Assembly (NCBI RefSeq): GCF_002860325.1
Contig: NZ_PKOJ01000006.1
Coordinates: forward strand, 1 to 64,000
DNA: 64,000 nucleotides
Source: Neptunicoccus cionae
GTDB lineage: Bacteria; Pseudomonadota; Alphaproteobacteria; Rhodobacterales; Rhodobacteraceae
Reading direction: 5' to 3'
The notes beneath the pieces were generated by a model, which saw only the letters and a program-made list of their open reading frames with translations, ran no database searches and was not told the DNA's origin. The translations under genes were made by a program, and so were the position numbers. Of this stretch, positions 1-64,000 are shown in pieces (within the stretch, counting starts at the first letter, position 1; each line of letters starts with the position of its first letter).

Positions 1-482
1 TCCTCCTCAAGATCAGCCGCACTCTCCGCAACATCAGCGAGCAGACCGTCGACATCGTCTGCCTCTTCGTCTACAGGAGCTTCAGACGCCAGACCTGCGA
101 GCAGAGCATCGGTGCCGTTGTCAATCCCGTTGTTCTCCGGCGCATTTGCTGCCAGATCTGACAGGAGGCTGTCCGTATCATCCGGCGCTTCTACTTCCTG
201 CGGCGCAGCCGCGGCCAGACTGGCGAGCACGTCCGAGGTTTGATCTTCCTCCGGCACATCCTCTGGAACGGATCCTGCAAGACCGGACAGAACCTCTGCC
301 GTATTATCCTCTTCCAGCCTATCGTCTGGCGCACCGGCGGCCATCGCCGCGAGAATGTCTGAACTGGTATCGAGCGGACCCTCATCCTGTGGGGCGGTGG
401 CTGCCAGTCCGGCAAGAACCGCATCAGTTCGGTCTGCGCCGTCTTCCGGCAGCGGGGCTGCCGCCTTCATCGCGGACAGGAT
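1..482 (-). repeat. 63-bp coding repeats (21-aa period) in the second TssB
   Basis: At least eight in-frame copies encode a pattern of hydrophobic-Leu-x-x-hydrophobic-Ala-x-x-Ala-Pro followed by about 11 acidic or polar residues. The spacing is exactly 63 bp for the first seven copies and 60 bp before the last visible one. The DNA copies have diverged, so this is an old repeat kept by protein-level selection, not a recent slippage product. It continues beyond the window edge. Confidence 0.9.
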
Positions 483-995
483 GCCATCCACTTCCGCAGA
501 GCCGCTTTCCACGGCCTCGCCAGCCAGCAGCGCACGAAACGCGGTCGGATTTTGCAAAAGGGACAGGATCATGTCCTCGGCACCGGTCTTTCCGTCCATA
601 TAGGTCATCAGGTTGGACAACTGCGTGCGCGCATCGAGCAGCTTTTTCAGAGGCTCGATCTTGCTGGCAATGGCAGCGGGCGAGAAATCCTCCATCCGCT
701 CGAACGTCAGATCGACCGGCAGGTTTCCTTCACCGCTCAGCGTATTCGGGACCGAAAACACTGCACGGGGTTTCATCGCTTTCATGCGGCTGTCAAAATT
801 GTCTACGTCCACTTCAAGGAACTTACGGTCTTCAACACTCCCCTGCGAGACCTCGGAGGCACCGGAAAGATCCGCCATGACCCCCATCACAAAGGGCAAC
901 TGAACCTTTTTCTCGGCGCCGTAAACTTCCACGTCGTATTCGATCTGGACGCGGGGGGCGCGGTTCCGGGCGATGAATTTCTGACTATCCGCCAT
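1..995 (-). CDS. TssB-type sheath protein with C-terminal 21-residue repeats, partial (second TssB)
   Basis: The frame opens with ATG at 995 and has no stop before the left edge, so about 331 residues are visible and the C-terminus is missing. Residues 1-150 are a TssB/VipA contractile-sheath subunit that closely resembles the TssB at 12356-12865, including an identical first 40 residues. From residue 172 the protein becomes a tandem repeat of a short hydrophobic helix, an Ala-Pro and an acidic linker. Copies start at residues 172, 193, 214, 235, 256, 277 and 298, exactly 21 residues apart, and at 318. Ordinary TssB proteins end near residue 165-180. The start overlaps the end of the sodium-channel gene by 11 bp, so the two are probably co-translated as the tail of the T6SS operon. 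The role of the tail is unknown. The sheath-family assignment is firm. Confidence 0.9.
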   Translation of the reverse strand, partial: MADSQKFIARNRAPRVQIEYDVEVYGAEKKVQLPFVMGVMADLSGASEVSQGSVEDRKFLEVDVDNFDSRMKAMKPRAVFSVPNTLSGEGNLPVDLTFERMEDFSPAAIASKIEPLKKLLDARTQLSNLMTYMDGKTGAEDMILSLLQNPTAFRALLAGEAVESGSAEVDGILSAMKAAAPLPEDGADRTDAVLAGLAATAPQDEGPLDTSSDILAAMAAGAPDDRLEEDNTAEVLSGLAGSVPEDVPEEDQTSDVLASLAAAAPQEVEAPDDTDSLLSDLAANAPENNGIDNGTDALLAGLASEAPVDEEADDVDGLLADVAESAADLEE

Positions 996-1845
996 TTTTT
1001 TCCTCCGCCTGCGCCTTTAAAGCTGCGAGCTGTTGCTGGATTTCCACGAGTTGTTCCTGAACGCGGGCGTTGCCTTCGGACACCACCCCCATGATCCGCT
1101 CCAGTTCCGCATCCTGTTCCTCTTCCACGGCAGCCTGCATCGTGTTGACCAGCAAACCGATAAACAGGTTCAAAACGGCAAAGGCGGTGCAGATGATGAA
1201 AGGGACAAAGAAAGCCCACGCATAAGGGTGCGCTGCCATAACAGGGCGCACGATCCCCATGGACCAGCTTTCCAGCGTCATGATCTGGAACAGCGAATAA
1301 AGCGATGCTCCGACCGATCCGAACCACTGGGGGAAAGTCTCGCCATAAAGCATCGTCGCCATAACCGCGAAGATGTAGAACACGATCGACAGAAGGATCA
1401 CCACCGCGCCCATTCCGGGCATTGCATCAAGCAAAGCCTTGATCACATCGCGCATCTGGGGCACGGCCGAAAGCACCCGCATGGCACGGATCACCCGCAA
1501 GCCGCGCAAAACCCGGAGACTGTCAGAGGCCGGCACCAGCGAGATCGTCACAATGGCCAGATCAAAAATATTCCACGCCGACAGGAAAAAACGCCAGCCA
1601 TAGGCGTAGAGCTTCAACAGCATTTCAACGACGAAAATGACGATCACCACATCGTCAAACAGGGCGAGCAATCCGCCGGTCGCCGCCACAATCCGCTCTG
1701 ATGTGGCGAGGCCAAGGGTAATGGCGTTTACGATGATAATAATAAGGATCGTATTACGCACCAAAGGCGTTTCGATCCACGCAATCATGCGGGCGCGATG
1801 TCCTCTTATGTGTCCCCTGGAATTAAGCTGCGAAGCGTCTGTCAT
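985..1845 (-). CDS. Voltage-gated sodium channel (BacNav, NaChBac family)
   Basis: This 286-residue inner-membrane protein has the full single-domain BacNav layout: six hydrophobic segments, an S4 voltage sensor with arginines every third position (R111, R114, R117, R120, R123), and a pore loop with the selectivity-filter motif TLESWSM (residues 190-196), the Na+-selective signature of the family. The last 45 residues are a heptad-rich coiled coil, as expected for the tetramerisation bundle. Four subunits would form one channel. BacNav proteins are known from roseobacters. What is odd here is the position: between T6SS genes, overlapping the downstream repeat-bearing TssB by 11 bp. Function as a channel is well supported; any link to secretion is inference from context. 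Confidence 0.93.
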   Translation of the reverse strand: MTDASQLNSRGHIRGHRARMIAWIETPLVRNTILIIIIVNAITLGLATSERIVAATGGLLALFDDVVIVIFVVEMLLKLYAYGWRFFLSAWNIFDLAIVTISLVPASDSLRVLRGLRVIRAMRVLSAVPQMRDVIKALLDAMPGMGAVVILLSIVFYIFAVMATMLYGETFPQWFGSVGASLYSLFQIMTLESWSMGIVRPVMAAHPYAWAFFVPFIICTAFAVLNLFIGLLVNTMQAAVEEEQDAELERIMGVVSEGNARVQEQLVEIQQQLAALKAQAEEKNGG

Positions 1846-1884
1846 TATTGGTCCGTCGATTTAACAGTCTCTTGAAAACAAATT

Positions 1885-1912
1885 GGCCTGCGCCCCAGTC
1901 CGGGCGCAGGCC
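1885..1912 (-). terminator. Stem-loop between the 411-aa gene and the sodium-channel gene
   Basis: A perfect 11-bp GC-rich stem (1885-1895 with 1902-1912) with a 6-nt loop lies just after the stop of the 411-aa gene. On the minus strand it is followed by AATTTGTTTTC, a poor T-run. It is more likely an attenuator or RNA-stabilising hairpin than a full stop, and would lower expression of the channel and second TssB relative to the genes before them. Confidence 0.5.
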
Positions 1913-1921
1913 GGTCGTAGG

Positions 1922-3157
1922 TTAAGCCACAGCATCCACTACGTTATCTACCATACCCTTGACCTCTTTGATCGCGTCCCAAAGGCCTTGGCCCTCGCTC
2001 AGTATGGTGGAAGGATCAAGCTGCTTGAGCTTTTGCAGGGTGGTTTTGTCGTCGATCTCCAACCCGCCGGATTTCATGATTTCCTGCATTTCGTCGAGAA
2101 ACTTCTCCCGTTCCTCCAGTTTGGCTGCCATAGCCGAAACACGCCGTTTTACCGCCATCATTTTGGCCCCTATGGCGACCCCGTCCTTCAGGCCTTTAGC
2201 TGCCTTCATGGCTTTGGTCAGTTTGTCTGCACTTCCCGACAGACTGTCGGTCTTGTGACGGGTTTTGGTGTTGTGGTTTCGATAGGCCACGCGGGCTTTT
2301 TCAACATCCGCCAGCTTTGACTTGATCTTTGCTTGGGTGAATTTCACCACAGCGCCCAAAACTTCCTTTGGGCTTTTCCCCCCCAACACTTCAGCAGACG
2401 TCGCCTTCAATTTCGCAGTCAGGGTCGCCAGTGCCTTTTTCGGGTTCTTAACGTCTATGCCGTTTGTATCGGTCAAGCCGCTGCGCTGGATCGCCTGGTC
2501 AATCGCAGTGCCGCGTTCGTCGAGCATTGCCTTCACGCCAGCAAGCAAGTCCTTGCGCAGTTTGGCCTCGTTTTTGAGTTGCTGCTGCAACTCCTTGCCA
2601 AGCCCGTACAGCTCGGTCACGATGGTTTTGTAAGAACTTGCATCCGCGCCGGAAGTCGCCACCAGCTTGGCAACAGACCCTGCGATCTTCACAAAACCCA
2701 TGGTCACCTTGAAGCCCGTCTTGACCCGCGCTTCTTTAAGAAGCTTGTCCCGCTGGCCTTCCTTCTTCAATGCATCTGCTATCGCCTTGTCAGCTGCACC
2801 TTGTGCGCCGGCGATGGCCTGTTTGATCATTGTATTGGTTGTCTTGGTCATCTCCTGAGCTTGCTTCAGCCCTTTGCCCGAAGGCTGCTGCATCAGAAGA
2901 TCAATTTTTTTGTCGAGCTTGGCCGCTTCCGCTGTGATGATCTTTTCGTAGTCATCAAAAACAGCGCGCCCAACCTTTTCAAGCCGGTCAAAAACCGACG
3001 TTGGCGCCTCTTTCGGTTTCTTGAGCAATCCCGTCGTCGTGATTTCAATTTCCACGTCCACGCGGGATTTCGGGATTTCAATGTACTTTAAACCCGATCG
3101 ATCCCTTATCAGGTCTACTACATAAAACTTTTCTTTACGCGTCGTTTTCTTGGCCAT
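1922..3157 (-). CDS. Uncharacterised Lys-rich helical protein in the T6SS operon
   Basis: I do not recognise this 411-residue protein. It begins with about 45 residues of predicted beta character, then is almost wholly alpha-helical, with many Lys, Ala, Leu and Glu residues and coiled-coil-like stretches. The only moderately hydrophobic run is near residues 151-169, and there is no signal peptide. A strong RBS (GGGAG) precedes ATG at 3157. It lies 29 bp after clpV and upstream of the sodium channel, so it is transcribed with the secretion machine. A cytoplasmic T6SS accessory factor, or an effector (long helices with one central hydrophobic hairpin are seen in alpha-pore-forming toxins), are both possible. 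Neither is shown by the sequence. Confidence 0.8.
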   Translation of the reverse strand: MAKKTTRKEKFYVVDLIRDRSGLKYIEIPKSRVDVEIEITTTGLLKKPKEAPTSVFDRLEKVGRAVFDDYEKIITAEAAKLDKKIDLLMQQPSGKGLKQAQEMTKTTNTMIKQAIAGAQGAADKAIADALKKEGQRDKLLKEARVKTGFKVTMGFVKIAGSVAKLVATSGADASSYKTIVTELYGLGKELQQQLKNEAKLRKDLLAGVKAMLDERGTAIDQAIQRSGLTDTNGIDVKNPKKALATLTAKLKATSAEVLGGKSPKEVLGAVVKFTQAKIKSKLADVEKARVAYRNHNTKTRHKTDSLSGSADKLTKAMKAAKGLKDGVAIGAKMMAVKRRVSAMAAKLEEREKFLDEMQEIMKSGGLEIDDKTTLQKLKQLDPSTILSEGQGLWDAIKEVKGMVDNVVDAVA

Positions 3158-3186
3158 TAATTTTCTCCCGTTGAAGTTAAAATTCG

Positions 3187-5898
3187 CTACCCAAATTCGT
3201 ATGTAAATTCGTCTCCGTCTGTGCTGACGCTCACTGTTTTGACGTCTTCTCCCGCCATCATCTTGCGCAGGAACTCTCCTGATACGGCGGGAAGCAGGCT
3301 GTTGGTCAGGATCGCATCAATCATGCGTCCGCCGCTCTCCACTTCCTGACAGCGGGACACGATCAGATCGACCACCTTGTCGTCATAGGTAAACGGCACG
3401 CCGTGAGTGTCTCTTATCCGTTTGACCACGCGGTTCAGTTGCAGTTTGGTGATCTCGCCGATCATATCGGGGCTGAGCGGGAAGTAGGGAATGGTGACAA
3501 TCCGCCCGAGCAAGGCCGCCGGAAACACCTTCAACAACGGTTCGCGCAGCGCTTTGGCGATGCCTTCGGGTTCGGGCATCAGATCGGGGTCTTTGCACAT
3601 ATCCATAATCAGATCGCTGCCCGCATTAGAGGTCAGCAGGATCAGCGTGTTTTTGAAGTCGATCATCCGGCCCTCGCCGTCTTCCATCACGCCCTTGTCA
3701 AACACTTGAAAGAAGATCTCGTGCACGTCAGAATGGGCTTTCTCCACTTCGTCCAGCAGCACCACGGAATAGGGTTTGCGCCGCACCGCTTCTGTCAGGA
3801 TACCGCCCTCGCCATAGCCCACATAACCCGGAGGCGCGCCTTTCAGGGTGCTGACCGTATGGCTCTCCTGAAACTCCGACATGTTGATGGTGATCATATT
3901 CGCCTCACCGCCATAAAGCGTTTCGGCTATGGCAATGGCGGTTTCTGTTTTGCCGACACCGCTGGTGCCTGCCAGCATGAACACCCCGATCGGCTTGCTG
4001 GGATTGTCCAGCCCGGCCCGCGCGGTTTGCACCCGTTTGGCGATCATCTCCATCGCGTGATCCTGTCCGATCACCCGTTTTTTCAGCGCATCCGCAAGGT
4101 TTAGAACGGTGTTGATCTCGTCCTTGACCATGCGCCCCACAGGAATACCCGTCCAGTCCCCGACCACGCTGGCCACTGCCTGTTCGTCAACGATGGGCAG
4201 GATCAGCGGGCTTTCGCCCTGAACCTCTTTCAATTCTGCGTCCTTGGCTTTCAGATCGGCCAGCAAGACGGCGCGTTCTTCCTCGCTCATCTCGCTGCCT
4301 TCCGGCACCTCTGCGGCCGCCTCGCCCTCTACCGCGCCGCCGTCCCCGCGCAGGGTGGCCCGCAGGTAGAGGATGTCGTCCACGATTTTCTTCTCCGCCT
4401 GCCAACGCTCTGTCAGCCCTTGGAGTCTGTCGGTTTCAGCGTTCAGTTTTTCTTGCGCCTCGGTCTCGCGATCCCCGACATCATATCCGGCGGATTTTTC
4501 CCGCCCGATGATGCCCAGTTCGGTTTCAAGGGCTGCGATCCGCTTTTGGGAATCCTCCACCTCTGCCGGCGTAGCATGTTGTGAAATCCCGACCCGCGCG
4601 CAGGCGGTGTCAATCAGGCTGACGGATTTATCCGGCAACTGGCGTGCCGGAATATAACGCGCCGAAAGCTGCACCGCCGCCTCGATCCCCTCATCGAGCA
4701 CCTGAACGCGGTGGTGTTTTTCCAGCATCCCAACGATACCCCGCATCATCAGGATTGCCTTTTCCACACTGGGTTCGTCCACTTTCACCACCTGAAAGCG
4801 CCGTGTCAGGGCGGGGTCTTTTTCGATGTGTTTCTTGTATTCCGCCCAAGTCGTAGCCCCGATGGTGCGCAGCTCTCCCCGCGCAAGGGCAGGTTTCAGT
4901 AGGTTCGCCGCATCCCCTGTGCCAGCTGCCCCGCCTGCCCCAACCAAAGTGTGGGTTTCGTCGATGAACATGATGATCGGCGTGGTAGAGGACTGCACCT
5001 CTTCGATCACCTGCTTCAGACGGTTTTCAAATTCGCCTTTCATGCTGGCCCCCGCTTGCAGCGCGGCCACGTCCAGTTCCAACAGACGCGCGCCTTGCAA
5101 CATTGGCGGCACGTCTCCTTTGGCAATGCGCAGGGCGAAACCTTCGACCACGGCGGTTTTGCCCACGCCCGCCTCGCCTGTCAGGATCGGGTTGTTCTGG
5201 CGACGGCGCATCAGGATGTCGATCAATTGGCGGATTTCCTCGTCCCGCCCGACGATCTGGTCGATCTCTCCGCTGGCGGCAAGTTCGGTCAGGTCCTTGC
5301 AATACTGCTGCAAGGCTTCCTCTTTGCCCATCGCCGCCGGAGCCATCGCACCCGAAGACTCGCCCGGTTGCGCCCCGGCCCCTGCCCCGATTCCGGTCCC
5401 GTCCTGCGGTGAAAGCCCGTCTTCGGGGGAACCGTCAGTAACTTCGCGGAAGTTATCGAGCAGATCATCCGGCTTTACCTTTTTGAACTCCTCGCTCATG
5501 CCGTTCAACACACTGCGCAAAGACGAGGTTTTCACCATACCAAGGATCAGATGCCCCGTGCGCACCTGCGGGCTTTTATGCGCAAGAGAGGCGTAAACCC
5601 ATGCCCGCTCCACCGCGTTTTCAAGATGTTCGGAGAGGTCGGAAATCGAGGATGCCCCGCGGGGCAAGGCATCAAGCGCGGCGGTCATATCTTTTGCCAC
5701 TTTAGCCGGTTCCAGATCGTAATGCTGGATGATCCTGTGCAGGTCGCTGTCCTGACCCTGTAAAATCTGGTGCATCCAGTGGACCAGTTCCACATAAGGA
5801 TTGCCGCGCATCTTACAGAAAACCGAGGCGCTCTCGATTGCCTGATACCCGAGCTTGTTCAACTTGCCGAAAAGGGCAACGCGGCTGATCTCTGACAT
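3187..5898 (-). CDS. clpV: T6SS sheath-disassembly ATPase ClpV (TssH)
   Basis: This 903-residue AAA+ protein is the hexameric unfoldase that recycles contracted TssB/TssC sheaths. The N-terminal ClpN-type domain covers about residues 1-160 and is followed by a Gly/Ala/Ser-rich linker at 160-195. The first AAA module has Walker A GEAGVGKT (241-248) and Walker B FIDETH; a middle coiled-coil region follows; the second AAA module has Walker A GTSGVGKT and Walker B LLDEVEKAH. Length matches the ClpV branch of the ClpB family, and the T6SS neighbours exclude a general ClpB. ATG at 5898 has an AGGAA RBS. It lies 46 bp after tssG. Confidence 0.97.
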   Translation of the reverse strand: MSEISRVALFGKLNKLGYQAIESASVFCKMRGNPYVELVHWMHQILQGQDSDLHRIIQHYDLEPAKVAKDMTAALDALPRGASSISDLSEHLENAVERAWVYASLAHKSPQVRTGHLILGMVKTSSLRSVLNGMSEEFKKVKPDDLLDNFREVTDGSPEDGLSPQDGTGIGAGAGAQPGESSGAMAPAAMGKEEALQQYCKDLTELAASGEIDQIVGRDEEIRQLIDILMRRRQNNPILTGEAGVGKTAVVEGFALRIAKGDVPPMLQGARLLELDVAALQAGASMKGEFENRLKQVIEEVQSSTTPIIMFIDETHTLVGAGGAAGTGDAANLLKPALARGELRTIGATTWAEYKKHIEKDPALTRRFQVVKVDEPSVEKAILMMRGIVGMLEKHHRVQVLDEGIEAAVQLSARYIPARQLPDKSVSLIDTACARVGISQHATPAEVEDSQKRIAALETELGIIGREKSAGYDVGDRETEAQEKLNAETDRLQGLTERWQAEKKIVDDILYLRATLRGDGGAVEGEAAAEVPEGSEMSEEERAVLLADLKAKDAELKEVQGESPLILPIVDEQAVASVVGDWTGIPVGRMVKDEINTVLNLADALKKRVIGQDHAMEMIAKRVQTARAGLDNPSKPIGVFMLAGTSGVGKTETAIAIAETLYGGEANMITINMSEFQESHTVSTLKGAPPGYVGYGEGGILTEAVRRKPYSVVLLDEVEKAHSDVHEIFFQVFDKGVMEDGEGRMIDFKNTLILLTSNAGSDLIMDMCKDPDLMPEPEGIAKALREPLLKVFPAALLGRIVTIPYFPLSPDMIGEITKLQLNRVVKRIRDTHGVPFTYDDKVVDLIVSRCQEVESGGRMIDAILTNSLLPAVSGEFLRKMMAGEDVKTVSVSTDGDEFTYEFG

Positions 5899-5944
5899 AA
5901 TTCAATTCCTTCCCTGATGCGGGTCTTGTTCGCCCGCGTATGTT

Positions 5945-6973
5945 CTATCTTCTTGAAACAGTTACATATAAATCATCCAATGGCCGGTCCTGCGGCGGGG
6001 TTCCGGCCCATGTGGTCCAACCCAGTTCCCCCTGTTGACCCAGCTTCACTTCCGGCGCTTGTCCTGCCGCCAGCACAAGATTCACGTCCCAGTCGAGCAT
6101 CTCGCCAATGTAATTGCGCACCACCGCGGCCAGCCGGTAGAGGCTGATCCCGCCGGGCAACAGGCGTTTGTATTCCTCAAGGTCGAGCGGGCCGATACGA
6201 ATGCGAAACTTGGCCTGACGGGACCAAACCCGATTGCCAAGCGAAGTGCCCTGCCCCAACCCGCCCGCAGGGGTTTCGACCCCCAGTTGCCACTGGTCAT
6301 CCGGTTCCAGTTCCAGCCAGCTACCAACAAAGCTTTCGATCGTGACCGGCACACGGAAAAAGATCGAGATCATGGACAGCAGGCCTTCCTCGTTCTTGGC
6401 CCCGTTGGACAGGCGCCCCGCAAAGCGCAGTTTGGCCAGATCGGGCATGGCATCGCGGTCGGCAAAAGCCTCGCCCATCATTCCCGACAGTGCGGAAATA
6501 CGATTGGCGAAGGGATCGTCCTCGGGGCGGTCAAAACTCGCCGCCGGTTCCGCACTGGCCCACGCGCGGTAGAACAGGCTGATCAGGCGGTGGTGGAACA
6601 TATCCGCGAAGCCCGCAAAGGTGTGATCCCGCGCATTGTGTTCCCGCTCGCGCACATATTCAGTGATATGAAGCGGCAAAGGACCGTTTGGCCCGAATAC
6701 GCCGAACAGATAGCTTGACAGTTCCGCAGGCCCGCCCCCCTTGCCGGTGGTGCGGAAACTTTCCACGGTGGAGGGCGCAAAGGCCATATCCACCTTCTGC
6801 TTCAACCGCACCTTATCCTGACGGGGGCGTTTGGAATTACCCAGACGCGGCGCGCTGCGATAGCTTGCCTCTATCAGACGCAGGGCCTGAAAAAAATTGA
6901 ATTTTCTGGGATCGTCGGACAGGGCCGCAAGGCGGCTCAGATCATCCGACGCCTCCCGCTCTTGGCGCTCCAT
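5945..6973 (-). CDS. tssG: T6SS baseplate protein TssG
   Basis: TssG (342 residues) is a wedge component of the T6SS baseplate, binding TssF and TssK at the inner membrane. The protein shows the family's typical opening (a basic-acidic lead, then FNFFQALRLIE near residue 25), the central ELSSYLFGVFGPNGPLP segment and the C-terminal LLPGG region. Length is normal. ATG at 6973 lies inside the end of tssF (37-bp overlap), which points to translational coupling and supports equal production of the two partners. Confidence 0.95.
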   Translation of the reverse strand: MERQEREASDDLSRLAALSDDPRKFNFFQALRLIEASYRSAPRLGNSKRPRQDKVRLKQKVDMAFAPSTVESFRTTGKGGGPAELSSYLFGVFGPNGPLPLHITEYVREREHNARDHTFAGFADMFHHRLISLFYRAWASAEPAASFDRPEDDPFANRISALSGMMGEAFADRDAMPDLAKLRFAGRLSNGAKNEEGLLSMISIFFRVPVTIESFVGSWLELEPDDQWQLGVETPAGGLGQGTSLGNRVWSRQAKFRIRIGPLDLEEYKRLLPGGISLYRLAAVVRNYIGEMLDWDVNLVLAAGQAPEVKLGQQGELGWTTWAGTPPQDRPLDDLYVTVSRR

Positions 6974-8811
6974 CGGGCGATCTCTCCTCTTTCCGTGCCG
7001 CTGATCACCGTTTCGGTGAAACTGTTCAGCGACACATAACTTGCAAAAAACTGTTCCAGCACCGCGCCCAGCAGATAGACGCCGGTGCCTTCAAAATAAC
7101 TCTCGTCAAAAGTGACTTTCACCTCTAGCCCGCGCACGGCCGTAGACAGAACTTCGTCCGCCATGCGCCGCACGATGGGACGGGATTCCATACCTGCAAT
7201 CCCTTCAAGCTGTTTGGCGAGGTTACGGTCCCCTTTGGGCGTGTAAATCCCCAGAAGTTCCCGCAGACCTGCCGCAGCCGAACCACGATCCGCGTCATCC
7301 ATAGAAAGGTAGTTCAGGCTCAGGTGGCTGATCAGCCGCCATGCCGCACTGCCATCCACCGCAGGTGAGGATTTCGGCGCAGAAATCGGTGACACCGCCC
7401 TGATCCCGTCCACAGGACCACCGTCTGTCATATCAAAATCCGTACTCCCGCCCCCTGTCTGCAACAACATGGGCAGATCGCGATTGGTGCACAAAGCGCG
7501 GATCGCCAGTTGTTCCAGCTTGCCGGAATACGGCGCCTCGCTGCGGTCAACGAGGCTCAGGAACACATCCGTCCCAAGGTAAGAGGTGCGCGTGCCTTTC
7601 AGCTTCTGGCTTTCTGAACGTTGCCGGAACCGTCTGCGCATGGCGTAATAGGCTTCGTGGTTCTCCCCCGCTGCGGTATAATCGTCCGCGCTGTAAAACG
7701 GTCTGAAATCAATATCATCGCTTTCGTCGCTGGTTATCCCGTCCACGTCCAGGATGGTGTGAATTTCAAAATCCATCGGTGCAGTTCGATCCACAACGAC
7801 AAAGTGATCCGCATCCTTGCGCTGGACATGGACACGGTCACAACGCAGCTCCAGAAGGTTGATCGCAGGCGTGCAATAGAGCGCGAAATTCTCCGGCGTC
7901 AGCGTCTGTTGCAGCGCAGGTCGAGTGTCTTTCAGCAGGATATAAAGATCGATCTCATTCTCGTCGCAATTCGCCATGATCTCTGACAGACCGGCAAGGC
8001 GGGAAAAGAAAAAGCGTTGTGGCAGCGAGAAATATTCCTGCAACAGACGGTAGCCGTCAAAGGACTGACCGGGAAACGGCAGCAGGGACTCTTCGCGGGT
8101 GAACCCGATTGGTTCGATTTTGGCCTTACGTGGTGCAATGCTCCAATCGTCCCGCCGGTTTACCGACCGTCCCATGATCCCAAGACTGTCGCGCATCAGA
8201 TGTTCGTACAATGCCCAAGGCGTGCGATCCTGACCCGGAAGATGCAGGTCAAGATGTTCTACCCCCAACTCTTTCAGCTTCGTGCCCGAAGGTGCCTTCA
8301 ATCGCAGCCGGATCGCCCCCCGTGCAGAATTGCCTTCGCCGAACCCCGCCGCGACGACCTCTCCGCGGCTGGCAAAATACTGCACCTCGGTGATTTTCAG
8401 CGGCCAGAGGTCCACATCATGGGCTGTGCGAAATTCACAGGCAGTCTGGTCCCCTTCCCGCAACGGCGCACGCATCTTCGTGCCCCGTTTCATGGTGTAT
8501 TTCTCACTCAGCCCCGCTTCGGGCTGGAATTGCGCGATAAACATCGCTGGTACGGGCGACAGATAGTGCGGATAGATGATCTCTAGCAGGTGCTGGGTGA
8601 ACTGCGGGTAGCGCATATCCAGTTCCAACTGGATACGGGAGGTCAGAAAGGCGAAGCTTTCGATCAGACGCTCCACATAGGGATCGTTTATTTCGATCCC
8701 GTCCATTCCCAGACGCCCTGCAATTTTAGGATAGGCCTGCGCGAATTCCGCCCCCATCTCTCGCACAAAGGCCAGTTCGGTTTCATAGTGTTTGAGAAGC
8801 CGTGTATCCAT
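6937..8811 (-). CDS. tssF: T6SS baseplate protein TssF
   Basis: TssF (624 residues) forms the wedge of the T6SS baseplate with TssG, TssE and TssK. The N-terminus (LLKHYETELAFVREMGAEFA, then PYVERLIESFAFL) is diagnostic of the TssF/VasA family, and the length is normal. The start at 8811 is 4 bp after the tssE stop, and the 3' end overlaps tssG. It acts in the cytoplasm at the membrane. Identification is firm from sequence and neighbours. Confidence 0.96.
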   Translation of the reverse strand: MDTRLLKHYETELAFVREMGAEFAQAYPKIAGRLGMDGIEINDPYVERLIESFAFLTSRIQLELDMRYPQFTQHLLEIIYPHYLSPVPAMFIAQFQPEAGLSEKYTMKRGTKMRAPLREGDQTACEFRTAHDVDLWPLKITEVQYFASRGEVVAAGFGEGNSARGAIRLRLKAPSGTKLKELGVEHLDLHLPGQDRTPWALYEHLMRDSLGIMGRSVNRRDDWSIAPRKAKIEPIGFTREESLLPFPGQSFDGYRLLQEYFSLPQRFFFSRLAGLSEIMANCDENEIDLYILLKDTRPALQQTLTPENFALYCTPAINLLELRCDRVHVQRKDADHFVVVDRTAPMDFEIHTILDVDGITSDESDDIDFRPFYSADDYTAAGENHEAYYAMRRRFRQRSESQKLKGTRTSYLGTDVFLSLVDRSEAPYSGKLEQLAIRALCTNRDLPMLLQTGGGSTDFDMTDGGPVDGIRAVSPISAPKSSPAVDGSAAWRLISHLSLNYLSMDDADRGSAAAGLRELLGIYTPKGDRNLAKQLEGIAGMESRPIVRRMADEVLSTAVRGLEVKVTFDESYFEGTGVYLLGAVLEQFFASYVSLNSFTETVISGTERGEIARWSAKSGRRRMI

Positions 8812-8815
8812 GCCG

Positions 8816-9322
8816 CTACATCACCTTGTCGATAACAAGATCACCGTCGGCCACATCCAGACGGGTGCGCAGATAAAGTTCCAGAGGAACCGGCGTGGCC
8901 CAAAGCTCCCCGCGGATGTCCATTGTGATCTGGCTGTCCGCCGCATCCGGCGTAGCCTTGGCCGCTGTGACTTCCAGCGTGCCGGGAATAATGCGGGGTT
9001 CCAGTGCGTAGATCGCCTCCTTGATGGAGGATTCCAGCGTTTTGGCATCGGTCTGCAAAACCTTGCGCCCGGCAATATCGCTGATGCCAAAATTCAGCGT
9101 AGATCGCGCCGCATGTGGATAGAGAGCGGGGTCAATAATCTCTTCGTTATTGGCGGTGTTCAACAACCAGCCAAGATCCCGCAAGATGATTTCACGCAGG
9201 CGGCGCACGTCGATATACCGTTCGCCAGCGGTGTCTTTCGTGTCGGTCGGGGATTTGTCGGTCAACCTGTCCAGCAAGGAGGGTTGCAGCCGTTCCCTGT
9301 CGGAAAGTTCAGTCCGCGCCAT
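8816..9322 (-). CDS. tssE: T6SS baseplate protein TssE (gp25-like)
   Basis: TssE (168 residues) is the gp25/lysozyme-like wedge protein that starts sheath polymerisation. The sequence has the family pattern: SLLDRLTD near the start, RRLREIILRDLGWLLNT, then YPHAARSTLNFGISD, and a late EPRIIPGTLEVT strand containing the conserved EPR motif. ATG at 9322 is preferred over GTG at 9325, because it is the stronger codon and follows a GGGGGCGG stretch. The start lies inside the end of tagJ (14-bp overlap). Confidence 0.95.
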   Translation of the reverse strand: MARTELSDRERLQPSLLDRLTDKSPTDTKDTAGERYIDVRRLREIILRDLGWLLNTANNEEIIDPALYPHAARSTLNFGISDIAGRKVLQTDAKTLESSIKEAIYALEPRIIPGTLEVTAAKATPDAADSQITMDIRGELWATPVPLELYLRTRLDVADGDLVIDKVM

Positions 9323-10124
9323 CACCGCCCCCGACCGCCGAGAGGGAGATACTGCGCAGGTCCATCAGCGCCAGATCTTCGTTGTTAGTCGCAAACAGGC
9401 GCTGCCCGATGCCAAGATAGGTTTCATCCCCCGCTTCAATCCAGTCGGTTTCCCGTGCCAGCATGATCCCTGCCCGTTTTGATTGGGCAGACCCCGGATA
9501 ACGGGTCGGAATAAAGCCCACCACGTCCCCCCCGTTGGCCCATGTGATTTCAACAGGGGTCCAGACCTTGTCGCGCAGATCGCTCGGATCATCAAAGGTC
9601 ATACGTTTGATGTTGGAAAACGGTGCCCAGTAGTAGCGCCCGTTCATCACCAGTTCCAGCATCGGACCAAGGCGCATATCCGCGTCTGCAATCCACTCGA
9701 ACGCTGTACCATCGGCCTCGCCACTCTGGCTCGGGGCTGCTTCGAAGGCTTCGTTCCGCAAGCTCGCGGCCTGCGCTGTGTCGCCTTTGGCGAGCAGTCC
9801 CAGTGACTGGATCATCAGAGCCACCCACTGCGCCGGTTCGCCAAAGATCAACGGTGCGGTTTCACCGGCAAAGACTTTCTCGCGCACCATTTCGCAGGCG
9901 ATTGCCTCGCGGTAGGACTGGACCATCGGCATGGTGTCCGGCGCCATCTCGCCACAGACTTTCAGCTGGGTCAGCGCCCGATCCCATTCGCCGCGGATAC
10001 ACAGCATCTGGAACAGGAAAACCCGAAGTTTGCTGTCGGCTGGGTCCTTACGGATACTGGCGGTCAGGGCGTCATAGGCTGCATCCAGATTGCCCGCCTT
10101 CAAATGGTCGATCGCGTCGCTCAT
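9309..10124 (-). CDS. tagJ: T6SS accessory protein TagJ (ImpE/SciE family)
   Basis: This 271-residue cytoplasmic protein belongs to the ImpE/TagJ family. The first 80 residues are TPR-like (HLKAGNLDAAYDALTASIRKDPAD). The rest is the TagJ domain, with DADMRLGPMLELVMNGRYYW and PFSNIKRMTFDDPSDLRDKVWTP as clear family blocks. In Pseudomonas aeruginosa the homologue HsiE1 binds the N-terminal helix of its TssB partner and ClpV, so the presence of two TssB forms here is relevant. The start at 10124 (MSDAIDHL, preceded by GGGAA) is preferred over the upstream ATG at 10184, whose extra residues do not fit the family. Confidence 0.93.
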   Translation of the reverse strand: MSDAIDHLKAGNLDAAYDALTASIRKDPADSKLRVFLFQMLCIRGEWDRALTQLKVCGEMAPDTMPMVQSYREAIACEMVREKVFAGETAPLIFGEPAQWVALMIQSLGLLAKGDTAQAASLRNEAFEAAPSQSGEADGTAFEWIADADMRLGPMLELVMNGRYYWAPFSNIKRMTFDDPSDLRDKVWTPVEITWANGGDVVGFIPTRYPGSAQSKRAGIMLARETDWIEAGDETYLGIGQRLFATNNEDLALMDLRSISLSAVGGGDGAD

Positions 10125-10156
10125 GAAAATTCCCGGTTCTAATAAATTCAGGGAGT

Positions 10157-10218
10157 GGAAAGGCCACGAAAGCCGCCTTTCCAAATGCTGTTCCGGTGCG
10201 CGAAAAATGCGCCACCGG
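10157..10218 (-). other. Two stem-loops in the hcp-tagJ gap
   Basis: The 105-bp gap holds two imperfect hairpins: arms at 10157-10163 with 10176-10182, and at 10193-10201 with 10209-10218 (one bulge). Neither is followed by a clear T-run on the minus strand. They fit the common pattern of hcp mRNA being stabilised or processed away from the lower-level baseplate genes downstream, but this is inference. Confidence 0.35.
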
Positions 10219-10229
10219 TGGCAAAAAGC

Positions 10230-10763
10230 TTACTTGCCGGGTTTGCCCATGACGGCTTCGTTTGTGGTCTGGTTCCATTCCACAGCACCACCGGCTTCCA
10301 GCTTGCCTGTCATATCCTGCTTCATGTAGTCGATCTTGATGCCGGCAAAGGCCACGACAACGTTGTCCACAAAGGCCTCGTCCCCGTCGGAGCCGGACCA
10401 TTTCACGCTTTCGATCACCACGTTGATCATCTGGACGTGCACAAACTCGCCCCCGGAATCCGAGGCACCGCCGCCACCGCCCTTGCGCAAGGAAAGGTGC
10501 AGTTCGGGGATGTGGTCGCCGGTACAGGCGGCCAGAACCATATCACAGGATGCTGTATCCATGTTCTTTGAAAATTCGAACCGGTCCAGTTGCACACGGC
10601 CGGAGCCGAGACCACCAGAAGACGACCCGACATTCACCTGGTTTTCGACACCGAAAGAAAAGTCGATCAGGTCAAATCCGTTCTTTGCCTTAACGGTTTT
10701 GTCGTTTGTTTCACCCTTGATGGCCTTTTTGCCGCCAACAAACCATGCATATGCGTCAATCAT
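10230..10763 (-). CDS. hcp: T6SS tube protein Hcp (TssD)
   Basis: Hcp (177 residues) forms hexameric rings that stack into the inner tube expelled by the sheath. The sequence has the family pattern (MIDAYAWFVGGKKAIKGET at the start, then FDLIDFSFGVENQ, DMVLAACTG and VVAFAGIKIDY). A Gly/Ser-rich insert (GGGGGASDSGGE) lies near residue 100. ATG at 10763 follows a strong AGGAGG. It stands alone between two hairpin-bearing gaps, downstream of tssC, as expected for a protein needed in large amounts. Confidence 0.96.
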   Translation of the reverse strand: MIDAYAWFVGGKKAIKGETNDKTVKAKNGFDLIDFSFGVENQVNVGSSSGGLGSGRVQLDRFEFSKNMDTASCDMVLAACTGDHIPELHLSLRKGGGGGASDSGGEFVHVQMINVVIESVKWSGSDGDEAFVDNVVVAFAGIKIDYMKQDMTGKLEAGGAVEWNQTTNEAVMGKPGK

Positions 10764-10813
10764 ATTGAATTCCTCCTAGGAATTAAAAGTTAAGTTTCGT
10801 TAATATTCTGGGT

Positions 10814-10850
10814 GGCAGCACAGGGCCCCGTGAATGATCCCTGTGCTACC
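10814..10850 (-). other. 12-bp stem-loop in the tssC-hcp gap
   Basis: Arms 10814-10825 and 10839-10850 pair over 12 bp with one G-T wobble and a 13-nt loop. There is no downstream T-run, so it is not a classical terminator. It lies in what would be the hcp leader, and may set the ratio of hcp to tssBC mRNA. Confidence 0.45.
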
Positions 10851-10859
10851 GGTGGTTAA

Positions 10860-12353
10860 TCAGCCCTTTTCAGAGGGCAGTTTGGAAACCAGACGCAAGG
10901 ACACGGAAAGACCTTCCAGCTGGTAATGGGGCCGCAGGAAAAACTTGGAGGAGTAATAGCCGGGATTGCCCTCGACCTCTTCCACCACCACTTGTGCTGC
11001 TGCCAACGGACGCTCGGCTTTGGTTGCTTCGGATGAAATTTCCGGAGTCATATCAACGTAATTGCTGATCCATTTTTGCAGCCAGGCCTCCATATCTCCA
11101 CGTTCCTTGAAGGAACCGACCTTATCGCGCACGATACATTTAAGATAATGCGCAAAGCGGCAGGTGGAGAAGAGATAGGGCAAACGCGCACCAAGGTTTG
11201 CGTTGGCCGTTGCATCCGGATCGTCGTATTCCGCCGGTTTGTGCAGGGACTGGGCGCCAATAAAGGCAGCCATATCACTGTTCTTGCGGTGGATCAGGGG
11301 CATCAGACCGTTCTTGGCCAGCTCTGATTCACGACGGTCCGAAATTGCAATTTCCGTCGGGCATTTCATATCAACGCCGCCATCATCGGACGGGAAGGTA
11401 TGGGTGGGCAGGTTTTCCACCGCACCGCCGGATTCAATACCACGGATACGGGTGCACCAGCCGTAATGCTTGAACGAGCGTGTGATATTGGTTGCCATAC
11501 CATAGGCCGCGTTGACCCATGAATAATGGCCGCTGTCCGCGCCTTCCGTGTCTTCTTCAAAGGCGAATTCTTCGACCGGATCGGTCTTTTCCCCGTAAGG
11601 GTGCCGGCCAAGGAAACGGGGCATGGCGAGAGCAAGATACTGGCTGTCTTCGCTTTCGCGCAGGGACCGCCACGCCGCATATTCCGGTGTCGAGAAAATC
11701 TTGGTCAGATCGCGGGGGTTGGCCAGTTCGCTCCAGCTGTCCATCTGCATCAGGGAAGGTTCCGCACCGGTAATAAAGGGTGCGTGGCTGGCCGCAGCAA
11801 TTTTGGCCATTTCCGAAAGCAGCTGCACATCCGGCGGGGAATGGTCAAAGTGATAATCCCCGACCAGACAACCGTAAGGCTCGCCACCGAACTGTCCGTA
11901 TTCCTCTTCGTAGAGTTTCTTGAAGATGGGGGATTGGTCCCATGCCGCGCCCTTGAACTTCTTCAGCGTCTTGCCGAGATCCTTCTTGGACACGTTCAGC
12001 ACGCGGATTTTCAACATCTCGTCGGTTTCGGTGTTGTTCACCAGATAATGCAGGCCGCGCCAGCTGCTTTCCAGCTTCTGGAATTCCTCGTTGTGCAGGA
12101 TTTCGTTTACTTGCGCTGTCAGGGTTTTATCAAGTTCCGCGATAATCGCCTCGATCGAGCGCAGCGCATCGTCCGACACCAGCCCCGTATTGGCAAGCGC
12201 CTGTTCTGCAAGGGTTTTAACCGCTTCTTCCACCGCCGTTTTGGCCGTGTCGGATTTGGGTCGGAACTCTTTTTGCAGCAGGGATGCAAATTCGTCATTG
12301 GCAAAGACCGTACTGCCGGCTTGGCCTTCGACTTGTGCTTCAGCTTCAGCCAT
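10860..12353 (-). CDS. tssC: T6SS sheath large subunit TssC (VipB)
   Basis: TssC (497 residues) forms the contractile sheath with TssB. Clear family blocks include LESSWRGLHYLV near residue 94, the central FDHSPPDVQLLSEMAKIAAASHAPFI, and the C-terminal NPGYYSSKFFLRPHYQLEGLSVSLRLVSKLP. The N-terminal segment DEFASLLQKEF is in the position of the helix that ClpV recognises in VipB. The start is 2 bp after the tssB stop, so the two subunits are translationally coupled. Length is normal. Confidence 0.97.
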   Translation of the reverse strand: MAEAEAQVEGQAGSTVFANDEFASLLQKEFRPKSDTAKTAVEEAVKTLAEQALANTGLVSDDALRSIEAIIAELDKTLTAQVNEILHNEEFQKLESSWRGLHYLVNNTETDEMLKIRVLNVSKKDLGKTLKKFKGAAWDQSPIFKKLYEEEYGQFGGEPYGCLVGDYHFDHSPPDVQLLSEMAKIAAASHAPFITGAEPSLMQMDSWSELANPRDLTKIFSTPEYAAWRSLRESEDSQYLALAMPRFLGRHPYGEKTDPVEEFAFEEDTEGADSGHYSWVNAAYGMATNITRSFKHYGWCTRIRGIESGGAVENLPTHTFPSDDGGVDMKCPTEIAISDRRESELAKNGLMPLIHRKNSDMAAFIGAQSLHKPAEYDDPDATANANLGARLPYLFSTCRFAHYLKCIVRDKVGSFKERGDMEAWLQKWISNYVDMTPEISSEATKAERPLAAAQVVVEEVEGNPGYYSSKFFLRPHYQLEGLSVSLRLVSKLPSEKG

Positions 12354-12355
12354 CG

Positions 12356-12865
12356 TTATTCCTCCCCTGCGTCATCTTTTTGTTTGGGTGCAGCACTCAG
12401 CGCTTTCATCAGCGCGGGGTCCTGTATGATTTTGGCCATAAGATCCTCGGCGCCGGTTTTTCCGTCCATATATGTCATCAGGTTGGAAAGCTGGGTGCGC
12501 GCATCGAGCAGTTTCTTCAGCGGCTCGACCTTGCTGGCAATCGCTGCCGGACTGAAATCATCCATGCTTTCGAAAGTGATATCCACTGCCATATTGCCTT
12601 CGCCGGTCAGCGTGTTGGGCACAGTAAAGGCTGCACGGGGCTTCATGGATTTCATGCGGTCGTCGAAATTGTCCACATCCACTTCAAGAAACTTGCGGTC
12701 GGCCACAGCGGGCAGTGGCTCTTCCGATTTACCGGACAGATCGGCCATGACACCCATCACGAACGGCAGTTGCACCTTCTTTTCAGCGCCGTAGACTTCG
12801 ACATCATATTCGATCTGAACGCGGGGGGCCCGGTTGCGGGCGATAAATTTCTGGCTGTCAGCCAT
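12356..12865 (-). CDS. tssB: T6SS sheath small subunit TssB (VipA)
   Basis: TssB (169 residues, the usual size) pairs with TssC in the sheath. Family blocks are VQIEYDVEVYGAEKKVQLPFVMGVMADL at the N-terminus, DFSPAAIASKVEPLKKLLDARTQL in the middle and an acidic end. MADSQKF at 12865, preceded by GGAGA, is chosen over the ATG at 12925 because it matches the start of the second TssB. The gene lies between tssA and tssC. Compared with the protein at 1-995 it lacks the repeat tail. Confidence 0.97.
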   Translation of the reverse strand: MADSQKFIARNRAPRVQIEYDVEVYGAEKKVQLPFVMGVMADLSGKSEEPLPAVADRKFLEVDVDNFDDRMKSMKPRAAFTVPNTLTGEGNMAVDITFESMDDFSPAAIASKVEPLKKLLDARTQLSNLMTYMDGKTGAEDLMAKIIQDPALMKALSAAPKQKDDAGEE

Positions 12866-12954
12866 AAGAGCCGTCTCCTCTGTTATTAACTTTCCGGTGC
12901 CGTTTGAACCGGCATCTGATTTCACTTGGGGTCTTAAAAAATTTAGTCGTATTC

Positions 12955-13998
12955 TTATTCGTATTCTTCAGAAGAGAGGCCACCAATGGTTGCCACCTCT
13001 GCTATACCGCTCGACGCCATATCTTTCATAATCGTGATAAAATCCGCCGAAACCAATCGCTTGGCCCGTCTAAGGAAGATCGGAACCGGACTGGATGGTT
13101 CGTTACGCGCGTAATATTCAAGCATCAGATCAATCGCGCGCAGAACATCATTTGTTGAATTGATACCGCTGACACCGGCTGCAGCCGGTGCACCACCTGC
13201 TTGCGATGCCTGATCGTCTTCGATCCCGTCAGCCACGCCTTCGACAGCTTGCGGTGCAGCCTCACCGAGACATTCGGCAATGACCGCCTGCCCTGTTTTC
13301 AGCAACACCTGCAAGGGCGCGAAATCCGGCCCCTGTCCGGGCACATGTTCCGCAAGGATCGCATCGATGGCTGCCGTATGCGCCAGCGCAGCAGCGATAC
13401 CCTCGCGGATTGCCGTCATTTCCTCTTCCGGCGTGTCCTTTAATGCCGCGCCGACCGCTGCCATGTCGGGCGGGTTGTCCATATCCGCCGGCGCGACGAT
13501 CTCTCCCTTGGCGACAGAAACATGGCGCAAGGAAAACCGCCCCATCATCTTGCTCTCGCTCAACGGAGCGCGACGCAACTGGCGCAACACTGTGGCATCG
13601 TCCACCAGTCCGACCAGTGCGTTCACCCGTTCCGTGGGGTCGTTGTCGTCATCTGCGTCAAGCTGCGGATGAACCGTGTCCCAATACTCCTCTAATGCAC
13701 GTCGTATGTAATCAAGAACCTGCGCGAAATAGGGGTAACCCTTGCGGGCCAAACCGGCTTCGGCCAGATAAACCGCAATCCGCAAGTCCATCGTCTGTTC
13801 CAGCAGAGACTCGCCCAGCTTCAGGACTTCGGCGTAATCTGCTTCTTCAGCATCAATGACCTTGTCACCGACCTGCTGTTCGCCTTTTGCAGTGGCAGCG
13901 ATCGCAAGATCCGAGAAGGCAGCGTCGTATTCCAGATCAGGGCCCGAGGGCTCTTCCCCGTCAAATCCCGCCAACAGTGTGTCCAAATTCAAACTCAC
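12955..13998 (-). CDS. tssA: T6SS assembly protein TssA
   Basis: TssA (347 residues) carries the ImpA_N domain at its N-terminus (LDTLLAGF then EEPSGPDLEYDAAF) and a short C-terminal region after a Gly/Ala linker at about 270-290. TssA proteins recruit the baseplate and prime tube and sheath growth. The start is probably GTG at 13998 with a GAAGG RBS 8 nt before it, giving MSLNLDTLL as in relatives. The TTG at 14013 has no RBS. It is the first gene of the minus-strand operon. Confidence 0.93.
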   Translation of the reverse strand: MSLNLDTLLAGFDGEEPSGPDLEYDAAFSDLAIAATAKGEQQVGDKVIDAEEADYAEVLKLGESLLEQTMDLRIAVYLAEAGLARKGYPYFAQVLDYIRRALEEYWDTVHPQLDADDDNDPTERVNALVGLVDDATVLRQLRRAPLSESKMMGRFSLRHVSVAKGEIVAPADMDNPPDMAAVGAALKDTPEEEMTAIREGIAAALAHTAAIDAILAEHVPGQGPDFAPLQVLLKTGQAVIAECLGEAAPQAVEGVADGIEDDQASQAGGAPAAAGVSGINSTNDVLRAIDLMLEYYARNEPSSPVPIFLRRAKRLVSADFITIMKDMASSGIAEVATIGGLSSEEYE

Positions 13999-14311
13999 GT
14001 TATCAACCTTCAAAAATAGAGAAAGCCACGTTTAGAGAGCCGCATTAAATGGCTAATATTAAAGAAAACTTGGCTTATTAGGTACTTATTGGATACTTAG
14101 TAAATTAACAAAAACCGTAGTTGCCTTTGGGGAACCACGCAAGAATTAATCGCCAAAACAGTGATTTTCGCGACTCTTTCTTTTACTTTTCAATTGAAAG
14201 GCAGTTTATCAACTTGACAACTTGGCAAGTAAATTATGCCGCCTTATAAATGAATCAGATGGGGATTACCCTGACAGGGATTAAGCCGGATTCCGGCGCT
14301 AGGATCATTAG
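13999..14311. promoter_or_regulatory. AT-rich divergent promoter region of the T6SS locus
   Basis: This 313-bp gap separates tssA (minus) from the envelope module (plus) and is much more AT-rich than its surroundings. No gene is visible. A tandem 11-bp near-repeat (ATTAGGTACTT then ATTGGATACTT, 14077-14098) and a plus-strand promoter (14222-14250) are the only clear elements. I could not place a convincing sigma-70 or sigma-54 promoter for tssA. Confidence 0.7.
14222..14250 (+). promoter_or_regulatory. Sigma-70 promoter for the M15 peptidase / kinase module
   Basis: TTGGCA (14222-14227), a 17-nt spacer and TATAAA (14245-14250) give a good housekeeping promoter about 60 bp before the ATG at 14312. 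A dyad (ACTTG...CAAGT) overlaps the -35 box and may be an operator. Confidence 0.6.
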
Positions 14312-15142
14312 ATGAAATGGGCGATATTAATTACGCTGCTGGTTCTTGCCGTGCTGACTGCACCGGTGGGCTGGTACTTTGCCCAAACACATTCGCGCAC
14401 GGATGACGCGCTCAAGATTGCCGCGCTTGAAGAACAACTTGCCGTGCAGGCGCAGAAGGCCAAAGATCTTACTATAGACCTGAACGCGCTTGTCTCTCGC
14501 GTCACACTGCTGGAAGAAACCGGTGTATCGGAACCCGTCATCCAGTCCTTTGCAGATCCCGCAGAAGAACGAACTGACTCCCTTGCCGACAGTTTCGCGC
14601 AAGTGGTGCTGATTGCCGACCGGCGCGAGGTGAATAAGGGGCTCTCGAATTCCGGGTCTTCCTACCTGAAAAACCTTTTCGGCCTGCCCCGCCCCGACCT
14701 GAGCGAGGCCTGCCAGTCGATGACCAATCCACTGCTGAAGGATCTGGTCAAAACCGAGAGCGTTGGACCGATCCGTGTCACAATGATTGAACCGGCAATC
14801 CTGTCCCTACGACAGGTGTTTCGCAACGTGAAGATATTCGAACCGGAACTTTACGAACGAATTAACACTGCCGGCTCTCTTTGCGTGCGGCACATCCGTG
14901 GACGTCCGGGTTCAGTGTCAACACACGCTTACGGGTTGTCGGTAGATCTGAACATAGACGGCAAGCTTGATACGCTTGGCGATGGCAAAACCCAGCTTGG
15001 CCTTATCCTGCTGGCAGATTTCTTCAACAAGGAAGGCTGGTATTGGGGGGCGAGCTTTGGACGAGAGGACTCCATGCATTTTCAAGTGTCCAAAGAGAAA
15101 ATCAATCAATGGCTCCGTCAGGGGTTGATCCGTACCAAATAG
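14312..15142 (+). CDS. Membrane-anchored M15-type zinc peptidase
   Basis: This 276-residue protein has an N-terminal membrane anchor (residues 3-22), a short coiled coil (33-70), and a C-terminal zinc peptidase domain of the M15/LAS type. The ligand pattern is S-x-H-(6)-D with H205 and D212, and the second histidine block SMHF with H256. The W-Y-W-G-A pattern near 243 is typical. Such enzymes cut peptide cross-links in peptidoglycan from the periplasmic face. As the first gene divergent from tssA, it may open the wall for T6SS assembly, like TagX of Acinetobacter. A D,D-carboxypeptidase role is the alternative. Confidence 0.85.
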   Translation: MKWAILITLLVLAVLTAPVGWYFAQTHSRTDDALKIAALEEQLAVQAQKAKDLTIDLNALVSRVTLLEETGVSEPVIQSFADPAEERTDSLADSFAQVVLIADRREVNKGLSNSGSSYLKNLFGLPRPDLSEACQSMTNPLLKDLVKTESVGPIRVTMIEPAILSLRQVFRNVKIFEPELYERINTAGSLCVRHIRGRPGSVSTHAYGLSVDLNIDGKLDTLGDGKTQLGLILLADFFNKEGWYWGASFGREDSMHFQVSKEKINQWLRQGLIRTK

Positions 15143-15250
15143 TCGTGAAAGGTTAAGAGGTTCGTCGGCATTCATTGCCTTCATTTATTACTGAACGCAT
15201 CGTTGCTGACAGACTTTGTAGAATAAATTTTATTTAGTGGAAGTTGCCAG

Positions 15251-16462
15251 ATGTTTCTGTGTCGGAAATCTATAGCTGTCCTGTGTCTGCTGATTGCCAG
15301 CGGATCCGGTGCTGTTGCGCAAGGAACATCCGCGCCCGGACCGGGCCTCAGTTCCACCGAGTTCAATACAATCGAAGAGGCTATCAGTGCGCTTGGCACA
15401 GACACCTACAAGACCATTCGCTCCAGCTACACTGAAACTGCTGGCGCGACCTTTACTTTTACGGCTCCAAGCGAAACGCTGACACTGCGCTATCTGAAAG
15501 ATAGAACCGGCGTGGCACTGCGCGATGATACAGGTGCGCTGATCTCACGGTTTAACGGGGGCACCCGAAGCGAAAGCGAGGCGCTTCTGGCCGCTTTCCT
15601 CAGAGAACGATATGCCACTGATCCCGATGCCCTGAAACTGACTGTAGCCAATACGCCCGAAGATCCGGTTGCAGGTAATCCGGCCTCGCTGATGGCAAGA
15701 ATGGCGGATGCGAGCTTTACCTCTGGTACCGATGTCGGCCCTTCTCCGCTGACAGGGGGCAGTCGTGCAAGGGGTACGGCAAGTTACAACCACTTGGGAA
15801 TCTCCCTGCAAACCGGACGGTATTCCGGTCCGGGATTCTCGGCCAATGTCACGTCCCTGCCGCTCAGTTTTGCAATGCCGCTTGATGATCCGCGCTGGGC
15901 CATCAAGATCCACGCGCCGCTCGGCTTTTCTACAATCAACGGACAGGACTATGTCTCCGGATCGGTTGGTGTCGGTTTGCGGATGCCTGTAACGGACAAC
16001 TGGACCCTGACACCTGAACTGCGCGTCGGGGCACTGCGCGACAGCAGCCGCGGATTGACCACCCGACTGGCCAATGCCTCGATCATCTCCAATTACCGTA
16101 TGGATCTGCGCAACGGCTATGGGTTGGTGTTTGGCAATGCATTGACCTATTCCAAATCGCTTGGCTCCGGCAACAGCGGCTATGATCTGGCCAATACGAT
16201 CAACAAGAACGGTGTAGAATTCTCCGGCCCCTTCCAGCGCAGCCTTTATGGTCTGCCCACCAACTGGCAGCTCTCTCTGGTTCACACTAAAGTTGCAGGC
16301 AGCCCGACCTATATCGACGAATGGACCGATGTGTCCCTGTCCCTTGGAACGATTGGTTCCAAGAACGGGGTAACATGGGACAGTGTGCGGATCGGCTTGA
16401 CCTATACCCACGCCAATCGGGGTGTGCGCGGGCTCAACATCAACTTCGGCTACGAGTTTTAG
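15251..16462 (+). CDS. Predicted outer-membrane beta-barrel protein
   Basis: The 403-residue product has a clear signal peptide (cleavage after AVAQ, about residue 24), a globular N-terminal region to about residue 150, then a series of alternating polar-hydrophobic strands and a terminal aromatic residue (NFGYEF), the signature of a barrel inserted by the Bam complex. I do not recognise a named family. It lies 3-9 bp before the caspase-like gene, depending on that gene's start, so the two are co-translated. Its place in a T6SS-linked operon is unusual. Confidence 0.75.
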   Translation: MFLCRKSIAVLCLLIASGSGAVAQGTSAPGPGLSSTEFNTIEEAISALGTDTYKTIRSSYTETAGATFTFTAPSETLTLRYLKDRTGVALRDDTGALISRFNGGTRSESEALLAAFLRERYATDPDALKLTVANTPEDPVAGNPASLMARMADASFTSGTDVGPSPLTGGSRARGTASYNHLGISLQTGRYSGPGFSANVTSLPLSFAMPLDDPRWAIKIHAPLGFSTINGQDYVSGSVGVGLRMPVTDNWTLTPELRVGALRDSSRGLTTRLANASIISNYRMDLRNGYGLVFGNALTYSKSLGSGNSGYDLANTINKNGVEFSGPFQRSLYGLPTNWQLSLVHTKVAGSPTYIDEWTDVSLSLGTIGSKNGVTWDSVRIGLTYTHANRGVRGLNINFGYEF

Positions 16463-16471
16463 GAGATGGTC

Positions 16472-18082
16472 ATGACCCTTCGCACAGTCAGAAATTCCGC
16501 TCCGGCCTTCCCGGTTGTTGCGCTGGTCCTGACTTTGCTGTTGCTTCTCGCCGGTCCGGTGCTCGCCAAAGAACGTGTCGCCCTTCTGATTGGCAACAGT
16601 CGGTACGACAATTCAGCCCTGTCCCTGAAGAATCCGGCCAACGATGTCGCTGCCATGGCGCAAAAGCTTGCCGCGCTCGGCTTTGTCGTGATCTCGGCGC
16701 AGGATGCGTCCCGTACCGATATGGACCGCGCCTTGGGCGCCTTTGAACGGCAGTTGAAGGGCGCAGAGCTCGGGCTGTTCTTTTATGCCGGTCACGGCAG
16801 TCAGGCGGGGGGTGAAAACTTCTTACTGGCAACTGATTTTCAGGGGACAACCTCCGCCGCCGTCAAACAATATTCCCTGACACTTGGTCGGGTGCGCGAC
16901 GCCTTTGCCAAGGCCAAACCCGATGCGGGAATTGTGATCCTTGACGCCTGTCGCGACAATCCGCTGGCCATCACTCTGGAGCAAACGGGCAAGCCGGTTG
17001 GGCTGGCACGGGCGAAATCCGCGACCGGACTACTGGTGGCCTATGCGACAGATCCGGGTAATGTGGCGTTTGAGGGGACAGGCAATAACTCCATCTTCAC
17101 CACGGCCTTGCTGAAACACATCAACGAGCCCGGACTGGACGTGCGACTGATGTTCGGGCGGGTGCGTCAGGATGTTGTGCTGCGCACACGCGGGGCACAG
17201 GTTCCATGGGTCGAGGAAAGCCTGATTGGTGAGTATTCCATGAACCCGTCGATGGCGTCGGGCGGGCGTGAAGCGATGATCGCGCGGGACATCGAAATGT
17301 GGCGTAGCGTCAGCGGCGAGACCACACCACAAGCCTATCAAGCCTATCTTGACGCTTTCCCAAGCGGCATGTTCCGGGACTTTGCGGCCCAACGGATTGC
17401 AAGGCTCAGCTATTCGGCCAATCTGACGCAAGAAGATAAACCTTTGAAGGTGGCAGAACTAGATGTGACCAGCGACACCAGCAAAATTGCCGCCGCACTC
17501 GGCATTCTCGGGTTCGCCCCGCAAAGCCGAAGTGCACCGGATATCGAGGAACTGGAACTGGCTGCTGCCGCCTATCGTGCCTCGCTCGGAAAAGATGCAG
17601 CACTGACACAGGACAATCTCTTTGCCGATGCCTCGCGGCTGCTGCTTTATCTTGGCGGCAATGTAGGCAAGCAGATACAGGTGGATATCGCCGCCTTGTC
17701 CAGCATCGACCAGACGCTGATCGTAGCGCGGGATGCCTATGAAGAACTGGAACAGGTTGCCGCCGGAGACGAAAGCGCAAAGCCCATACTTGAACAGGCC
17801 CGCGCAGATATCGCCGCAATAGAGCGCGCCCAGACCGAAGTGCTGGCCCAACTGGATCAGGAACGGGCCTATTACGAAGAACTGATGGAACAGGCCAATG
17901 CGAATTTCCCCGATTATATGGTGGAACGTACAATCGGGATCGCGGTGACGCGCTCTGCCCCTGTGGACGACGAAAAACTCGCCAGTCGCGCCAAACTGTT
18001 CCTCAAACATGTCAATCAGGCAGCCGATGCCGAAACCCAAGGATCCTATCAATGGCTTTCCGATTTCCTGCCTCAAAGCTGA
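16472..18082 (+). CDS. Secreted caspase-like (peptidase C14) protein
   Basis: This 536-residue protein has a signal peptide (residues 1-32, ending VLAK) and a caspase p20-like domain (33-260) with the His-Cys dyad intact: H108 in YAGHGS and C150 in LDACRDNP. The C-terminal 250 residues are helical and unassigned. Bacterial caspase homologues cut after Arg or Lys, or act as scaffolds. The signal peptide places it in the periplasm. ATG at 16472 lies 6 nt after AGGAG and is preferred over ATG at 16466, which would abut the RBS. The 3' end overlaps the next gene by 31 bp. Confidence 0.9.
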   Translation: MTLRTVRNSAPAFPVVALVLTLLLLLAGPVLAKERVALLIGNSRYDNSALSLKNPANDVAAMAQKLAALGFVVISAQDASRTDMDRALGAFERQLKGAELGLFFYAGHGSQAGGENFLLATDFQGTTSAAVKQYSLTLGRVRDAFAKAKPDAGIVILDACRDNPLAITLEQTGKPVGLARAKSATGLLVAYATDPGNVAFEGTGNNSIFTTALLKHINEPGLDVRLMFGRVRQDVVLRTRGAQVPWVEESLIGEYSMNPSMASGGREAMIARDIEMWRSVSGETTPQAYQAYLDAFPSGMFRDFAAQRIARLSYSANLTQEDKPLKVAELDVTSDTSKIAAALGILGFAPQSRSAPDIEELELAAAAYRASLGKDAALTQDNLFADASRLLLYLGGNVGKQIQVDIAALSSIDQTLIVARDAYEELEQVAAGDESAKPILEQARADIAAIERAQTEVLAQLDQERAYYEELMEQANANFPDYMVERTIGIAVTRSAPVDDEKLASRAKLFLKHVNQAADAETQGSYQWLSDFLPQS

Positions 18083-18762
18083 TCGCAGGCGCCCTGACAC
18101 CACTTTTGCTGGTAGGCCTCTCCGCCTGTGCGGTCTCGCCGAACGACCCGATGGGCGGGCAGCGGGCCTTTAGCTGGCAACCGGAAACCGCCGAGGAAAA
18201 GGCCCTGCGCCATAAGGCCGAGGCACTGCAAGCCACGGTCGGCGAAGGCGGTATGGCAGGGTTTGCCGTGGGTGCCTTGCTTGGCGGGTTGACCGGCGGG
18301 ATGCAGGGTGCCTTTGCCGGTGCGCGTCTGGGCCGGTTTATCGGCGCGGCCTCCGGTGTTTATGTACGCGGCCTGCAAGAGGATTTTGCAAATCGCGAGG
18401 CACAGCTTAACCAGCTGGCCGCCGATCTGGAAGCCAACAACCGCGATCTGGAAAGCGCAATCGCCACCATGCGCGCCGTACTTGTCCAGCAGCGGGCAAG
18501 ACTGGCGGCAGCGCGGGCTACAGGCAACGGCATAGCCATACGTCAGGCACAAGAACAGGCTTCCGGCAATCTGGCCGTGATGAACAAAGCGATTGAAGCA
18601 GCCGTCCAGCGACAGGATGTTTTTGGCGAGGCCCGCTCCCTTCTCGCAGTGGACAGTGCGCCAAGCGCCGCCACAGCCCCCGCCGCAGAACGCTATTCCG
18701 CGCTGGCGGACCGCATTTCAGCCATGCGCTCCATCGCAACAACGCTGGTTTCGGAGATCTGA
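18052..18762 (+). CDS. Lipoprotein with glycine-zipper segment
   Basis: The 236-residue product has a type II signal with lipobox LSAC (Cys at about residue 26), so it is a lipoprotein. Residues 65-105 hold a glycine-zipper (GGMAGFAVGALLGGLTGG and following), often seen in proteins that insert in or associate with membranes. The rest is a long helical coiled-coil region. ATG at 18052 has AAGGA upstream and lies within the end of the caspase-like gene. No named family was recognised. Confidence 0.8.
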   Translation: MAFRFPASKLIAGALTPLLLVGLSACAVSPNDPMGGQRAFSWQPETAEEKALRHKAEALQATVGEGGMAGFAVGALLGGLTGGMQGAFAGARLGRFIGAASGVYVRGLQEDFANREAQLNQLAADLEANNRDLESAIATMRAVLVQQRARLAAARATGNGIAIRQAQEQASGNLAVMNKAIEAAVQRQDVFGEARSLLAVDSAPSAATAPAAERYSALADRISAMRSIATTLVSEI

Positions 18763-18763
18763 T

Positions 18764-19243
18764 ATGCCCCATCACGCCCAACGCCAACGTTCTTTATTTT
18801 CGCGCAGCCTGACCCTTTGCGCAGCCCTGCTGCTGACCAGCGCCTGCACCCAGAGGGGCAATCTCGATGATCCGGCCTACGGCGGCTTTTTTAACGGGAT
18901 CGAGAATATCTCGGACGGCACCTATGACGCGCGGATCGCAACCCGCGAAGAACGGGTTTCAGCCCTGCAACAGCGACAGCAACGCCTGCTGGTAGAGCGC
19001 AACTCCCTGTCCCGTCAGGTCTCTGCCCACCAGAACGCACTGGCGCGCTTGCAGCAGGACATTATCGTGTCAAAAATCCGGATCGGAGAGCAGAACATCA
19101 CGCCGCAAACGCAAGCCCGCATTTCAAAAGCACTCAGCCCGCCCCCCTCGGGGCAGACTGATGCAGAGCGGCTGGCAAACCTGCAAAAGACCATCGCGGA
19201 CACCCGCAAATTGGCAGAAACACTGGCAAAACTTGCAGGATGA
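18764..19243 (+). CDS. Small coiled-coil lipoprotein
   Basis: The start is ATG at 18764, 1 bp after the previous stop and preceded by GGAG. The 159-residue product has a lipobox LTSAC (Cys near residue 28) followed by a helical, Gln- and Arg-rich coiled coil (residues 60-110). It looks like a companion of the glycine-zipper lipoprotein before it. Two lipoproteins next to a membrane kinase recall TagQ-type lipoproteins in T6SS phosphorylation pathways, but there is no sequence match that I can assert. Confidence 0.75.
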   Translation: MPHHAQRQRSLFSRSLTLCAALLLTSACTQRGNLDDPAYGGFFNGIENISDGTYDARIATREERVSALQQRQQRLLVERNSLSRQVSAHQNALARLQQDIIVSKIRIGEQNITPQTQARISKALSPPPSGQTDAERLANLQKTIADTRKLAETLAKLAG

Positions 19244-19315
19244 CGAAAAGCTGCGCTACTCTCTTGCTGAAGGACACGGTATTCACCGTGTCGCCCCCAT
19301 GAAAAGGACCACCCA

Positions 19316-21643
19316 TTGAGCGATCCTTCTGAAACCGGCATCCTGTCCACGGGCGATGTGCTGAACAATACATATGTGATCGCGGAACTTGTGGCCTCGG
19401 GCGGCACAGGAGAAGTCTACCGCGCCACCAACCGGGTTTCCGGGCGCGAGATTGCTGTCAAAATCCTGAAAGCGGAATATGCGCAGGATGAACAGTTCAT
19501 CAACCTGATGAAGCGGGAAGCCTCGGTCTTGCATGAAGTCATCGACCCTTCTGTGGTGCGTTACTACGACCTGCTGGAAAGCGACAGCCACGGCGGATTT
19601 CTGTTCATCGTCATGGAGTTTATCGAGGGTCGTTCGCTTGCAGACGAGATGAAGGACAAAGGCCCGCTTGACGAAACCACGCTCCTTGAAGTGGCAGAAA
19701 GGGTGCTTTGCGGGTTGAAGGCAGCCCACGAAAAGAACGCGTTTCACCGCGATCTTTCGCCGGACAACATCCTGCTGCGCGGCGGCGAACCCAAACAGGC
19801 CACGCTGATCGATTTCGGCATTGCCAAGGATGTGAATGAAGGGGCAAAAACCGTTGTAGGCGGGGGGTTTGCGGGAAAATATCAATACGCCTCCCCCGAA
19901 CAGATGGAAGGGCGCAGTGATGCGCGCTCCGACTTGTATTCCCTTGGCATGACCCTGATGGGGGCCTATCGCGGGCAATCGCCCAATGCGGGGTCTTCCC
20001 TGATGCAGATCATCAGTGCCAAAGCGGTTAAACCGGATATTTCGGATATGACCGGCCCCTTGGCTGCACTGGTTTCGCGACTGGTTGAACCTGATCCCGC
20101 CGACCGTTTGCAAACGGCACAAGACGCACTGGAATTTCTGCATCTTCTGGGTGAAGACGACGAGAAAACGGTAATCCTTCCAGCCGGCGGCCCACCGCCA
20201 CGGACAACGCCACCGGAAGCGTCACCGCAAACCGCCGCTACGGGCACCCACGGCGGCCCTGCCGCTGGTGTTGAAACATCACCCCAAAAAAAATCCTCCC
20301 GCACCGGACTATACGCCGGTACCGCTGTTGCCGTAATTCTCGCGCTGGGAGCTGCTGGCTGGTTCAGCGGACAGTTCGGCCCTGCCCCGACCGAACCTGT
20401 ACCTGCCCCTGTGTCTGCCAGTGTAGCTTCGGAAACGGGCGACAGCACGCCAACAACCACCTCCGCCACGGTCACACCGGAGCCGGAGACCGAAAATCTC
20501 GCCCAGACCACGCCCGAACCGGAGCCGCTTCCCCTTGCCGACCCGTTTGTGCTGACCATCGAGCGCAGCTCACCTGATGATCCCTTGCGCCTGATCGGCA
20601 ACCTACCGTCAGAAGATGCCGTGCCCGCAGTAACAACACAGCTTGAACAGAAGCTGAACGCTTTTGCGGTTCTTTCGGATGTAACACCCGCACGAGGCGA
20701 ACCCTTCGCGGGATGGAGCGAACGGGTTATCAAAATCGCACTTTTGTTTGAGACAATCGAAAGCTGGACGGTCTCTGCCAACGATATGGACGTGATCCTG
20801 ATCGCAAAAGCACAGAACGAGCTGGAGAAAACCGCGCTCCTTAACGGGGCGAAAGCGGCGATCGAGGGTACCAAACTGGCGCTGGTGGACAGGATCGAAG
20901 TTGAGATACCGCCCGTTGCGCTCGACGATCTGGAGTTCGGCCTGCAGGACATGGCCAGTTGCGGACCACTGAGCCTGACGGGAGGCCGGGATGGTGCGCT
21001 CGGGCCGGACGATGCTCTGGACGTTTCAGGCAACATAGCAGTGGCAGCGGATATGTCCCGCGTTCAGGCTTACCTGTCCCAGATGGCACCGGGACGAGAC
21101 ATCTCGTCCGATCTGAATATCCTCAACCCAAGTGTTTGTTCCTTGCTGCGTCTGCTGCCCGAAGAACTGTCAGACGCTTTGGAGATCGACTACAGCTATG
21201 GCACTAAATCCGAAACGGTAGAGGGGGACATCTTTCGTATCGGGGAAAATCCGGTAATTGACATTCGCCTTCCCAAAGATCGCAGCGGCTTTCTCAATGT
21301 GGTGTTTGTGGATCTGGCGGAACAGGTGTTCCACCTTCTGCCCCATCAGGCGCGCACACAAAACACGCTTCAGGACATCGGAACTGTTGCCGGAGAAACC
21401 CGCACGGTACGTGTCGCTTATCCGGTTGCCGAAGCTTCAATCGAAAAGCTGGGGTTTAAAGTTGTCGAACCTGTGGGCGCAAATATCCTGCTGGCGATTG
21501 TCAGCGACACGCCCCTGTTTGATGAAATCCGCCCCCGTGCCGAAAGCAGCGGCGCTTTCATCGAAGCGCTGAACGACAGGCTGGAAGATTTGCCCGACGA
21601 AGGTGCCCTTGTGAACTACCGCTTCATGATGACATTGGAATAA
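19316..21643 (+). CDS. Membrane Ser/Thr protein kinase (PpkA-like) with periplasmic C-terminal region
   Basis: This 775-residue protein has an N-terminal Hanks-type kinase domain with all key elements: Gly loop GGTGEV (29-34), K49 in AVKIL, HRD at 144-146, DFG at 166-168 and the SPE motif. A Pro/Thr-rich linker is followed by one transmembrane helix (about 331-350), placing the C-terminal 400 residues in the periplasm. That part contains a BON-like stretch (DPLRLIGNLPSEDAV) and a final DUF4384-like segment. The start is TTG at 19316 with AGGA 7 nt upstream. T6SS kinases such as PpkA trigger assembly through Fha; no fha or phosphatase gene is in the window. Confidence 0.9.
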   Translation: MSDPSETGILSTGDVLNNTYVIAELVASGGTGEVYRATNRVSGREIAVKILKAEYAQDEQFINLMKREASVLHEVIDPSVVRYYDLLESDSHGGFLFIVMEFIEGRSLADEMKDKGPLDETTLLEVAERVLCGLKAAHEKNAFHRDLSPDNILLRGGEPKQATLIDFGIAKDVNEGAKTVVGGGFAGKYQYASPEQMEGRSDARSDLYSLGMTLMGAYRGQSPNAGSSLMQIISAKAVKPDISDMTGPLAALVSRLVEPDPADRLQTAQDALEFLHLLGEDDEKTVILPAGGPPPRTTPPEASPQTAATGTHGGPAAGVETSPQKKSSRTGLYAGTAVAVILALGAAGWFSGQFGPAPTEPVPAPVSASVASETGDSTPTTTSATVTPEPETENLAQTTPEPEPLPLADPFVLTIERSSPDDPLRLIGNLPSEDAVPAVTTQLEQKLNAFAVLSDVTPARGEPFAGWSERVIKIALLFETIESWTVSANDMDVILIAKAQNELEKTALLNGAKAAIEGTKLALVDRIEVEIPPVALDDLEFGLQDMASCGPLSLTGGRDGALGPDDALDVSGNIAVAADMSRVQAYLSQMAPGRDISSDLNILNPSVCSLLRLLPEELSDALEIDYSYGTKSETVEGDIFRIGENPVIDIRLPKDRSGFLNVVFVDLAEQVFHLLPHQARTQNTLQDIGTVAGETRTVRVAYPVAEASIEKLGFKVVEPVGANILLAIVSDTPLFDEIRPRAESSGAFIEALNDRLEDLPDEGALVNYRFMMTLE

Positions 21644-21771
21644 CCGCAGGGCATTCCGCCAAAGAGTGACTTTTTCAACATTGTGTTTTCCCAAAAGCTG
21701 TTAGATCAACTAAAATAGTGGAAACACCCCCTAAATTTATTTTCCATTCACCCCTTTGCAGGAGCCGTGTA

Positions 21772-22518
21772 ATGACTTTTCTTAGAATAACCGCCACCGG
21801 ATTGACCCTTTTTGCACTTCTAACCCCATCTGTGCAGGCTGAAGAAATGACCGCGGAGGATATCCTTCAGAGATTGCAGGCCCAACGCAGCCGTACGCTG
21901 GGATTTGTCGAAGCCTCCAAGCCGGAAGGAGGCTCTGCCGAGGAAACAGCAGTGACAATGGCACCGGTTGATGCAGGGGAAGGCAGTTCGGCACCATCAG
22001 TAAATTCGACTGGTCTGACCCTGCAGGCAAGTGATCAGGGCAGCGGCACATCAGGCCTGCAACTTAGCGCGACGCAAGATCAAACCGGCACACAAGCGGC
22101 CCCTTCTGTTGTTTCGGGCAATGGCGCTGAAGCCATGCCAACACTGGCAACCGCGTCAGCAACGCCACCTGAAAAAGAGGCGATGACGATTGATCTGACG
22201 ATCTATTTCGACTTTGACAGTGCCCTGTTGCAGCCGAAGTCCAAAACACAACTGACCGCGCTATGTGCCGCGATCAAGGCTGACACGGGTGAAGGCACCT
22301 ACCAGATTATCGGCCATACGGATGCCAAGGGTAAAGCCAGCTATAACAAGCGACTGTCACAAGCCCGTGCCGATGAGGTGGTCCGCTATATGACCACAAG
22401 TTGCGGCATCGAAAAGTCCCGCTTGCAAGCGGTTGGCGCAGGTGAGGAACGTCTCAAGACACCCGAAGATCCGCGCGCACCGGAAAACCGCCGTGTCGAG
22501 GTGCAGGTTCTCAGCTAG
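21772..22518 (+). CDS. OmpA-domain envelope protein
   Basis: The 248-residue product has a signal peptide (cleavage near VQAEE, residue 23), a Ser/Gly/Thr-rich low-complexity stretch (40-135) and a C-terminal OmpA-like peptidoglycan-binding domain (about 140-248) with TIYFDFDSALL, IIGHTDAKG, YNKRLSQARADEV and the final NRRVEV motif. ATG at 21772 with GGAG 7 nt upstream is chosen over GTG at 21718. It has no lipobox, so it is probably periplasmic and wall-bound. It closes the module that begins at 14312. Confidence 0.88.
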   Translation: MTFLRITATGLTLFALLTPSVQAEEMTAEDILQRLQAQRSRTLGFVEASKPEGGSAEETAVTMAPVDAGEGSSAPSVNSTGLTLQASDQGSGTSGLQLSATQDQTGTQAAPSVVSGNGAEAMPTLATASATPPEKEAMTIDLTIYFDFDSALLQPKSKTQLTALCAAIKADTGEGTYQIIGHTDAKGKASYNKRLSQARADEVVRYMTTSCGIEKSRLQAVGAGEERLKTPEDPRAPENRRVEVQVLS

Positions 22519-22543
22519 CAGAACTTTAAAGCGAAGCCTTCGG

Positions 22544-22568
22544 CAGCCGCACTATCGTGATGCGGCTG
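22544..22568 (+). terminator. Weak hairpin terminator after the OmpA-domain gene
   Basis: An 8-bp perfect stem (22544-22551 with 22561-22568) and 9-nt loop, followed by TCTTTG. The tail is short, so termination may be partial. Confidence 0.45.
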
Positions 22569-22698
22569 TCTTTGCATCCGGAACACACACTGCCAATTTA
22601 ATAAACCCGCGCCCGAAGCGCACTTTGCCTTGCCGGCAAGAGCGGTTATGACTGCGAGAGCCCCGTTGACGGGCAGATAACAGACGGACCAGATCGAA

Positions 22699-23139
22699 AT
22701 GAGCAAGCTAGTCACCGTGTTGAACGGCCCTAACCTGAACCTTCTGGGGCAGCGCCAGCCGGAAATCTACGGTTCTGACACGCTTGCCGATGTGGAAAAA
22801 GGCTGCGCAGAAGTGGCGGCGCAATACGGTCTGCGCTCTGAACTGCTGCAATCCAACCACGAAGGCGTTCTGGTGGATATGATCCAAACCTGCCGCGAGA
22901 CATCCGCAGGGATCATTATCAATCCGGCTGCCTATTCCCACACCTCCGTGGCGATTCTCGACGCGCTGAACACTTTTGACGGTCCGGTACTGGAGGTGCA
23001 TATCTCCAACATCCACCACCGCGAATCCTTCCGGCATCATTCCTACGTGACCCAAAGGGCCGATTCCGCGATTATCGGTATGGGGGTTGAGGGCTATTAC
23101 CTGTGCATGCACCGGATGGGGAGTTTGCTCGGCGGGTGA
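22699..23139 (+). CDS. aroQ: 3-dehydroquinate dehydratase, type II
   Basis: AroQ (146 residues, usual length) removes water from 3-dehydroquinate in the shikimate pathway. Type II markers are present: [17 protein letters not shown] with the catalytic tyrosine, [13 protein letters not shown] for substrate binding, and [17 protein letters not shown] with the catalytic histidine. It stands alone after the T6SS module, before a tRNA gene on the other strand. Confidence 0.97.
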
Positions 23140-23228
23140 GATCCTGCCAGCACTTTTTCACGCCACAAACACAGCGGCAGGACCGCACTAGCAGTCTGTT
23201 AAACCTGTCTTTATCGGTGAAAACCCTT

Positions 23229-23315
23229 TGGTGCGGCCGAGAAGACTCGAACTTCCACTCCGGTTAAGGAACAGCGACCTCAACGCTGCGCGTCTACCAA
23301 TTCCGCCACGGCCGC
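23229..23315 (-). tRNA. tRNA-Leu (anticodon GAG)
   Basis: The minus strand folds as an 87-nt class II tRNA. The acceptor stem is GCGGCCG with CGGCCGC, followed by A and an encoded CCA. The D arm is TGGCGGAATTGGTAGACGC. The anticodon stem is CAGCG with CGCTG and loop TTGAGGT, giving anticodon GAG. A long variable arm and the TTCGAGT T-loop follow. It reads the leucine codons CUC and CUU. Confidence 0.97.
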
Positions 23316-23382
23316 ACGCGAGGTAGGCAGCGTATAGCCAAGGCAAAACCTGATGTGAAGTGCAAAATGTTCTCTGGTGCAA

Positions 23383-23871
23383 TTAATTCCGCAGATCGCG
23401 GTGAAACCTCTGTGATATGAACATTCCCACAATCAGAAATACTGCGGTGGCGAGGGAAAAAACGACCCATGGCTCTGTCGGTTGGAACAAATTGTTCATC
23501 ACGCGGTTTGGCAGGAAGGAAAACAGACCGGCGATTCCGATAGCCATGGCATAGAGTCGCCACATGATGCGCTTATGTGCTGCGATATTACGCTTCCGGA
23601 TCTGCCAGATTGCCCCCGCCAAACCAATAAGCGTGACCACTGACAGTATATGGATCGGAGAGAACCGCCCGACGACCTGCAACTCCCGGATAAAGAAAGA
23701 GCTGAGCGCCGCCGCCGCCATTGCCAGCACCCAGATGTAGCCGGAAACCTTGTGCAGCCGGTCCCTGCGCCGCCGCAGCAACGCCAGGGGCCCCAGCAGC
23801 GCTGCCAGAACCGCTGTCGCCACATGGACCTGAATAACCGGACCTGCTTCTGCCAATGCTGTGAATTCCAT
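23383..23871 (-). CDS. DUF2306-type membrane protein
   Basis: This 162-residue protein has four hydrophobic segments (about 12-32, 45-62, 72-90 and 108-152) and a conserved His before the second segment (RLHKVSGYIWV), as in the DUF2306/predicted-membrane family. The biochemical role is unknown. It is divergently transcribed from the membrane LytTR gene that follows, which suggests this regulator may control it. Confidence 0.8.
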   Translation of the reverse strand: MEFTALAEAGPVIQVHVATAVLAALLGPLALLRRRRDRLHKVSGYIWVLAMAAAALSSFFIRELQVVGRFSPIHILSVVTLIGLAGAIWQIRKRNIAAHKRIMWRLYAMAIGIAGLFSFLPNRVMNNLFQPTEPWVVFSLATAVFLIVGMFISQRFHRDLRN

Positions 23872-23967
23872 CTTTCAACTCCTGTTGCTGATATTGAAGG
23901 TTGGTTTATACTTCCGGTGTGGCCTTCGCTTCGGCCAGCAGATCTTCGCAAGCTACGGGATAAACGC

Positions 23968-24798
23968 TTGAAAACAGGGCATTCGTCACTCACGCTGCGT
24001 AGGATACGAAGCGATTTAACTTCTCGGGGGACGTTGCTCGGGCTGATCGGGGCTTCAATCGTGCTGGGGCTGTCCGGACCATTCGGTACTTTTGAAAGCC
24101 TGACCTCCCTACCCCGTTTTGCCTATTGGGCCATGGTGGTTCTGTGCACTTATACCGGTGCGATTTTCGTGATCTCCACAGCCAAACAGTATTTGCCGCA
24201 GCATTGGCCTGTCTATCTGCTGAACGGCGCAGCCGGTGCGCTGGCGGGGCCGGTGGTGACGCTGATTGTAACGCTGATCAATTTCGCAACATTTCCCGAT
24301 GCTGCCGGAGGGCTGAATTCCCTGTCTTCCTTGCCGGTGTTGATGCTCTATTGTTCGCTGATCACCATTGCAGTTGCCGTTCTTGTGGGACAGGCGGACG
24401 GCAATCCCAGCGAACCATCCGAAGAGGCAAAACCGGCGCAGCCCCCGCCCTTGCTGGCGCGATTGCCTTACGACTTGCGCGGGTCTCTGGTCTCTCTTCA
24501 GGCGCAGGATCATTATGTGCAGGTTACAACAACAAAGGGCAGCACGATGGTGTTGATGCGGATTGCGGATGCCATTGCCGAAACCGGATCTGTTGACGGA
24601 TTGAAAACCCATCGTTCCTATTGGGTGGCGATCGCGCAAGTGTCCAGCGCAGAGCAGATCGGAGAGCGGGGACGCCTGATCCTGCAAAACGGAAGCGCAG
24701 TACCGGTGAGCCGCAAATATATGCCGGCGCTGAAAGAAGCCGGTCTGTTTCCCCGTCAGGGGATTACGCAGTCGGCAACACCGACAATAGGGGTTTGA
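23968..24798 (+). CDS. Membrane-bound LytTR-family DNA-binding regulator
   Basis: The protein has four transmembrane segments in its N-terminal half and a C-terminal LytTR DNA-binding domain (residues 170-270) with the typical [26 protein letters not shown] and PVSRKYMP blocks. Such proteins bind DNA while embedded in the membrane, without a separate sensor kinase. The start is uncertain: TTG at 23968 gives 276 residues and GTG at 23917 adds 17. Neither has a strong RBS. It is divergent from the DUF2306 gene and 32 bp before lipB. Confidence 0.83.
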
Positions 24799-24830
24799 CA
24801 GCTTCGCAAAGTTCCGGCACTTCCCCTTTT

Positions 24831-25481
24831 ATGGTAGACTGGATCACATCACAGGGGTTTGTCCCCTACCCCGATGCCGTTGCGCAGATGGAAACCCATG
24901 TGGAGTCCATGATCCGCAGAGGCGCGGACGAGCGTATCTGGCTGCTGGAGCACCCTCCCCTTTATACGGCTGGCACTTCGGCAGATATTAACGATCTGAC
25001 CGATCCGGACAGATTTCCGGTCTACACTTCCAAACGGGGTGGACAATATACCTATCACGGACCGGGGCAGCGGGTGGCCTATGCCATGCTTGACCTGAAC
25101 AGACGGGGCCGCGATGTGCGCAAGTTTGTCTGGAACCTTGAAGAATGGGTTATCCGCACACTGGCGGAGTTCAACGTCAAAGGAGAGCGGCGCGAAGGCC
25201 GTGTCGGGGTTTGGGTGGTGCGCCAAGACAAACCGCTGACAGCGCTCGGCACGCCGCCTGAAGACAAGATTGCTGCAATCGGGGTGCGATTGCGCAAATG
25301 GACCAGTTTTCACGGAATCTGCATCAACGTAGAGCCGGACCTGTCCCATTACGACGGCATTGTACCCTGCGGTATAGCCGAACACGGTGTTACATCCCTT
25401 GTAGATCTGGGCCTGCCGGTCACGCTTGAAGATCTGGATATGGCCCTGCAAATGTGTTTTTCACAAGTATTTACGGATTAA
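24831..25481 (+). CDS. lipB: Octanoyltransferase LipB
   Basis: LipB (216 residues, normal length) moves octanoyl groups from acyl-carrier protein to lipoyl domains, the first step of lipoate synthesis. The Cys-Lys dyad is visible: C in [15 protein letters not shown], and K in [15 protein letters not shown]. The TYHGPGQ motif is present. ATG at 24831 matches the family start. The lipoyl domains in PdhB and PdhC of this window are its likely substrates. Confidence 0.96.
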
Positions 25482-25705
25482 TCCCGTCTCTTTTTAGAGA
25501 AAATGCCTGTTATTTGTGCTAGAACACGACTGGATTACCAAATATCGCCGCACCCGCCTGTCCTGCGACAGATGCTCCCGCCTGTGACATGCGACTTTTA
25601 ATCGGCTTGAGACACCCTATGGGCTGGGGTATGTAGGCGGCGGGTATCTGCGGACCCCGGAAACGGGGATTCGCGGCAACAAAAGACGTGTCAGGAGAAA
25701 CAAGC

Positions 25706-27376
25706 ATGGCAGACGCAGCCACCCATGGTCACGACGACCACGCAAGACCCGGGTTCTTTACCCGTTGGTTTATGTCAACCAACCACAAAGATATCGGTGT
25801 GCTGTACCTGTTTACAGCCGGCCTACTGGGGTTCATCTCCGTATGTTTTACCGTTTTCATGCGGTTGGAACTTATGGAACCAGGTGTTCAGCACATGTGC
25901 ATGGAGGGTGCGTCCCTCATGGCTGCTGCTGTTGAAAACTGTACGCCGAACGGCCACCTCTGGAACGTATTGATCACGGGCCACGGCATCCTGATGATGT
26001 TCTTTGTGGTTATTCCCGCCCTGTTCGGCGGTTTTGGTAACTACTTCATGCCACTGATGATCGGTGCGCCGGATATGGCGTTCCCGCGGATGAACAACCT
26101 GTCTTACTGGATGTATGTTGCCGGTTCGTCTCTGGCGGTACTGTCCCTGCTGTCTCCGGGCGGTAACGGCCAGCTTGGTTCCGGTGTGGGTTGGGTGCTG
26201 TATGCGCCGCTGTCCACCAAAGAGGCAGGTTATTCGATGGACTTCGCAATCTTTGCGGTTCACGTTTCCGGTGCATCTTCGATCCTCGGTGCGATCAACA
26301 TGATCACCACCTTCCTGAACATGCGTGCGCCGGGCATGACCCTGCACAAAACACCGCTGTTCGCGTGGTCGATCTTTGTCACAGCCTTCCTGATCCTTCT
26401 GTCCCTGCCTGTTCTGGCCGGCGCGATCACCATGCTGCTGACCGACCGTAACTTCGGCACAACCTTCTTCGATCCGTCAGGCGGCGGCGACCCGATCCTG
26501 TACCAGCACCTGCTGTGGTTCTTCGGCCACCCTGAAGTGTACATGATCATCGTTCCGGGCTTTGGGATCATTTCCCACGTCATCGCAACCTTCTCGCGCA
26601 AGCCGATCTTCGGCTACCTGCCGATGGTTTACGCGATGGTTGGCATTGGCGCGCTCGGCTTTGTTGTCTGGGCACACCACATGTACACCGTGGGCATGTC
26701 CCTGACACAGCAGTCCTACTTCATGCTGGCGACTATGGTGATCGCGGTGCCGACAGGCATCAAGATCTTCTCGTGGATCGCAACCATGTGGGGCGGCTCT
26801 ATCGAGATGAAAACACCGATGTACTGGGCCTTCGGCTTCCTGTTCCTCTTCACCGTTGGTGGGGTTACAGGGATCGTACTATCTCAGGCTGGTGTGGACC
26901 GCGCCTATCACGACACATACTATGTGGTTGCTCACTTCCACTACGTTATGTCTCTGGGTGCTGTGTTCTGTATCTTTGCAGGCATCTACTACTGGATCGG
27001 CAAAATGTCCGGTCGCCAGTATCCTGAATGGGCCGGCAAGCTGCACTTCTGGATGATGTTCATCGGTGCCAACATCACCTTCTTCCCACAACACTTCCTG
27101 GGTCGCCAAGGTATGCCACGCCGCTACATCGACTACCCCGAGCAGTTCTCGCTCTGGAACGAAGTCTCTACATACGGTGCCTTCCTGTCCTTCGCATCCT
27201 TCGTGTTCTTCATCGGCATTATTTTCTACACCCTGATGTGGGGTAAGAAAGTCACCGAGGACAACTACTGGGGTGAAGGCGCGGATACACTGGAATGGAC
27301 CATTCCGACACCTCCGCCGGAGCACACATTCGAGACACTGCCTACACCTGATATGTGGGACCACCAGAAACACTAG
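25706..27376 (+). CDS. ctaD: Cytochrome c oxidase subunit I (aa3 type)
   Basis: CtaD (556 residues) is the catalytic subunit of the aa3 terminal oxidase in the inner membrane, with twelve membrane helices. Heme and copper ligands are in place: [10 protein letters not shown] for heme a, FFGHPEVY and [10 protein letters not shown] for Cu-B, and [10 protein letters not shown] for both hemes; the [19 protein letters not shown] block is also typical. ATG at 25706 with AGGAG 8 nt upstream is preferred over GTG at 25688. Subunits II and III are not nearby, which is usual for Rhodobacterales. Confidence 0.98.
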
Positions 27377-27400
27377 ATGTTTCGACAGACAGACAGAAAA

Positions 27401-27427
27401 GGCCGGAGCGTTTGCTCCGGCCTTTTT
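27401..27427 (+). terminator. Rho-independent terminator of ctaD
   Basis: A 9-bp perfect GC-rich stem (27401-27409 with 27414-27422), a GTTT loop, and TTTTTC, starting 24 bp after the ctaD stop. Confidence 0.92.
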
Positions 27428-27514
27428 CTTTGAGCCCCCTGCCAAGCCAAATTCGCTGTTGGCATTCCTGTTGATTTATCCCACCAATAGAACAAGCAAC
27501 TTTCAGGCCCAGCT

Positions 27515-28420
27515 ATGATCCTGCGTGAACCGCCCTCTTCGTTCAAACTGTTCTTCGTAATTCAAGGATCGGTGGTGCCTGCGATCATCGGCAAGATCAC
27601 AACAATCACCCTGATCGCGCTGTTGGTGGTTGTCCTTGATCATTTCTTCGTCCCCCTGCCACATATTTCCATCGCGGCGATGGGCATCTTTGGCGTCGCG
27701 CTTTCGCTGTTTCTGGGGTTTCGAAACAATGCCGCCTATGACCGCTGGTGGGAAGCGCGCAAGCTCTGGGGAACGCTGATATCTGATGTACGTAACCTGT
27801 CCCGCCAGTGCAGCCTGTTCATCAGGGACGATGCAGCGCGGGAGGATATTCTCAACCTCGCAGTGGCCTTTGCCCACCTGCACCGCGGGTTCCTGCGCGA
27901 AACCGACGTCAGCGCGCAGATCACCCCATTGACCGGAGCCGAGCGGGCCAGCCGCCTGCTTGGTTTCCGCAACCCTGCCGATGCCGCCCTTCGGGAAATT
28001 ACCGACCGGCTTGTTACTCTGTCCGATCAAAACCAGTTGGACGGTTTCGCAAGGATGACCCTGTCAAACACGCTTTCCTCTCTTGCGACAGCGCAAGCGA
28101 GTTGCGAGCGCATCCAGACAACGCCCCTGCCTTACGTTTATTCCCTGCTGGTCCGGCGCACGACCTATCTTTATTGTGGCCTGCTGCCCTTTGCGCTGCT
28201 GGAGGCAACGGGGTGGTTCGCTCCGCTCTTCGCTGCAGTAGTGGCCTATGTTTTCTTTGGTCTGCAAACTGTCACAAACGAACTGGAGCGCCCGTTCCAT
28301 AACCTGCAAAACGGTTTGCCGCTGGACGCCATGTGCCGGGTTATCGAAACCTCGGTGGCGGAGGCTTTGGGAAAACCCGCCCCCGAGCCTGTGGCCGTTG
28401 TAAACCACGTCCTAAGCTGA
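27515..28420 (+). CDS. Bestrophin-family channel protein
   Basis: This 301-residue protein has the bestrophin/UPF0187 pattern: an early hydrophobic region with the FVPLPHISIAAMGIFGVALSLFLGFRNNAAYDRWWEARKLWG block (the FRxNxxYDRWWE motif is diagnostic), and late hydrophobic segments ending in the acidic TNELERPFHNLQNGLPLDAMCR. Bacterial members are pentameric ion channels of the inner membrane. It stands alone behind the ctaD terminator. Confidence 0.9.
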   Translation: MILREPPSSFKLFFVIQGSVVPAIIGKITTITLIALLVVVLDHFFVPLPHISIAAMGIFGVALSLFLGFRNNAAYDRWWEARKLWGTLISDVRNLSRQCSLFIRDDAAREDILNLAVAFAHLHRGFLRETDVSAQITPLTGAERASRLLGFRNPADAALREITDRLVTLSDQNQLDGFARMTLSNTLSSLATAQASCERIQTTPLPYVYSLLVRRTTYLYCGLLPFALLEATGWFAPLFAAVVAYVFFGLQTVTNELERPFHNLQNGLPLDAMCRVIETSVAEALGKPAPEPVAVVNHVLS

Positions 28421-28501
28421 AACCGCCGCGGCAAACATGCCGCAGGCCCTACCCCTTTGTGTCGCTTGAACCTTCCCGCGTTCTGGGACAAGTTTTCCTA
28501 T

Positions 28502-29011
28502 ATGCAGAACCCGCCCCAAGACTACCTGACCGCCACAAACCGGAGCGATCCTCCCCTGTTCGAGCGCCACCTGAAGGCGCACAGGTCGCTAACCAATCGG
28601 GGTTTTGTCATCACCATCGGTTTCACTGCCGTCGCGTTGCTGCTGCCTCTTCTGGCATTTTTGGGGACGTTCGCGCTCTGGACCCTACTGCCCTATCTCG
28701 GCGCGGCGCTCGCCGCGCTCTGGTATTTTATCCGGCGCAACGACCATGACGGCACGCTTGGCGAACATATTCGCATCTGGCCGGACCTGATTGCAGTGCA
28801 TCGGCAAAATCCTCGCGCTGAGGATCAATACTGGGTGGCGAACCCCTATTGGGTAACAACAAAGCGGCGCAATACCAAAGCAGTCGAGAACTACCTCACC
28901 CTAAAGGGGCAAGGGCGTGAGATCGAGCTCGGTGCTTTTCTGTCCAGCGCGGAACGGATCGAACTGGAAGAGGCAATCACGGCACAGCTCAACGCCTGCC
29001 GCCAACCCTGA
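28502..29011 (+). CDS. DUF2244 membrane protein
   Basis: The 169-residue product has two close membrane helices (about 34-78) and a C-terminal soluble domain with QYWVANPYWV and KAVENYLTLKGQGREIELGAFLSSAER, as in the DUF2244 family often found near cytochrome oxidase genes in alphaproteobacteria. No enzymatic role is known. ATG at 28502 was chosen over an upstream GTG because relatives start with a short hydrophilic lead. Confidence 0.82.
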   Translation: MQNPPQDYLTATNRSDPPLFERHLKAHRSLTNRGFVITIGFTAVALLLPLLAFLGTFALWTLLPYLGAALAALWYFIRRNDHDGTLGEHIRIWPDLIAVHRQNPRAEDQYWVANPYWVTTKRRNTKAVENYLTLKGQGREIELGAFLSSAERIELEEAITAQLNACRQP

Positions 29012-29040
29012 GGGGGAATCGCCTCCCCGCGCAAACAAAA

Positions 29041-29064
29041 GGCACGGACCAAGCCGTGCCTTTT
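29041..29064. terminator. Bidirectional terminator between DUF2244 and GatB/YqeY genes
   Basis: A 7-bp stem (29041-29047 with 29054-29060) with a 6-nt loop, flanked by A-run and T-run on both sides, serves two convergent genes. Confidence 0.85.
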
Positions 29065-29145
29065 GTTTCGAATCATTTTCTAACCTGTGATTGCACGACC
29101 CGAGCGACATTCACCCGCGACAGCCCTGCAAACGGGACCACAGTC

Positions 29146-29601
29146 TCAGCAGCCGAGCATCTCTTTCACAGTGCCGCCTGCTTTCCCGAAATCCATCTGT
29201 CCGGTGTAGTTGGTCTTGAGAACCCCCATCACGCGGCCCATGTCACGGATGCTTTCCGCGCCAGTCTCTGAAATTGCTTTTTTCACGGCATCCTTCAATT
29301 CCTGATCCGAAAGCTGTTTCGGAAGGAATTGTTCTATAACGCTGATTTCGCTGATTTCTTTTTCAGCCAGTTCCAGCCGCCCACCTTCTTCGTAGGCTTT
29401 CGCACTCTCGCGGCGCTGCTTGATCATACGGGCCAGAACCTTGAGGATTTCCTCGTCTGAAACCCCGTCGTGATTGCCTTCGGCACGCGCAGCGATGTCA
29501 CGGTCCTTGATCGCAGCATTGATCAGGCGCAAGGTTCCCAGCTGTTCGCTGTCCTTATCGCGCATGGCCTGCTTGACCTTGGCATTAATTCGTTCTCTCA
29601 T
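29146..29601 (-). CDS. GatB/YqeY-domain protein
   Basis: This 151-residue helical protein is of the YqeY family, related to the C-terminal tRNA-binding domain of GatB. Family blocks are LGTLRLINAAIKDRDIAAR, DEEILKVLARMIKQRRES and EFLPKQLS-like IEQFLPKQLS, then DMGRVMGVL. Its role in tRNA-dependent amidation is inferred only. MRERINAKV at 29601, preceded by GGGAG, is chosen over ATG at 29634. It is divergent from carA. Confidence 0.92.
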   Translation of the reverse strand: MRERINAKVKQAMRDKDSEQLGTLRLINAAIKDRDIAARAEGNHDGVSDEEILKVLARMIKQRRESAKAYEEGGRLELAEKEISEISVIEQFLPKQLSDQELKDAVKKAISETGAESIRDMGRVMGVLKTNYTGQMDFGKAGGTVKEMLGC

Positions 29602-29784
29602 TGCATCCAACTCCCGGCAGTTGCAAAAATCCAAGCCCCGTGTTTACCCCGAAACCGGTTTGGAAACAACTGGGATCACATTTTTTAAAACGCTGATCTT
29701 AATGGATATTTCATTTTAGTACGGCTCTTGACCTTACAGAACCTTGGGCGTAGTTTCGCGCAAATTTGGCCAAAGGAAGCTGTC

Positions 29785-30954
29785 ATGTCCATGCCCAAAA
29801 CCGCATCAGACCAACCCGATTTTCCAACCGCCTGCATTGTGCTTGCAGATGGAACCACGTTCTATGGGAACGGCTTCGGCGCCCCGGGCCGTATCCAGGC
29901 AGAGCTGTGTTTCAACACCGCGATGACCGGCTATCAGGAGATCATGACCGATCCTTCCTATGCCGGACAGGCGATCACATTCACCTTTCCCCATATCGGC
30001 AACACCGGTGTGAATTTGGAAGATGATGAAACCGCCGATCCTGTCGCCCGCGCCATGATCGTGAAATGGGACCCGACCGAACCGTCCAACTGGCGTTCAG
30101 AGCAAACCTTGTCCGAGTGGCTGTCCAAAAGGGGCCGTATCGGCGTTGGTGGTATCGACACCCGCCGCCTGACCCGTGCGATCCGTCAGCAAGGGGCACC
30201 CCATGTGGCGATCGAATACCGTCCCGACGGAAAGTTCGACATGCCCGCCCTGCTGGAATATGCCCGCGCTTTTGAAGGGCTCGAAGGGCTTGATCTGGCC
30301 AAGGACGTGACCTGTGGTCAGTCCTACAAATGGGACGAGCAACGTTGGGCATGGCCGGATGGCTACAGCCGCCGTGAAGGTGCAGGCAAACGGGTCGTCG
30401 CGATTGATTACGGCGCCAAGCGCAACATCCTGCGCTGTCTGGCCTCGGCCGGTTGCGAAGTTACCGTTCTGCCAGCGACCGCCACCGCTGAAGAAGTTTT
30501 GGCCCATGACCCGCAAGGCGTATTCCTGTCCAACGGTCCGGGCGATCCTGCAGCAACAGGCGAATACGCTGTGCCAATGATCCAGACACTGCTGGAAAAG
30601 AAAGACCTGCCAATCTTTGGTATTTGCCTTGGCCACCAAATGCTTGCGCTCGCGCTTGGCGCAAAAACCATGAAGATGAGCCACGGTCATCACGGCGCCA
30701 ACCATCCGGTAAAGGATTACACCACCGGCAAGGTTGAGATTACCTCGATGAACCACGGTTTCGCAGTGGACGGTCAAAGCCTGCCTGATGGCGTAGAGGA
30801 AACCCACGTCTCTCTGTTTGACGGGTCAAACTGCGGTATCCGCATCACTGACCGTCCGGTGTTTTCGGTACAGCACCACCCCGAGGCCAGCCCCGGCCCG
30901 CAGGACAGCTACTATCTGTTCGAGCGGTTTGCGGAGTCGATGGCTCCGGCCTGA
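29785..30954 (+). CDS. carA: Carbamoyl-phosphate synthase small subunit
   Basis: CarA (389 residues) supplies ammonia from glutamine to the CarB subunit for pyrimidine and arginine synthesis. The N-terminal CPSase small-chain domain is followed by the class I amidotransferase domain with the nucleophile in FGICLGHQM and the HHPEASPG histidine-glutamate pair. ATG at 29785 with AAGGAAG upstream is preferred over a TTG at 29728. carB is not adjacent; a terminator follows. Confidence 0.97.
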   Translation: MSMPKTASDQPDFPTACIVLADGTTFYGNGFGAPGRIQAELCFNTAMTGYQEIMTDPSYAGQAITFTFPHIGNTGVNLEDDETADPVARAMIVKWDPTEPSNWRSEQTLSEWLSKRGRIGVGGIDTRRLTRAIRQQGAPHVAIEYRPDGKFDMPALLEYARAFEGLEGLDLAKDVTCGQSYKWDEQRWAWPDGYSRREGAGKRVVAIDYGAKRNILRCLASAGCEVTVLPATATAEEVLAHDPQGVFLSNGPGDPAATGEYAVPMIQTLLEKKDLPIFGICLGHQMLALALGAKTMKMSHGHHGANHPVKDYTTGKVEITSMNHGFAVDGQSLPDGVEETHVSLFDGSNCGIRITDRPVFSVQHHPEASPGPQDSYYLFERFAESMAPA

Positions 30955-30977
30955 TAATTCCGTCTGGATAAATACAA

Positions 30978-31012
30978 AAACCCGCCCGCAGTGATGCGCC
31001 GGCGGGTTTTTT
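30978..31012 (+). terminator. Rho-independent terminator of carA
   Basis: The stem CCCGCC with GGCGGG, extended by an inner CGCA-TGCG pairing, is followed by TTTTTTG, about 25 bp after the carA stop. Confidence 0.88.
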
Positions 31013-31090
31013 GCTTCTGTTAAACCATCGTTAAGAGCCCCTTAACCTTAAGGACGCATTCTGGAGACCTGTTATTAAAAGGTCGTGAAT

Positions 31091-33061
31091 ATGTCTGTGT
31101 CACTCCCCAAGAAAATGATTAACGGACAGGCTTCTTTCCAGGGCCCAGACCGGCAGAACCTTCAGTTTCAAGACTTTCCCCTGCACGACGATACGGCTGC
31201 ACCCGTTGATATGTTCAAAGCTCTGGCATTGCAGAGCCATCACGGACGGCCGTTGTCAGATTTTCTCAAGATACGGACTGTTGATGAAGCAACCCTTCTC
31301 AACACCGTCGCGGAAGAATCTGCGCTGCCGGTAATATGCCTGCACAGTAATCCCCCCTCGCCCTTGCTGCGGGGAATTGTCGATCCGGTGGTCGGAATAA
31401 AACACCGTTTTGTGTGCTGGAAATTTGCAGGGAAAACACTCATCATTGCACTGAGCGATCCGGCCCAGATCGACGCAGTCCAAAACCTGCTTGGCGACAC
31501 TGCTCCGAATTACCGTTTCGTTCTAGCACAGAACACCGCCATTCTCGGGCATTACGCCACCCATCACCGGCATGATCTGTCCAGAGCAGCAAACCGCCGC
31601 GTCCCCGCAGGGATGAGCGCTCGCAGTTGGTCCGGCCTTCGCCCGCGCTTTATCGGAGCAGCATTGCTCAGCAGTTTCGCAGCCCTTGCGACGATTGCAC
31701 CACAGACGTTGCTCCTTGTTCTCGCCCTATGGATATTCGGTGCCCTGATCGCCAATGGCCTGCTGAAAGGCGTGATGATGATGACGAGAATGCCACTTCA
31801 GCCGTCCCCAACAGTACCGATCCGGAACAGACTGCCGAAAATCTCGATACTGCTGCCCCTCTTACGGGAGGAAGACATCGTGGACCGGTTGATCGAACGT
31901 ATGTCCGCCTTGGTTTATCCCAAAGATCGGCTGGAAATCTGTCTAGTCTTTGAAGAAAACGACACCGCAACGAAAAACCACCTCGCCGCCTGCCGCCTGC
32001 CTTACTGGATGCGCAAGATCGAGGTACCGATTGACACGCTTCAAACCAAACCGCGGGCGATGAATTATGCGCTGGATTTTTGCAACGGCGACGTGATCGG
32101 CATATACGATGCCGAGGACGCACCGGAACCCGATCAGTTGCACAAGGTCGCCCGCCTGCTGGATCAGGCGGATGAAACGGTCGCCTGTGTGCAGTGCCAG
32201 CTTGATTATTACAATTGCACAACAAACTGGATTTCCCGTTGTTTTACATTAGAATATGCCATTCTGTTCCGTGTCATGCTGCCCGGTTTGCAACGCTGGA
32301 ATCTGCCTGTGCCGCTTGGCGGAACTTCGGTGTTTTTCAAGCGGGACATTCTGGAAAAGCTAGGGCGCTGGGATGCGCATAATGTAACCGAGGATGCCGA
32401 TCTTGGCATCCGGCTGTACCGTTCAGGATATCGCTGTCTCTGGTCCGACGCTACCACCTATGAAGAAGCCAACTTCCGCATCCTGCCTTGGGTGCGGCAA
32501 CGGTCGCGCTGGCTCAAGGGTTTTTTGCAAACATGGATCACCCATATGCGCCACCCGATAGAACTGTTGCGCCAGACAGGTCTGGCCGGATTTCTGGTGT
32601 TCCAGATCCAGATGATCGGCACATTTACATCCTTCGTCGCTGTGCCGCTGGTGCTGCCGATGTGGCTGTACACTTTTGGTGTGCCTCTGCCAGTATATGA
32701 TGCTGTTCCCAAGGGGCTGTTCCTGTCCCTTGTGGCAGCCTTCATAGCAACCGAGCTACTGTTGCTATGCCTTGGCGCACTCGCAGTCAGACGGCGTAAC
32801 AGCCCGTCCCTTTATCTGCGGTTGCCCACCATGCTGCTTTACTGGCCGCTTGGTGCATTCGCTGCTTATAAAGCCTTGTGGGAACTGTTTGTGCACCCGA
32901 ATTATTGGGACAAAACCAGCCACGGTATCAACGACATCGAATATCAGGAAGAAATTAACAGGTTAACCGCGCAACCGGGTAGTGCCATACTTCAGGATTC
33001 ACCTGCTCCGATCTCTCCAGCGTCGGCCTTCAGCCGCGTTTCGAATGCGAAAGACAGGTGA
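31091..33061 (+). CDS. GT2-family membrane glycosyltransferase with MshEN-like N-terminus
   Basis: The 656-residue protein has three parts. Residues 40-160 resemble the N-terminal domain of GspE/MshE ATPases (GRPLSDFLKIRTVDEATLLNTVAEE, then LIIALSDPAQIDAVQ), a domain that binds c-di-GMP in some proteins. Two membrane helices lie at about 187-224. The GT2 catalytic domain (250-480) has DAED near 339, TEDAD near 433 and QRSRWLKG near 470, the processive-synthase signature, and is followed by several membrane helices (500-600). It probably makes or exports a surface polysaccharide; the sugar is unknown. ATG at 31091 is preferred to GTG at 31085. Confidence 0.87.
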   Translation: MSVSLPKKMINGQASFQGPDRQNLQFQDFPLHDDTAAPVDMFKALALQSHHGRPLSDFLKIRTVDEATLLNTVAEESALPVICLHSNPPSPLLRGIVDPVVGIKHRFVCWKFAGKTLIIALSDPAQIDAVQNLLGDTAPNYRFVLAQNTAILGHYATHHRHDLSRAANRRVPAGMSARSWSGLRPRFIGAALLSSFAALATIAPQTLLLVLALWIFGALIANGLLKGVMMMTRMPLQPSPTVPIRNRLPKISILLPLLREEDIVDRLIERMSALVYPKDRLEICLVFEENDTATKNHLAACRLPYWMRKIEVPIDTLQTKPRAMNYALDFCNGDVIGIYDAEDAPEPDQLHKVARLLDQADETVACVQCQLDYYNCTTNWISRCFTLEYAILFRVMLPGLQRWNLPVPLGGTSVFFKRDILEKLGRWDAHNVTEDADLGIRLYRSGYRCLWSDATTYEEANFRILPWVRQRSRWLKGFLQTWITHMRHPIELLRQTGLAGFLVFQIQMIGTFTSFVAVPLVLPMWLYTFGVPLPVYDAVPKGLFLSLVAAFIATELLLLCLGALAVRRRNSPSLYLRLPTMLLYWPLGAFAAYKALWELFVHPNYWDKTSHGINDIEYQEEINRLTAQPGSAILQDSPAPISPASAFSRVSNAKDR

Positions 33062-33645
33062 TCCTTCAATCGTTTTTCGGCCGAGGCCGCATCGCCCTTT
33101 TCAATTGCCTGCACAATGGCCAGATGTTCGGCCAGAGCCATTTCCCCGCGCCCGTCTGCCGCAAGCGAGGTCTCTGCCAGAAGCGCCATGGATCTGTGAA
33201 CCATTTCAAGCTGTTGCACCAGATACCTGTTGCGGCTGGCCAGATGTATCTGCCGGTGGAACCTGCGGTTGGCGATGGACAATTCGCGGGGCTGGTTCAG
33301 GTATTTCCTGTCCTCTTCGATCATGCTGTGCAGCACCTTGATTTCTTCTACAGAAGCATGTTTGGCTGCCAGCCGCGCCGCCAAACCTTCCAGTTCGGCG
33401 CGCACCTCGTAGAGTTCGGCCATCTGGTTATGATCCAGCGATGAAACAATCAGGGAACGCCCGTCCCGTGTCAGCATGGTCTGGGTTTCCAGCCGCTGCA
33501 AGGCTTCGCGCACGGGGGTGCGGGACACGCCAAACCGTTCGGCCAGTTCGCTTTCGACCAGACGATCACCCGGACGATAAATCCCGATGTCTATGGCATT
33601 CAGGATCAGTTCATAGGCGTCTTTTGGTTCATTCGGGCGTGTCAT
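32992..33645 (-). CDS. GntR-family (FCD) transcription regulator
   Basis: This 217-residue regulator has a winged helix-turn-helix at residues 9-70 (RLVESELAERFGVSRTPVREALQRLE) and a helical FCD ligand domain (80-210) with EVRAELEGLAARLAA, the FHRQIH and H-containing EHLAIVQAIEKGD blocks. It probably senses a small organic acid. It overlaps the upstream FkbM gene by 4 bp (ATGA) and its 3' end overlaps the convergent glycosyltransferase by 70 bp. Confidence 0.93.
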   Translation of the reverse strand: MTRPNEPKDAYELILNAIDIGIYRPGDRLVESELAERFGVSRTPVREALQRLETQTMLTRDGRSLIVSSLDHNQMAELYEVRAELEGLAARLAAKHASVEEIKVLHSMIEEDRKYLNQPRELSIANRRFHRQIHLASRNRYLVQQLEMVHRSMALLAETSLAADGRGEMALAEHLAIVQAIEKGDAASAEKRLKDHLSFAFETRLKADAGEIGAGES

Positions 33646-34427
33646 TCTGCTGGTCCTGCCGCTGGTTTACGTTTGCGAAACAGATCATCTACCCCGACAA
33701 ATTCGATTAAATCATACCCGTGATCCCGCATCAGTTCAGGGATCAGGGAATCCTGCGTGTTGTTTTCGATAGTCCAGAGCTCCACATCAAAGGAGTCAAA
33801 ATCGAAGTTGCGCAGAATATCCAGTTCTCCGCCTTCTACATCGAGCGAAATAAAGTCGATTTTCTGCAGATCCTGCTCGCGCAGGATGTCGTTCAGCGGT
33901 CGGGCCTCCAGCTTGTGCACAACTTCGCTATGGCGTGCATCGCCACGGACCCGCGCCAGCAGGTCACGGTCATAACTGTCGAGAAACCCGCTCATCTGGG
34001 TGTAGCCGCCGGTCACTTCCATAAAGTCGAGCGTTCCGGCCTGCCCTGCCACCGCATAGCCAAGGCAGGGACAGCGCCGCACGGTCTGGGCCTTGCGCAA
34101 CTGTGTCGGAGCAGGTTCAACCAGAATTCCCGTCCAGTCGCGGAAAACTTCAAAAAACAGTGTGTTGGAGCCGGTCACACCGTCATAACCGCCAACATCG
34201 ACAAAGACGCCGCCGGTTTTCTGATTGAGAATATTATCCACAATCCGATCCTGTCCGGCCTGCGAAAAATAATGGTCGCTCTCGCCGGTCATCCGCCCGA
34301 GCATATGCAACTCTCTCAGCATCCCACCCCGCGCCCGACTGCGGTTCTTTTGCAAGAGTTCGGTCAGTTCCTGTCCCGCTTCATGCAGCAACTTGCGTGC
34401 CTGAACTATCTTTTCGCTCGGTGTCAT
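33642..34427 (-). CDS. FkbM-family methyltransferase
   Basis: The 261-residue product starts at ATG 34427. A helical lead (1-60) precedes a Rossmann-fold FkbM methyltransferase domain with GGVFVDVGGYDGVTGSNTLFFE (SAM-binding motif I), GILVEPAP, and IDFISLDVEGGELDILRNFDF. FkbM-type enzymes O-methylate sugars and other small molecules; the substrate here is unknown. It forms an operon with the GntR gene and lies beside a glycosyltransferase, which suggests a surface-glycan context. The upstream in-frame extension is antisense to the HAD gene and was rejected. Confidence 0.88.
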   Translation of the reverse strand: MTPSEKIVQARKLLHEAGQELTELLQKNRSRARGGMLRELHMLGRMTGESDHYFSQAGQDRIVDNILNQKTGGVFVDVGGYDGVTGSNTLFFEVFRDWTGILVEPAPTQLRKAQTVRRCPCLGYAVAGQAGTLDFMEVTGGYTQMSGFLDSYDRDLLARVRGDARHSEVVHKLEARPLNDILREQDLQKIDFISLDVEGGELDILRNFDFDSFDVELWTIENNTQDSLIPELMRDHGYDLIEFVGVDDLFRKRKPAAGPAE

Positions 34428-34580
34428 GATCCGCTCGCTCCCCGTCCGGTCCCCTGTAACAGGACTGTGTTGGCAAGTGATAACCCCTTTGTCCCTCAAG
34501 GGAAAGTTTTTCGCAGTTCCATCGCCAATTTGCCGGCCTGACGGTTTCCCTCCTCGGCATTCCGCCCTATTCATGGCGCT

Positions 34581-35222
34581 ATGAAACAGCATTTCTCTCA
34601 CGTTAACTGTTGGGTTTTCGACCTCGACAACACGCTTTACCCGCCTGAATGCCGCCTGTTCGACCAGATCGAGGTGCGCATGACAAGTTATGTAATGAAT
34701 GCGCTGGGGGTAGACCAACCCGAAGCAGACCATCTGCGCAACCACTACTGGAAAACCTATGGCACCACGCTGGCCGGACTGATGCAGGAACATGCGCTGG
34801 ATCCCCTGCCCTATCTGGCGGATGTGCATGAAATCTCGCTGGATCATGTGCCGCAGGATGCCGCCCTTTGCGCCCATATCTCTGACCTGCCGGGACGCAA
34901 GATCGTTTATACCAACGGTTCGGAAAACCACGCCATTCGCGTGCTTGCCGCGCGCGGGTTGACCGGCGTATTCGATGCGATTTACGGGATTGAACATTCG
35001 GATTTCCTACCCAAACCGGGCGCCGAAGCCTATGCCGCGATCCAGAAACGCGACGGGTTTGATCCCGCCCGCGCGAGCATGTTTGAGGACGACCCCCGCA
35101 ATCTGGAAATTCCCCACGCATTGGGAATGCGCACGGTTCTTGTCGGGCCGAAGGTTGAACGTCCCTACATCCACCACCAGACAGAGGATTTAACGGGTTT
35201 TCTGTCGCAGATTGTCGCCTGA
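34581..35222 (+). CDS. HAD hydrolase, pyrimidine 5'-nucleotidase type
   Basis: The 213-residue protein has the HAD motif I FDLDNTLYP at residue 13, motif II YTNGS near 110 and motif III/IV FEDDPRNL near 170. The PPECRLFDQIEVRMTSYV cap region is typical of the SDT1/pyrimidine 5'-nucleotidase group. It would dephosphorylate nucleoside monophosphates. It is divergent from the FkbM gene and 38 bp before the UbiH-type gene. Confidence 0.92.
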   Translation: MKQHFSHVNCWVFDLDNTLYPPECRLFDQIEVRMTSYVMNALGVDQPEADHLRNHYWKTYGTTLAGLMQEHALDPLPYLADVHEISLDHVPQDAALCAHISDLPGRKIVYTNGSENHAIRVLAARGLTGVFDAIYGIEHSDFLPKPGAEAYAAIQKRDGFDPARASMFEDDPRNLEIPHALGMRTVLVGPKVERPYIHHQTEDLTGFLSQIVA

Positions 35223-35260
35223 CGCTTTCCTTTGGAGTCGGCCCGTTCTAATTCATTGGC

Positions 35261-36454
35261 ATGGAACGGGAGAACTTTGATATTTTTGTCAGTGGCGGCG
35301 GCCTTTCGGGGTTGATAGCGGCCTGTGCCTTCGGGCGTCTGGGCCTATCGGTGCTGTGCGTTGATCCCCAGCCCCCCGTTACCACACAGGGTGATCCCAA
35401 GGCCGACAGACGCAGCACGGCGTTTCTGCAACCTGCCAAAGCCACATTGGAACATGCAGGGCTGTGGCCAAGGTTTGCGCCCTATGCGGCACCGCTACAG
35501 ATGATGCGGCTTGCGGACGCTGGCGGGGAACCCGGCGAAATCCGGTATCTGGCGGATTTTGACGCGGGTGAGCTGTCCGACCAGCCCTTTGGCTGGAACC
35601 TTCCCAACTGGTTACTGCGGCGCGAACTTCTGGCGCAGATTAATCAGACCGACAATATCACGCTGCGCATGGGGGTTAAGACCAATCGCATCACTGCACG
35701 TGCCGCACATGCGCTGGTGTCCCTTTCTGACGGCACGCAAATGGAAACTCCGCTTGTCGTCGCAGCAGACGGCCGAAACTCCCCGATCCGCGAGATGCTG
35801 GATATCGGCGTCAAAACATGGCGCTACGGGCAAAAAGCAATCGTCTTTACCGTATCCCACCCGCGACCGCATAACAATATTTCAACAGAAATCCACCGCA
35901 GCGGTGGTCCCTTTACACTGGTGCCGCTGCCCGATCTGTACGGTGTGCCACAGTCTGCCGTTGTCTGGATGGAAACCGGTCCGAAGGCTGCTGCGCTGAT
36001 GGAATTGGATGAAGTCGCGTTTACCGCCAAAGCCAACCTGCGGGCCTGTGATATTCTTGGCCCCCTCACTGTGAACAGCCCGCGCAACATCTGGCCGATA
36101 ATCTCGCAAAAAGCCGAGCGGCTGACCGGACCCCATACGGCGTTGATTGCAGAAGCGGCCCATGTGGTGCCCCCCATCGGGGCCCAGGGCCTGAATATGA
36201 GCCTTGGGGATGTGCAGGTGCTGGTGGATTTGTTGGAAAGCGGCCACGCTGCTGGCAGTAGCGATATGCTAGCCGCATATGAGCGCAAACGCATGCCCGA
36301 CATCACCGCCCGTGTGTCTGGCGTCGATATGCTGAACCGTGCTGCACTGGCGCAAAGCCCAGATTTGCGGGCCCTGCGCCTGAAAGGGTTGCAGCTGTTG
36401 AACGAAACCACCCCGCTGCGCCGCGCGGCAATGCGCGCGGGGCTTGGGGCGTAA
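35261..36454 (+). CDS. FAD-dependent hydroxylase of the UbiH/UbiF family
   Basis: This 397-residue monooxygenase begins with the FAD-binding GGGLSGL motif (about 13-19), has the DG motif VVAADGRNSPIRE near residue 170, and the C-terminal ALIAEAAHVVPPIGAQGLNMSLGDVQVL that contacts FAD. It would hydroxylate a ubiquinone-ring intermediate; which ring carbon cannot be told from the sequence. In alphaproteobacteria a UbiL-type enzyme can hydroxylate two positions. It ends 8 bp from the convergent oxidoreductase gene. Confidence 0.9.
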   Translation: MERENFDIFVSGGGLSGLIAACAFGRLGLSVLCVDPQPPVTTQGDPKADRRSTAFLQPAKATLEHAGLWPRFAPYAAPLQMMRLADAGGEPGEIRYLADFDAGELSDQPFGWNLPNWLLRRELLAQINQTDNITLRMGVKTNRITARAAHALVSLSDGTQMETPLVVAADGRNSPIREMLDIGVKTWRYGQKAIVFTVSHPRPHNNISTEIHRSGGPFTLVPLPDLYGVPQSAVVWMETGPKAAALMELDEVAFTAKANLRACDILGPLTVNSPRNIWPIISQKAERLTGPHTALIAEAAHVVPPIGAQGLNMSLGDVQVLVDLLESGHAAGSSDMLAAYERKRMPDITARVSGVDMLNRAALAQSPDLRALRLKGLQLLNETTPLRRAAMRAGLGA

Positions 36455-36462
36455 CTTCTCGC

Positions 36463-39400
36463 TTATTCCGCTGCGGCAGAGTGCGTAGTGCCGCCTGCGC
36501 GGATCATTGCAAGCAACTCCTCGCGCCGCTTGCCAACCGTCGTCACATTCTGCTGTTTCACCGGACCAAAGCCACGGATCTGCATCGGCAGTTCGGCCAG
36601 TGCCTTGATCAAATCACGGGTGGCCGGAGCATCCAGAGGTAGCACTTCCTTCATGTCCCGCTCATACTCGGCAATCAGCGCCCGTTCCATCTTGCGTTCG
36701 GCAGAGTATCCGAAAGGATCAAACGGTGTCCCGCGCAGAACCTTGCCTTTTTTCAACAGGTTAAAGACTGGCAGGATCCAGGCTCCGAACTTGCGCTTCT
36801 TCGGGCGTCCGTCCGCTGTCTTACCCGGCAGGATTGGCGGCGCGAGGTGAAATTCCAGCGATTTGACGTTGTCAAAACTCTCGGCAACCATGGACTCCAC
36901 ATGGTCCGCATGCAGTCGCGCCACTTCGTATTCATCCTTATAGGCCAGTAGCTTGTAGTAGGATTTGGCCACAGCTTCCCGCAGGTCGGCATTGTCTACT
37001 GTGGCTACGAAATCGCGGTATTTTTGTGCCAACGCCGCGTTCTGGTAGGCTTTCAACAGATCGGCGCGATAGCTGATCCGCTCATCAAAGGATTTTGGCA
37101 GTTCGACGACGATGCTCACCAGCGATTTAGCCGCTTCCGCCGGATGACTGACCGCCCAGCGACCCACAGCAAAGGCCCGTTTATTCCCTTCAACGCCCGC
37201 GCCGTTCAACTCTATCGCTTTCATAATGGAGTCTTCGGACAGCGGGATCAGACCGTTTTGCCATGCAGCACCCACCATCAGCATATTGGCATAGATGCTG
37301 TCGCCCAGATGCACGCGTGCCAGTTCCGTGGCATCAAAAAAGCTAACCGCCTCTTCCCCCAGACGTCCTGTCAGGGACAGTTGCAGACGATCACTTGGCA
37401 GGGAAAATTCCGCGTTACGGGTGAAATCCCCCGTGACGATTTCATGGCTGTTGCAAACAACCTTGGTGCGGCCGCGCCCCATCAGACCCAGTGTTTTCGC
37501 ACCTGCGGTGACCACCAGATCTCCGCCGATTACGCCGTGGGCTTCGCCAATTGCAACACGCACTGCGCTGATATCAGACGGTTTTTCGGCCAGACGACAG
37601 TGAATATGCACCGCACCGCCTTTTTGCGCCAGTCCGGCCATTTCCATCATGCCAGCGCCCTTGCCTTCAACATGGGCGGCCATTGCCAGAACGGCACCGA
37701 CAGTTACAACGCCGGTCCCGCCAACACCTGTAATCACGAGGTTATGGGTGCCGTTGATGGTTGGCAGCACCGGATCGGTTAGCGCGGGCAGTTCCATACC
37801 ACTGGCCGCCTGTTTCTTCGGCGTGCCCCCTTTGACGGTCACAAAGCTGGGGCAGAAGCCGTTGACGCAGGAAAAGTCCTTGTTGCAGCTAGACTGGTCA
37901 ATCGCCCGTTTCCGGCCCAGTTCCGTTTCCAGCGGCACAACCGAAACACAGTTGGACTGCACACCGCAATCGCCGCAGCCTTCACAGACCGCTGGGTTGA
38001 TGAACACCCGCTGGTCCGGATCAGGAAACAACCCGCGCTTGCGGCGGCGGCGTTTTTCGGCGGCACAGGTTTGCACATAAACAATGGCCGATACACCCTT
38101 AATCTTAGTGCATTTTTCCTGAACCAATGGCAGATCTGCGCGTTCGAACTTTTCAATGCCGGAGGGGAATTCGGAAAAGTCGATTTCTTCCTTTTCATCA
38201 TAAACAAGGAAGATGTTTTTCAACCCCATCGACTGGATTTCAGCGCAAATGCGCGCTGCCGAGAGTTCCCCTTCGTTATGCTGGCCACCAGTCATGGCAA
38301 CTGCATCGTTGAAAAGGATTTTGTAGGTAATGTTTGTATTGGCCGCCAAAGCCGCACGGATCGCCTGAACACCGGAATGGTTGTAGGTGCCATCGCCAAG
38401 GTTCTGGAACACATGGTCCCGTGTGGAAAACAGCGACTCGCCAATCCAGTTAGCGCCTTCTGCCCCCATATGGGTGAACCCCATCGTATCGCGGTCCATC
38501 CATTTGGCCATGTAGTGACAGCCGATGCCAGCATAGGCGCGCGACCCGTCCGGAACTTTGGTGGAAGAGTTATGCGGACAGCCCGAACAAAACCACGGGG
38601 TACGTGCAGCGATTTCTTCGGCGTTATCGCCTGCAGTGGCTTCGTCCAGACGCATCAGTGCCTCTTTTATCCCGTCGGTAGACCGCCCTTCCTCGCCCAA
38701 CAGCATCCCGATCTTGCGGGCCACGGTGATGGGTTCCAGCGCACCTTTGACAGTGAAGATGACTTCATCCTTGCGAATGTCGTGCTTCCAGCCGATTACG
38801 CGGCGGGCGTTGCGATCATCAAAGATGGCTTCCTTGATCTGAACTTCGATCAGCTTGCGCTTTTCTTCGACCACGATGATCATGTCGAGCCCTTCGGCCC
38901 ATTCATGAAAGCTGGTCATATCCAGCGGCCAGACCATCGCAACCTTGTAAGTCGTGATGCCCAGACGCTCCAGCTCCGCATCGTCCAGCCCCAGCAGGTC
39001 CAGCGCGTGTTGTGTATCCAGCCAGTTCTTGCCGCTTGAAACGATCCCGATCTTCGCGCCCGGCTTGCCTGCCATCCGCTTGTCGAGGTTATTGGCACGG
39101 GCAAAGGCCTCGGCTGCGAACCGTTTGTAATCGTGCAGGCGGGCTTCCTGTGCGACAGGGCTGTCATCGGCGCGGATGTTAATTCCATCCGCAGGCATGG
39201 CAAAATCGGTCGGGATATTAACGGACACACGGGACGGGTCGCCATCCACAACGGCGGTTGCCTCGATCGTGTCCTTCACGCATTTCAACCCGACCCAGCA
39301 GCCCGAATAGCGGCTGAGCGCATAGCCGTAGGCGCCGTAATCCAGCACCTCCTGCACCCCTGCCGGAGACAGGATCGGCATCATTGCATCCACAAGCGCG

Positions 39401-39882
39401 AATTCGGACTGGTGCAGAACAGTAGAACTTTCGCCGGTATGGTCATCCCCCATACAGACCAAGACACCACCGTTTTCAGAGGTGCCGGCCATGTTGGCAT
39501 GACGGAACACATCGCCCGAACGGTCCACGCCCGGCCCCTTGCCGTACCACAGCCCGTAAACCCCGTCGAATTTGCCTTCACCGAACATTTCGGCCTGCTG
39601 CACACCCCATAGCGCGGTTGCGGCGAGGTCTTCGTTCAAACCGGCTTGAAATACCACATCGCTGGCAGCAAGATGTTTGGACGCACGCTCCATCTGCAAA
39701 TCAACAGCACCAAGCGGAGATCCGCGATAGCCGGTAACATATCCGGCGGTGTTCAGCCCTGCCGCGCGGTCCCGTTCCTTTTGGGCAAGCACCAGACGCA
39801 CCAACGCCTGCGTGCCGTTCAATAGAACAGTCTCTTTTGATAGATCAAAACGATCGGTAAGTGAAATTTCCTGTTTAGTCAT
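36463..39882 (-). CDS. Indolepyruvate ferredoxin oxidoreductase, fused (IorA/IorB)
   Basis: The 1139-residue enzyme oxidatively decarboxylates aryl-2-oxo acids to aryl-acetyl-CoA in aromatic amino-acid breakdown. The N-terminal half is IorA-like: AGYVTGYRGSPLGAVD, then a TPP-binding region CSGCPHNSSTKVP and IGCHYMA. A [4Fe-4S] site is visible near residues 635-690 (CEGCGDCGVQSNC and further Cys). The C-terminal third is the IorB gamma-type domain (ITGVGGTGVVTVGAVLAMA). MTKQEIS at 39882, preceded by GGAGG, is chosen over ATG at 39921. Fused forms are common in Rhodobacterales. Confidence 0.95.
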   Translation of the reverse strand: MTKQEISLTDRFDLSKETVLLNGTQALVRLVLAQKERDRAAGLNTAGYVTGYRGSPLGAVDLQMERASKHLAASDVVFQAGLNEDLAATALWGVQQAEMFGEGKFDGVYGLWYGKGPGVDRSGDVFRHANMAGTSENGGVLVCMGDDHTGESSTVLHQSEFALVDAMMPILSPAGVQEVLDYGAYGYALSRYSGCWVGLKCVKDTIEATAVVDGDPSRVSVNIPTDFAMPADGINIRADDSPVAQEARLHDYKRFAAEAFARANNLDKRMAGKPGAKIGIVSSGKNWLDTQHALDLLGLDDAELERLGITTYKVAMVWPLDMTSFHEWAEGLDMIIVVEEKRKLIEVQIKEAIFDDRNARRVIGWKHDIRKDEVIFTVKGALEPITVARKIGMLLGEEGRSTDGIKEALMRLDEATAGDNAEEIAARTPWFCSGCPHNSSTKVPDGSRAYAGIGCHYMAKWMDRDTMGFTHMGAEGANWIGESLFSTRDHVFQNLGDGTYNHSGVQAIRAALAANTNITYKILFNDAVAMTGGQHNEGELSAARICAEIQSMGLKNIFLVYDEKEEIDFSEFPSGIEKFERADLPLVQEKCTKIKGVSAIVYVQTCAAEKRRRRKRGLFPDPDQRVFINPAVCEGCGDCGVQSNCVSVVPLETELGRKRAIDQSSCNKDFSCVNGFCPSFVTVKGGTPKKQAASGMELPALTDPVLPTINGTHNLVITGVGGTGVVTVGAVLAMAAHVEGKGAGMMEMAGLAQKGGAVHIHCRLAEKPSDISAVRVAIGEAHGVIGGDLVVTAGAKTLGLMGRGRTKVVCNSHEIVTGDFTRNAEFSLPSDRLQLSLTGRLGEEAVSFFDATELARVHLGDSIYANMLMVGAAWQNGLIPLSEDSIMKAIELNGAGVEGNKRAFAVGRWAVSHPAEAAKSLVSIVVELPKSFDERISYRADLLKAYQNAALAQKYRDFVATVDNADLREAVAKSYYKLLAYKDEYEVARLHADHVESMVAESFDNVKSLEFHLAPPILPGKTADGRPKKRKFGAWILPVFNLLKKGKVLRGTPFDPFGYSAERKMERALIAEYERDMKEVLPLDAPATRDLIKALAELPMQIRGFGPVKQQNVTTVGKRREELLAMIRAGGTTHSAAAE

Positions 39883-39909
39883 CGGGCATCCTCCACAGTG
39901 CTTGCGGTG

Positions 39910-39938
39910 ATAATAGGTCATAAAATATGACCTATCAA
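39910..39938 (-). promoter_or_regulatory. Promoter with embedded perfect palindrome, indolepyruvate oxidoreductase gene
   Basis: On the minus strand TTGATA (39938-39933), a 17-nt spacer and TATTAT (39915-39910) form a near-consensus sigma-70 promoter. A perfect inverted repeat with arms ATAGGTCATA (39913-39922) and TATGACCTAT (39926-39935) and a 3-bp centre fills the spacer and touches both boxes. A repressor bound here would block RNA polymerase directly. The regulator is not identified. Confidence 0.8.
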
Positions 39939-40026
39939 GGTATATTCACCCGACGTCTTTTCATTGCTTTTGAGCCACCGGACACCTACATACTTGCCAA
40001 CGAAAAAAACTTGGGAGGAGCGGTCT

Positions 40027-40920
40027 ATGGATTGGGATAAACTGCGCATTTTTCATGCCGTTGCAGATGCAGGTAGCCTGACACACGCCGGGGATGCGCT
40101 TCATTTGTCGCAATCGGCAGTTAGCCGCCAGATCCGCGCTTTGGAAGAAACGCTTGGCGTGACCCTGTTCCACCGCCACGCCCGAGGCCTGATTCTGACC
40201 GAACAGGGCGAACTGATGTTCGACGCCACTTCTGCCATGAGCAAGAAGCTCGAATCCACCGAGGCCCGCCTGCGGGATTCCGAGGATGAAGTTTTCGGCG
40301 AACTGAAAGTCACCACTTCAGTCGGTTTCGGTTCCCTGTGGCTGTCCCCGCGCATGGGCCGACTCTACGATCGCTATCCTGATCTGAAGATTGACCTGAT
40401 GCTGGAAGAACGGGTTCTCGACCTGCCCATGCGGGAAGCCGATGTAGCGATCCGCATGAAAGAGCCGAGTCAGGCCGATCTGGTCCGCCGCCGCCTGATG
40501 GATGTGAACATGCGGTTTTACGCAACCCAGCCGTATCTCGACAAATTCGGTACACCCGAAACTTTTGAGGAATTGCGCAGTCACCGGATCGTCAGCCAGA
40601 ACCTGACATCGCAGCAGGTGACAGCCAGTCTGAACTGGATTCGTCCAATCCTTGCGGGCGAACATCTATCCCACCTGACGGTCAACAATTACTTCGGCGT
40701 CTTGCAGGCTGTGCTCTATGGAGTGGGGATCGGCCTGCTGCCCAGCTATGTCACAGTAGACTTCCCACAACTTATCCGGATTCTACCCGAGGACCAAAGT
40801 CATCAGGTTCCGGTCTATCTGGCCTATCCGGAAGAGCTCAGACATTCAAAAAAGGTAGCAATCTTCAGGGATTTTGTTCTGGAAGAGATAAAGGCTGACA
40901 AGAAATTGTCACAAATTTAG
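40027..40920 (+). CDS. LysR-family regulator, LsrB/VtlR-like
   Basis: The 297-residue regulator opens with MDWDKLRIFHAVADAGSLTHAGD, almost the exact start of the LsrB/VtlR branch of LysR regulators. It has a winged helix-turn-helix (residues 1-60) and an effector domain (90-290). In Rhizobiales, VtlR/LsrB controls AbcR-type small RNAs and small DUF1127 proteins. ATG at 40027 follows GGAGG; the upstream TTG was rejected. It is divergent from the oxidoreductase gene and followed by the candidate small RNA at 41054. Confidence 0.9.
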   Translation: MDWDKLRIFHAVADAGSLTHAGDALHLSQSAVSRQIRALEETLGVTLFHRHARGLILTEQGELMFDATSAMSKKLESTEARLRDSEDEVFGELKVTTSVGFGSLWLSPRMGRLYDRYPDLKIDLMLEERVLDLPMREADVAIRMKEPSQADLVRRRLMDVNMRFYATQPYLDKFGTPETFEELRSHRIVSQNLTSQQVTASLNWIRPILAGEHLSHLTVNNYFGVLQAVLYGVGIGLLPSYVTVDFPQLIRILPEDQSHQVPVYLAYPEELRHSKKVAIFRDFVLEEIKADKKLSQI

Positions 40921-41018
40921 GTCGCGCATTCAATAAGCTAGGGAGAAAACGCCTTGTTTCCGGACCAGCCATGCGCAAAACGCATGACGGATATGCAACG
41001 TATGTGACCTTTTTACAC

Positions 41019-41047
41019 TTGTCGTTAACACCTTCAATTTATATCTT
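41019..41047 (+). promoter_or_regulatory. Promoter for the candidate small RNA
   Basis: TTGTCG (41019-41024), a 17-nt spacer and TATCTT (41042-41047) lie about 100 bp after the LysR gene. The predicted start is near 41054. Confidence 0.5.
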
Positions 41048-41053
41048 ACTCAT

Positions 41054-41139
41054 GAAGGCGGACGGTTGAGCAACTGCTCTCGTTCTTCTTCACCTCCCTG
41101 TTGGACTAAAGGCCGAGCATTTGCTCGGCCTCTTTTTTT
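41054..41139 (+). ncRNA. Candidate AbcR-like trans-acting small RNA
   Basis: An 85-nt transcript is predicted from the promoter at 41019-41047 to the T-run at about 41139. It would fold as a small GAGC-AACT-GCTC hairpin, a 30-nt single-stranded, pyrimidine-rich stretch with the anti-Shine-Dalgarno motif CACCTCCC (41091-41098), and an 8-bp terminator hairpin. This is the layout of AbcR/alpha-r15 RNAs that repress transporter mRNAs, and it lies downstream of a gene for a LsrB/VtlR-like regulator. It could instead be only the 3' UTR of that gene. Confidence 0.5.
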
Positions 41140-42422
41140 GCGCCACGCCTTTTTTCATCCAGAAACGCCACTGCACTGCGATTGTCGCAAAGTTCTATTG
41201 CACGATCATAAGAGTGTACCGCCTCGGGATAGTGTTTTGCGCGATGATAGAATGCGGCCTGCGCCGCATGATAGGGCTGATACTCTGCCAGTTCCCCACT
41301 TAATTCCCGACTGGCCCGCAGTGCGGCCTCTGGCCCGTCCACATAGGACAGCGCCACACAGCGGTTTAGCTTTACGATGGCTGTTCCGTCAAACTGTACC
41401 AACAGATCGTAAAGCCCCAGTATTTCATCCCAGCGGGTCGCATCAAAATTCTGCGCTTCGGAATGAACGGCCTGAATCGCCGCCTGAAGCTGATATGGCC
41501 CGAGCGGTGCCCGTTGCAGTGCCGTTTCAATCAGCTTGATCCCCTGCATAATCATCGGCCGGTCCCAGACTTCCCGGTCCTGCATCTCTATCGGCACCAT
41601 CGCGCCACTTGCCGTGCTGCGGGCACGCCTTCGGGCATGGATCATTAACATGAGAGCGAGTAGCCCCTCCACTTCGGGTTGCTCCGGTCGCAACCGGTTC
41701 ATCAGACGCGCCAGAAAAATCGCTTCTTCACAAAGATCTACACGGATCTGGCGGTCCCCTCGCGTCGCTGCGTAACCTTCGTTGAATATCAGGTAAATTA
41801 CACTCAAAACCGAATTCAGCCGCTCGTCCCAATCGTCCGCATCCGGTACGCGGAACGGTACGCCAGATTTCACAATCTTGTGGCGCGCCCGCACGAGCCG
41901 CTGCGCCATAGCGGCTTCGCGATCCAGAAAAGCGCGCGCGATTTCTGCGGTGGTTAACCCGCCGAGTGTGCGCAGGGTCAAAGCGATACGTGTTTTGGGA
42001 TCAAGCGCAGGGTGACAGCACGTGAAGATCAACCGCAAGCGTTCGTCCGGTATTTCCTGCCGGGACTCATCTTCTGCATCCGCTTGATCCAGCTTCAACA
42101 TCAAAGAATACTGTACTGATTTTGAATTGAAATTTTGCGACCTGCGCAATCGGTCGATTGCCTTGCGCCGCGCAGTTTTCAACAACCATCCGGAGGGATT
42201 GGCCGGTATACCGGAGCGCCGCCAATGCACCAAAGCAGAGGCCAGCGCATCCTGCATACTGTCCTCCGCCAGTTGGAAATCACGCAAATTGGCGATCAGC
42301 GCGGCGAGCAATCGGCCACGGCTGCCCTGAACAACCTCGTTCAGGGCAGCCGCAACCGGATCAGCAACCGCTGTCAGTGGACTATCCCAGTTCCATGATC
42401 GGGCGCACCTCGACCGTGCCAT
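41106..42422 (-). CDS. ECF RNA polymerase sigma factor with C-terminal extension (ECF42-type)
   Basis: This 438-residue protein has ECF sigma domains 2 (about 30-110, FQLAEDSMQDALASALVHW) and 4 (about 130-190, LTTAEIARAFLDREAAMAQRLVRAR), then a 230-residue TPR-like extension typical of the ECF42 group. The partner DGPF protein lies directly upstream, as in that group. If ATG at 42422 is used the gene overlaps the partner by 41 bp. The true start may be slightly downstream, since the first 18 residues are unlike relatives. No anti-sigma factor is present. Confidence 0.88.
   Translation of the reverse strand: MARSRCARSWNWDSPLTAVADPVAAALNEVVQGSRGRLLAALIANLRDFQLAEDSMQDALASALVHWRRSGIPANPSGWLLKTARRKAIDRLRRSQNFNSKSVQYSLMLKLDQADAEDESRQEIPDERLRLIFTCCHPALDPKTRIALTLRTLGGLTTAEIARAFLDREAAMAQRLVRARHKIVKSGVPFRVPDADDWDERLNSVLSVIYLIFNEGYAATRGDRQIRVDLCEEAIFLARLMNRLRPEQPEVEGLLALMLMIHARRRARSTASGAMVPIEMQDREVWDRPMIMQGIKLIETALQRAPLGPYQLQAAIQAVHSEAQNFDATRWDEILGLYDLLVQFDGTAIVKLNRCVALSYVDGPEAALRASRELSGELAEYQPYHAAQAAFYHRAKHYPEAVHSYDRAIELCDNRSAVAFLDEKRRGAKKEAEQMLGL
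41111..41139 (+). terminator. Strong Rho-independent terminator
   Basis: An 8-bp perfect stem (41111-41118 with 41123-41130), an ATTT loop and TCTTTTTTT. It overlaps the last codons of the convergent ECF sigma gene, and serves the candidate small RNA or the LysR gene. Confidence 0.92.
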
Positions 42423-42732
42423 AGCGCGCCGCAGGAATCATGGCGGCGTATTTGATCGCCTCGTCCAGATCGGCACAATCCAGCAGGTAATACCCGCCCA
42501 ACTGTTCTTTGGTTTCGGCAAACGGGCCGTCCATTGTTTCCTGTTTTCCATCACGGATACGGATTGAAGTGGCGGTAGCCACATCCTGCAAGGCATCGCC
42601 AGCCACCATTACCCCTGCGTCGATGTAGGTCTGGTTCACCTTGATCCATTCTTCCATAGAGGCTGCAAATTCCGGTGTGCCAAATTCGGGGTTCGAACCG
42701 GGGGCGGAATAGATAAGAGCTAGGTATTTCAT
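42382..42732 (-). CDS. DGPF/YCII-domain protein, partner of the ECF sigma factor
   Basis: The 116-residue protein has the YCII-related fold with the DGPF motif (MDGPFAETKEQLGGYY) and starts with MKYLALIYSAPG. Such proteins are the usual companions of ECF42 sigma factors and may pass a signal to them; the biochemical role is not known. A good RBS (GGAAA) precedes ATG at 42732. Confidence 0.92.
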   Translation of the reverse strand: MKYLALIYSAPGSNPEFGTPEFAASMEEWIKVNQTYIDAGVMVAGDALQDVATATSIRIRDGKQETMDGPFAETKEQLGGYYLLDCADLDEAIKYAAMIPAARYGTVEVRPIMELG

Positions 42733-42802
42733 AATATTTCCTTTCGGGTTGGCTGAGTTTGGTCAAACTCTGTGTGAAAAATCAATCAAATGCTGCGCCG
42801 GC

Positions 42803-43195
42803 TTACCCGGCGAAGCGCGCTATCAGGATCAGGACAACAGAAATCAGGATCGCAAGATGCGTCCCCGCCCCGCCAATGATCCGCAGCGGCTTGGTGGCAA
42901 TTTCAGGATGCATCCCGAAAGGCTGGGCAATACGCGCAACGACCAGCAGGATTCCGGCGATATTAAGGGCCGTGCTGTTCGCTCCGTTTAATTCGGCGAG
43001 CGCCATAACAATCAGCGCCATCGGAACGAATTCGATGAAATTGCCGTGCTGCCTGATCCGCGTGGCCAGCGCCATATCCTCTCCGTGCAGGATGGAAATG
43101 CCGGAACGGGCGCGCCCCAAGATTACGTAGTAGGTCAGCGCGATCAGCATCAGCGCCAGAATTGCAGCATAAAGAGAAGTAATGGGTAAGGGCAT
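42803..43195 (-). CDS. MAPEG-family membrane protein
   Basis: The 130-residue protein has four hydrophobic segments and the MAPEG signature (RIRQHGNFIEFVPMALI, and ARIAQPFGMH near residue 90). MAPEG proteins are glutathione-dependent membrane enzymes. Substrate is unknown in bacteria. It is divergent from purL. Confidence 0.9.
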   Translation of the reverse strand: MPLPITSLYAAILALMLIALTYYVILGRARSGISILHGEDMALATRIRQHGNFIEFVPMALIVMALAELNGANSTALNIAGILLVVARIAQPFGMHPEIATKPLRIIGGAGTHLAILISVVLILIARFAG

Positions 43196-43208
43196 AAGAG
43201 CCTCCGTT

Positions 43209-43280
43209 ATTTGGGATTAATACTGAAATGACGAACGGCCCCGGCCGGAATCGACATGGAGGCGAAAATAAATCCCAAAA
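43209..43280. repeat. Inverted repeat before purL
   Basis: TTTGGGATT near 43210-43218 is repeated in inverted form as AATCCCAAA near 43271-43279, with about 52 bp between. It lies in the gap between the divergent MAPEG and purL genes. Its meaning is unclear. Confidence 0.4.
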
Positions 43281-43369
43281 TATTCAATCTGCGGCAGTTT
43301 CGGCTCTTTCACCAAAGGCTGGCTTCCAGTAATACACCCGCAAATCCACGCGCATTGGGACAGCACATC

Positions 43370-45529
43370 ATGACCGATCCGGCAATCACCGAAAAACTTA
43401 TCAAAGATCACGGCCTCAATGCGGAAGAATACCAGCGTATTCTCGACCTGATCGGTCGGGAGCCGACCTTCACCGAACTGGGCATTTTTTCGGCCATGTG
43501 GAACGAGCATTGTTCCTACAAGTCCTCCAAAAAATGGCTGCGCACCCTGCCTACCGAAGGCCCTCAGGTGATCTGTGGTCCGGGCGAAAACGCAGGTATC
43601 GTCGATATTGGCGACGGGCAATGTGTGGTGTTCAAAATGGAAAGCCACAACCACCCGTCTTACATCGAGCCCTATCAGGGGGCAGCCACAGGCGTCGGCG
43701 GCATTTTGCGCGATGTGTTCACAATGGGCGCCCGCCCGATTGCGGCGATGAATTCCCTGTCCTTCGGAGAGATCACCCACCCGAAAACCAGATCGCTGGT
43801 GTCCGGCGTGGTCGAAGGTGTGGGCGGATATGGCAACTGTTTCGGCGTCCCAACCGTTGGCGGCGAGTTGCGCTTTCACAAAGCCTATAACGGTAACTGT
43901 CTGGTAAATGCCTTTGCTGCCGGTCTGGCTGAAACGGACGGGATTTTCTACTCGGCAGCTTCCGGTGTCGGGATGCCTGTTGTGTATCTCGGCGCAAAGA
44001 CCGGTCGTGACGGTGTCGGCGGCGCAACAATGGCCAGTGCGGAATTTGACGACACAATCGAAGAAAAACGCCCGACCGTTCAGGTTGGTGACCCGTTCAC
44101 CGAAAAACGCCTGATGGAAGCAACGCTGGAGCTGATGCAAACCGGTGCTGTGATCTCAATTCAGGATATGGGCGCTGCGGGCCTGACCTGTTCTGCCGTT
44201 GAAATGGGTGACAAAGGCAATCTGGGCGTGCGTCTGAACCTTGAAGACGTACCGATCCGCGAAGACAACATGACCGCCTATGAAATGATGCTGTCAGAGT
44301 CTCAGGAACGGATGCTGATGGTTCTGAAACCGGAACTGGAAGCCGAAGCCAAAGCCGTTTTCGACAAATGGGATCTGGATTTTGCCATCGTGGGCGAAAC
44401 CATCGCGGAAGACCGCTTCCTGATTATGCACAACGGTGAAGTCAAAGCCGACCTGCCGCTGAAGGCCCTGTCCGGCACAGCGCCGGAATATGACCGCCCT
44501 TGGGTGGAAACACCGGCGGCGGCCGCTGTTGGCGATGTGCCTGCGATCAACCCGGTCGAGGCGCTTATGACGCTGGTGTCCTCGCCCAACTACGCCTCGC
44601 GGGCATGGGTTTACGAACAGTATGATACGATGGTGATGGCCGACACAGTGAAACGCCCCGGTTCTGACGCCGGTGTTATTCGTGTACACGGCACACCTAA
44701 GGCGCTGGCCTTCACCTCCGATGTGACCCCGCGCTATTGCAAGGCCAACCCCCTTGAGGGTGGCAAGCAGGCCGTGGCCGAAGCCTATCGCAATCTCTGC
44801 GCAACAGGCGCCAAACCTCTGGCAACAACCGATAACATGAACTTCGGCAACCCTGAAAAGCCCGAGATCATGGGCCAGTTTGTCGGCTGCATCAAAGGCA
44901 TCGGAGAAGCCTGTACCGCGCTTGATATGCCCATCGTTTCGGGCAACGTCAGCCTGTACAACGAAACCGATGGTGTTGGCATCCTGCCGACTCCAACCAT
45001 CGGCGCTGTCGGGCTGCTCTCCTCGCTGGAAGAGCTGATCGGCACGCAGGCGCAGGATGGAGATGCGCTGGTTCTGATCGGAGAGACCACAGGCCATCTT
45101 GGCCAGTCGGCCCTTCTCAAAGAACTATTCGATCGCGAAGACGGCGATGCCCCCTATGTAGATCTGGAAAAGGAACGCGCCGCAGGTGAATTTATCCGCG
45201 CGCTTCAGTCCAAAGGTCTGATCACAGCGGCACATGATTTGTCCGACGGTGGTCTGGCGCTGGCCGTGGCGGATATGGCCTTTGCTTCCAACTGCGGTGT
45301 CACGGTTAAAGACGGCGATGCAGGCTGGTTCTTCGGCGAAGATCAGGCCCGCTATCTGGTGGCAACCGGCAATGCGGATGCTGTTCTTGAAGCAGCCCGT
45401 GACGCTGGTGTACCTGCCGAAACCATCGGTAGCTTCGGGGGCAATGACATTACCCTCGGATCAGAGTCCCTGCCCCTTTCCACAGCACGGGCCGGATTTG
45501 CCGAGTGCTTGCCAAAGGTGTTCGGCTGA
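43370..45529 (+). CDS. purL: Phosphoribosylformylglycinamidine synthase subunit PurL
   Basis: This 719-residue small-type PurL converts FGAR to FGAM in purine synthesis, working with PurS and PurQ, which are not in the window. Family motifs include [11 protein letters not shown] near residue 42, [44 protein letters not shown], and the late ALVNNSE-like [17 protein letters not shown] at 43370 is chosen because the upstream in-frame stretch is not PurL-like. Confidence 0.97.
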
Positions 45530-45584
45530 TCCACAAAGACGCCGAGCGCCGTTTAACGGTACAACGACACAAGAGGAATACGCT

Positions 45585-45821
45585 ATGCCTATGTCCGCCC
45601 CAGAAATCGAAAGCCTGCTTCGCGAAGCCTTTCCGACCGCCGACATTACTGTTCAAGGCGATGACGGTGTGCACATGGCCGCCCATGTGGTGGCCGAAGA
45701 ATTTGCCGGTAAGAACCGCGTCGCACAACAGCGGATGGTTTATGCCGCACTAAAGGGCAAGATGGACGGTCCCTCCGGTGAATTGCACGCGCTGGCCCTG
45801 ACCACCAAAGCCAAAGAATAA
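45585..45821 (+). CDS. BolA-family protein
   Basis: The 78-residue protein has the BolA domain (IESLLREAFPTADITVQGDDGVHMAAHVVAEEFAGKNRVAQQRMVYAALKGKM), with the conserved FxGKxxxxRHRxVY-like region as FAGKNRVAQQRMVY. BolA proteins pair with monothiol glutaredoxins to hold a [2Fe-2S] cluster, and grxD lies 112 bp downstream. AGAGGAA precedes ATG at 45585. Confidence 0.94.
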   Translation: MPMSAPEIESLLREAFPTADITVQGDDGVHMAAHVVAEEFAGKNRVAQQRMVYAALKGKMDGPSGELHALALTTKAKE

Positions 45822-45933
45822 GCGCAAATGCGCCGCAACGTGGCGCAGATGTGAACCGCCCGTGCCATTGTAATTCGCCAATCCACTGATATATGATCTG
45901 GCAAACGCGGCACTCCGCAGCAAGGATACCAAT

Positions 45934-46296
45934 ATGACCGACACAAACGCACAAATTCAGGAAACCGTGGACAACAACGATGTTGTTTTGTTCATGAAAG
46001 GCACGGCCTCTATGCCACAATGCGGGTTTTCCTCGCGCGTGGCAGGGGTTTTGAACTACATGGGTGTGAATTTCACCGATGTAAACGTGCTGGCCGATGA
46101 CGCAATCCGTCAGGGCATCAAGGATTTTTCCGACTGGCCAACAATTCCGCAGCTTTACGTCAAGGGCGAGTTCGTGGGCGGTTGTGACATCATCACGGAA
46201 ATGACCCTCTCCGGGGAGTTGGACACGCTGTTCGACGAAAACGGTGTGGCCTACGACAAAGATGCAGCGGCCAAGATCCGCGAAGCAAACGGCTGA
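45934..46296 (+). CDS. grxD: Monothiol glutaredoxin Grx4
   Basis: GrxD (120 residues, normal length) carries or transfers [2Fe-2S] clusters. The CGFS active site (PQCGFSSRV near residue 31), the [19 protein letters not shown] glutathione-binding block and the family C-terminus are present. The gene order bolA-grxD is the common pairing of partners. Confidence 0.97.
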
Positions 46297-46340
46297 TCCG
46301 GTCGGCCGTTGCGCCGGTTTCAGGAACGCCAATACAGAAA

Positions 46341-46375
46341 AACGCCGGAAGAGAACATCTTCCGGCGTTTTTTAT
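46341..46375. terminator. Bidirectional terminator between grxD and zapA
   Basis: A 12-bp perfect stem (46341-46352 with 46358-46369), a 5-nt loop and T-runs on both strands. It serves two convergent genes. Confidence 0.95.
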
Positions 46376-46400
46376 TTAAATCTTAAGCTTGTAGAGAGCG

Positions 46401-47024
46401 TCAGTCTTGTTTTTGCAAACGCTGCGCGGCTTCTTCCATCCGCTCTACCATTGATCGCATTACCGCTACGGCTGAATCTTTGGCAGCGCGGGCTTCTTCA
46501 ATTTTGGCTTCGGCTTCATCCGCTCTGGACTGGGCCTCTTCCAGTTTCGCCTCAGCCGCTTTCGCCCGATCCTCTGCCGCATCACGGGCAGCCTTGAGAT
46601 CTGCAAGTACCGCTTCTGCGGCTTCCCGCTCGGCCTTGGCGTTTTCGGCTTCAGAGCCTGCGCTGTGGGTCTTGGATTGCATTTCTGCCAATTCGGCACG
46701 CAGTTCCGCCAGTTCGGCCTGCGCCGCGCCCAACTGGGCCTCGGTCTTGCGGGCACGCTTTATCACGGCCTCGTCTTCGGCGGACAGCGCGATCTGGGGG
46801 GACGGTGCCTGTTTCAACTGGTCTTCCAGACTTGCGGTTTTATCCGCAAGCATCAGGCCCGACATCAGCAGCATCCGCGTTTCCGGCATCCGGCCAAGCG
46901 CTTCGTTCAAGGCGCTGGCTTCATTGTCAAGAAGCAGGGCAGCGGATTGCAGGAAGTGCTCCTCCCCGTCACGGCAGGCAACTTCAAATTCCCGTCCGCC
47001 GATGGATACTCTTACTTCAGCCAT
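46401..47024 (-). CDS. zapA: ZapA-family cell-division protein with extended coiled coil
   Basis: The N-terminal 65 residues are ZapA-like (RVSIGGREFEVACRDGEEHFLQSAALLLDNEA, then MLLMSGLMLADK), which cross-links FtsZ filaments at mid-cell. Residues 70-207 form a long Ala/Glu coiled coil, about twice the usual length of the family. The gene follows a second coiled-coil gene by 1 bp, so they are likely a functional pair. ATG at 47024 is clear. Confidence 0.87.
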   Translation of the reverse strand: MAEVRVSIGGREFEVACRDGEEHFLQSAALLLDNEASALNEALGRMPETRMLLMSGLMLADKTASLEDQLKQAPSPQIALSAEDEAVIKRARKTEAQLGAAQAELAELRAELAEMQSKTHSAGSEAENAKAEREAAEAVLADLKAARDAAEDRAKAAEAKLEEAQSRADEAEAKIEEARAAKDSAVAVMRSMVERMEEAAQRLQKQD

Positions 47025-47025
47025 A

Positions 47026-47526
47026 TTAATTGCCCTCCACGAGAGGCGTCATTCTGGCAAGGATGCCATTTACTTCTTCAAGATCCACATCGCGCTGTTC
47101 CTTGATCTGGTTCAGCTCGGCCTCAAGCGAGGCATTGATAAGGTCGGCATCGCCTACATGTTCTTCATTCTGCTTGCGCAGACCGCTGTTCAGCTTTTTG
47201 AGGTGTTTGTTGTACTGGCGCGCCTTGGCGAGGTTTTTCTCGTTGGTCTCGCGCGCTTTGTCGAGCGTATCGATCTGTTTGACCAATGACATGCGCTGGC
47301 TTTCAGCCTTCTCTTCGGCGGCCTTGCGCTCTGCTTCCACTTCGTCGATCCGCGCCTTCGCTTCGTCGAGCGCGTCTTGCGCCGTGCTCAATTCTTCTTG
47401 AAGCCGTTCGATTTTGGCAGCCTGTTCTTCAAGCTTTCCTGCATCTGCACTGTTGTCTGCGGCATCTTCGAAAACCGCCAGCGCCGCATCAAAACGCGCT
47501 TGAATCTTAGGAAATTGTGTCATCAT
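47026..47526 (-). CDS. Coiled-coil protein upstream of zapA
   Basis: The 166-residue product is almost entirely a coiled coil (residues 25-140), with an Asp/Glu-rich C-terminus (EQRDVDLEEVNGILARMTPLVEGN). I recognise no named family, although this gene before zapA is conserved in roseobacters as far as I know. Two adjacent ATG codons (47526 and 47523) follow AGGTGA. Given the position it probably works with ZapA in division. Confidence 0.75.
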   Translation of the reverse strand: MMTQFPKIQARFDAALAVFEDAADNSADAGKLEEQAAKIERLQEELSTAQDALDEAKARIDEVEAERKAAEEKAESQRMSLVKQIDTLDKARETNEKNLAKARQYNKHLKKLNSGLRKQNEEHVGDADLINASLEAELNQIKEQRDVDLEEVNGILARMTPLVEGN

Positions 47527-47730
47527 TTCACCTACTGCTCGTGTCTGACAGCCTGTCAACTGCTCGCGAATCATTTTTATGAGGCCATTATGACCATTTT
47601 CCTAGTGGAAAAACAATTCGCTGCGAAAGAAAGCTGATGTAAACCCATTTCAATCGCTTGACCAACCTTGCTGAGTTGCTATCACAGGGCAACCATTCCC
47701 AAGCGCATCCCCCCGAAGAAAGGGCCTTTC

Positions 47731-49749
47731 GTGGACATTTCAGAGCTTAAGATCAACCATCCCGACCATTGGAAAAAAGCCGCAGCCTTGCGCATTCTGG
47801 CAGCAGACGCCGTCCATGCCGCAGCGTCCGGACACCAGGGCATGCCAATCGGTATGGCCGATGCAGCGACTGTGCTTTTTGAGAAACACCTGAAGTTTGA
47901 TGCGGCCAATCCAGACTGGCCGGATCGGGACCGTTTTGTGCTTTCTGCCGGACACGGCTCCATGCTGCTTTACGGTCTGCTGCACCTGACGGGCTATGAA
48001 GACATGACCATGGAGGAAATTCGCAATTTCCGCCAGTGGGGCGCGAAAACTGCCGGCCATCCGGAATACGGCCACGCCAAAGGGATCGAAACGACGACCG
48101 GCCCACTCGGTCAGGGCATCGCAACAGCTGTTGGTATGGCAATGGCCGAACAGTCGATGGCCGCACGGTTCAACAAATCCGTAGTGGACCACTACACCTA
48201 TGTTATCGCAGGTGACGGCTGCCTGATGGAAGGCGTCAGCCACGAAGCTATTGGCCTTGCAGGGAAACAGAAGCTGGGCAAGCTGATTGTACTGTGGGAT
48301 GACAACAACATCTCTATCGACGGCAAGATCGAACTTTCCGACATCACCGACCAGAAAAAACGGTTCAAGGCAGCAGGCTGGTCCGTATTTGAATGCGACG
48401 GCCACAACCCCGATGAAATCGACGCCGCCCTGACCGCTGCGAAGAAATCCAACACGCCTTCGATGATCGCCTGCAAAACCACCATCGCTGTCGGTGTTGA
48501 AGGCGTGCAGGACACGAACAAAGGCCACGGCTACGCCATTAAGGATGCGCAACTGGAACAGATGCGCGAATTTTATGACTGGCCCTACCCCGCCTTTGAA
48601 ATCCCTGCCGCCATTAAATCCGCATGGGAAGCCATCGGTTCCCGTGGGAATGAAGAATTCAACGCCTGGAACGAGCGTCTGGCACAGCTTTCAGATAACC
48701 GTCAGTCCGAATTCAACCGCGTGATCAGCGGCACACCGCACAAACGTCTGTCTGCGGTGATCAAGCAGCTCAAGCGCAAGGTTTCCGAAGAGCAGCCGAA
48801 AAAGGCGACACGGGCCTCCAGCCAGATGGCTCTGGAAGTGATCAACCCGATCATGAAAGAAACCATCGGTGGCTCTGCCGACCTGACAGGATCCAACAAT
48901 ACCCTGACCGACGGGCTTGGCTGGTTCGAGCCGGGCAACCGCAAGGGCCGCCACGTGGCCTACGGCATTCGCGAACACGGCATGGCCGCTGCGATGAACG
49001 GTATGGCGCTGCACGGTGGTGTCCGCCCTTACGGCGGGACATTCATGTGCTTCACCGACTATGCCCGTCCAGCCATGCGTCTGGCAGCGCTTATGGGTGT
49101 GCCTTCGGTATTTGTGATGACCCACGACAGCATCGGTCTTGGCGAAGACGGTCCGACCCACCAGCCGATCGAACATCTGGCGATTTCCCGCGCAACACCG
49201 AATACTTGGGTGTTCCGTCCGGCCGACACAGTGGAAACCGCAGAAGCCTGGGAACTGGCGATGTCTTCCAAGTCCACGCCTTCTGTCCTCTCCCTGACCC
49301 GTCAGGGTGTGCGCACGGTACGCACCAAACACACCAACAAGAACATGACCGCACAAGGCGCCTATGTTCTGGCTGAAGCCGAGGGCAAACGTCAGGCGAT
49401 CCTGCTTGCCACCGGCTCCGAGGTGGAAATCGCACTGGATGCGCGCGACAAGCTGCAAGCGCTTGGGATCGGCACACGGGTTGTATCCATGCCATGCTGG
49501 GAACTGTTTGAAGCACAGGACGAAGCCTACCGCCGCAAGGTCCTGCCAGCCGGTCCGGTACGTGTCGGGATCGAGGCTGCCGCCCGCTTTGGTTGGGACA
49601 AATGGCTGACCGGTGAACGGGGCAAAGCCAATAAAGCGGACTTTGTAGGTATGGAAGGCTTTGGCGCTTCTGCACCCGCAGAAGAGCTTTACTCCAACTT
49701 CGGCATCACTGCCGATGCACTGGCCGAGAAAGTAAAGAACCTGCTTTAA
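47731..49749 (+). CDS. tkt: Transketolase
   Basis: Transketolase (672 residues) moves two-carbon units between sugar phosphates in the pentose-phosphate (and, where present, Calvin) pathway. TPP-binding residues are visible in [13 protein letters not shown], and the [15 protein letters not shown] start, [14 protein letters not shown] and GEDGPTHQP motifs are diagnostic. The start is probably GTG at 47731 with AAAGGG 7 nt upstream; the TTG at 47668 lacks support. It is the first of the carbon-metabolism genes on the plus strand. Confidence 0.95.
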
Positions 49750-49777
49750 CGTTAACATCCGACTTTAACGTTAACAT
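49744..49777. promoter_or_regulatory. Tandem TTTAACGTTAAC operator-like sites between tkt and gap
   Basis: CTTTAACGTTAACAT occurs at 49744-49758 and again at 49763-49777, 19 bp apart. The core TTAACGTTAA is a palindrome with a central CG, the style of LacI-family operators. The first copy includes the tkt stop codon. A CceR/PckR-type regulator of central carbon genes is a reasonable guess; it cannot be proven here. Confidence 0.6.
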
Positions 49778-49789
49778 AGCCACTAAACG

Positions 49790-49819
49790 AGACGCCCGAA
49801 GGTTCCCTTTCGGGCGTCT
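49790..49819 (+). terminator. 11-bp hairpin after tkt
   Basis: Arms 49790-49800 and 49809-49819 pair perfectly with an 8-nt loop. The following TGCGTTTACG is only weakly T-rich. It could end tkt transcription or form part of the gap leader. Confidence 0.6.
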
Positions 49820-49893
49820 TGCGTTTACGCGGTTCGTAACGAGTGGTGAGCTATCCCGCCCACCACATCTCTTTCGGACTTTAGGAGAATACC

Positions 49894-50895
49894 ATGGCTG
49901 TCAAAGTCGCCATTAACGGATTTGGCCGGATCGGTCGCTGCACATTGGCCCACATCATTGAGAGCGGACGGGACGACATCGAAGTTGTCGCTGTTAACGC
50001 AACAGGTCCGTTGGAAACCACAGCCCATCTTCTGAAATATGACAGCATTCACGGACGCTTTCCCGGCGAGATTACAATCGGCGAAGGCACCATGAATGTG
50101 GGCCGGAACGACATGCGGATGTTCTCTACATACAACCCTGAAGAGCTCGACTGGTCCGGTGTCGATGTGGTTCTGGAGTGCACCGGAAAATTCAACGACA
50201 AAGGTGCCTCCGAAGTCCACCTGAAACAGGGTGCGAAACGTGTCCTGAACTCTGCCCCTGCAAAAATGGCCGATAAGACAATCGTTTACGGTGTGAACCA
50301 CAACGATCTGACAGCCGAGGATCTGATTGTATCAAACGCATCCTGCACAACCAACTGTCTGGCTCCGATTGCGAAGGTTCTGAACGATGCAATCGGCATC
50401 GACAAAGGCTTTATGACCACAATCCACAGTTACACAGGCGACCAGCCAACTCTGGACCGTCGCCACAAGGATCTCTACCGTGCCCGCGCTGCCGCCATGT
50501 CGCTGATCCCGACCACAACAGGTGCAGCCAAAGCGGTAGGTCTGGTGCTGCCCGAACTGGAAGGCAAGCTGGACGGTTCTGCCATCCGTGTGCCTACTCC
50601 GAATGTTTCGGCGGTAGACCTGAAGTTTATCCCCGTACGCGATACGTCTGTTGAAGAAGTTAACGCAGCAATGAAGGCTGCTGCCGAAGGTCCGATGAAG
50701 GGCATTCTGGAATATGGCGACGAACCGACTGTTTCTATTGACTATAACCACAACACCCATTCCTCTAACTTTGCTTCGCTGCAAACTACGGTGATGGGCG
50801 GGAACCTTGTGCGCGTGCTCTCCTGGTACGATAACGAGTGGGGTTTCTCTTGCCGTATGGCCGACACGGCTGTAGCAATGGGCAAACTTATTTGA
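49894..50895 (+). CDS. gap: Glyceraldehyde-3-phosphate dehydrogenase
   Basis: Gap (333 residues) has the catalytic Cys in SNASCTTNCLAP, the GFGRIG nucleotide fold and the WYDNEWGFS C-terminal motif. At the adenosine-ribose site the usual IND is VNA (A36 in place of Asp), which in the family is linked with use of NADP(H) as well as or instead of NAD(H). So this may be the gluconeogenic or anabolic form; that is inference. AGGAG precedes ATG at 49894. It is followed by a 47-aa membrane protein and pgk. Confidence 0.96.
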   Translation: MAVKVAINGFGRIGRCTLAHIIESGRDDIEVVAVNATGPLETTAHLLKYDSIHGRFPGEITIGEGTMNVGRNDMRMFSTYNPEELDWSGVDVVLECTGKFNDKGASEVHLKQGAKRVLNSAPAKMADKTIVYGVNHNDLTAEDLIVSNASCTTNCLAPIAKVLNDAIGIDKGFMTTIHSYTGDQPTLDRRHKDLYRARAAAMSLIPTTTGAAKAVGLVLPELEGKLDGSAIRVPTPNVSAVDLKFIPVRDTSVEEVNAAMKAAAEGPMKGILEYGDEPTVSIDYNHNTHSSNFASLQTTVMGGNLVRVLSWYDNEWGFSCRMADTAVAMGKLI

Positions 50896-50906
50896 CGGGC
50901 CGCGCT

Positions 50907-50925
50907 GCCCGTTTTCCCAACGGGC
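50907..50925 (+). other. Stem-loop between gap and the small membrane gene
   Basis: A 7-bp perfect stem (50907-50913 with 50919-50925) and 5-nt loop without T-tail. It is probably an RNA-stability or spacing element. Confidence 0.35.
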
Positions 50926-50935
50926 GGCCGCGACC

Positions 50936-51079
50936 ATGAATAATACTGTAGCGATGATTTTGGGCCTGTGCCTTGTGGCACTGGTGGTGATAGATATCCA
51001 GTTCAACGAAGCCGAGTATCTCATCCTTTGGGGGCGGGAACTGCTGCGGCTGATCGACTGGATAGCTTTTTGGCGATAG
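50936..51079 (+). CDS. Small single-pass membrane protein between gap and pgk (47 aa)
   Basis: ATG at 50936 opens a 47-residue frame that is not expected by size filters: [18 protein letters not shown] is a hydrophobic anchor, then [19 protein letters not shown] is an amphipathic tail ending in WIAFWR. The stop is 8 bp before the pgk start and the frame fills the gap almost exactly. Similar tiny proteins lie after gap in other roseobacters, as far as I recall. Role unknown. Confidence 0.7.
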
Positions 51080-51087
51080 GAAACCTG

Positions 51088-52287
51088 ATGACCTGGAAAA
51101 CGCTCGACGCATTTGACCTTGCCGGAAAACGGGTGCTGACCCGTGTAGACATCAACGTACCAATGGCAGACGGAAAAGTGACCGATGCCACGCGGATTGA
51201 ACGGATCGTCCCCACGGTTAAGGAAATCGTGGATAAAGGCGGACGCGTGGTTCTGCTGGCACATTTTGGACGTCCCAAAGGAAAGACCGTGCCGGAGATG
51301 TCTCTGGTCCATCTGCTCCCTGCCCTGTCAGAGCATTTCGGCCAGCCGGTACAGTTCACCCATGACGACACTTACGAAACCGTCGTGGCCCAGACCGAAG
51401 CCCTGCAAAACGGTGAGATCCTGCTGGTGGAGAACACTCGTTTCTATCCGGGTGAAACCGCCAATGACCCCGAATTTTCGGAAAAAATGGCAGCGTTCGG
51501 AGACATCTACTGTAACGATGCCTTCTCTGCCGCCCACCGCGCGCACGCCTCTACCGCAGGCGTCGTGGCCCATCTGCCCGCTTGCGCCGGTCGCCTGATG
51601 CAGGCAGAACTGGAAGCGCTGGAAAAAGCGCTGTCCACCCCGACCCATCCGGTTGTAGCCGTGGTCGGCGGTGCCAAGGTTTCGACCAAGCTGGACCTTC
51701 TGGGCAATCTGATTCCGAAAGTAGACCAGATCATCATCGGCGGCGGCATGGCGAACACGTTTCTTGCAGCCCAAGGCGTGAACGTGGGCAAATCCCTTTG
51801 CGAGCATGATCTGCTCGACACCGCGCGCAAGATTATGGCCAAGGCCGAAGAGGGCAACTGTGAACTGGTTCTGCCCGTTGACGTTGTTACCGCTTCCGAA
51901 TTCAAAGCCGGTGCCGAGGCCCACACTTGTGACGTGAATGCCTGCCCCGCGGATCAGATGATCCTTGATGCCGGTCCGAAATCCATTGCGCGGGTCAAAT
52001 CCGTGCTGGACGCTGCGAAAACGCTGGTCTGGAACGGACCGCTTGGTGCCTTTGAAATCCCGCCTTTCAACACGGGAACAGACGCCGCTGCCTTGCACGC
52101 TGCAAGCCTGTCCAAAGCCGGACGCCTTGTCTCTGTTGCAGGGGGCGGCGATACGGTCGCCGCGCTGAACACCAGTGGTGCTGCGGATGATTTCAGCTAT
52201 ATTTCCACCGCCGGTGGCGCTTTTCTGGAGTGGCTGGAAGGTAAAACCCTGCCCGGCGTTGCCGCTCTCGAAAAAGCAAATAATTGA
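51088..52287 (+). CDS. pgk: Phosphoglycerate kinase
   Basis: Pgk (399 residues) has the usual two-domain layout with [12 protein letters not shown] near the start, the substrate-binding HFGRPKG, the nucleotide-binding [12 protein letters not shown] and [15 protein letters not shown] precedes ATG at 51088; the longer upstream frame overlaps the small membrane gene and was rejected. It catalyses ATP formation from 1,3-bisphosphoglycerate or the reverse. Confidence 0.97.
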
Positions 52288-52325
52288 TATAAAACAACAA
52301 AACGACCAACAGAACGGACCCAGAT

Positions 52326-53219
52326 ATGCCAAACTCTGCAATGACCGAAAAAATGCAATCCGGCGCAGGCTTTATCGCTGCCCTCGATCAAAGCGGCGGC
52401 TCCACCCCCAAGGCGCTGGGGCTTTATGGTGTGAAAGAGGATGCCTATTCCAACGACGAGGAAATGTTCGACCTGATCCATGGTATGCGCGCCCGCATCG
52501 CACAAGCCCCCGCCTTTACCGGTGACAAGGTTATCGGCGCGATCCTCTTTGAAATGACTATGGACCGTGAGATCGCAGGCAAGCCCACTGCCACTTATCT
52601 GTGGGAAGAGCGGGGCGTTGTGCCGTTCTTGAAAATCGACAAAGGTCTGGAAGACGAAGCAGACGGCGTGAAACTGATGAAACCGATTGGCGGACTGGAT
52701 GCCACATTGTCCCGCGCCGCGGATGCAGGGATTTTCGGCACAAAAATGCGTTCGGTTATTGATGCAGCCTCCGATAGCGGCATTGAAGCTATCGTTGCCC
52801 AACAGTTCGAGGTTGCAGCGCAGGTCTACGGCCACGGCCTGATGCCGATCATCGAACCTGAAGTGACCATTTCCATCAACGACAAAGCCGAAGCCGAGGA
52901 ACTGCTGCTGTCTTCTATTATCCGCCATCTGGAAAAACTGCCTGAAGGCCAGCAGGTTATGTTGAAACTGACGCTGCCGGAAACAGCGAACCACTATCAA
53001 CCGCTGGTAGACCACCCTGCTGTCATGCGCGTTGTTGCTTTGTCGGGCGGTTATTCACGGGATGAGGCGAACGCCCGCCTGTCCAAAAACAACGGCATGA
53101 TCGCCAGTTTTTCCCGTGCTTTGACCGAAGGTCTCTCTGCGGATCAATCCGACGAAGAGTTTAACAAAACCATTGCTGCTACGATCGACAGCATCTGCGA
53201 GGCTTCTAACGCCTGCTAG
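52326..53219 (+). CDS. fba: Fructose-bisphosphate aldolase, class I
   Basis: The 297-residue protein is a class I (Schiff-base) aldolase: FIAALDQSGGSTPKAL at the N-terminus, PFLKIDKG and the lysine in VMLKLTLPE are typical. It has no metal-binding histidines of class II. It splits or makes fructose-1,6-bisphosphate. It lies 38 bp after pgk in the same operon. Confidence 0.95.
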   Translation: MPNSAMTEKMQSGAGFIAALDQSGGSTPKALGLYGVKEDAYSNDEEMFDLIHGMRARIAQAPAFTGDKVIGAILFEMTMDREIAGKPTATYLWEERGVVPFLKIDKGLEDEADGVKLMKPIGGLDATLSRAADAGIFGTKMRSVIDAASDSGIEAIVAQQFEVAAQVYGHGLMPIIEPEVTISINDKAEAEELLLSSIIRHLEKLPEGQQVMLKLTLPETANHYQPLVDHPAVMRVVALSGGYSRDEANARLSKNNGMIASFSRALTEGLSADQSDEEFNKTIAATIDSICEASNAC

Positions 53220-53230
53220 CCGGATTGACA

Positions 53231-53256
53231 GGGCTGCGACCGAAGGTCAGCAGCCC
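53231..53256 (+). terminator. Possible terminator hairpin after fba
   Basis: GGGCTG with CAGCCC and an inner GACC-GGTC pairing form an interrupted stem 11 bp after the fba stop. The following TTCCCCCC is not a T-run, so termination is doubtful. Confidence 0.35.
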
Positions 53257-53305
53257 TTCCCCCCGATGATCTTAAAAAAACTTTGCCAAGTGATTCGTTT
53301 TGGGA

Positions 53306-53334
53306 TTCACATCTCGATTCGCTTGGCCTATAGT
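53306..53334 (+). promoter_or_regulatory. Sigma-70 promoter of ftsB
   Basis: TTCACA (53306-53311), a 17-nt spacer and TATAGT (53329-53334) lie 46 bp before the TTG start of ftsB. Confidence 0.6.
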
Positions 53335-53379
53335 CATCGTACAACCCGTCATAAGAACGGGTCACGAGGTGAGCCAGTT

Positions 53380-53685
53380 TTGATACAGCAAGGTAAAACA
53401 GGGGCGGCGATTGGCACGGTGATGCTTTTCATCACGGCATTCCTTTTGTCTGCTTATTTCGTCTTTGCTGCTGTGCAAGGTGATTACGGCCACTTCCGCC
53501 GGGTGCAGATTGAAGCGGATGAGGCCGCTTTGAAACAGCAGTTGGCACAACTCCATGCAGAACGCGAGATCCTACAGAACAAGACCCGGCGTCTTTCAGA
53601 CAGTTACCTCGATTTGGATCTGTTGGACGAACGGGCCCGCAAGGTTCTCGGCATGGCAAGAGGGGATGAAATTATCATCCAGTAA
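53380..53685 (+). CDS. ftsB: Septum formation initiator FtsB/DivIC family
   Basis: FtsB (101 residues) has an N-terminal membrane helix (about 11-33) and a periplasmic coiled coil (40-75), followed by LDLLDERARKVLGMARGDEIII, the conserved end of the family. It links FtsL and FtsQ in the divisome. The start is TTG at 53380 with GAGGTGA 7 nt upstream. No ATG gives the full membrane segment. Confidence 0.9.
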   Translation: MIQQGKTGAAIGTVMLFITAFLLSAYFVFAAVQGDYGHFRRVQIEADEAALKQQLAQLHAEREILQNKTRRLSDSYLDLDLLDERARKVLGMARGDEIIIQ

Positions 53686-53718
53686 CACCCGACATTTCCC
53701 CAAGGTGCAAAATGAATT

Positions 53719-53750
53719 GACCGCTGTTCCCAAGACGGCGGTCTTTTTTT
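53719..53750 (+). terminator. Rho-independent terminator of ftsB
   Basis: A 9-bp stem (53719-53727 with 53735-53743, one wobble) and a TTTTTTT tail. Confidence 0.88.
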
Positions 53751-53835
53751 GTGCTGTAGGACAATAGCCGGAAGCATAATTCCGCACCCTGTCTGTCAGG
53801 CGAAAATAACAGGTGTAATTCCGCAGGAGTTCCAT

Positions 53836-53858
53836 TATAATATAGTTTAATATTAAAC
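53836..53858 (+). promoter_or_regulatory. pdhA promoter -10 box and palindromic operator
   Basis: TATAAT (53836-53841) is a consensus -10 box; no good -35 is seen. Immediately after it lies GTTTAATATTAAAC (53845-53858), a perfect 14-bp palindrome covering the expected start site. This position suits a repressor of the pyruvate dehydrogenase operon or an activator-dependent promoter. Confidence 0.6.
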
Positions 53859-53875
53859 CATCTCGGAGACACCTC

Positions 53876-54865
53876 ATGGCCGCAGCCAAGAAATCATCCA
53901 AATCCAATGTCTCGGCAGAAGAGCTCATGAGCCACTACCGCGAAATGTTGATGATACGAAGATTTGAGGAAAAGGCAGGACAACTCTACGGCATGGGCCT
54001 TATTGGCGGGTTCTGCCACCTTTATATCGGTCAGGAAGCGGTTGTTGTCGGTCTGGAAGCTGCGGCCAAAGAAGGCGATCAGCGGGTCACATCCTACCGC
54101 GATCACGGGCACATGCTTGCCTGCGGGATGGACCCGAAAGGCGTTATGGCCGAACTTACGGGGCGCGAAGGCGGCTATTCCAAAGGTAAGGGCGGCTCCA
54201 TGCATATGTTCTCGGCCGAAAAACGGTTTTATGGCGGGCATGGTATCGTTGCGGCACAGGTTCCTATCGGGGCTGGTCTGGCTTTTGCCAACAAGTACAT
54301 GGGTACAGATGATGTGTCCTTTGCCTATTTCGGCGATGGCGCGGCAAACCAGGGTCAGGTTTACGAAACCTTCAACATGGCGAGCCTCTGGAAACTGCCC
54401 TGTATCTTTGTGATCGAAAACAACCAGTATGCGATGGGCACCTCCTTGCAGCGGGGTTCCTCGACACCCGAACTTTACACCCGTGGCGAAGCCTTCGGCA
54501 TTCCCGGTGAAGCCGTGGACGGAATGGATGTGCTGGCCGTGAAAGAGGCAGGCGACCGCGCACTTGCGCATTGCCGCGCTGGCAACGGTCCATACATCCT
54601 TGAAATGAAAACCTATCGCTATCGCGGACACTCCATGTCCGATCCTGCGAAGTACCGCACGCGCGAGGAAGTCCAGAAGGTCAAATCGGAAAAAGACCCG
54701 ATTGATCACGTACGCGACCTTCTGGTGACAGGCAAACACGCCACCGAAGACGAACTGAAGGCCATAGACAAAGAGGTCAAAAAGATCGTGTCGGAAGCCG
54801 CCGATTTCGCCACCGAGAGCCCTGAACCCGCGCTCGACGAACTCTTTACCGACATCTACGCTTAA
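53876..54865 (+). CDS. pdhA: Pyruvate dehydrogenase E1 component, alpha subunit
   Basis: PdhA (329 residues) has the TPP-binding motif [56 protein letters not shown] near the start and the phosphorylation-loop region [20 protein letters not shown]. It decarboxylates pyruvate and passes the acetyl group to the lipoyl domain. GGAG precedes ATG at 53876. First gene of pdhABC. Confidence 0.97.
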
Positions 54866-54876
54866 GGAACTCAATC

Positions 54877-56274
54877 ATGGCAACAAAAATACTCATGCCC
54901 GCCCTTTCGCCAACGATGGAAGAAGGTACTCTGGCCAAATGGCTGGTTAAGGAAGGCGATACCGTCGCCTCCGGCGATATCATGGCAGAAATCGAAACAG
55001 ACAAGGCCACGATGGAATTCGAAGCTGTGGACGAAGGTGTTATCGGCAAAATCCTGATCGAAGAAGGCACTGAAGGCGTAAAGGTAAACACGCCGATTGC
55101 CGTGCTTCTGGAAGACGGTGAAGATGCTTCCGCCGCAGAGGATGCCGCGAGCGGTTCACAGGATACGCAGGCAGACGACAGCGAAAGCAGCGACGCAGAG
55201 GACGACTCCGCGGATGTCAGCACTAAACCTGCCGCACAAGCCGCAGGCGACATGCCTGAAATACCGATGGAGAACATTCCCGAAGGCACCAAGTTCAAAA
55301 AACAGACCGTACGTGAAGCCATCCGTGACGCAATGGCCGAAGAGATGCGCAGCACCGACGAAGTCTTCCTGATGGGCGAGGAAGTGGGCGAGTATCAGGG
55401 CGCTTACAAGATCAGTCAGGGCCTGCTGGAAGAATTCGGCGCGCGCCGTGTCATCGACACACCTATCACCGAACACGGGTTTGCCGGTATCGCAGTTGGC
55501 GCAGCCTTTGCCGGTCTACGCCCGATTGTAGAATTCATGACATTCAACTTTGCCATGCAGGCGATTGACCAGATCATCAACTCTGCCGCCAAAACGCTCT
55601 ATATGTCCGGCGGACAGATGGGGGCACCGATGGTGTTCCGTGGCCCGAACGGCGCTGCGGCTCGTGTTGGGGCGCAGCACAGTCAGGATTACGCTGCATG
55701 GTATGCGCAAATTCCCGGTCTGAAGGTTGTGATGCCCTACACTGCTGCGGATTATAAAGGTCTGATGAAATCCGCGATCCGCGATCCCAATCCGGTGATT
55801 TTCCTTGAGAATGAAATCCTCTATGGTCAGTCCTTCGACGTACCGGAACTGGATGACTTCACCGTCCCCATCGGCAAGGCGAAAATTGCCCGTGAAGGGG
55901 ATGACGTAACCATAGTGTCCTTTGGCATCGGCATGAAATACGCGTTGGAAGCAGCCGATGCACTGGCCGAGGAAGGCATCAATGCCGAAGTGCTCGACCT
56001 GCGATCCCTGCGGCCGATGGATACCGACGCAATTGTCAAATCCGTTAAGAAAACCAACCGCTGCGTTACAGTAGAAGAAGGTTTTCCTGTAGCCTCTATC
56101 GGCAACTACATCAGCTCGGTTCTGATGCAGCAGGCCTTTGACTATCTTGATGCGCCTGTCATTAACTGTACCGGTAAAGATGTACCCATGCCCTACGCCG
56201 CCAATCTGGAAAAACACGCGCTGATCACCACACCCGAGGTGATCGAGGCTGTCAAATCCGTAACCTACCGCTAA
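54877..56274 (+). CDS. pdhB: Pyruvate dehydrogenase E1 beta subunit with N-terminal lipoyl domain
   Basis: PdhB (465 residues) has an added lipoyl domain (1-80, ETDKATMEF with the lipoylated Lys), an acidic Ser/Ala linker (85-130) and the transketolase-like E1-beta domain (140-465, with [21 protein letters not shown] and [17 protein letters not shown]). Its lipoyl domain is nearly the same as that of PdhC. The lipoyl-bearing beta subunit is a known trait of alphaproteobacteria. The E3 gene is not in the window. Confidence 0.97.
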
Positions 56275-56286
56275 GGAGACAAACAC

Positions 56287-57600
56287 ATGGCTATAGAAAT
56301 CCTCATGCCCGCTTTGTCCCCCACGATGGAGGAAGGCACACTGGCCAAATGGCTGGTTAAAGAAGGTGACACCGTTAAAAGCGGTGATCTGCTGGCGGAG
56401 ATCGAAACCGATAAGGCCACCATGGAATTTGAAGCGGTGGACGAAGGTGTCATCGGCAAAATCCTGATCGAGGAAGGCACAGAGGGTGTGAAAGTAAACA
56501 CCCCCATCGCAACCCTGCTTGAAGACGGAGAGGACGCAGATGCAGCCCCTGCCCCGAAAGCAGAGGCAAAACCTGACGCGGCGGACAAAACCGAAAAGGC
56601 GGAAGCAGCAAAGCCTGACGACGCGCCGAAGGAAACAACGGCCACCGCTTCGGCCCCACCCGCTCCGAAGAAAGACGGAGAACGCATCTTTGCCTCGCCT
56701 CTGGCGCGGCGCATTGCGGAAAGCAAGGGGCTCGACCTGACGACGATCAAAGGGTCCGGCCCGCGCGGGCGTATTGTGAAGGCAGATGTAGAAACCGCCA
56801 AAGCCTCGGATGCGCCCGCCGCATCTAAAGCCGCAGAAAAGGCAGCGCCTGCCCCTGCGCCAGCCTCTTCGGTGGACAGCGAAACCGTCAAAAAGATGTA
56901 TTCGGAGCGGGAGTATGAGGAAGTCACCCTCAACGGGATGCGGAAAACAATTGCTGCGCGTCTGACTGAAGCCAAGCAGACCATTCCCCACTTCTACCTG
57001 CGCCGGTCCATTAATCTGGACGCGCTGCTGAAAACCCGCAGCGAGATCAACGCAGGGCTGGCCGACAGCGGTGTGAAACTGTCGGTTAATGACTTCATCA
57101 TCAAGGCCAGTGCCAAGGCATTGCAAGACGTACCGGACTGTAACGCAGTCTGGGCCGGTGATCGCATCCTCAAGATGAAAGCCAGCGACGTTGCCGTGGC
57201 GGTGGCAATTGAAGGCGGTCTCTTTACCCCTGTCATTCAGGATGCAGAGGCAAAGGCGCTCGGCGTGATTTCAGAGCAAATGAAAGACCTTGCGACCCGT
57301 GCCAAGGACCGCAAACTCGCTCCCCATGAATATCAGGGCGGCAGCTTTGCTATTTCCAATCTGGGCATGTTCGGGATCGAAAACTTCGATGCGGTGATCA
57401 ACCCGCCACACGGCTCGATTCTTGCGGTTGGCGCGGGCCAGAAAATGCCGATCGTAGGTGCGGACGGCGAACTGACTGCGGCGACAATGATGTCGGTGAC
57501 ATTGTCTGTGGATCACCGGGTCATCGACGGAGCCCTTGGCGCGCAGTTCCTTGCAGCCTTTGCCGGATATATCGAAAAGCCGATGTCGATGCTGGTCTGA
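56287..57600 (+). CDS. pdhC: Pyruvate dehydrogenase E2 component (dihydrolipoamide acetyltransferase)
   Basis: PdhC (437 residues) has one lipoyl domain (1-80), a Pro/Ala/Lys linker, the E1/E3-binding domain (about 130-170, [29 protein letters not shown]) and the catalytic acetyltransferase core with the [11 protein letters not shown] active-site motif. It moves acetyl groups to CoA. It starts 12 bp after pdhB. Confidence 0.97.
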
Positions 57601-57630
57601 CGGCAACGCGGCACAAAAAGTCACACAAAA

Positions 57631-57662
57631 AAGGGCGCCGGTGTTTCCGGCGCCCTTTTTCT
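57631..57662. terminator. Bidirectional terminator between pdhC and degP
   Basis: An 11-bp perfect stem (57631-57641 with 57647-57657) with A-run and T-run on opposite sides. It stops pdhC and the convergent degP operon. Confidence 0.95.
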
Positions 57663-57704
57663 TTAACTGCGGGAACCAGCCTATGGCTGGCCCTGCCCGT
57701 CACA

Positions 57705-59183
57705 TCAATCGTCCAGTGACAGCGCCACAAAGCGGGGTTCGCCTTCGCGGTGCACCAGAAGCAGGATGGACTTGCGCCCGGCGTCATTGGCTGCTTTCAG
57801 CGCGTCTGTCACATCCTTGGGGGTGGTTACAGGCTTCTGGCCCACCTCAGAGATCAGATCCCCTGCCCGCAGGCCCTTGGTGAAGGCGTCCGACGATTCA
57901 TCTACCGAAAGGACTGCAACGCCTTTGGCAGAGTCATCCAGACCCAACTGGCTCCGCAGTTCGCCTGTAAGTGCGGTAAAGCGCATTCCCATGGCTTCCC
58001 GCTCGGTCGGCCCTGCGTCCCCTTCGTCAACCACTGGAACAACCGGATCGCGCTCTGCGTCCTCACGGCGGCCAAGGGTCACTTTCAGGGTCATGGTCTT
58101 TCCTTCACGGAAAACCACAACGCGTACGGCCTTGCCCACTTCGGCATTGCCAACAGCGCGTACCAGCCCACGGGTGTCAGAAACGTCCTTCCCGTCAAAG
58201 TTCAGGATGATGTCGCCGGCCAGAATACCGGCTTCCTTGGCTGGTCCTTCGGGCACGTTGCTAACCAATGCGCCTTTGACAGAATCCAGACCGACCGCTT
58301 CGGCAATATCTTCATCAACGTCCTGAATCTGGACGCCGAGCCAGCCGCGACGGGTTTCGCCGTATTCCTTCAACTGCGCCACGACCTTTGTCACGACATT
58401 GGATGACATGGCAAAGCCCAAGCCGATGGAACCGCCCGTAGGCGAGATAATGGCTGTGTTTACCCCGATCACATTCCCGTCCATATCAAACAGCGGACCA
58501 CCGGAGTTACCCTTGTTAATTGCCGCATCTGTCTGGATGTAATCGTCATAGGTGCCCCGCAGTGAACGGTTGCGCGCCGAAATAATACCGGCAGAGACAG
58601 AAAACCCCTGCCCCAGCGGGTTGCCGATGGCCAGCACCCAGTCGCCCACGCGGGACACGTTGCTGTCCCCGAAAGCTACAAATGGCAGCGGTGCTTCTGC
58701 TTCGACTTTCAACAGCGCGATGTCTGTTTTCTCGTCGGTGCCGATCAGTTTGGCGTCAAGCAAAGGGCCGCCGTCAAACAATTCGATCTGGATTTCATCC
58801 GCACCGTCAATCACATGATTGTTGGTCACAATATAACCGTCAGCGGAAATGATAAAACCCGACCCAAGGGCAGAGGCGCGGCGCTGGCGTTCTTCGCCAT
58901 TTCCTTGCGGACCGAACAGATCCGGAAAGAGTTCTTCAAGGGGCGAGCCACGGGGCGCGCGCGGCATTGCGGGCAGATTGCGCCCTGCAACCATAGTACT
59001 GGTGGTAATATTCACGACAGCAGGGCTGAGACGTTCGGCCAGATCAGCAAAGCTGTCCGGCGCGCCACGGGCTGCAGCGCCAAGTGTCTGGACGATCAGG
59101 AAGGCCAGCGTCACCAAGGCTCCGGCGGCGTAAGCCATTATGGAGTTTCGGGTCCGCGCAGGCTGTGCTGCAATTGCTTTCAT
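57705..59183 (-). CDS. degP: Periplasmic serine protease DegP/HtrA family
   Basis: The 492-residue protease has an N-terminal membrane or signal segment (residues 14-40), a trypsin-like domain with the triad His in NNHVI, Asp in KTDIALL and Ser in GNSGGP, and two PDZ domains in the C-terminal half. It degrades misfolded envelope proteins. ATG at 59183 has GAGGAG upstream. It is separated from the DUF2065 gene by 285 bp with no further gene, so it probably has its own promoter. Confidence 0.95.
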   Translation of the reverse strand: MKAIAAQPARTRNSIMAYAAGALVTLAFLIVQTLGAAARGAPDSFADLAERLSPAVVNITTSTMVAGRNLPAMPRAPRGSPLEELFPDLFGPQGNGEERQRRASALGSGFIISADGYIVTNNHVIDGADEIQIELFDGGPLLDAKLIGTDEKTDIALLKVEAEAPLPFVAFGDSNVSRVGDWVLAIGNPLGQGFSVSAGIISARNRSLRGTYDDYIQTDAAINKGNSGGPLFDMDGNVIGVNTAIISPTGGSIGLGFAMSSNVVTKVVAQLKEYGETRRGWLGVQIQDVDEDIAEAVGLDSVKGALVSNVPEGPAKEAGILAGDIILNFDGKDVSDTRGLVRAVGNAEVGKAVRVVVFREGKTMTLKVTLGRREDAERDPVVPVVDEGDAGPTEREAMGMRFTALTGELRSQLGLDDSAKGVAVLSVDESSDAFTKGLRAGDLISEVGQKPVTTPKDVTDALKAANDAGRKSILLLVHREGEPRFVALSLDD

Positions 59184-59468
59184 TGTGTTCTCCTCAATTC
59201 ACGAAGCGCTCGGAACGACTGCTCGAAGACCGGCGTTATCTGTTCCAGTGTCCCCGCGTTGGCGCAACAATGCAACGGATGGAACTGCAACAAAAGGTGA
59301 AACTTCCGTGAGCCGTTTCTGCTCCATTTAGTGCCGATCGGGCAAATTTCATCCTGTCGGCGGGCATTAAAATCAGTTTTGTTTATTATTCGCGGCAACC
59401 ATATCGCCTTAGCATCAGGCGGGTCAAACCTCCTGCCATGTACCGCGCTGACAAGCTAAAGCGCAGCC

Positions 59469-59657
59469 CTAGAAGTGGCGGGCAAGCCAGACCAGTGCGA
59501 CCCCGAAGGCGAGAACAAACAGACCGATCCCACGCTTCTGGTTCCGAGACATGGAAGCCAGCATCTTCACCAGTTCTTCCAAACGCAAAGGGGCCAGTGC
59601 AAGCACCAGCCCCTCGATTGCGGCCATAAGGCCAAGCGCCATAAGCAGATCGCGCAT
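59469..59657 (-). CDS. DUF2065 small membrane protein
   Basis: The 62-residue product has two membrane helices (about 1-25 and 43-60) and the family motif LVLALAPLRLEELVKMLASMS, the DUF2065/YjeT family, usually encoded beside hflC. Its ATG overlaps the stop of hflC by 1 bp (TAATG). Function unknown. Confidence 0.9.
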   Translation of the reverse strand: MRDLLMALGLMAAIEGLVLALAPLRLEELVKMLASMSRNQKRGIGLFVLAFGVALVWLARHF

Positions 59658-60568
59658 TATTGCCCGATTGCCGGTGTCTGTGCCGCAGGCGATTGGCTCT
59701 CTGTCCCTGCGTCGTTTTTCAGATAGTTGAAAAACTCGCTGTTGGGCGACATCACCATAGAGGTGTTGTTGCCGCCAAGGGATTTCTCGTATGCCGACAG
59801 CGACCGGTAGAAGGCGAAGAATTCTTCGTCGCGCCCGAAAGCTTCGGCAAAGATCGCGTTACGCGCTGCGTCAGCTTCACCACGGATGATGTCCGAGTTC
59901 TTCTGCGCTTCGGAAACGGTTTCAACAACTGTACGGTCAGCCTGAGCACGAACCCGTTGTGCGGCTTCGTTACCGCGGGCGATTTCATCCGCAGCTTCCC
60001 GTTCCCGTTCTGCACGCATCCGTTCGAATGTGGCTTCAAGGTTTTGCGTCGGCAGGTCGGCCCGTTTGATCCGAACGTCAACAATCTCAACACCCAGAGA
60101 GGAAGCTTCACTGCGGGACTGGTCCCGAATCCGGTTCATCAAGGAGACACGATCCGCAGAAAGAACTGCACCGGATGTTACACTCCCCAGCACTTCACGC
60201 AGTTCTGCGTTCAGGATGCGTTCCAGCCGTGGACGTGCGCCATCGACACCACCAACACCCACCGCACGGCGGAAGGTTTTGGCATCGCTGATCCGCCAGC
60301 GTGCGAAAGCATCGACAACCAGACGGCGGTCATCCAGTGGCGTAACCTCCAGAGGTTGCGTGTCCATTGCAAGGATACGGTCATCATATTTGATGATCTC
60401 ATGGAACATCGGAATCTTGAAATAGAGACCGGGATCAGTGATCTCGGCTGTAACTTCACCGAACCACAGGCGCAGGGCCTTTTCCCGTTCGTCCACGATA
60501 TAAACCGCGCTCGACAGAATGATCAGGATAACCGCAAGGACCGGTGCAAGAAATTGCAAACGCTTCAT
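59657..60568 (-). CDS. hflC: HflC, FtsH protease modulator
   Basis: HflC (303 residues) has an N-terminal membrane anchor (5-25), an SPFH domain (25-200) and a coiled-coil C-terminus. With HflK it encloses FtsH in the inner membrane. Sequence blocks VDEREKALRLWFGEV and DVRIKRADLPTQNLEATFERMRAERERE are typical. It overlaps hflK by 4 bp. Confidence 0.95.
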   Translation of the reverse strand: MKRLQFLAPVLAVILIILSSAVYIVDEREKALRLWFGEVTAEITDPGLYFKIPMFHEIIKYDDRILAMDTQPLEVTPLDDRRLVVDAFARWRISDAKTFRRAVGVGGVDGARPRLERILNAELREVLGSVTSGAVLSADRVSLMNRIRDQSRSEASSLGVEIVDVRIKRADLPTQNLEATFERMRAEREREAADEIARGNEAAQRVRAQADRTVVETVSEAQKNSDIIRGEADAARNAIFAEAFGRDEEFFAFYRSLSAYEKSLGGNNTSMVMSPNSEFFNYLKNDAGTESQSPAAQTPAIGQ

Positions 60569-61734
60569 TGATCTGCTCCCCCGCGTGTTTTGTTAAGTTC
60601 ATTGAGCGGCAGGTAAGGCACAACGCCCTGACCACCAGCGGCATTGTCATCAAGGATGACTTTGTCCACATCGCCTAAGACCCTTTCCATAGTCTCAAGA
60701 TAGAGACGCTTGCGGGTAACTTCGGGGGCTTTGGCGTATTCGTCGTATACCGCTACGAAACGTGCAGCCTCACCTTCGGCCTGGTTTACCTGCTGCGCGC
60801 GGTAGCCTTCAGCTTGTTCCAGCAACTGCGCCGCTTTACCACGAGCCTCGGCCACAACGCGGTTTGCGTAGGCATCAGCTTGTTTTTCCAGCGTATCGCG
60901 GGTTTGTTCGGCTGCCTGTACTTCGCGGAATGCATCGATTACTTCTTGCGGAGGGTCGGCTTTATCGAAGTTGATCCGCACGATGTTCATACCACTTTCA
61001 TAGCTGTCCAACGTCGCCTGAATCAGCTCCTGCAATTCCTGCGCAATCGCACCACGGTCGCGGTTCAGGATCGGTGCAAGGTTCGAACGGGCGATAATCT
61101 CGCGCATGGCGGATTCGGATACAGCACGGATGGTGTTTTCCGGATCGCCGAGGTTGAACAGGTATTTGCGCAGATCGCTGATGTTCCAGACCACCTGAAA
61201 ATCAATATCAACGATGTTTTCGTCGCCGGTCAGCATCAGACCGCTGTCACCACGGGTGCCCCGCCCAACGCCGATGTCTTCGGTGTTTTCACGGGTAACG
61301 GCGCGAATTTCCTTGGTCACGAACGGCCAAGGGGCAAAGTTCAGACCCTCTTCGCCGGTCTCGACATATTTGCCAAACAGCAGCTCAACAGATTGTTCCG
61401 AAGTGTCCACGCGGTAAAAACTGGCAAAAGTCCACAGCGCCAGTGCCACCAGCAAAGCGATCCCGATCGTTCCGCGGCCGATACCGCCGCCGGGAAAACC
61501 GCCGCCACCGGAGCTGCGGCCAGTGCCGCCACCATTGCCGGATTTCCCCCCCATCAATACGCGAAGTTGTTCCTGCCCCTTGCGCACGATCTCGTCAATT
61601 TCGGGCATTTGCGGCTGGTTGCCGCCGGTGGGTCTGCGACCTTTGTCGCCACCGCGATCCGGCCCCTTGTTGTCATCTCCGCCGCCGCGATTTCCGCCGC
61701 TGCCCCAGGGACCCCCTGAATTGTTTCCTGCCAT
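60565..61734 (-). CDS. hflK: HflK, FtsH protease modulator
   Basis: HflK (389 residues) has a Gly-rich N-terminal cytoplasmic stretch (1-80), one membrane helix (about 95-110), an SPFH domain and a helical tail (ERVLGDVDKVILDD near residue 355). It forms a ring with HflC around FtsH. It starts the hflK-hflC-DUF2065 unit, 86 bp after gor. Confidence 0.96.
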   Translation of the reverse strand: MAGNNSGGPWGSGGNRGGGDDNKGPDRGGDKGRRPTGGNQPQMPEIDEIVRKGQEQLRVLMGGKSGNGGGTGRSSGGGGFPGGGIGRGTIGIALLVALALWTFASFYRVDTSEQSVELLFGKYVETGEEGLNFAPWPFVTKEIRAVTRENTEDIGVGRGTRGDSGLMLTGDENIVDIDFQVVWNISDLRKYLFNLGDPENTIRAVSESAMREIIARSNLAPILNRDRGAIAQELQELIQATLDSYESGMNIVRINFDKADPPQEVIDAFREVQAAEQTRDTLEKQADAYANRVVAEARGKAAQLLEQAEGYRAQQVNQAEGEAARFVAVYDEYAKAPEVTRKRLYLETMERVLGDVDKVILDDNAAGGQGVVPYLPLNELNKTRGGADQ

Positions 61735-61820
61735 GTTACCTAGCGTCCTTTCGTCAGGTGTTCAGCTACCAGCCCTCTAAGTGGCTATTATTCTCGAAAT
61801 ATCAACCGTCTCCCCAACGC

Positions 61821-63170
61821 TTATCGCGTTGGCGTAGACATTGTGACGAGCTCCTCCGCCGCCGTTGGGTGGACAGCAACTGTCCGGTCGAAATCTTCTT
61901 TAGTTGCGCCCATTTTCACGGCGATTCCTGCCAATTGTATCATTTCTCCGGCACCGTGGCCCACAATATGACACCCCAGCACCTTGCGGGAGGCTTTTGA
62001 AACGATCAGCTTCATCAGCATCCGCTCGGAGCGGTCCGCCAGAACATGCATCATCGGGCGGAATGCGGCGCTGTAGATGTCTACCTCGCCTTCTTCGCGG
62101 GCTTCCTCTTCGGTCTGGCCGACTGTGCCGATTTCCGGTTGGGTGAAGACAGCTGTCGGGATCAGGCCGTGATCCGGGCTTGTTGGGTTGTTCTTGAACA
62201 CGGTTTCCACGAACGCCATGCCTTCGCGGATCGCAACCGGCGTCAGTGCCACACGGTCTGTCACATCGCCCACCGCATAGATCGACGGGACAGAAGTGCA
62301 GGAATAGGCGTCGACGACGATTTCACCCTTGCGGCCGAGTTTAACACCCACGTCTTCCAGCCCCATATTGGCAGAATGCGGGTTGCGTCCGGTGGCATAA
62401 AGCACCTGATCCACAGTGTAGGTCTGATCGTTGTCCGTGCTGACAACAATACCGTCGCCGGTTTGCTCCATCTTGGAGACGTCCGCCCCGACAACCACAT
62501 TCACCCCTTTGTTGCGCATTTCTTCCGCAACAAAATCACGCACTTCATTATCAAAGCCGCGCAGGATTTGTTCGCCACGGTAAAGCAGTGTGACCTCAGT
62601 GCCCATTCCATTGAGAATACAGGCAAATTCACAGGCAATATAACCGCCTCCAACCACGACAGCGCGTCTTGGCTGCTCTTTCAGGTCGAAAATCTCGTTG
62701 GAGGTAATCGCGAGTTCCTTGCCCTCTACGTCCGGCACGAAAGGTGTTCCGCCTGTCGCAACCAGAATGGTCTTGGCGGTGATCACCTCATCGCTGGACA
62801 AGGTTACCTCGTGGGGACCGGTTACAATCGCACGGCTGTCATAGAGATTTACACCGGCTGCCTTCAGGTTCTTGTTGTAGATTCCTTCAAGCCGGTCGAT
62901 TTCCTTATCCTTGGCGGCAATGAATGTCCCCCAGTCAAACGATGTATCCCCCACGGTCCAGCCAAACCCTTTGGCATCTTCAAAGGCTTCGGAAAACTGC
63001 GAAGCATAGACCATCAGCTTCTTGGGCACACAGCCGCGGATCACGCATGTGCCCCCATAACGGAATTCTTCGGCCAATCCGACCGTTGCCCCTGTTTGCG
63101 CCGCCACACGTGCCGCACGCACCCCGCCCGAGCCGCCACCAATGACGAACAGGTCATAATCAAAAGACAT
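61821..63170 (-). CDS. gor: Glutathione-disulfide reductase
   Basis: Gor (449 residues) reduces oxidised glutathione with NADPH. The FAD motif GGGSGGVRAARVAA, the redox-active GGTCVIRGCVPKK, the NAD(P)H-binding VVGGGYIACEFA and the C-terminal HPTAAEE with the catalytic His are all present. It starts 10 bp after rpiA, so the two form an operon. Confidence 0.96.
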   Translation of the reverse strand: MSFDYDLFVIGGGSGGVRAARVAAQTGATVGLAEEFRYGGTCVIRGCVPKKLMVYASQFSEAFEDAKGFGWTVGDTSFDWGTFIAAKDKEIDRLEGIYNKNLKAAGVNLYDSRAIVTGPHEVTLSSDEVITAKTILVATGGTPFVPDVEGKELAITSNEIFDLKEQPRRAVVVGGGYIACEFACILNGMGTEVTLLYRGEQILRGFDNEVRDFVAEEMRNKGVNVVVGADVSKMEQTGDGIVVSTDNDQTYTVDQVLYATGRNPHSANMGLEDVGVKLGRKGEIVVDAYSCTSVPSIYAVGDVTDRVALTPVAIREGMAFVETVFKNNPTSPDHGLIPTAVFTQPEIGTVGQTEEEAREEGEVDIYSAAFRPMMHVLADRSERMLMKLIVSKASRKVLGCHIVGHGAGEMIQLAGIAVKMGATKEDFDRTVAVHPTAAEELVTMSTPTR

Positions 63171-63180
63171 AGTAACTTCC

Positions 63181-63969
63181 TTAATCCTCGATGTCGGCGA
63201 ACAGGTTCTCGTTCAGGAGAATATCAATCTGTTCATTCTCGACCGTTCCGTTGTTAATATCACGGACTTCAACGCGACCATCCCCGTGGCCGATCACAAT
63301 GGCGTCAGCGATGTCAAGGAACAGGCCGTTTTCCACAACGCCCGGCACCTGGTTCAGGATCAGCGACAGTTCCCGTGCGTTTTCGATCCGCTTGAGGTGC
63401 AGATCCAGAATATAATGGCCCTCGTCTGTCAGCATCGGTGCATCGTTCTGCAGGCGCAAGGAAACAGCGCTGCCCAAAACGTTCACATTAGACAGGCATT
63501 CCTCAATCAGTTCCTTGGTGGTCTGCCAGCCGAACTTCACCACCTCTACGGGCAGCGGGAAGGCCCCGAGCGTTTCGACGGATTTGCTGGCATCCGAAAT
63601 CACGACCATCTGGTCGCTAGCGGTTGCAACGATTTTTTCCTGCAACAGCGCCCCGCCACCGCCTTTGATCAGGTTAAGATGAGGATCAAACTCATCCGCG
63701 CCGTCGATGGTCAGGTCCAGCCATTTCACTTCGTCGAGGGTGAAAACATCGATCCCGACATCCCGCGCCAGTTGGGCAGTGCGGTTGGATGTGGGAACGG
63801 CCTTGATCTTCAACCCTTCGTCACGCACCAGTTCGCCCAGCATCTTGACCATCCATGCGGCGGTCGATCCGGTTCCCAAGCCGACGCGCATACCGTCGTC
63901 CACGTAATCCACCGCGCGCTTGGCAGCTACGAATTTCGCTTTATCGATGGGAGAGAACTCACTGCTCAT
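63181..63969 (-). CDS. rpiA: Ribose-5-phosphate isomerase A
   Basis: RpiA (262 residues, slightly longer than the usual 220-230) interconverts ribose-5-phosphate and ribulose-5-phosphate. GLGTGSTAAWMV, the DGADEFDPHLNLIKGGGGALLQEKIVA catalytic block and the C-terminal PGVVENGLFLDIADAIVIG are typical. ATG at 63969 with AAAGGG upstream is chosen over ATG at 63999. It heads the minus-strand operon with gor. No more sequence is visible upstream. Confidence 0.96.
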   Translation of the reverse strand: MSSEFSPIDKAKFVAAKRAVDYVDDGMRVGLGTGSTAAWMVKMLGELVRDEGLKIKAVPTSNRTAQLARDVGIDVFTLDEVKWLDLTIDGADEFDPHLNLIKGGGGALLQEKIVATASDQMVVISDASKSVETLGAFPLPVEVVKFGWQTTKELIEECLSNVNVLGSAVSLRLQNDAPMLTDEGHYILDLHLKRIENARELSLILNQVPGVVENGLFLDIADAIVIGHGDGRVEVRDINNGTVENEQIDILLNENLFADIED

Positions 63970-64000
63970 GACAGGCCCTTTGGTTGTTGTGTCTGGCAAT

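What the first reader, a model, noticed from the sequence alone, without database searches (positions are those of the whole stretch)
1..995. Second TssB carrying a long 21-residue tandem repeat tail
The sheath subunit at 1-995 keeps a complete TssB domain, then at least eight repeats with exact 21-residue spacing (starts 172, 193, 214, 235, 256, 277, 298, then 318). Each repeat is a hydrophobic helix of the form hydrophobic-Leu-x-x-hydrophobic-Ala plus an acidic linker. Known TssB proteins end before this. The repeated helix resembles the spacing of the ClpV-binding segment in TssC (DEFASLLQKEF here), so the tail might recruit ClpV, TagJ or another factor, or decorate the sheath surface. I know of no described case.
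Basis: partly seen in the sequence, partly recalled or inferred. Interest (0 to 1): 0.8.

Follow-up and report, generated by a model that had tools for sequence, protein, structure and literature searches.

The report
N-terminal part of TssCL sheath fusion
The odd sheath protein is the front part of a long fusion, already in print as TssCL, in which an ordinary sheath subunit is tied by an acidic repeat linker to a second sheath-like module that lacks the parts used to join the sheath lattice.

Summary
In detail: a full TssB domain followed by a 21-residue repeat array. But it is not a TssB with a tail. The window begins at a contig end and the frame runs off it. Another contig of the same genome starts in similar acidic repeats and continues into a weak second TssB domain, a TssC N-domain and an acidic tail. 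In relatives one frame of 942 to 1940 aa (named loci) holds TssB and this module, also in two plasmid records described as complete. This architecture was published in 2022 as TssCL (PMC9515649). Not found in that paper's main text: the repeat linker (176 to 1212 aa). Added here: the module lacks the gp25-like domain (0 of 80), occurs alone in other bacteria, and carries short motif copies in its tail. Best explanation: the TssB end enters the sheath and tethers a non-polymerising sheath-like module, probably at a sheath end. The ClpV idea is weakened: this ClpV has the blocked-groove residues R6 and D87. Function is untested.

The parts
525..971 (-). Complete TssB/VipA domain at the N-terminus of the TssCL fusion
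   Evidence: PF05591 residues 9-157, 190 bits; place 525-971
3..515 (-). Start of the repeat linker: 8 units at 21 (last 20) residue spacing, cut by the contig end
   Evidence: z 9.7 at lag 21; motif profile; repeats and further domains on contig C15 (locus L004 1-2457)
985..1845 (-). Ion channel (Ion_trans) gene directly upstream of the fusion, overlapping its start
   Evidence: PF00520, 143 bits; between ClpV and the fusion in 66 of 76 fused loci, (some genomes counted twice)
1922..3157 (-). 411-aa protein without a Pfam or NCBIfam match, same operon
   Evidence: a hypothetical protein of similar size lies at the same place in L180 and L182
3187..5898 (-). ClpV/TssH of the P. aeruginosa ClpV1 type (R6, D87)
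9309..10184 (-). TagJ/ImpE
   Evidence: PF07024, 152 bits
10860..12353 (-). Ordinary TssC (VipB + VipB_2) with N-terminal EFASLL
12356..12925 (-). Ordinary separate TssB, 81% identical to the fused TssB domain
12955..14013 (-). TssA of 352 aa (ImpA_N)
   Evidence: PF06812

Best explanation
The window holds the N-terminal part of a TssCL protein: TssB, then a long acidic linker of roughly 20-residue units each with a short hydrophobic motif, then a single-chain TssB'-TssC' module, then an acidic tail with copies of a related short motif. Shown by sequence and model: the parts, their order in one frame in relatives, and that the last module has the sheath-protomer fold but lacks the gp25-like C-terminal domain and a match to the N-terminal TssB segment, the regions that link protomers in solved sheaths. 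Inferred: the N-terminal TssB pairs with ordinary TssC and enters the sheath as a minor subunit, as TssB carrying a fluorescent protein does, so that the flexible linker tethers the last module to the sheath. Because that module should not be able to hand the lattice on, it most likely sits at a sheath end (first ring at the baseplate, or distal end), where it helps start, stabilise or stop the sheath. The linker then works as a tether and a multi-copy docking site rather than as part of the lattice.
Against: No experiment on TssCL was found. The strict conservation of the fused TssB N-terminus can be explained by TagJ binding alone. Free-standing modules without any TssB exist, one in the window's own genus (G019, 655 aa), so the tether is not essential to the module. 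The fused TssB differs from the separate one most in its last third (columns 111-150: 69% against 88%; 151-158: 39% against 83%), which may mean altered pairing with TssC. The AF2 model of a whole fusion (pLDDT 68, pTM 0.60, 29 rows of which 14 fused) gives no information on docking. In the window's own genome the two halves lie on two contigs. That the module cannot join a lattice is inferred from missing parts, not tested.
Confidence: 0.42

Rival explanations
1. The repeats recruit the disassembly machine: ClpV or TagJ binds the repeated helices, so that old or broken sheaths are taken apart.
For: The repeat core (hydrophobic-L-x-x-hydrophobic, 1111 sites in 51 linkers) has the spacing of the V. 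cholerae ClpV motif LLDEIM (PMC4239648); the terminal motif ELAALL looks like TssC EFASLL. Fused TssB keeps the TagJ-binding N-terminus in 27 of 27.
Against: ClpV here has R6 and D87, which block the groove in ClpV1, and ClpV1-N did not bind HsiC1 (PMC4239648). TagJ binds an extended N-terminal stretch of TssB, not such helices. The motif likeness is short and was noticed, not tested statistically.
Confidence: 0.15
2. The linker is a multivalent scaffold for another T6SS component (for example TssA, TssK or TagH), gathering baseplate or sheath parts at one site; the sheath modules only anchor it.
For: The same motif type is kept in the tails of free-standing modules assigned to three phyla (>=2 copies and the terminal motif in 59 of 59 fused or cut rows and 20 of 21 short ones, the miss being cut by a contig end; 173 copies against 8.2 in shuffled tails, with a pattern chosen after seeing the tails).
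Against: No partner identified. A phosphothreonine-FHA version was tested and not supported at the main candidate position (T 17%, S 17%; at the neighbouring position T 16%, S 8%).
Confidence: 0.2
3. The protein restrains assembly: the free TssB and the TssC-like half hold TssC or TssB off the lattice until firing is licensed, an inhibitor or store.
For: Fused TssB keeps pairing positions while the module lacks lattice-joining parts.
Against: Nothing specific points to inhibition; a single gene would have to match abundant TssB and TssC.
Confidence: 0.1
4. Artefact: frameshift or misassembly joined two genes, or the frame is read from two separate starts so that no fusion protein is made.
For: In the window's genome the two halves are on different contigs; annotated coding regions in two plasmids start at residue 289 or 251 of the open frame, inside the linker.
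Against: The same frame is open in 50 of 80 named loci from many assemblies and in two plasmid records described as complete; amino-acid identity of fused to separate TssB is at or above DNA identity in 25 of 27 genomes (below it in G343 and G389), as expected under protein-level constraint.
Confidence: 0.05

Closest known systems
TssCL of Leisingera sp. ANG-M7 and other roseobacters (PMC9515649, 2022)
   Same: Two VipA domains, the first close to the separate TssB and the second weak, and one VipB domain, in one long protein of a group 3 T6SS cluster that also has impE and ordinary tssB and tssC (section 12 read).
   Different: The paper's main text has no occurrence of repeat, linker, disorder or intrinsic and reports TssCL only from Alphaproteobacteria. 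Here the linker array, the missing lattice parts and free-standing relatives of the module in other phyla are added.
Agrobacterium TssC40 / ImpD (PMC3702570)
   Same: A second TssC-like sheath protein beside ordinary TssC, in Alphaproteobacteria.
   Different: Second TssC genes placed directly after tssC in unnamed alphaproteobacterial genomes (10 found, 5 scanned) have VipB and VipB_2 and no VipA part in 5 of 5, and all 10 score better with ordinary TssC than with this family. Atu4340 itself was not fetched.
P. aeruginosa H1-T6SS sheath TssB1/TssC1 (5N8N)
   Same: Closest solved relative of the cluster's TssC and of the module; same EFASLL and ClpV1 classes.
   Different: H1 has no TssCL according to PMC9515649.
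Single-chain sheath proteins of phages and extracellular injection systems
   Different: T6SS origin, missing C-terminal domain, acidic tail; sequence identity 7-16%.

Membership tests
TssCL | First VipA domain close to the TssB of the same cluster | tested here: met
   81% amino-acid identity, (86.2% in the paper's example)
TssCL | Second, weak VipA domain followed by one VipB domain | tested here: met
   On contig C15: PF05591 28.5 bits, PF05943 142 bits
TssCL | All three domains in one open frame | tested here: inconclusive
   Own genome: two contigs. Met in the same-genus genome G004, 1358-aa frame whose module is 95% identical
TssCL | Separate tssB and tssC in the same cluster | tested here: met
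   Window 12356-12925 and 10860-12353
TssCL | Carried by a roseobacter | not testable with these tools
Ordinary TssB (TIGR03358) | Stand-alone small subunit of about 160-200 aa | tested here: not met
   Domain met at 186 bits, but the frame continues past 331 aa and in named relatives to 942-1940 aa
Ordinary TssC (TIGR03355) | VipB plus the gp25-like VipB_2 domain, score above 271.5 bits | tested here: not met
   C-terminal half scores 151 bits; 0 of 80 relatives have PF18945
TssC40/ImpD type | TssC paralogue with VipB and VipB_2, no VipA part, directly after tssC | tested here: not met
   Opposite domain content and different place, after ClpV; the definition rests on 5 scanned relatives, Atu4340 itself not compared
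TagJ-binding TssB class | N-terminus like HsiB1 SSQKFIARNRAPRVQ | tested here: met
   27 of 27 fused TssB, 35 of 37 separate TssB
ClpV-binding LLDEIM class | Uncharged groove in ClpV and LLDEIM-type motif in TssC | tested here: not met
   ClpV R6, D87; TssC EFASLL

The most novel reading that the evidence does not exclude
TssCL is a tethered sheath terminator or starter: a sheath protomer stripped of lattice-joining parts, tied to the sheath by a long motif-studded linker of fast-changing length, which sets where or how far the sheath grows in T6SSs that have short TssA and no TagA-type anchor.
Probability: 0.15. Interest if true: 0.75.

Novelty: new member of a known kind. Interest (0 to 1): 0.42.

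Why it matters
How T6SS sheaths start, stop and are held in systems without a TagA anchor is open. A natural protein that joins a lattice-competent TssB to a module without lattice-joining parts gives a direct handle on that question. The family is also easy to miss: in two of two plasmid records checked, the coding region starts inside the linker, leaves the TssB part out and is named large sheath subunit (the plasmid gene table is incomplete by the tool's own note).

Tried and rejected
Frameshift or assembly artefact: rejected. In G016 the frame is interrupted at a run of N (four X residues); the two parts were read as they stand.

Phosphothreonine sites for the TagH FHA domain: at the main candidate position Thr and Ser are equally common (17% each); at the neighbouring position Thr is 16% and Ser 8%. 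Not supported as a general rule.

Membership in ImpD/TssC40: my first working name for the C-terminal half (scripts and notes call it ImpD); rejected. A Rhizobium binae plasmid fetched for comparison shows one tssC and gave nothing to compare.

Docking of TssB onto the module in cis: AF2 of a whole short-linker fusion was too uncertain to say.

Internal start that makes a free module: a Met preceded by a GGAGG-like stretch lies just before the module on C15 (L004 about 565; read by eye). No such Met in G037; not pursued, since GAG-rich acidic codons make such stretches by chance.

TagA was not searched for in this genome.

Searches in print: (terms on TssC40, ImpD, Rhodobacteraceae, fusion and repeats) did not show the fusion; led to PMC9515649; one search found no other paper with TssCL. 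Of PMC9515649 I read section 12 whole and passages; of PMC4239648 section 18 whole and passages; of PMC3702570, PMC5797969, PMC7896307, PMC3840085, PMC4337385 and PMC10781749 passages only; other papers only as search listings. No supplement was read.

Rows left out, regrouped or doubled: G334 fused TssB was left out of the counts and of the fused group, because my length rule labelled both of its TssB copies as fused; L057 was counted as fused although its TssB hit is partial; the 8 cut loci were counted with the fused ones and in no group; L066 and L085 were left out of the 48 named fusions.

Full report
What is there. The minus-strand frame 995..3 encodes 331 residues without a stop before the window edge. 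Its first part is a complete TssB/VipA domain; residues 161-331 repeat with period 21 (identity 0.347 at lag 21 against 0.112 in shuffles, z 9.7, 0 of 5000). The window lies at G000:C14:1-64000, so its left edge is the left end of a contig.

Where it continues. PF05591 has three matches in this genome: the separate TssB, the fused TssB of the finding, and a weak one at the start of contig C15. That contig opens inside a frame of 818 residues: acidic repeats mostly of period 13 (identity 0.51 at lag 13 over the first 207 residues), a weak VipA domain (28.5 bits), a VipB domain (142 bits), no VipB_2, and an acidic tail. VgrG follows at 2510 in L004 (named by gene order, compare). Among 101 genomes searched with PF05591, three relatives have a full and a weak TssB match in one frame: G058 1305 aa, G004 1358 aa, G037 1393 aa. 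In G016 a run of N breaks the frame.

Distribution. A profile of the C-terminal module (A1, which includes rows from G000, G037 and G058) was searched in 394 genomes of the family: 40 have a strong match (E at or below 2e-178); 30 of these lie in frames of 981 aa or more, 9 in frames of 554 to 746 aa, and one is the cut frame of the window's genome. Of the 30 long ones 25 were fetched and 25 of 25 have a TssB domain in the same frame; of the 9 short ones 9 were fetched and 0 of 9 have. The two sets overlap (see Tried and rejected). Fused forms occur in Roseobacteraceae and Paracoccaceae, and in Roseibium, Cohaesibacter and a Rhizobium; short forms in Rhodospirillales, Acetobacteraceae and some Rhodobacterales, and in contigs binned as Planctomycetota (4) and Verrucomicrobiota (1), all five from metagenome-assembled genomes whose binning I did not test. 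On the module tree (quick method) the fused label needs at least 4 changes (shuffled mean 18.5), which fits few gains and some losses.

Linker. It runs from 176 to 1212 residues, counted from the end of the TssB hit to the start of the module hit. Acidic residues make up 22-41%, basic ones at most 5% in 50 linkers. A profile seeded with window units finds 1111 sites in 51 linkers (50 named and the window): hydrophobic, Leu (99%), two small or acidic residues, Leu (88%); the commonest spacings are 21, 20, 19 and 22. A few linkers (L041, L044, L045, L047, L048, L116) yield only 2 or 3 sites. Some arrays are recent: in Tateyamaria Alg231-49 (L050) identity at lag 19 is 0.79 over the first half. 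AF2 gives the linker low confidence.

Neighbours. The order TssA, TssB, TssC, Hcp, TagJ, TssE, TssF, TssG, ClpV, unknown, ion channel, fusion, VgrG, TagH, TssK, TssL, TssM is seen in full or in part in relatives (names in annotated records); Hcp and the unknown gene are often missed by tblastn, and some short-form loci differ (L111, L114, L117). The fused TssB is 77-92% identical to the separate TssB of its genome in 27 genomes. On the TssB tree the 27 fused rows need 5 changes (21.2 in shuffles) and mostly stand on longer branches; 36 of 61 inner branches are open, starred branches force at least 3 changes, and G462 fused TssB groups with its own separate TssB, so one origin without later exchange is not shown.

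What it may do. The fused TssB keeps the N-terminal segment, which in solved sheaths links protomers (PMC5797969) and in P. aeruginosa also binds TagJ (PMC4239648), and the hydrophobic face of the TssC-binding helix. In named fusions 43 of 48 have the exact N-terminal pattern and the other 5 differ at one position. It should therefore pair with TssC; TssB carrying sfGFP builds dynamic sheaths in other species (PMC7896307 passages; that the tag is usually C-terminal is recalled). The module lacks parts needed to carry the lattice on. The simplest joint reading is a tethered sheath-like module at a sheath end. The TssA here is 352 aa; systems with short TssA are reported to lack a terminal sheath anchor and to use TagB or TagJ at the baseplate. 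Whether 352 aa counts as short in that paper was not checked, and TagA was not searched for here.

Against the ClpV reading. Window ClpV has R6 and D87, the residues that obstruct the groove in ClpV1. TssC has the EFASLL form. In P. aeruginosa the ClpV1 N-domain does not bind HsiC1, while full-length ClpV1 does, and removing the HsiC1 N-terminus keeps that binding. Contact with other parts of ClpV is thus not excluded.

What is known. TssCL was described in 2022 from Leisingera sp. ANG-M7 (1684 aa; two VipA, one VipB; [quoted passage not shown] the passages and section I read report no experiment on it (PMC9515649). The words repeat, linker, disorder and intrinsic do not occur in its main text. 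Its supplement was not read. No second paper with the name was found in the held library. Second TssC genes directly after tssC, the imp-type place, encode a different protein: 5 of 5 scanned have VipB and VipB_2 and no VipA.

Verdict. The repeat linker, the loss of lattice-joining parts and the free-standing relatives are the additions of this work.

Noticed in passing
window 985-1845 and loci: An ion channel gene (Ion_trans) sits inside the T6SS operon between ClpV and the module in 66 of 76 fused and 10 of 22 short loci (some genomes counted twice), an unusual companion whose role is unclear.
   Followed up: partly
window 1922-3157: A 411-aa protein without Pfam or NCBIfam match; a protein of similar size lies at the same place in L180 and L182, but tblastn finds it between ClpV and the module in only 13 of 76 fused and 1 of 22 short loci, so it seems to diverge fast.
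   Followed up: partly
L180 15595-19707 and L182 16309-19719: The listed TssCL coding region starts at residue 289 or 251 of the open frame, leaving out the TssB domain. In 19 of the 22 best rows the only listed feature under the TssB-and-repeat match is the ion transporter.
   Followed up: partly
L223 2026-3555 and L217 516-2054: Genome G571 has both a free-standing TssB'-TssC' protein (509 aa) and, on another contig, a second TssC of the imp type, so the two kinds coexist.
   Followed up: partly
window 14312-22518: Beside the cluster lie genes that by eye look like a metallopeptidase, a caspase-like protein, a Ser/Thr kinase and an OmpA-family protein; L180 has annotated genes of these kinds at the other end of its cluster.
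   Followed up: no
L004 5552-7150: The TagH FHA protein has several DDLLG-like acidic motifs in its linker, similar to the fusion's repeats (read by eye; not tested).
   Followed up: no
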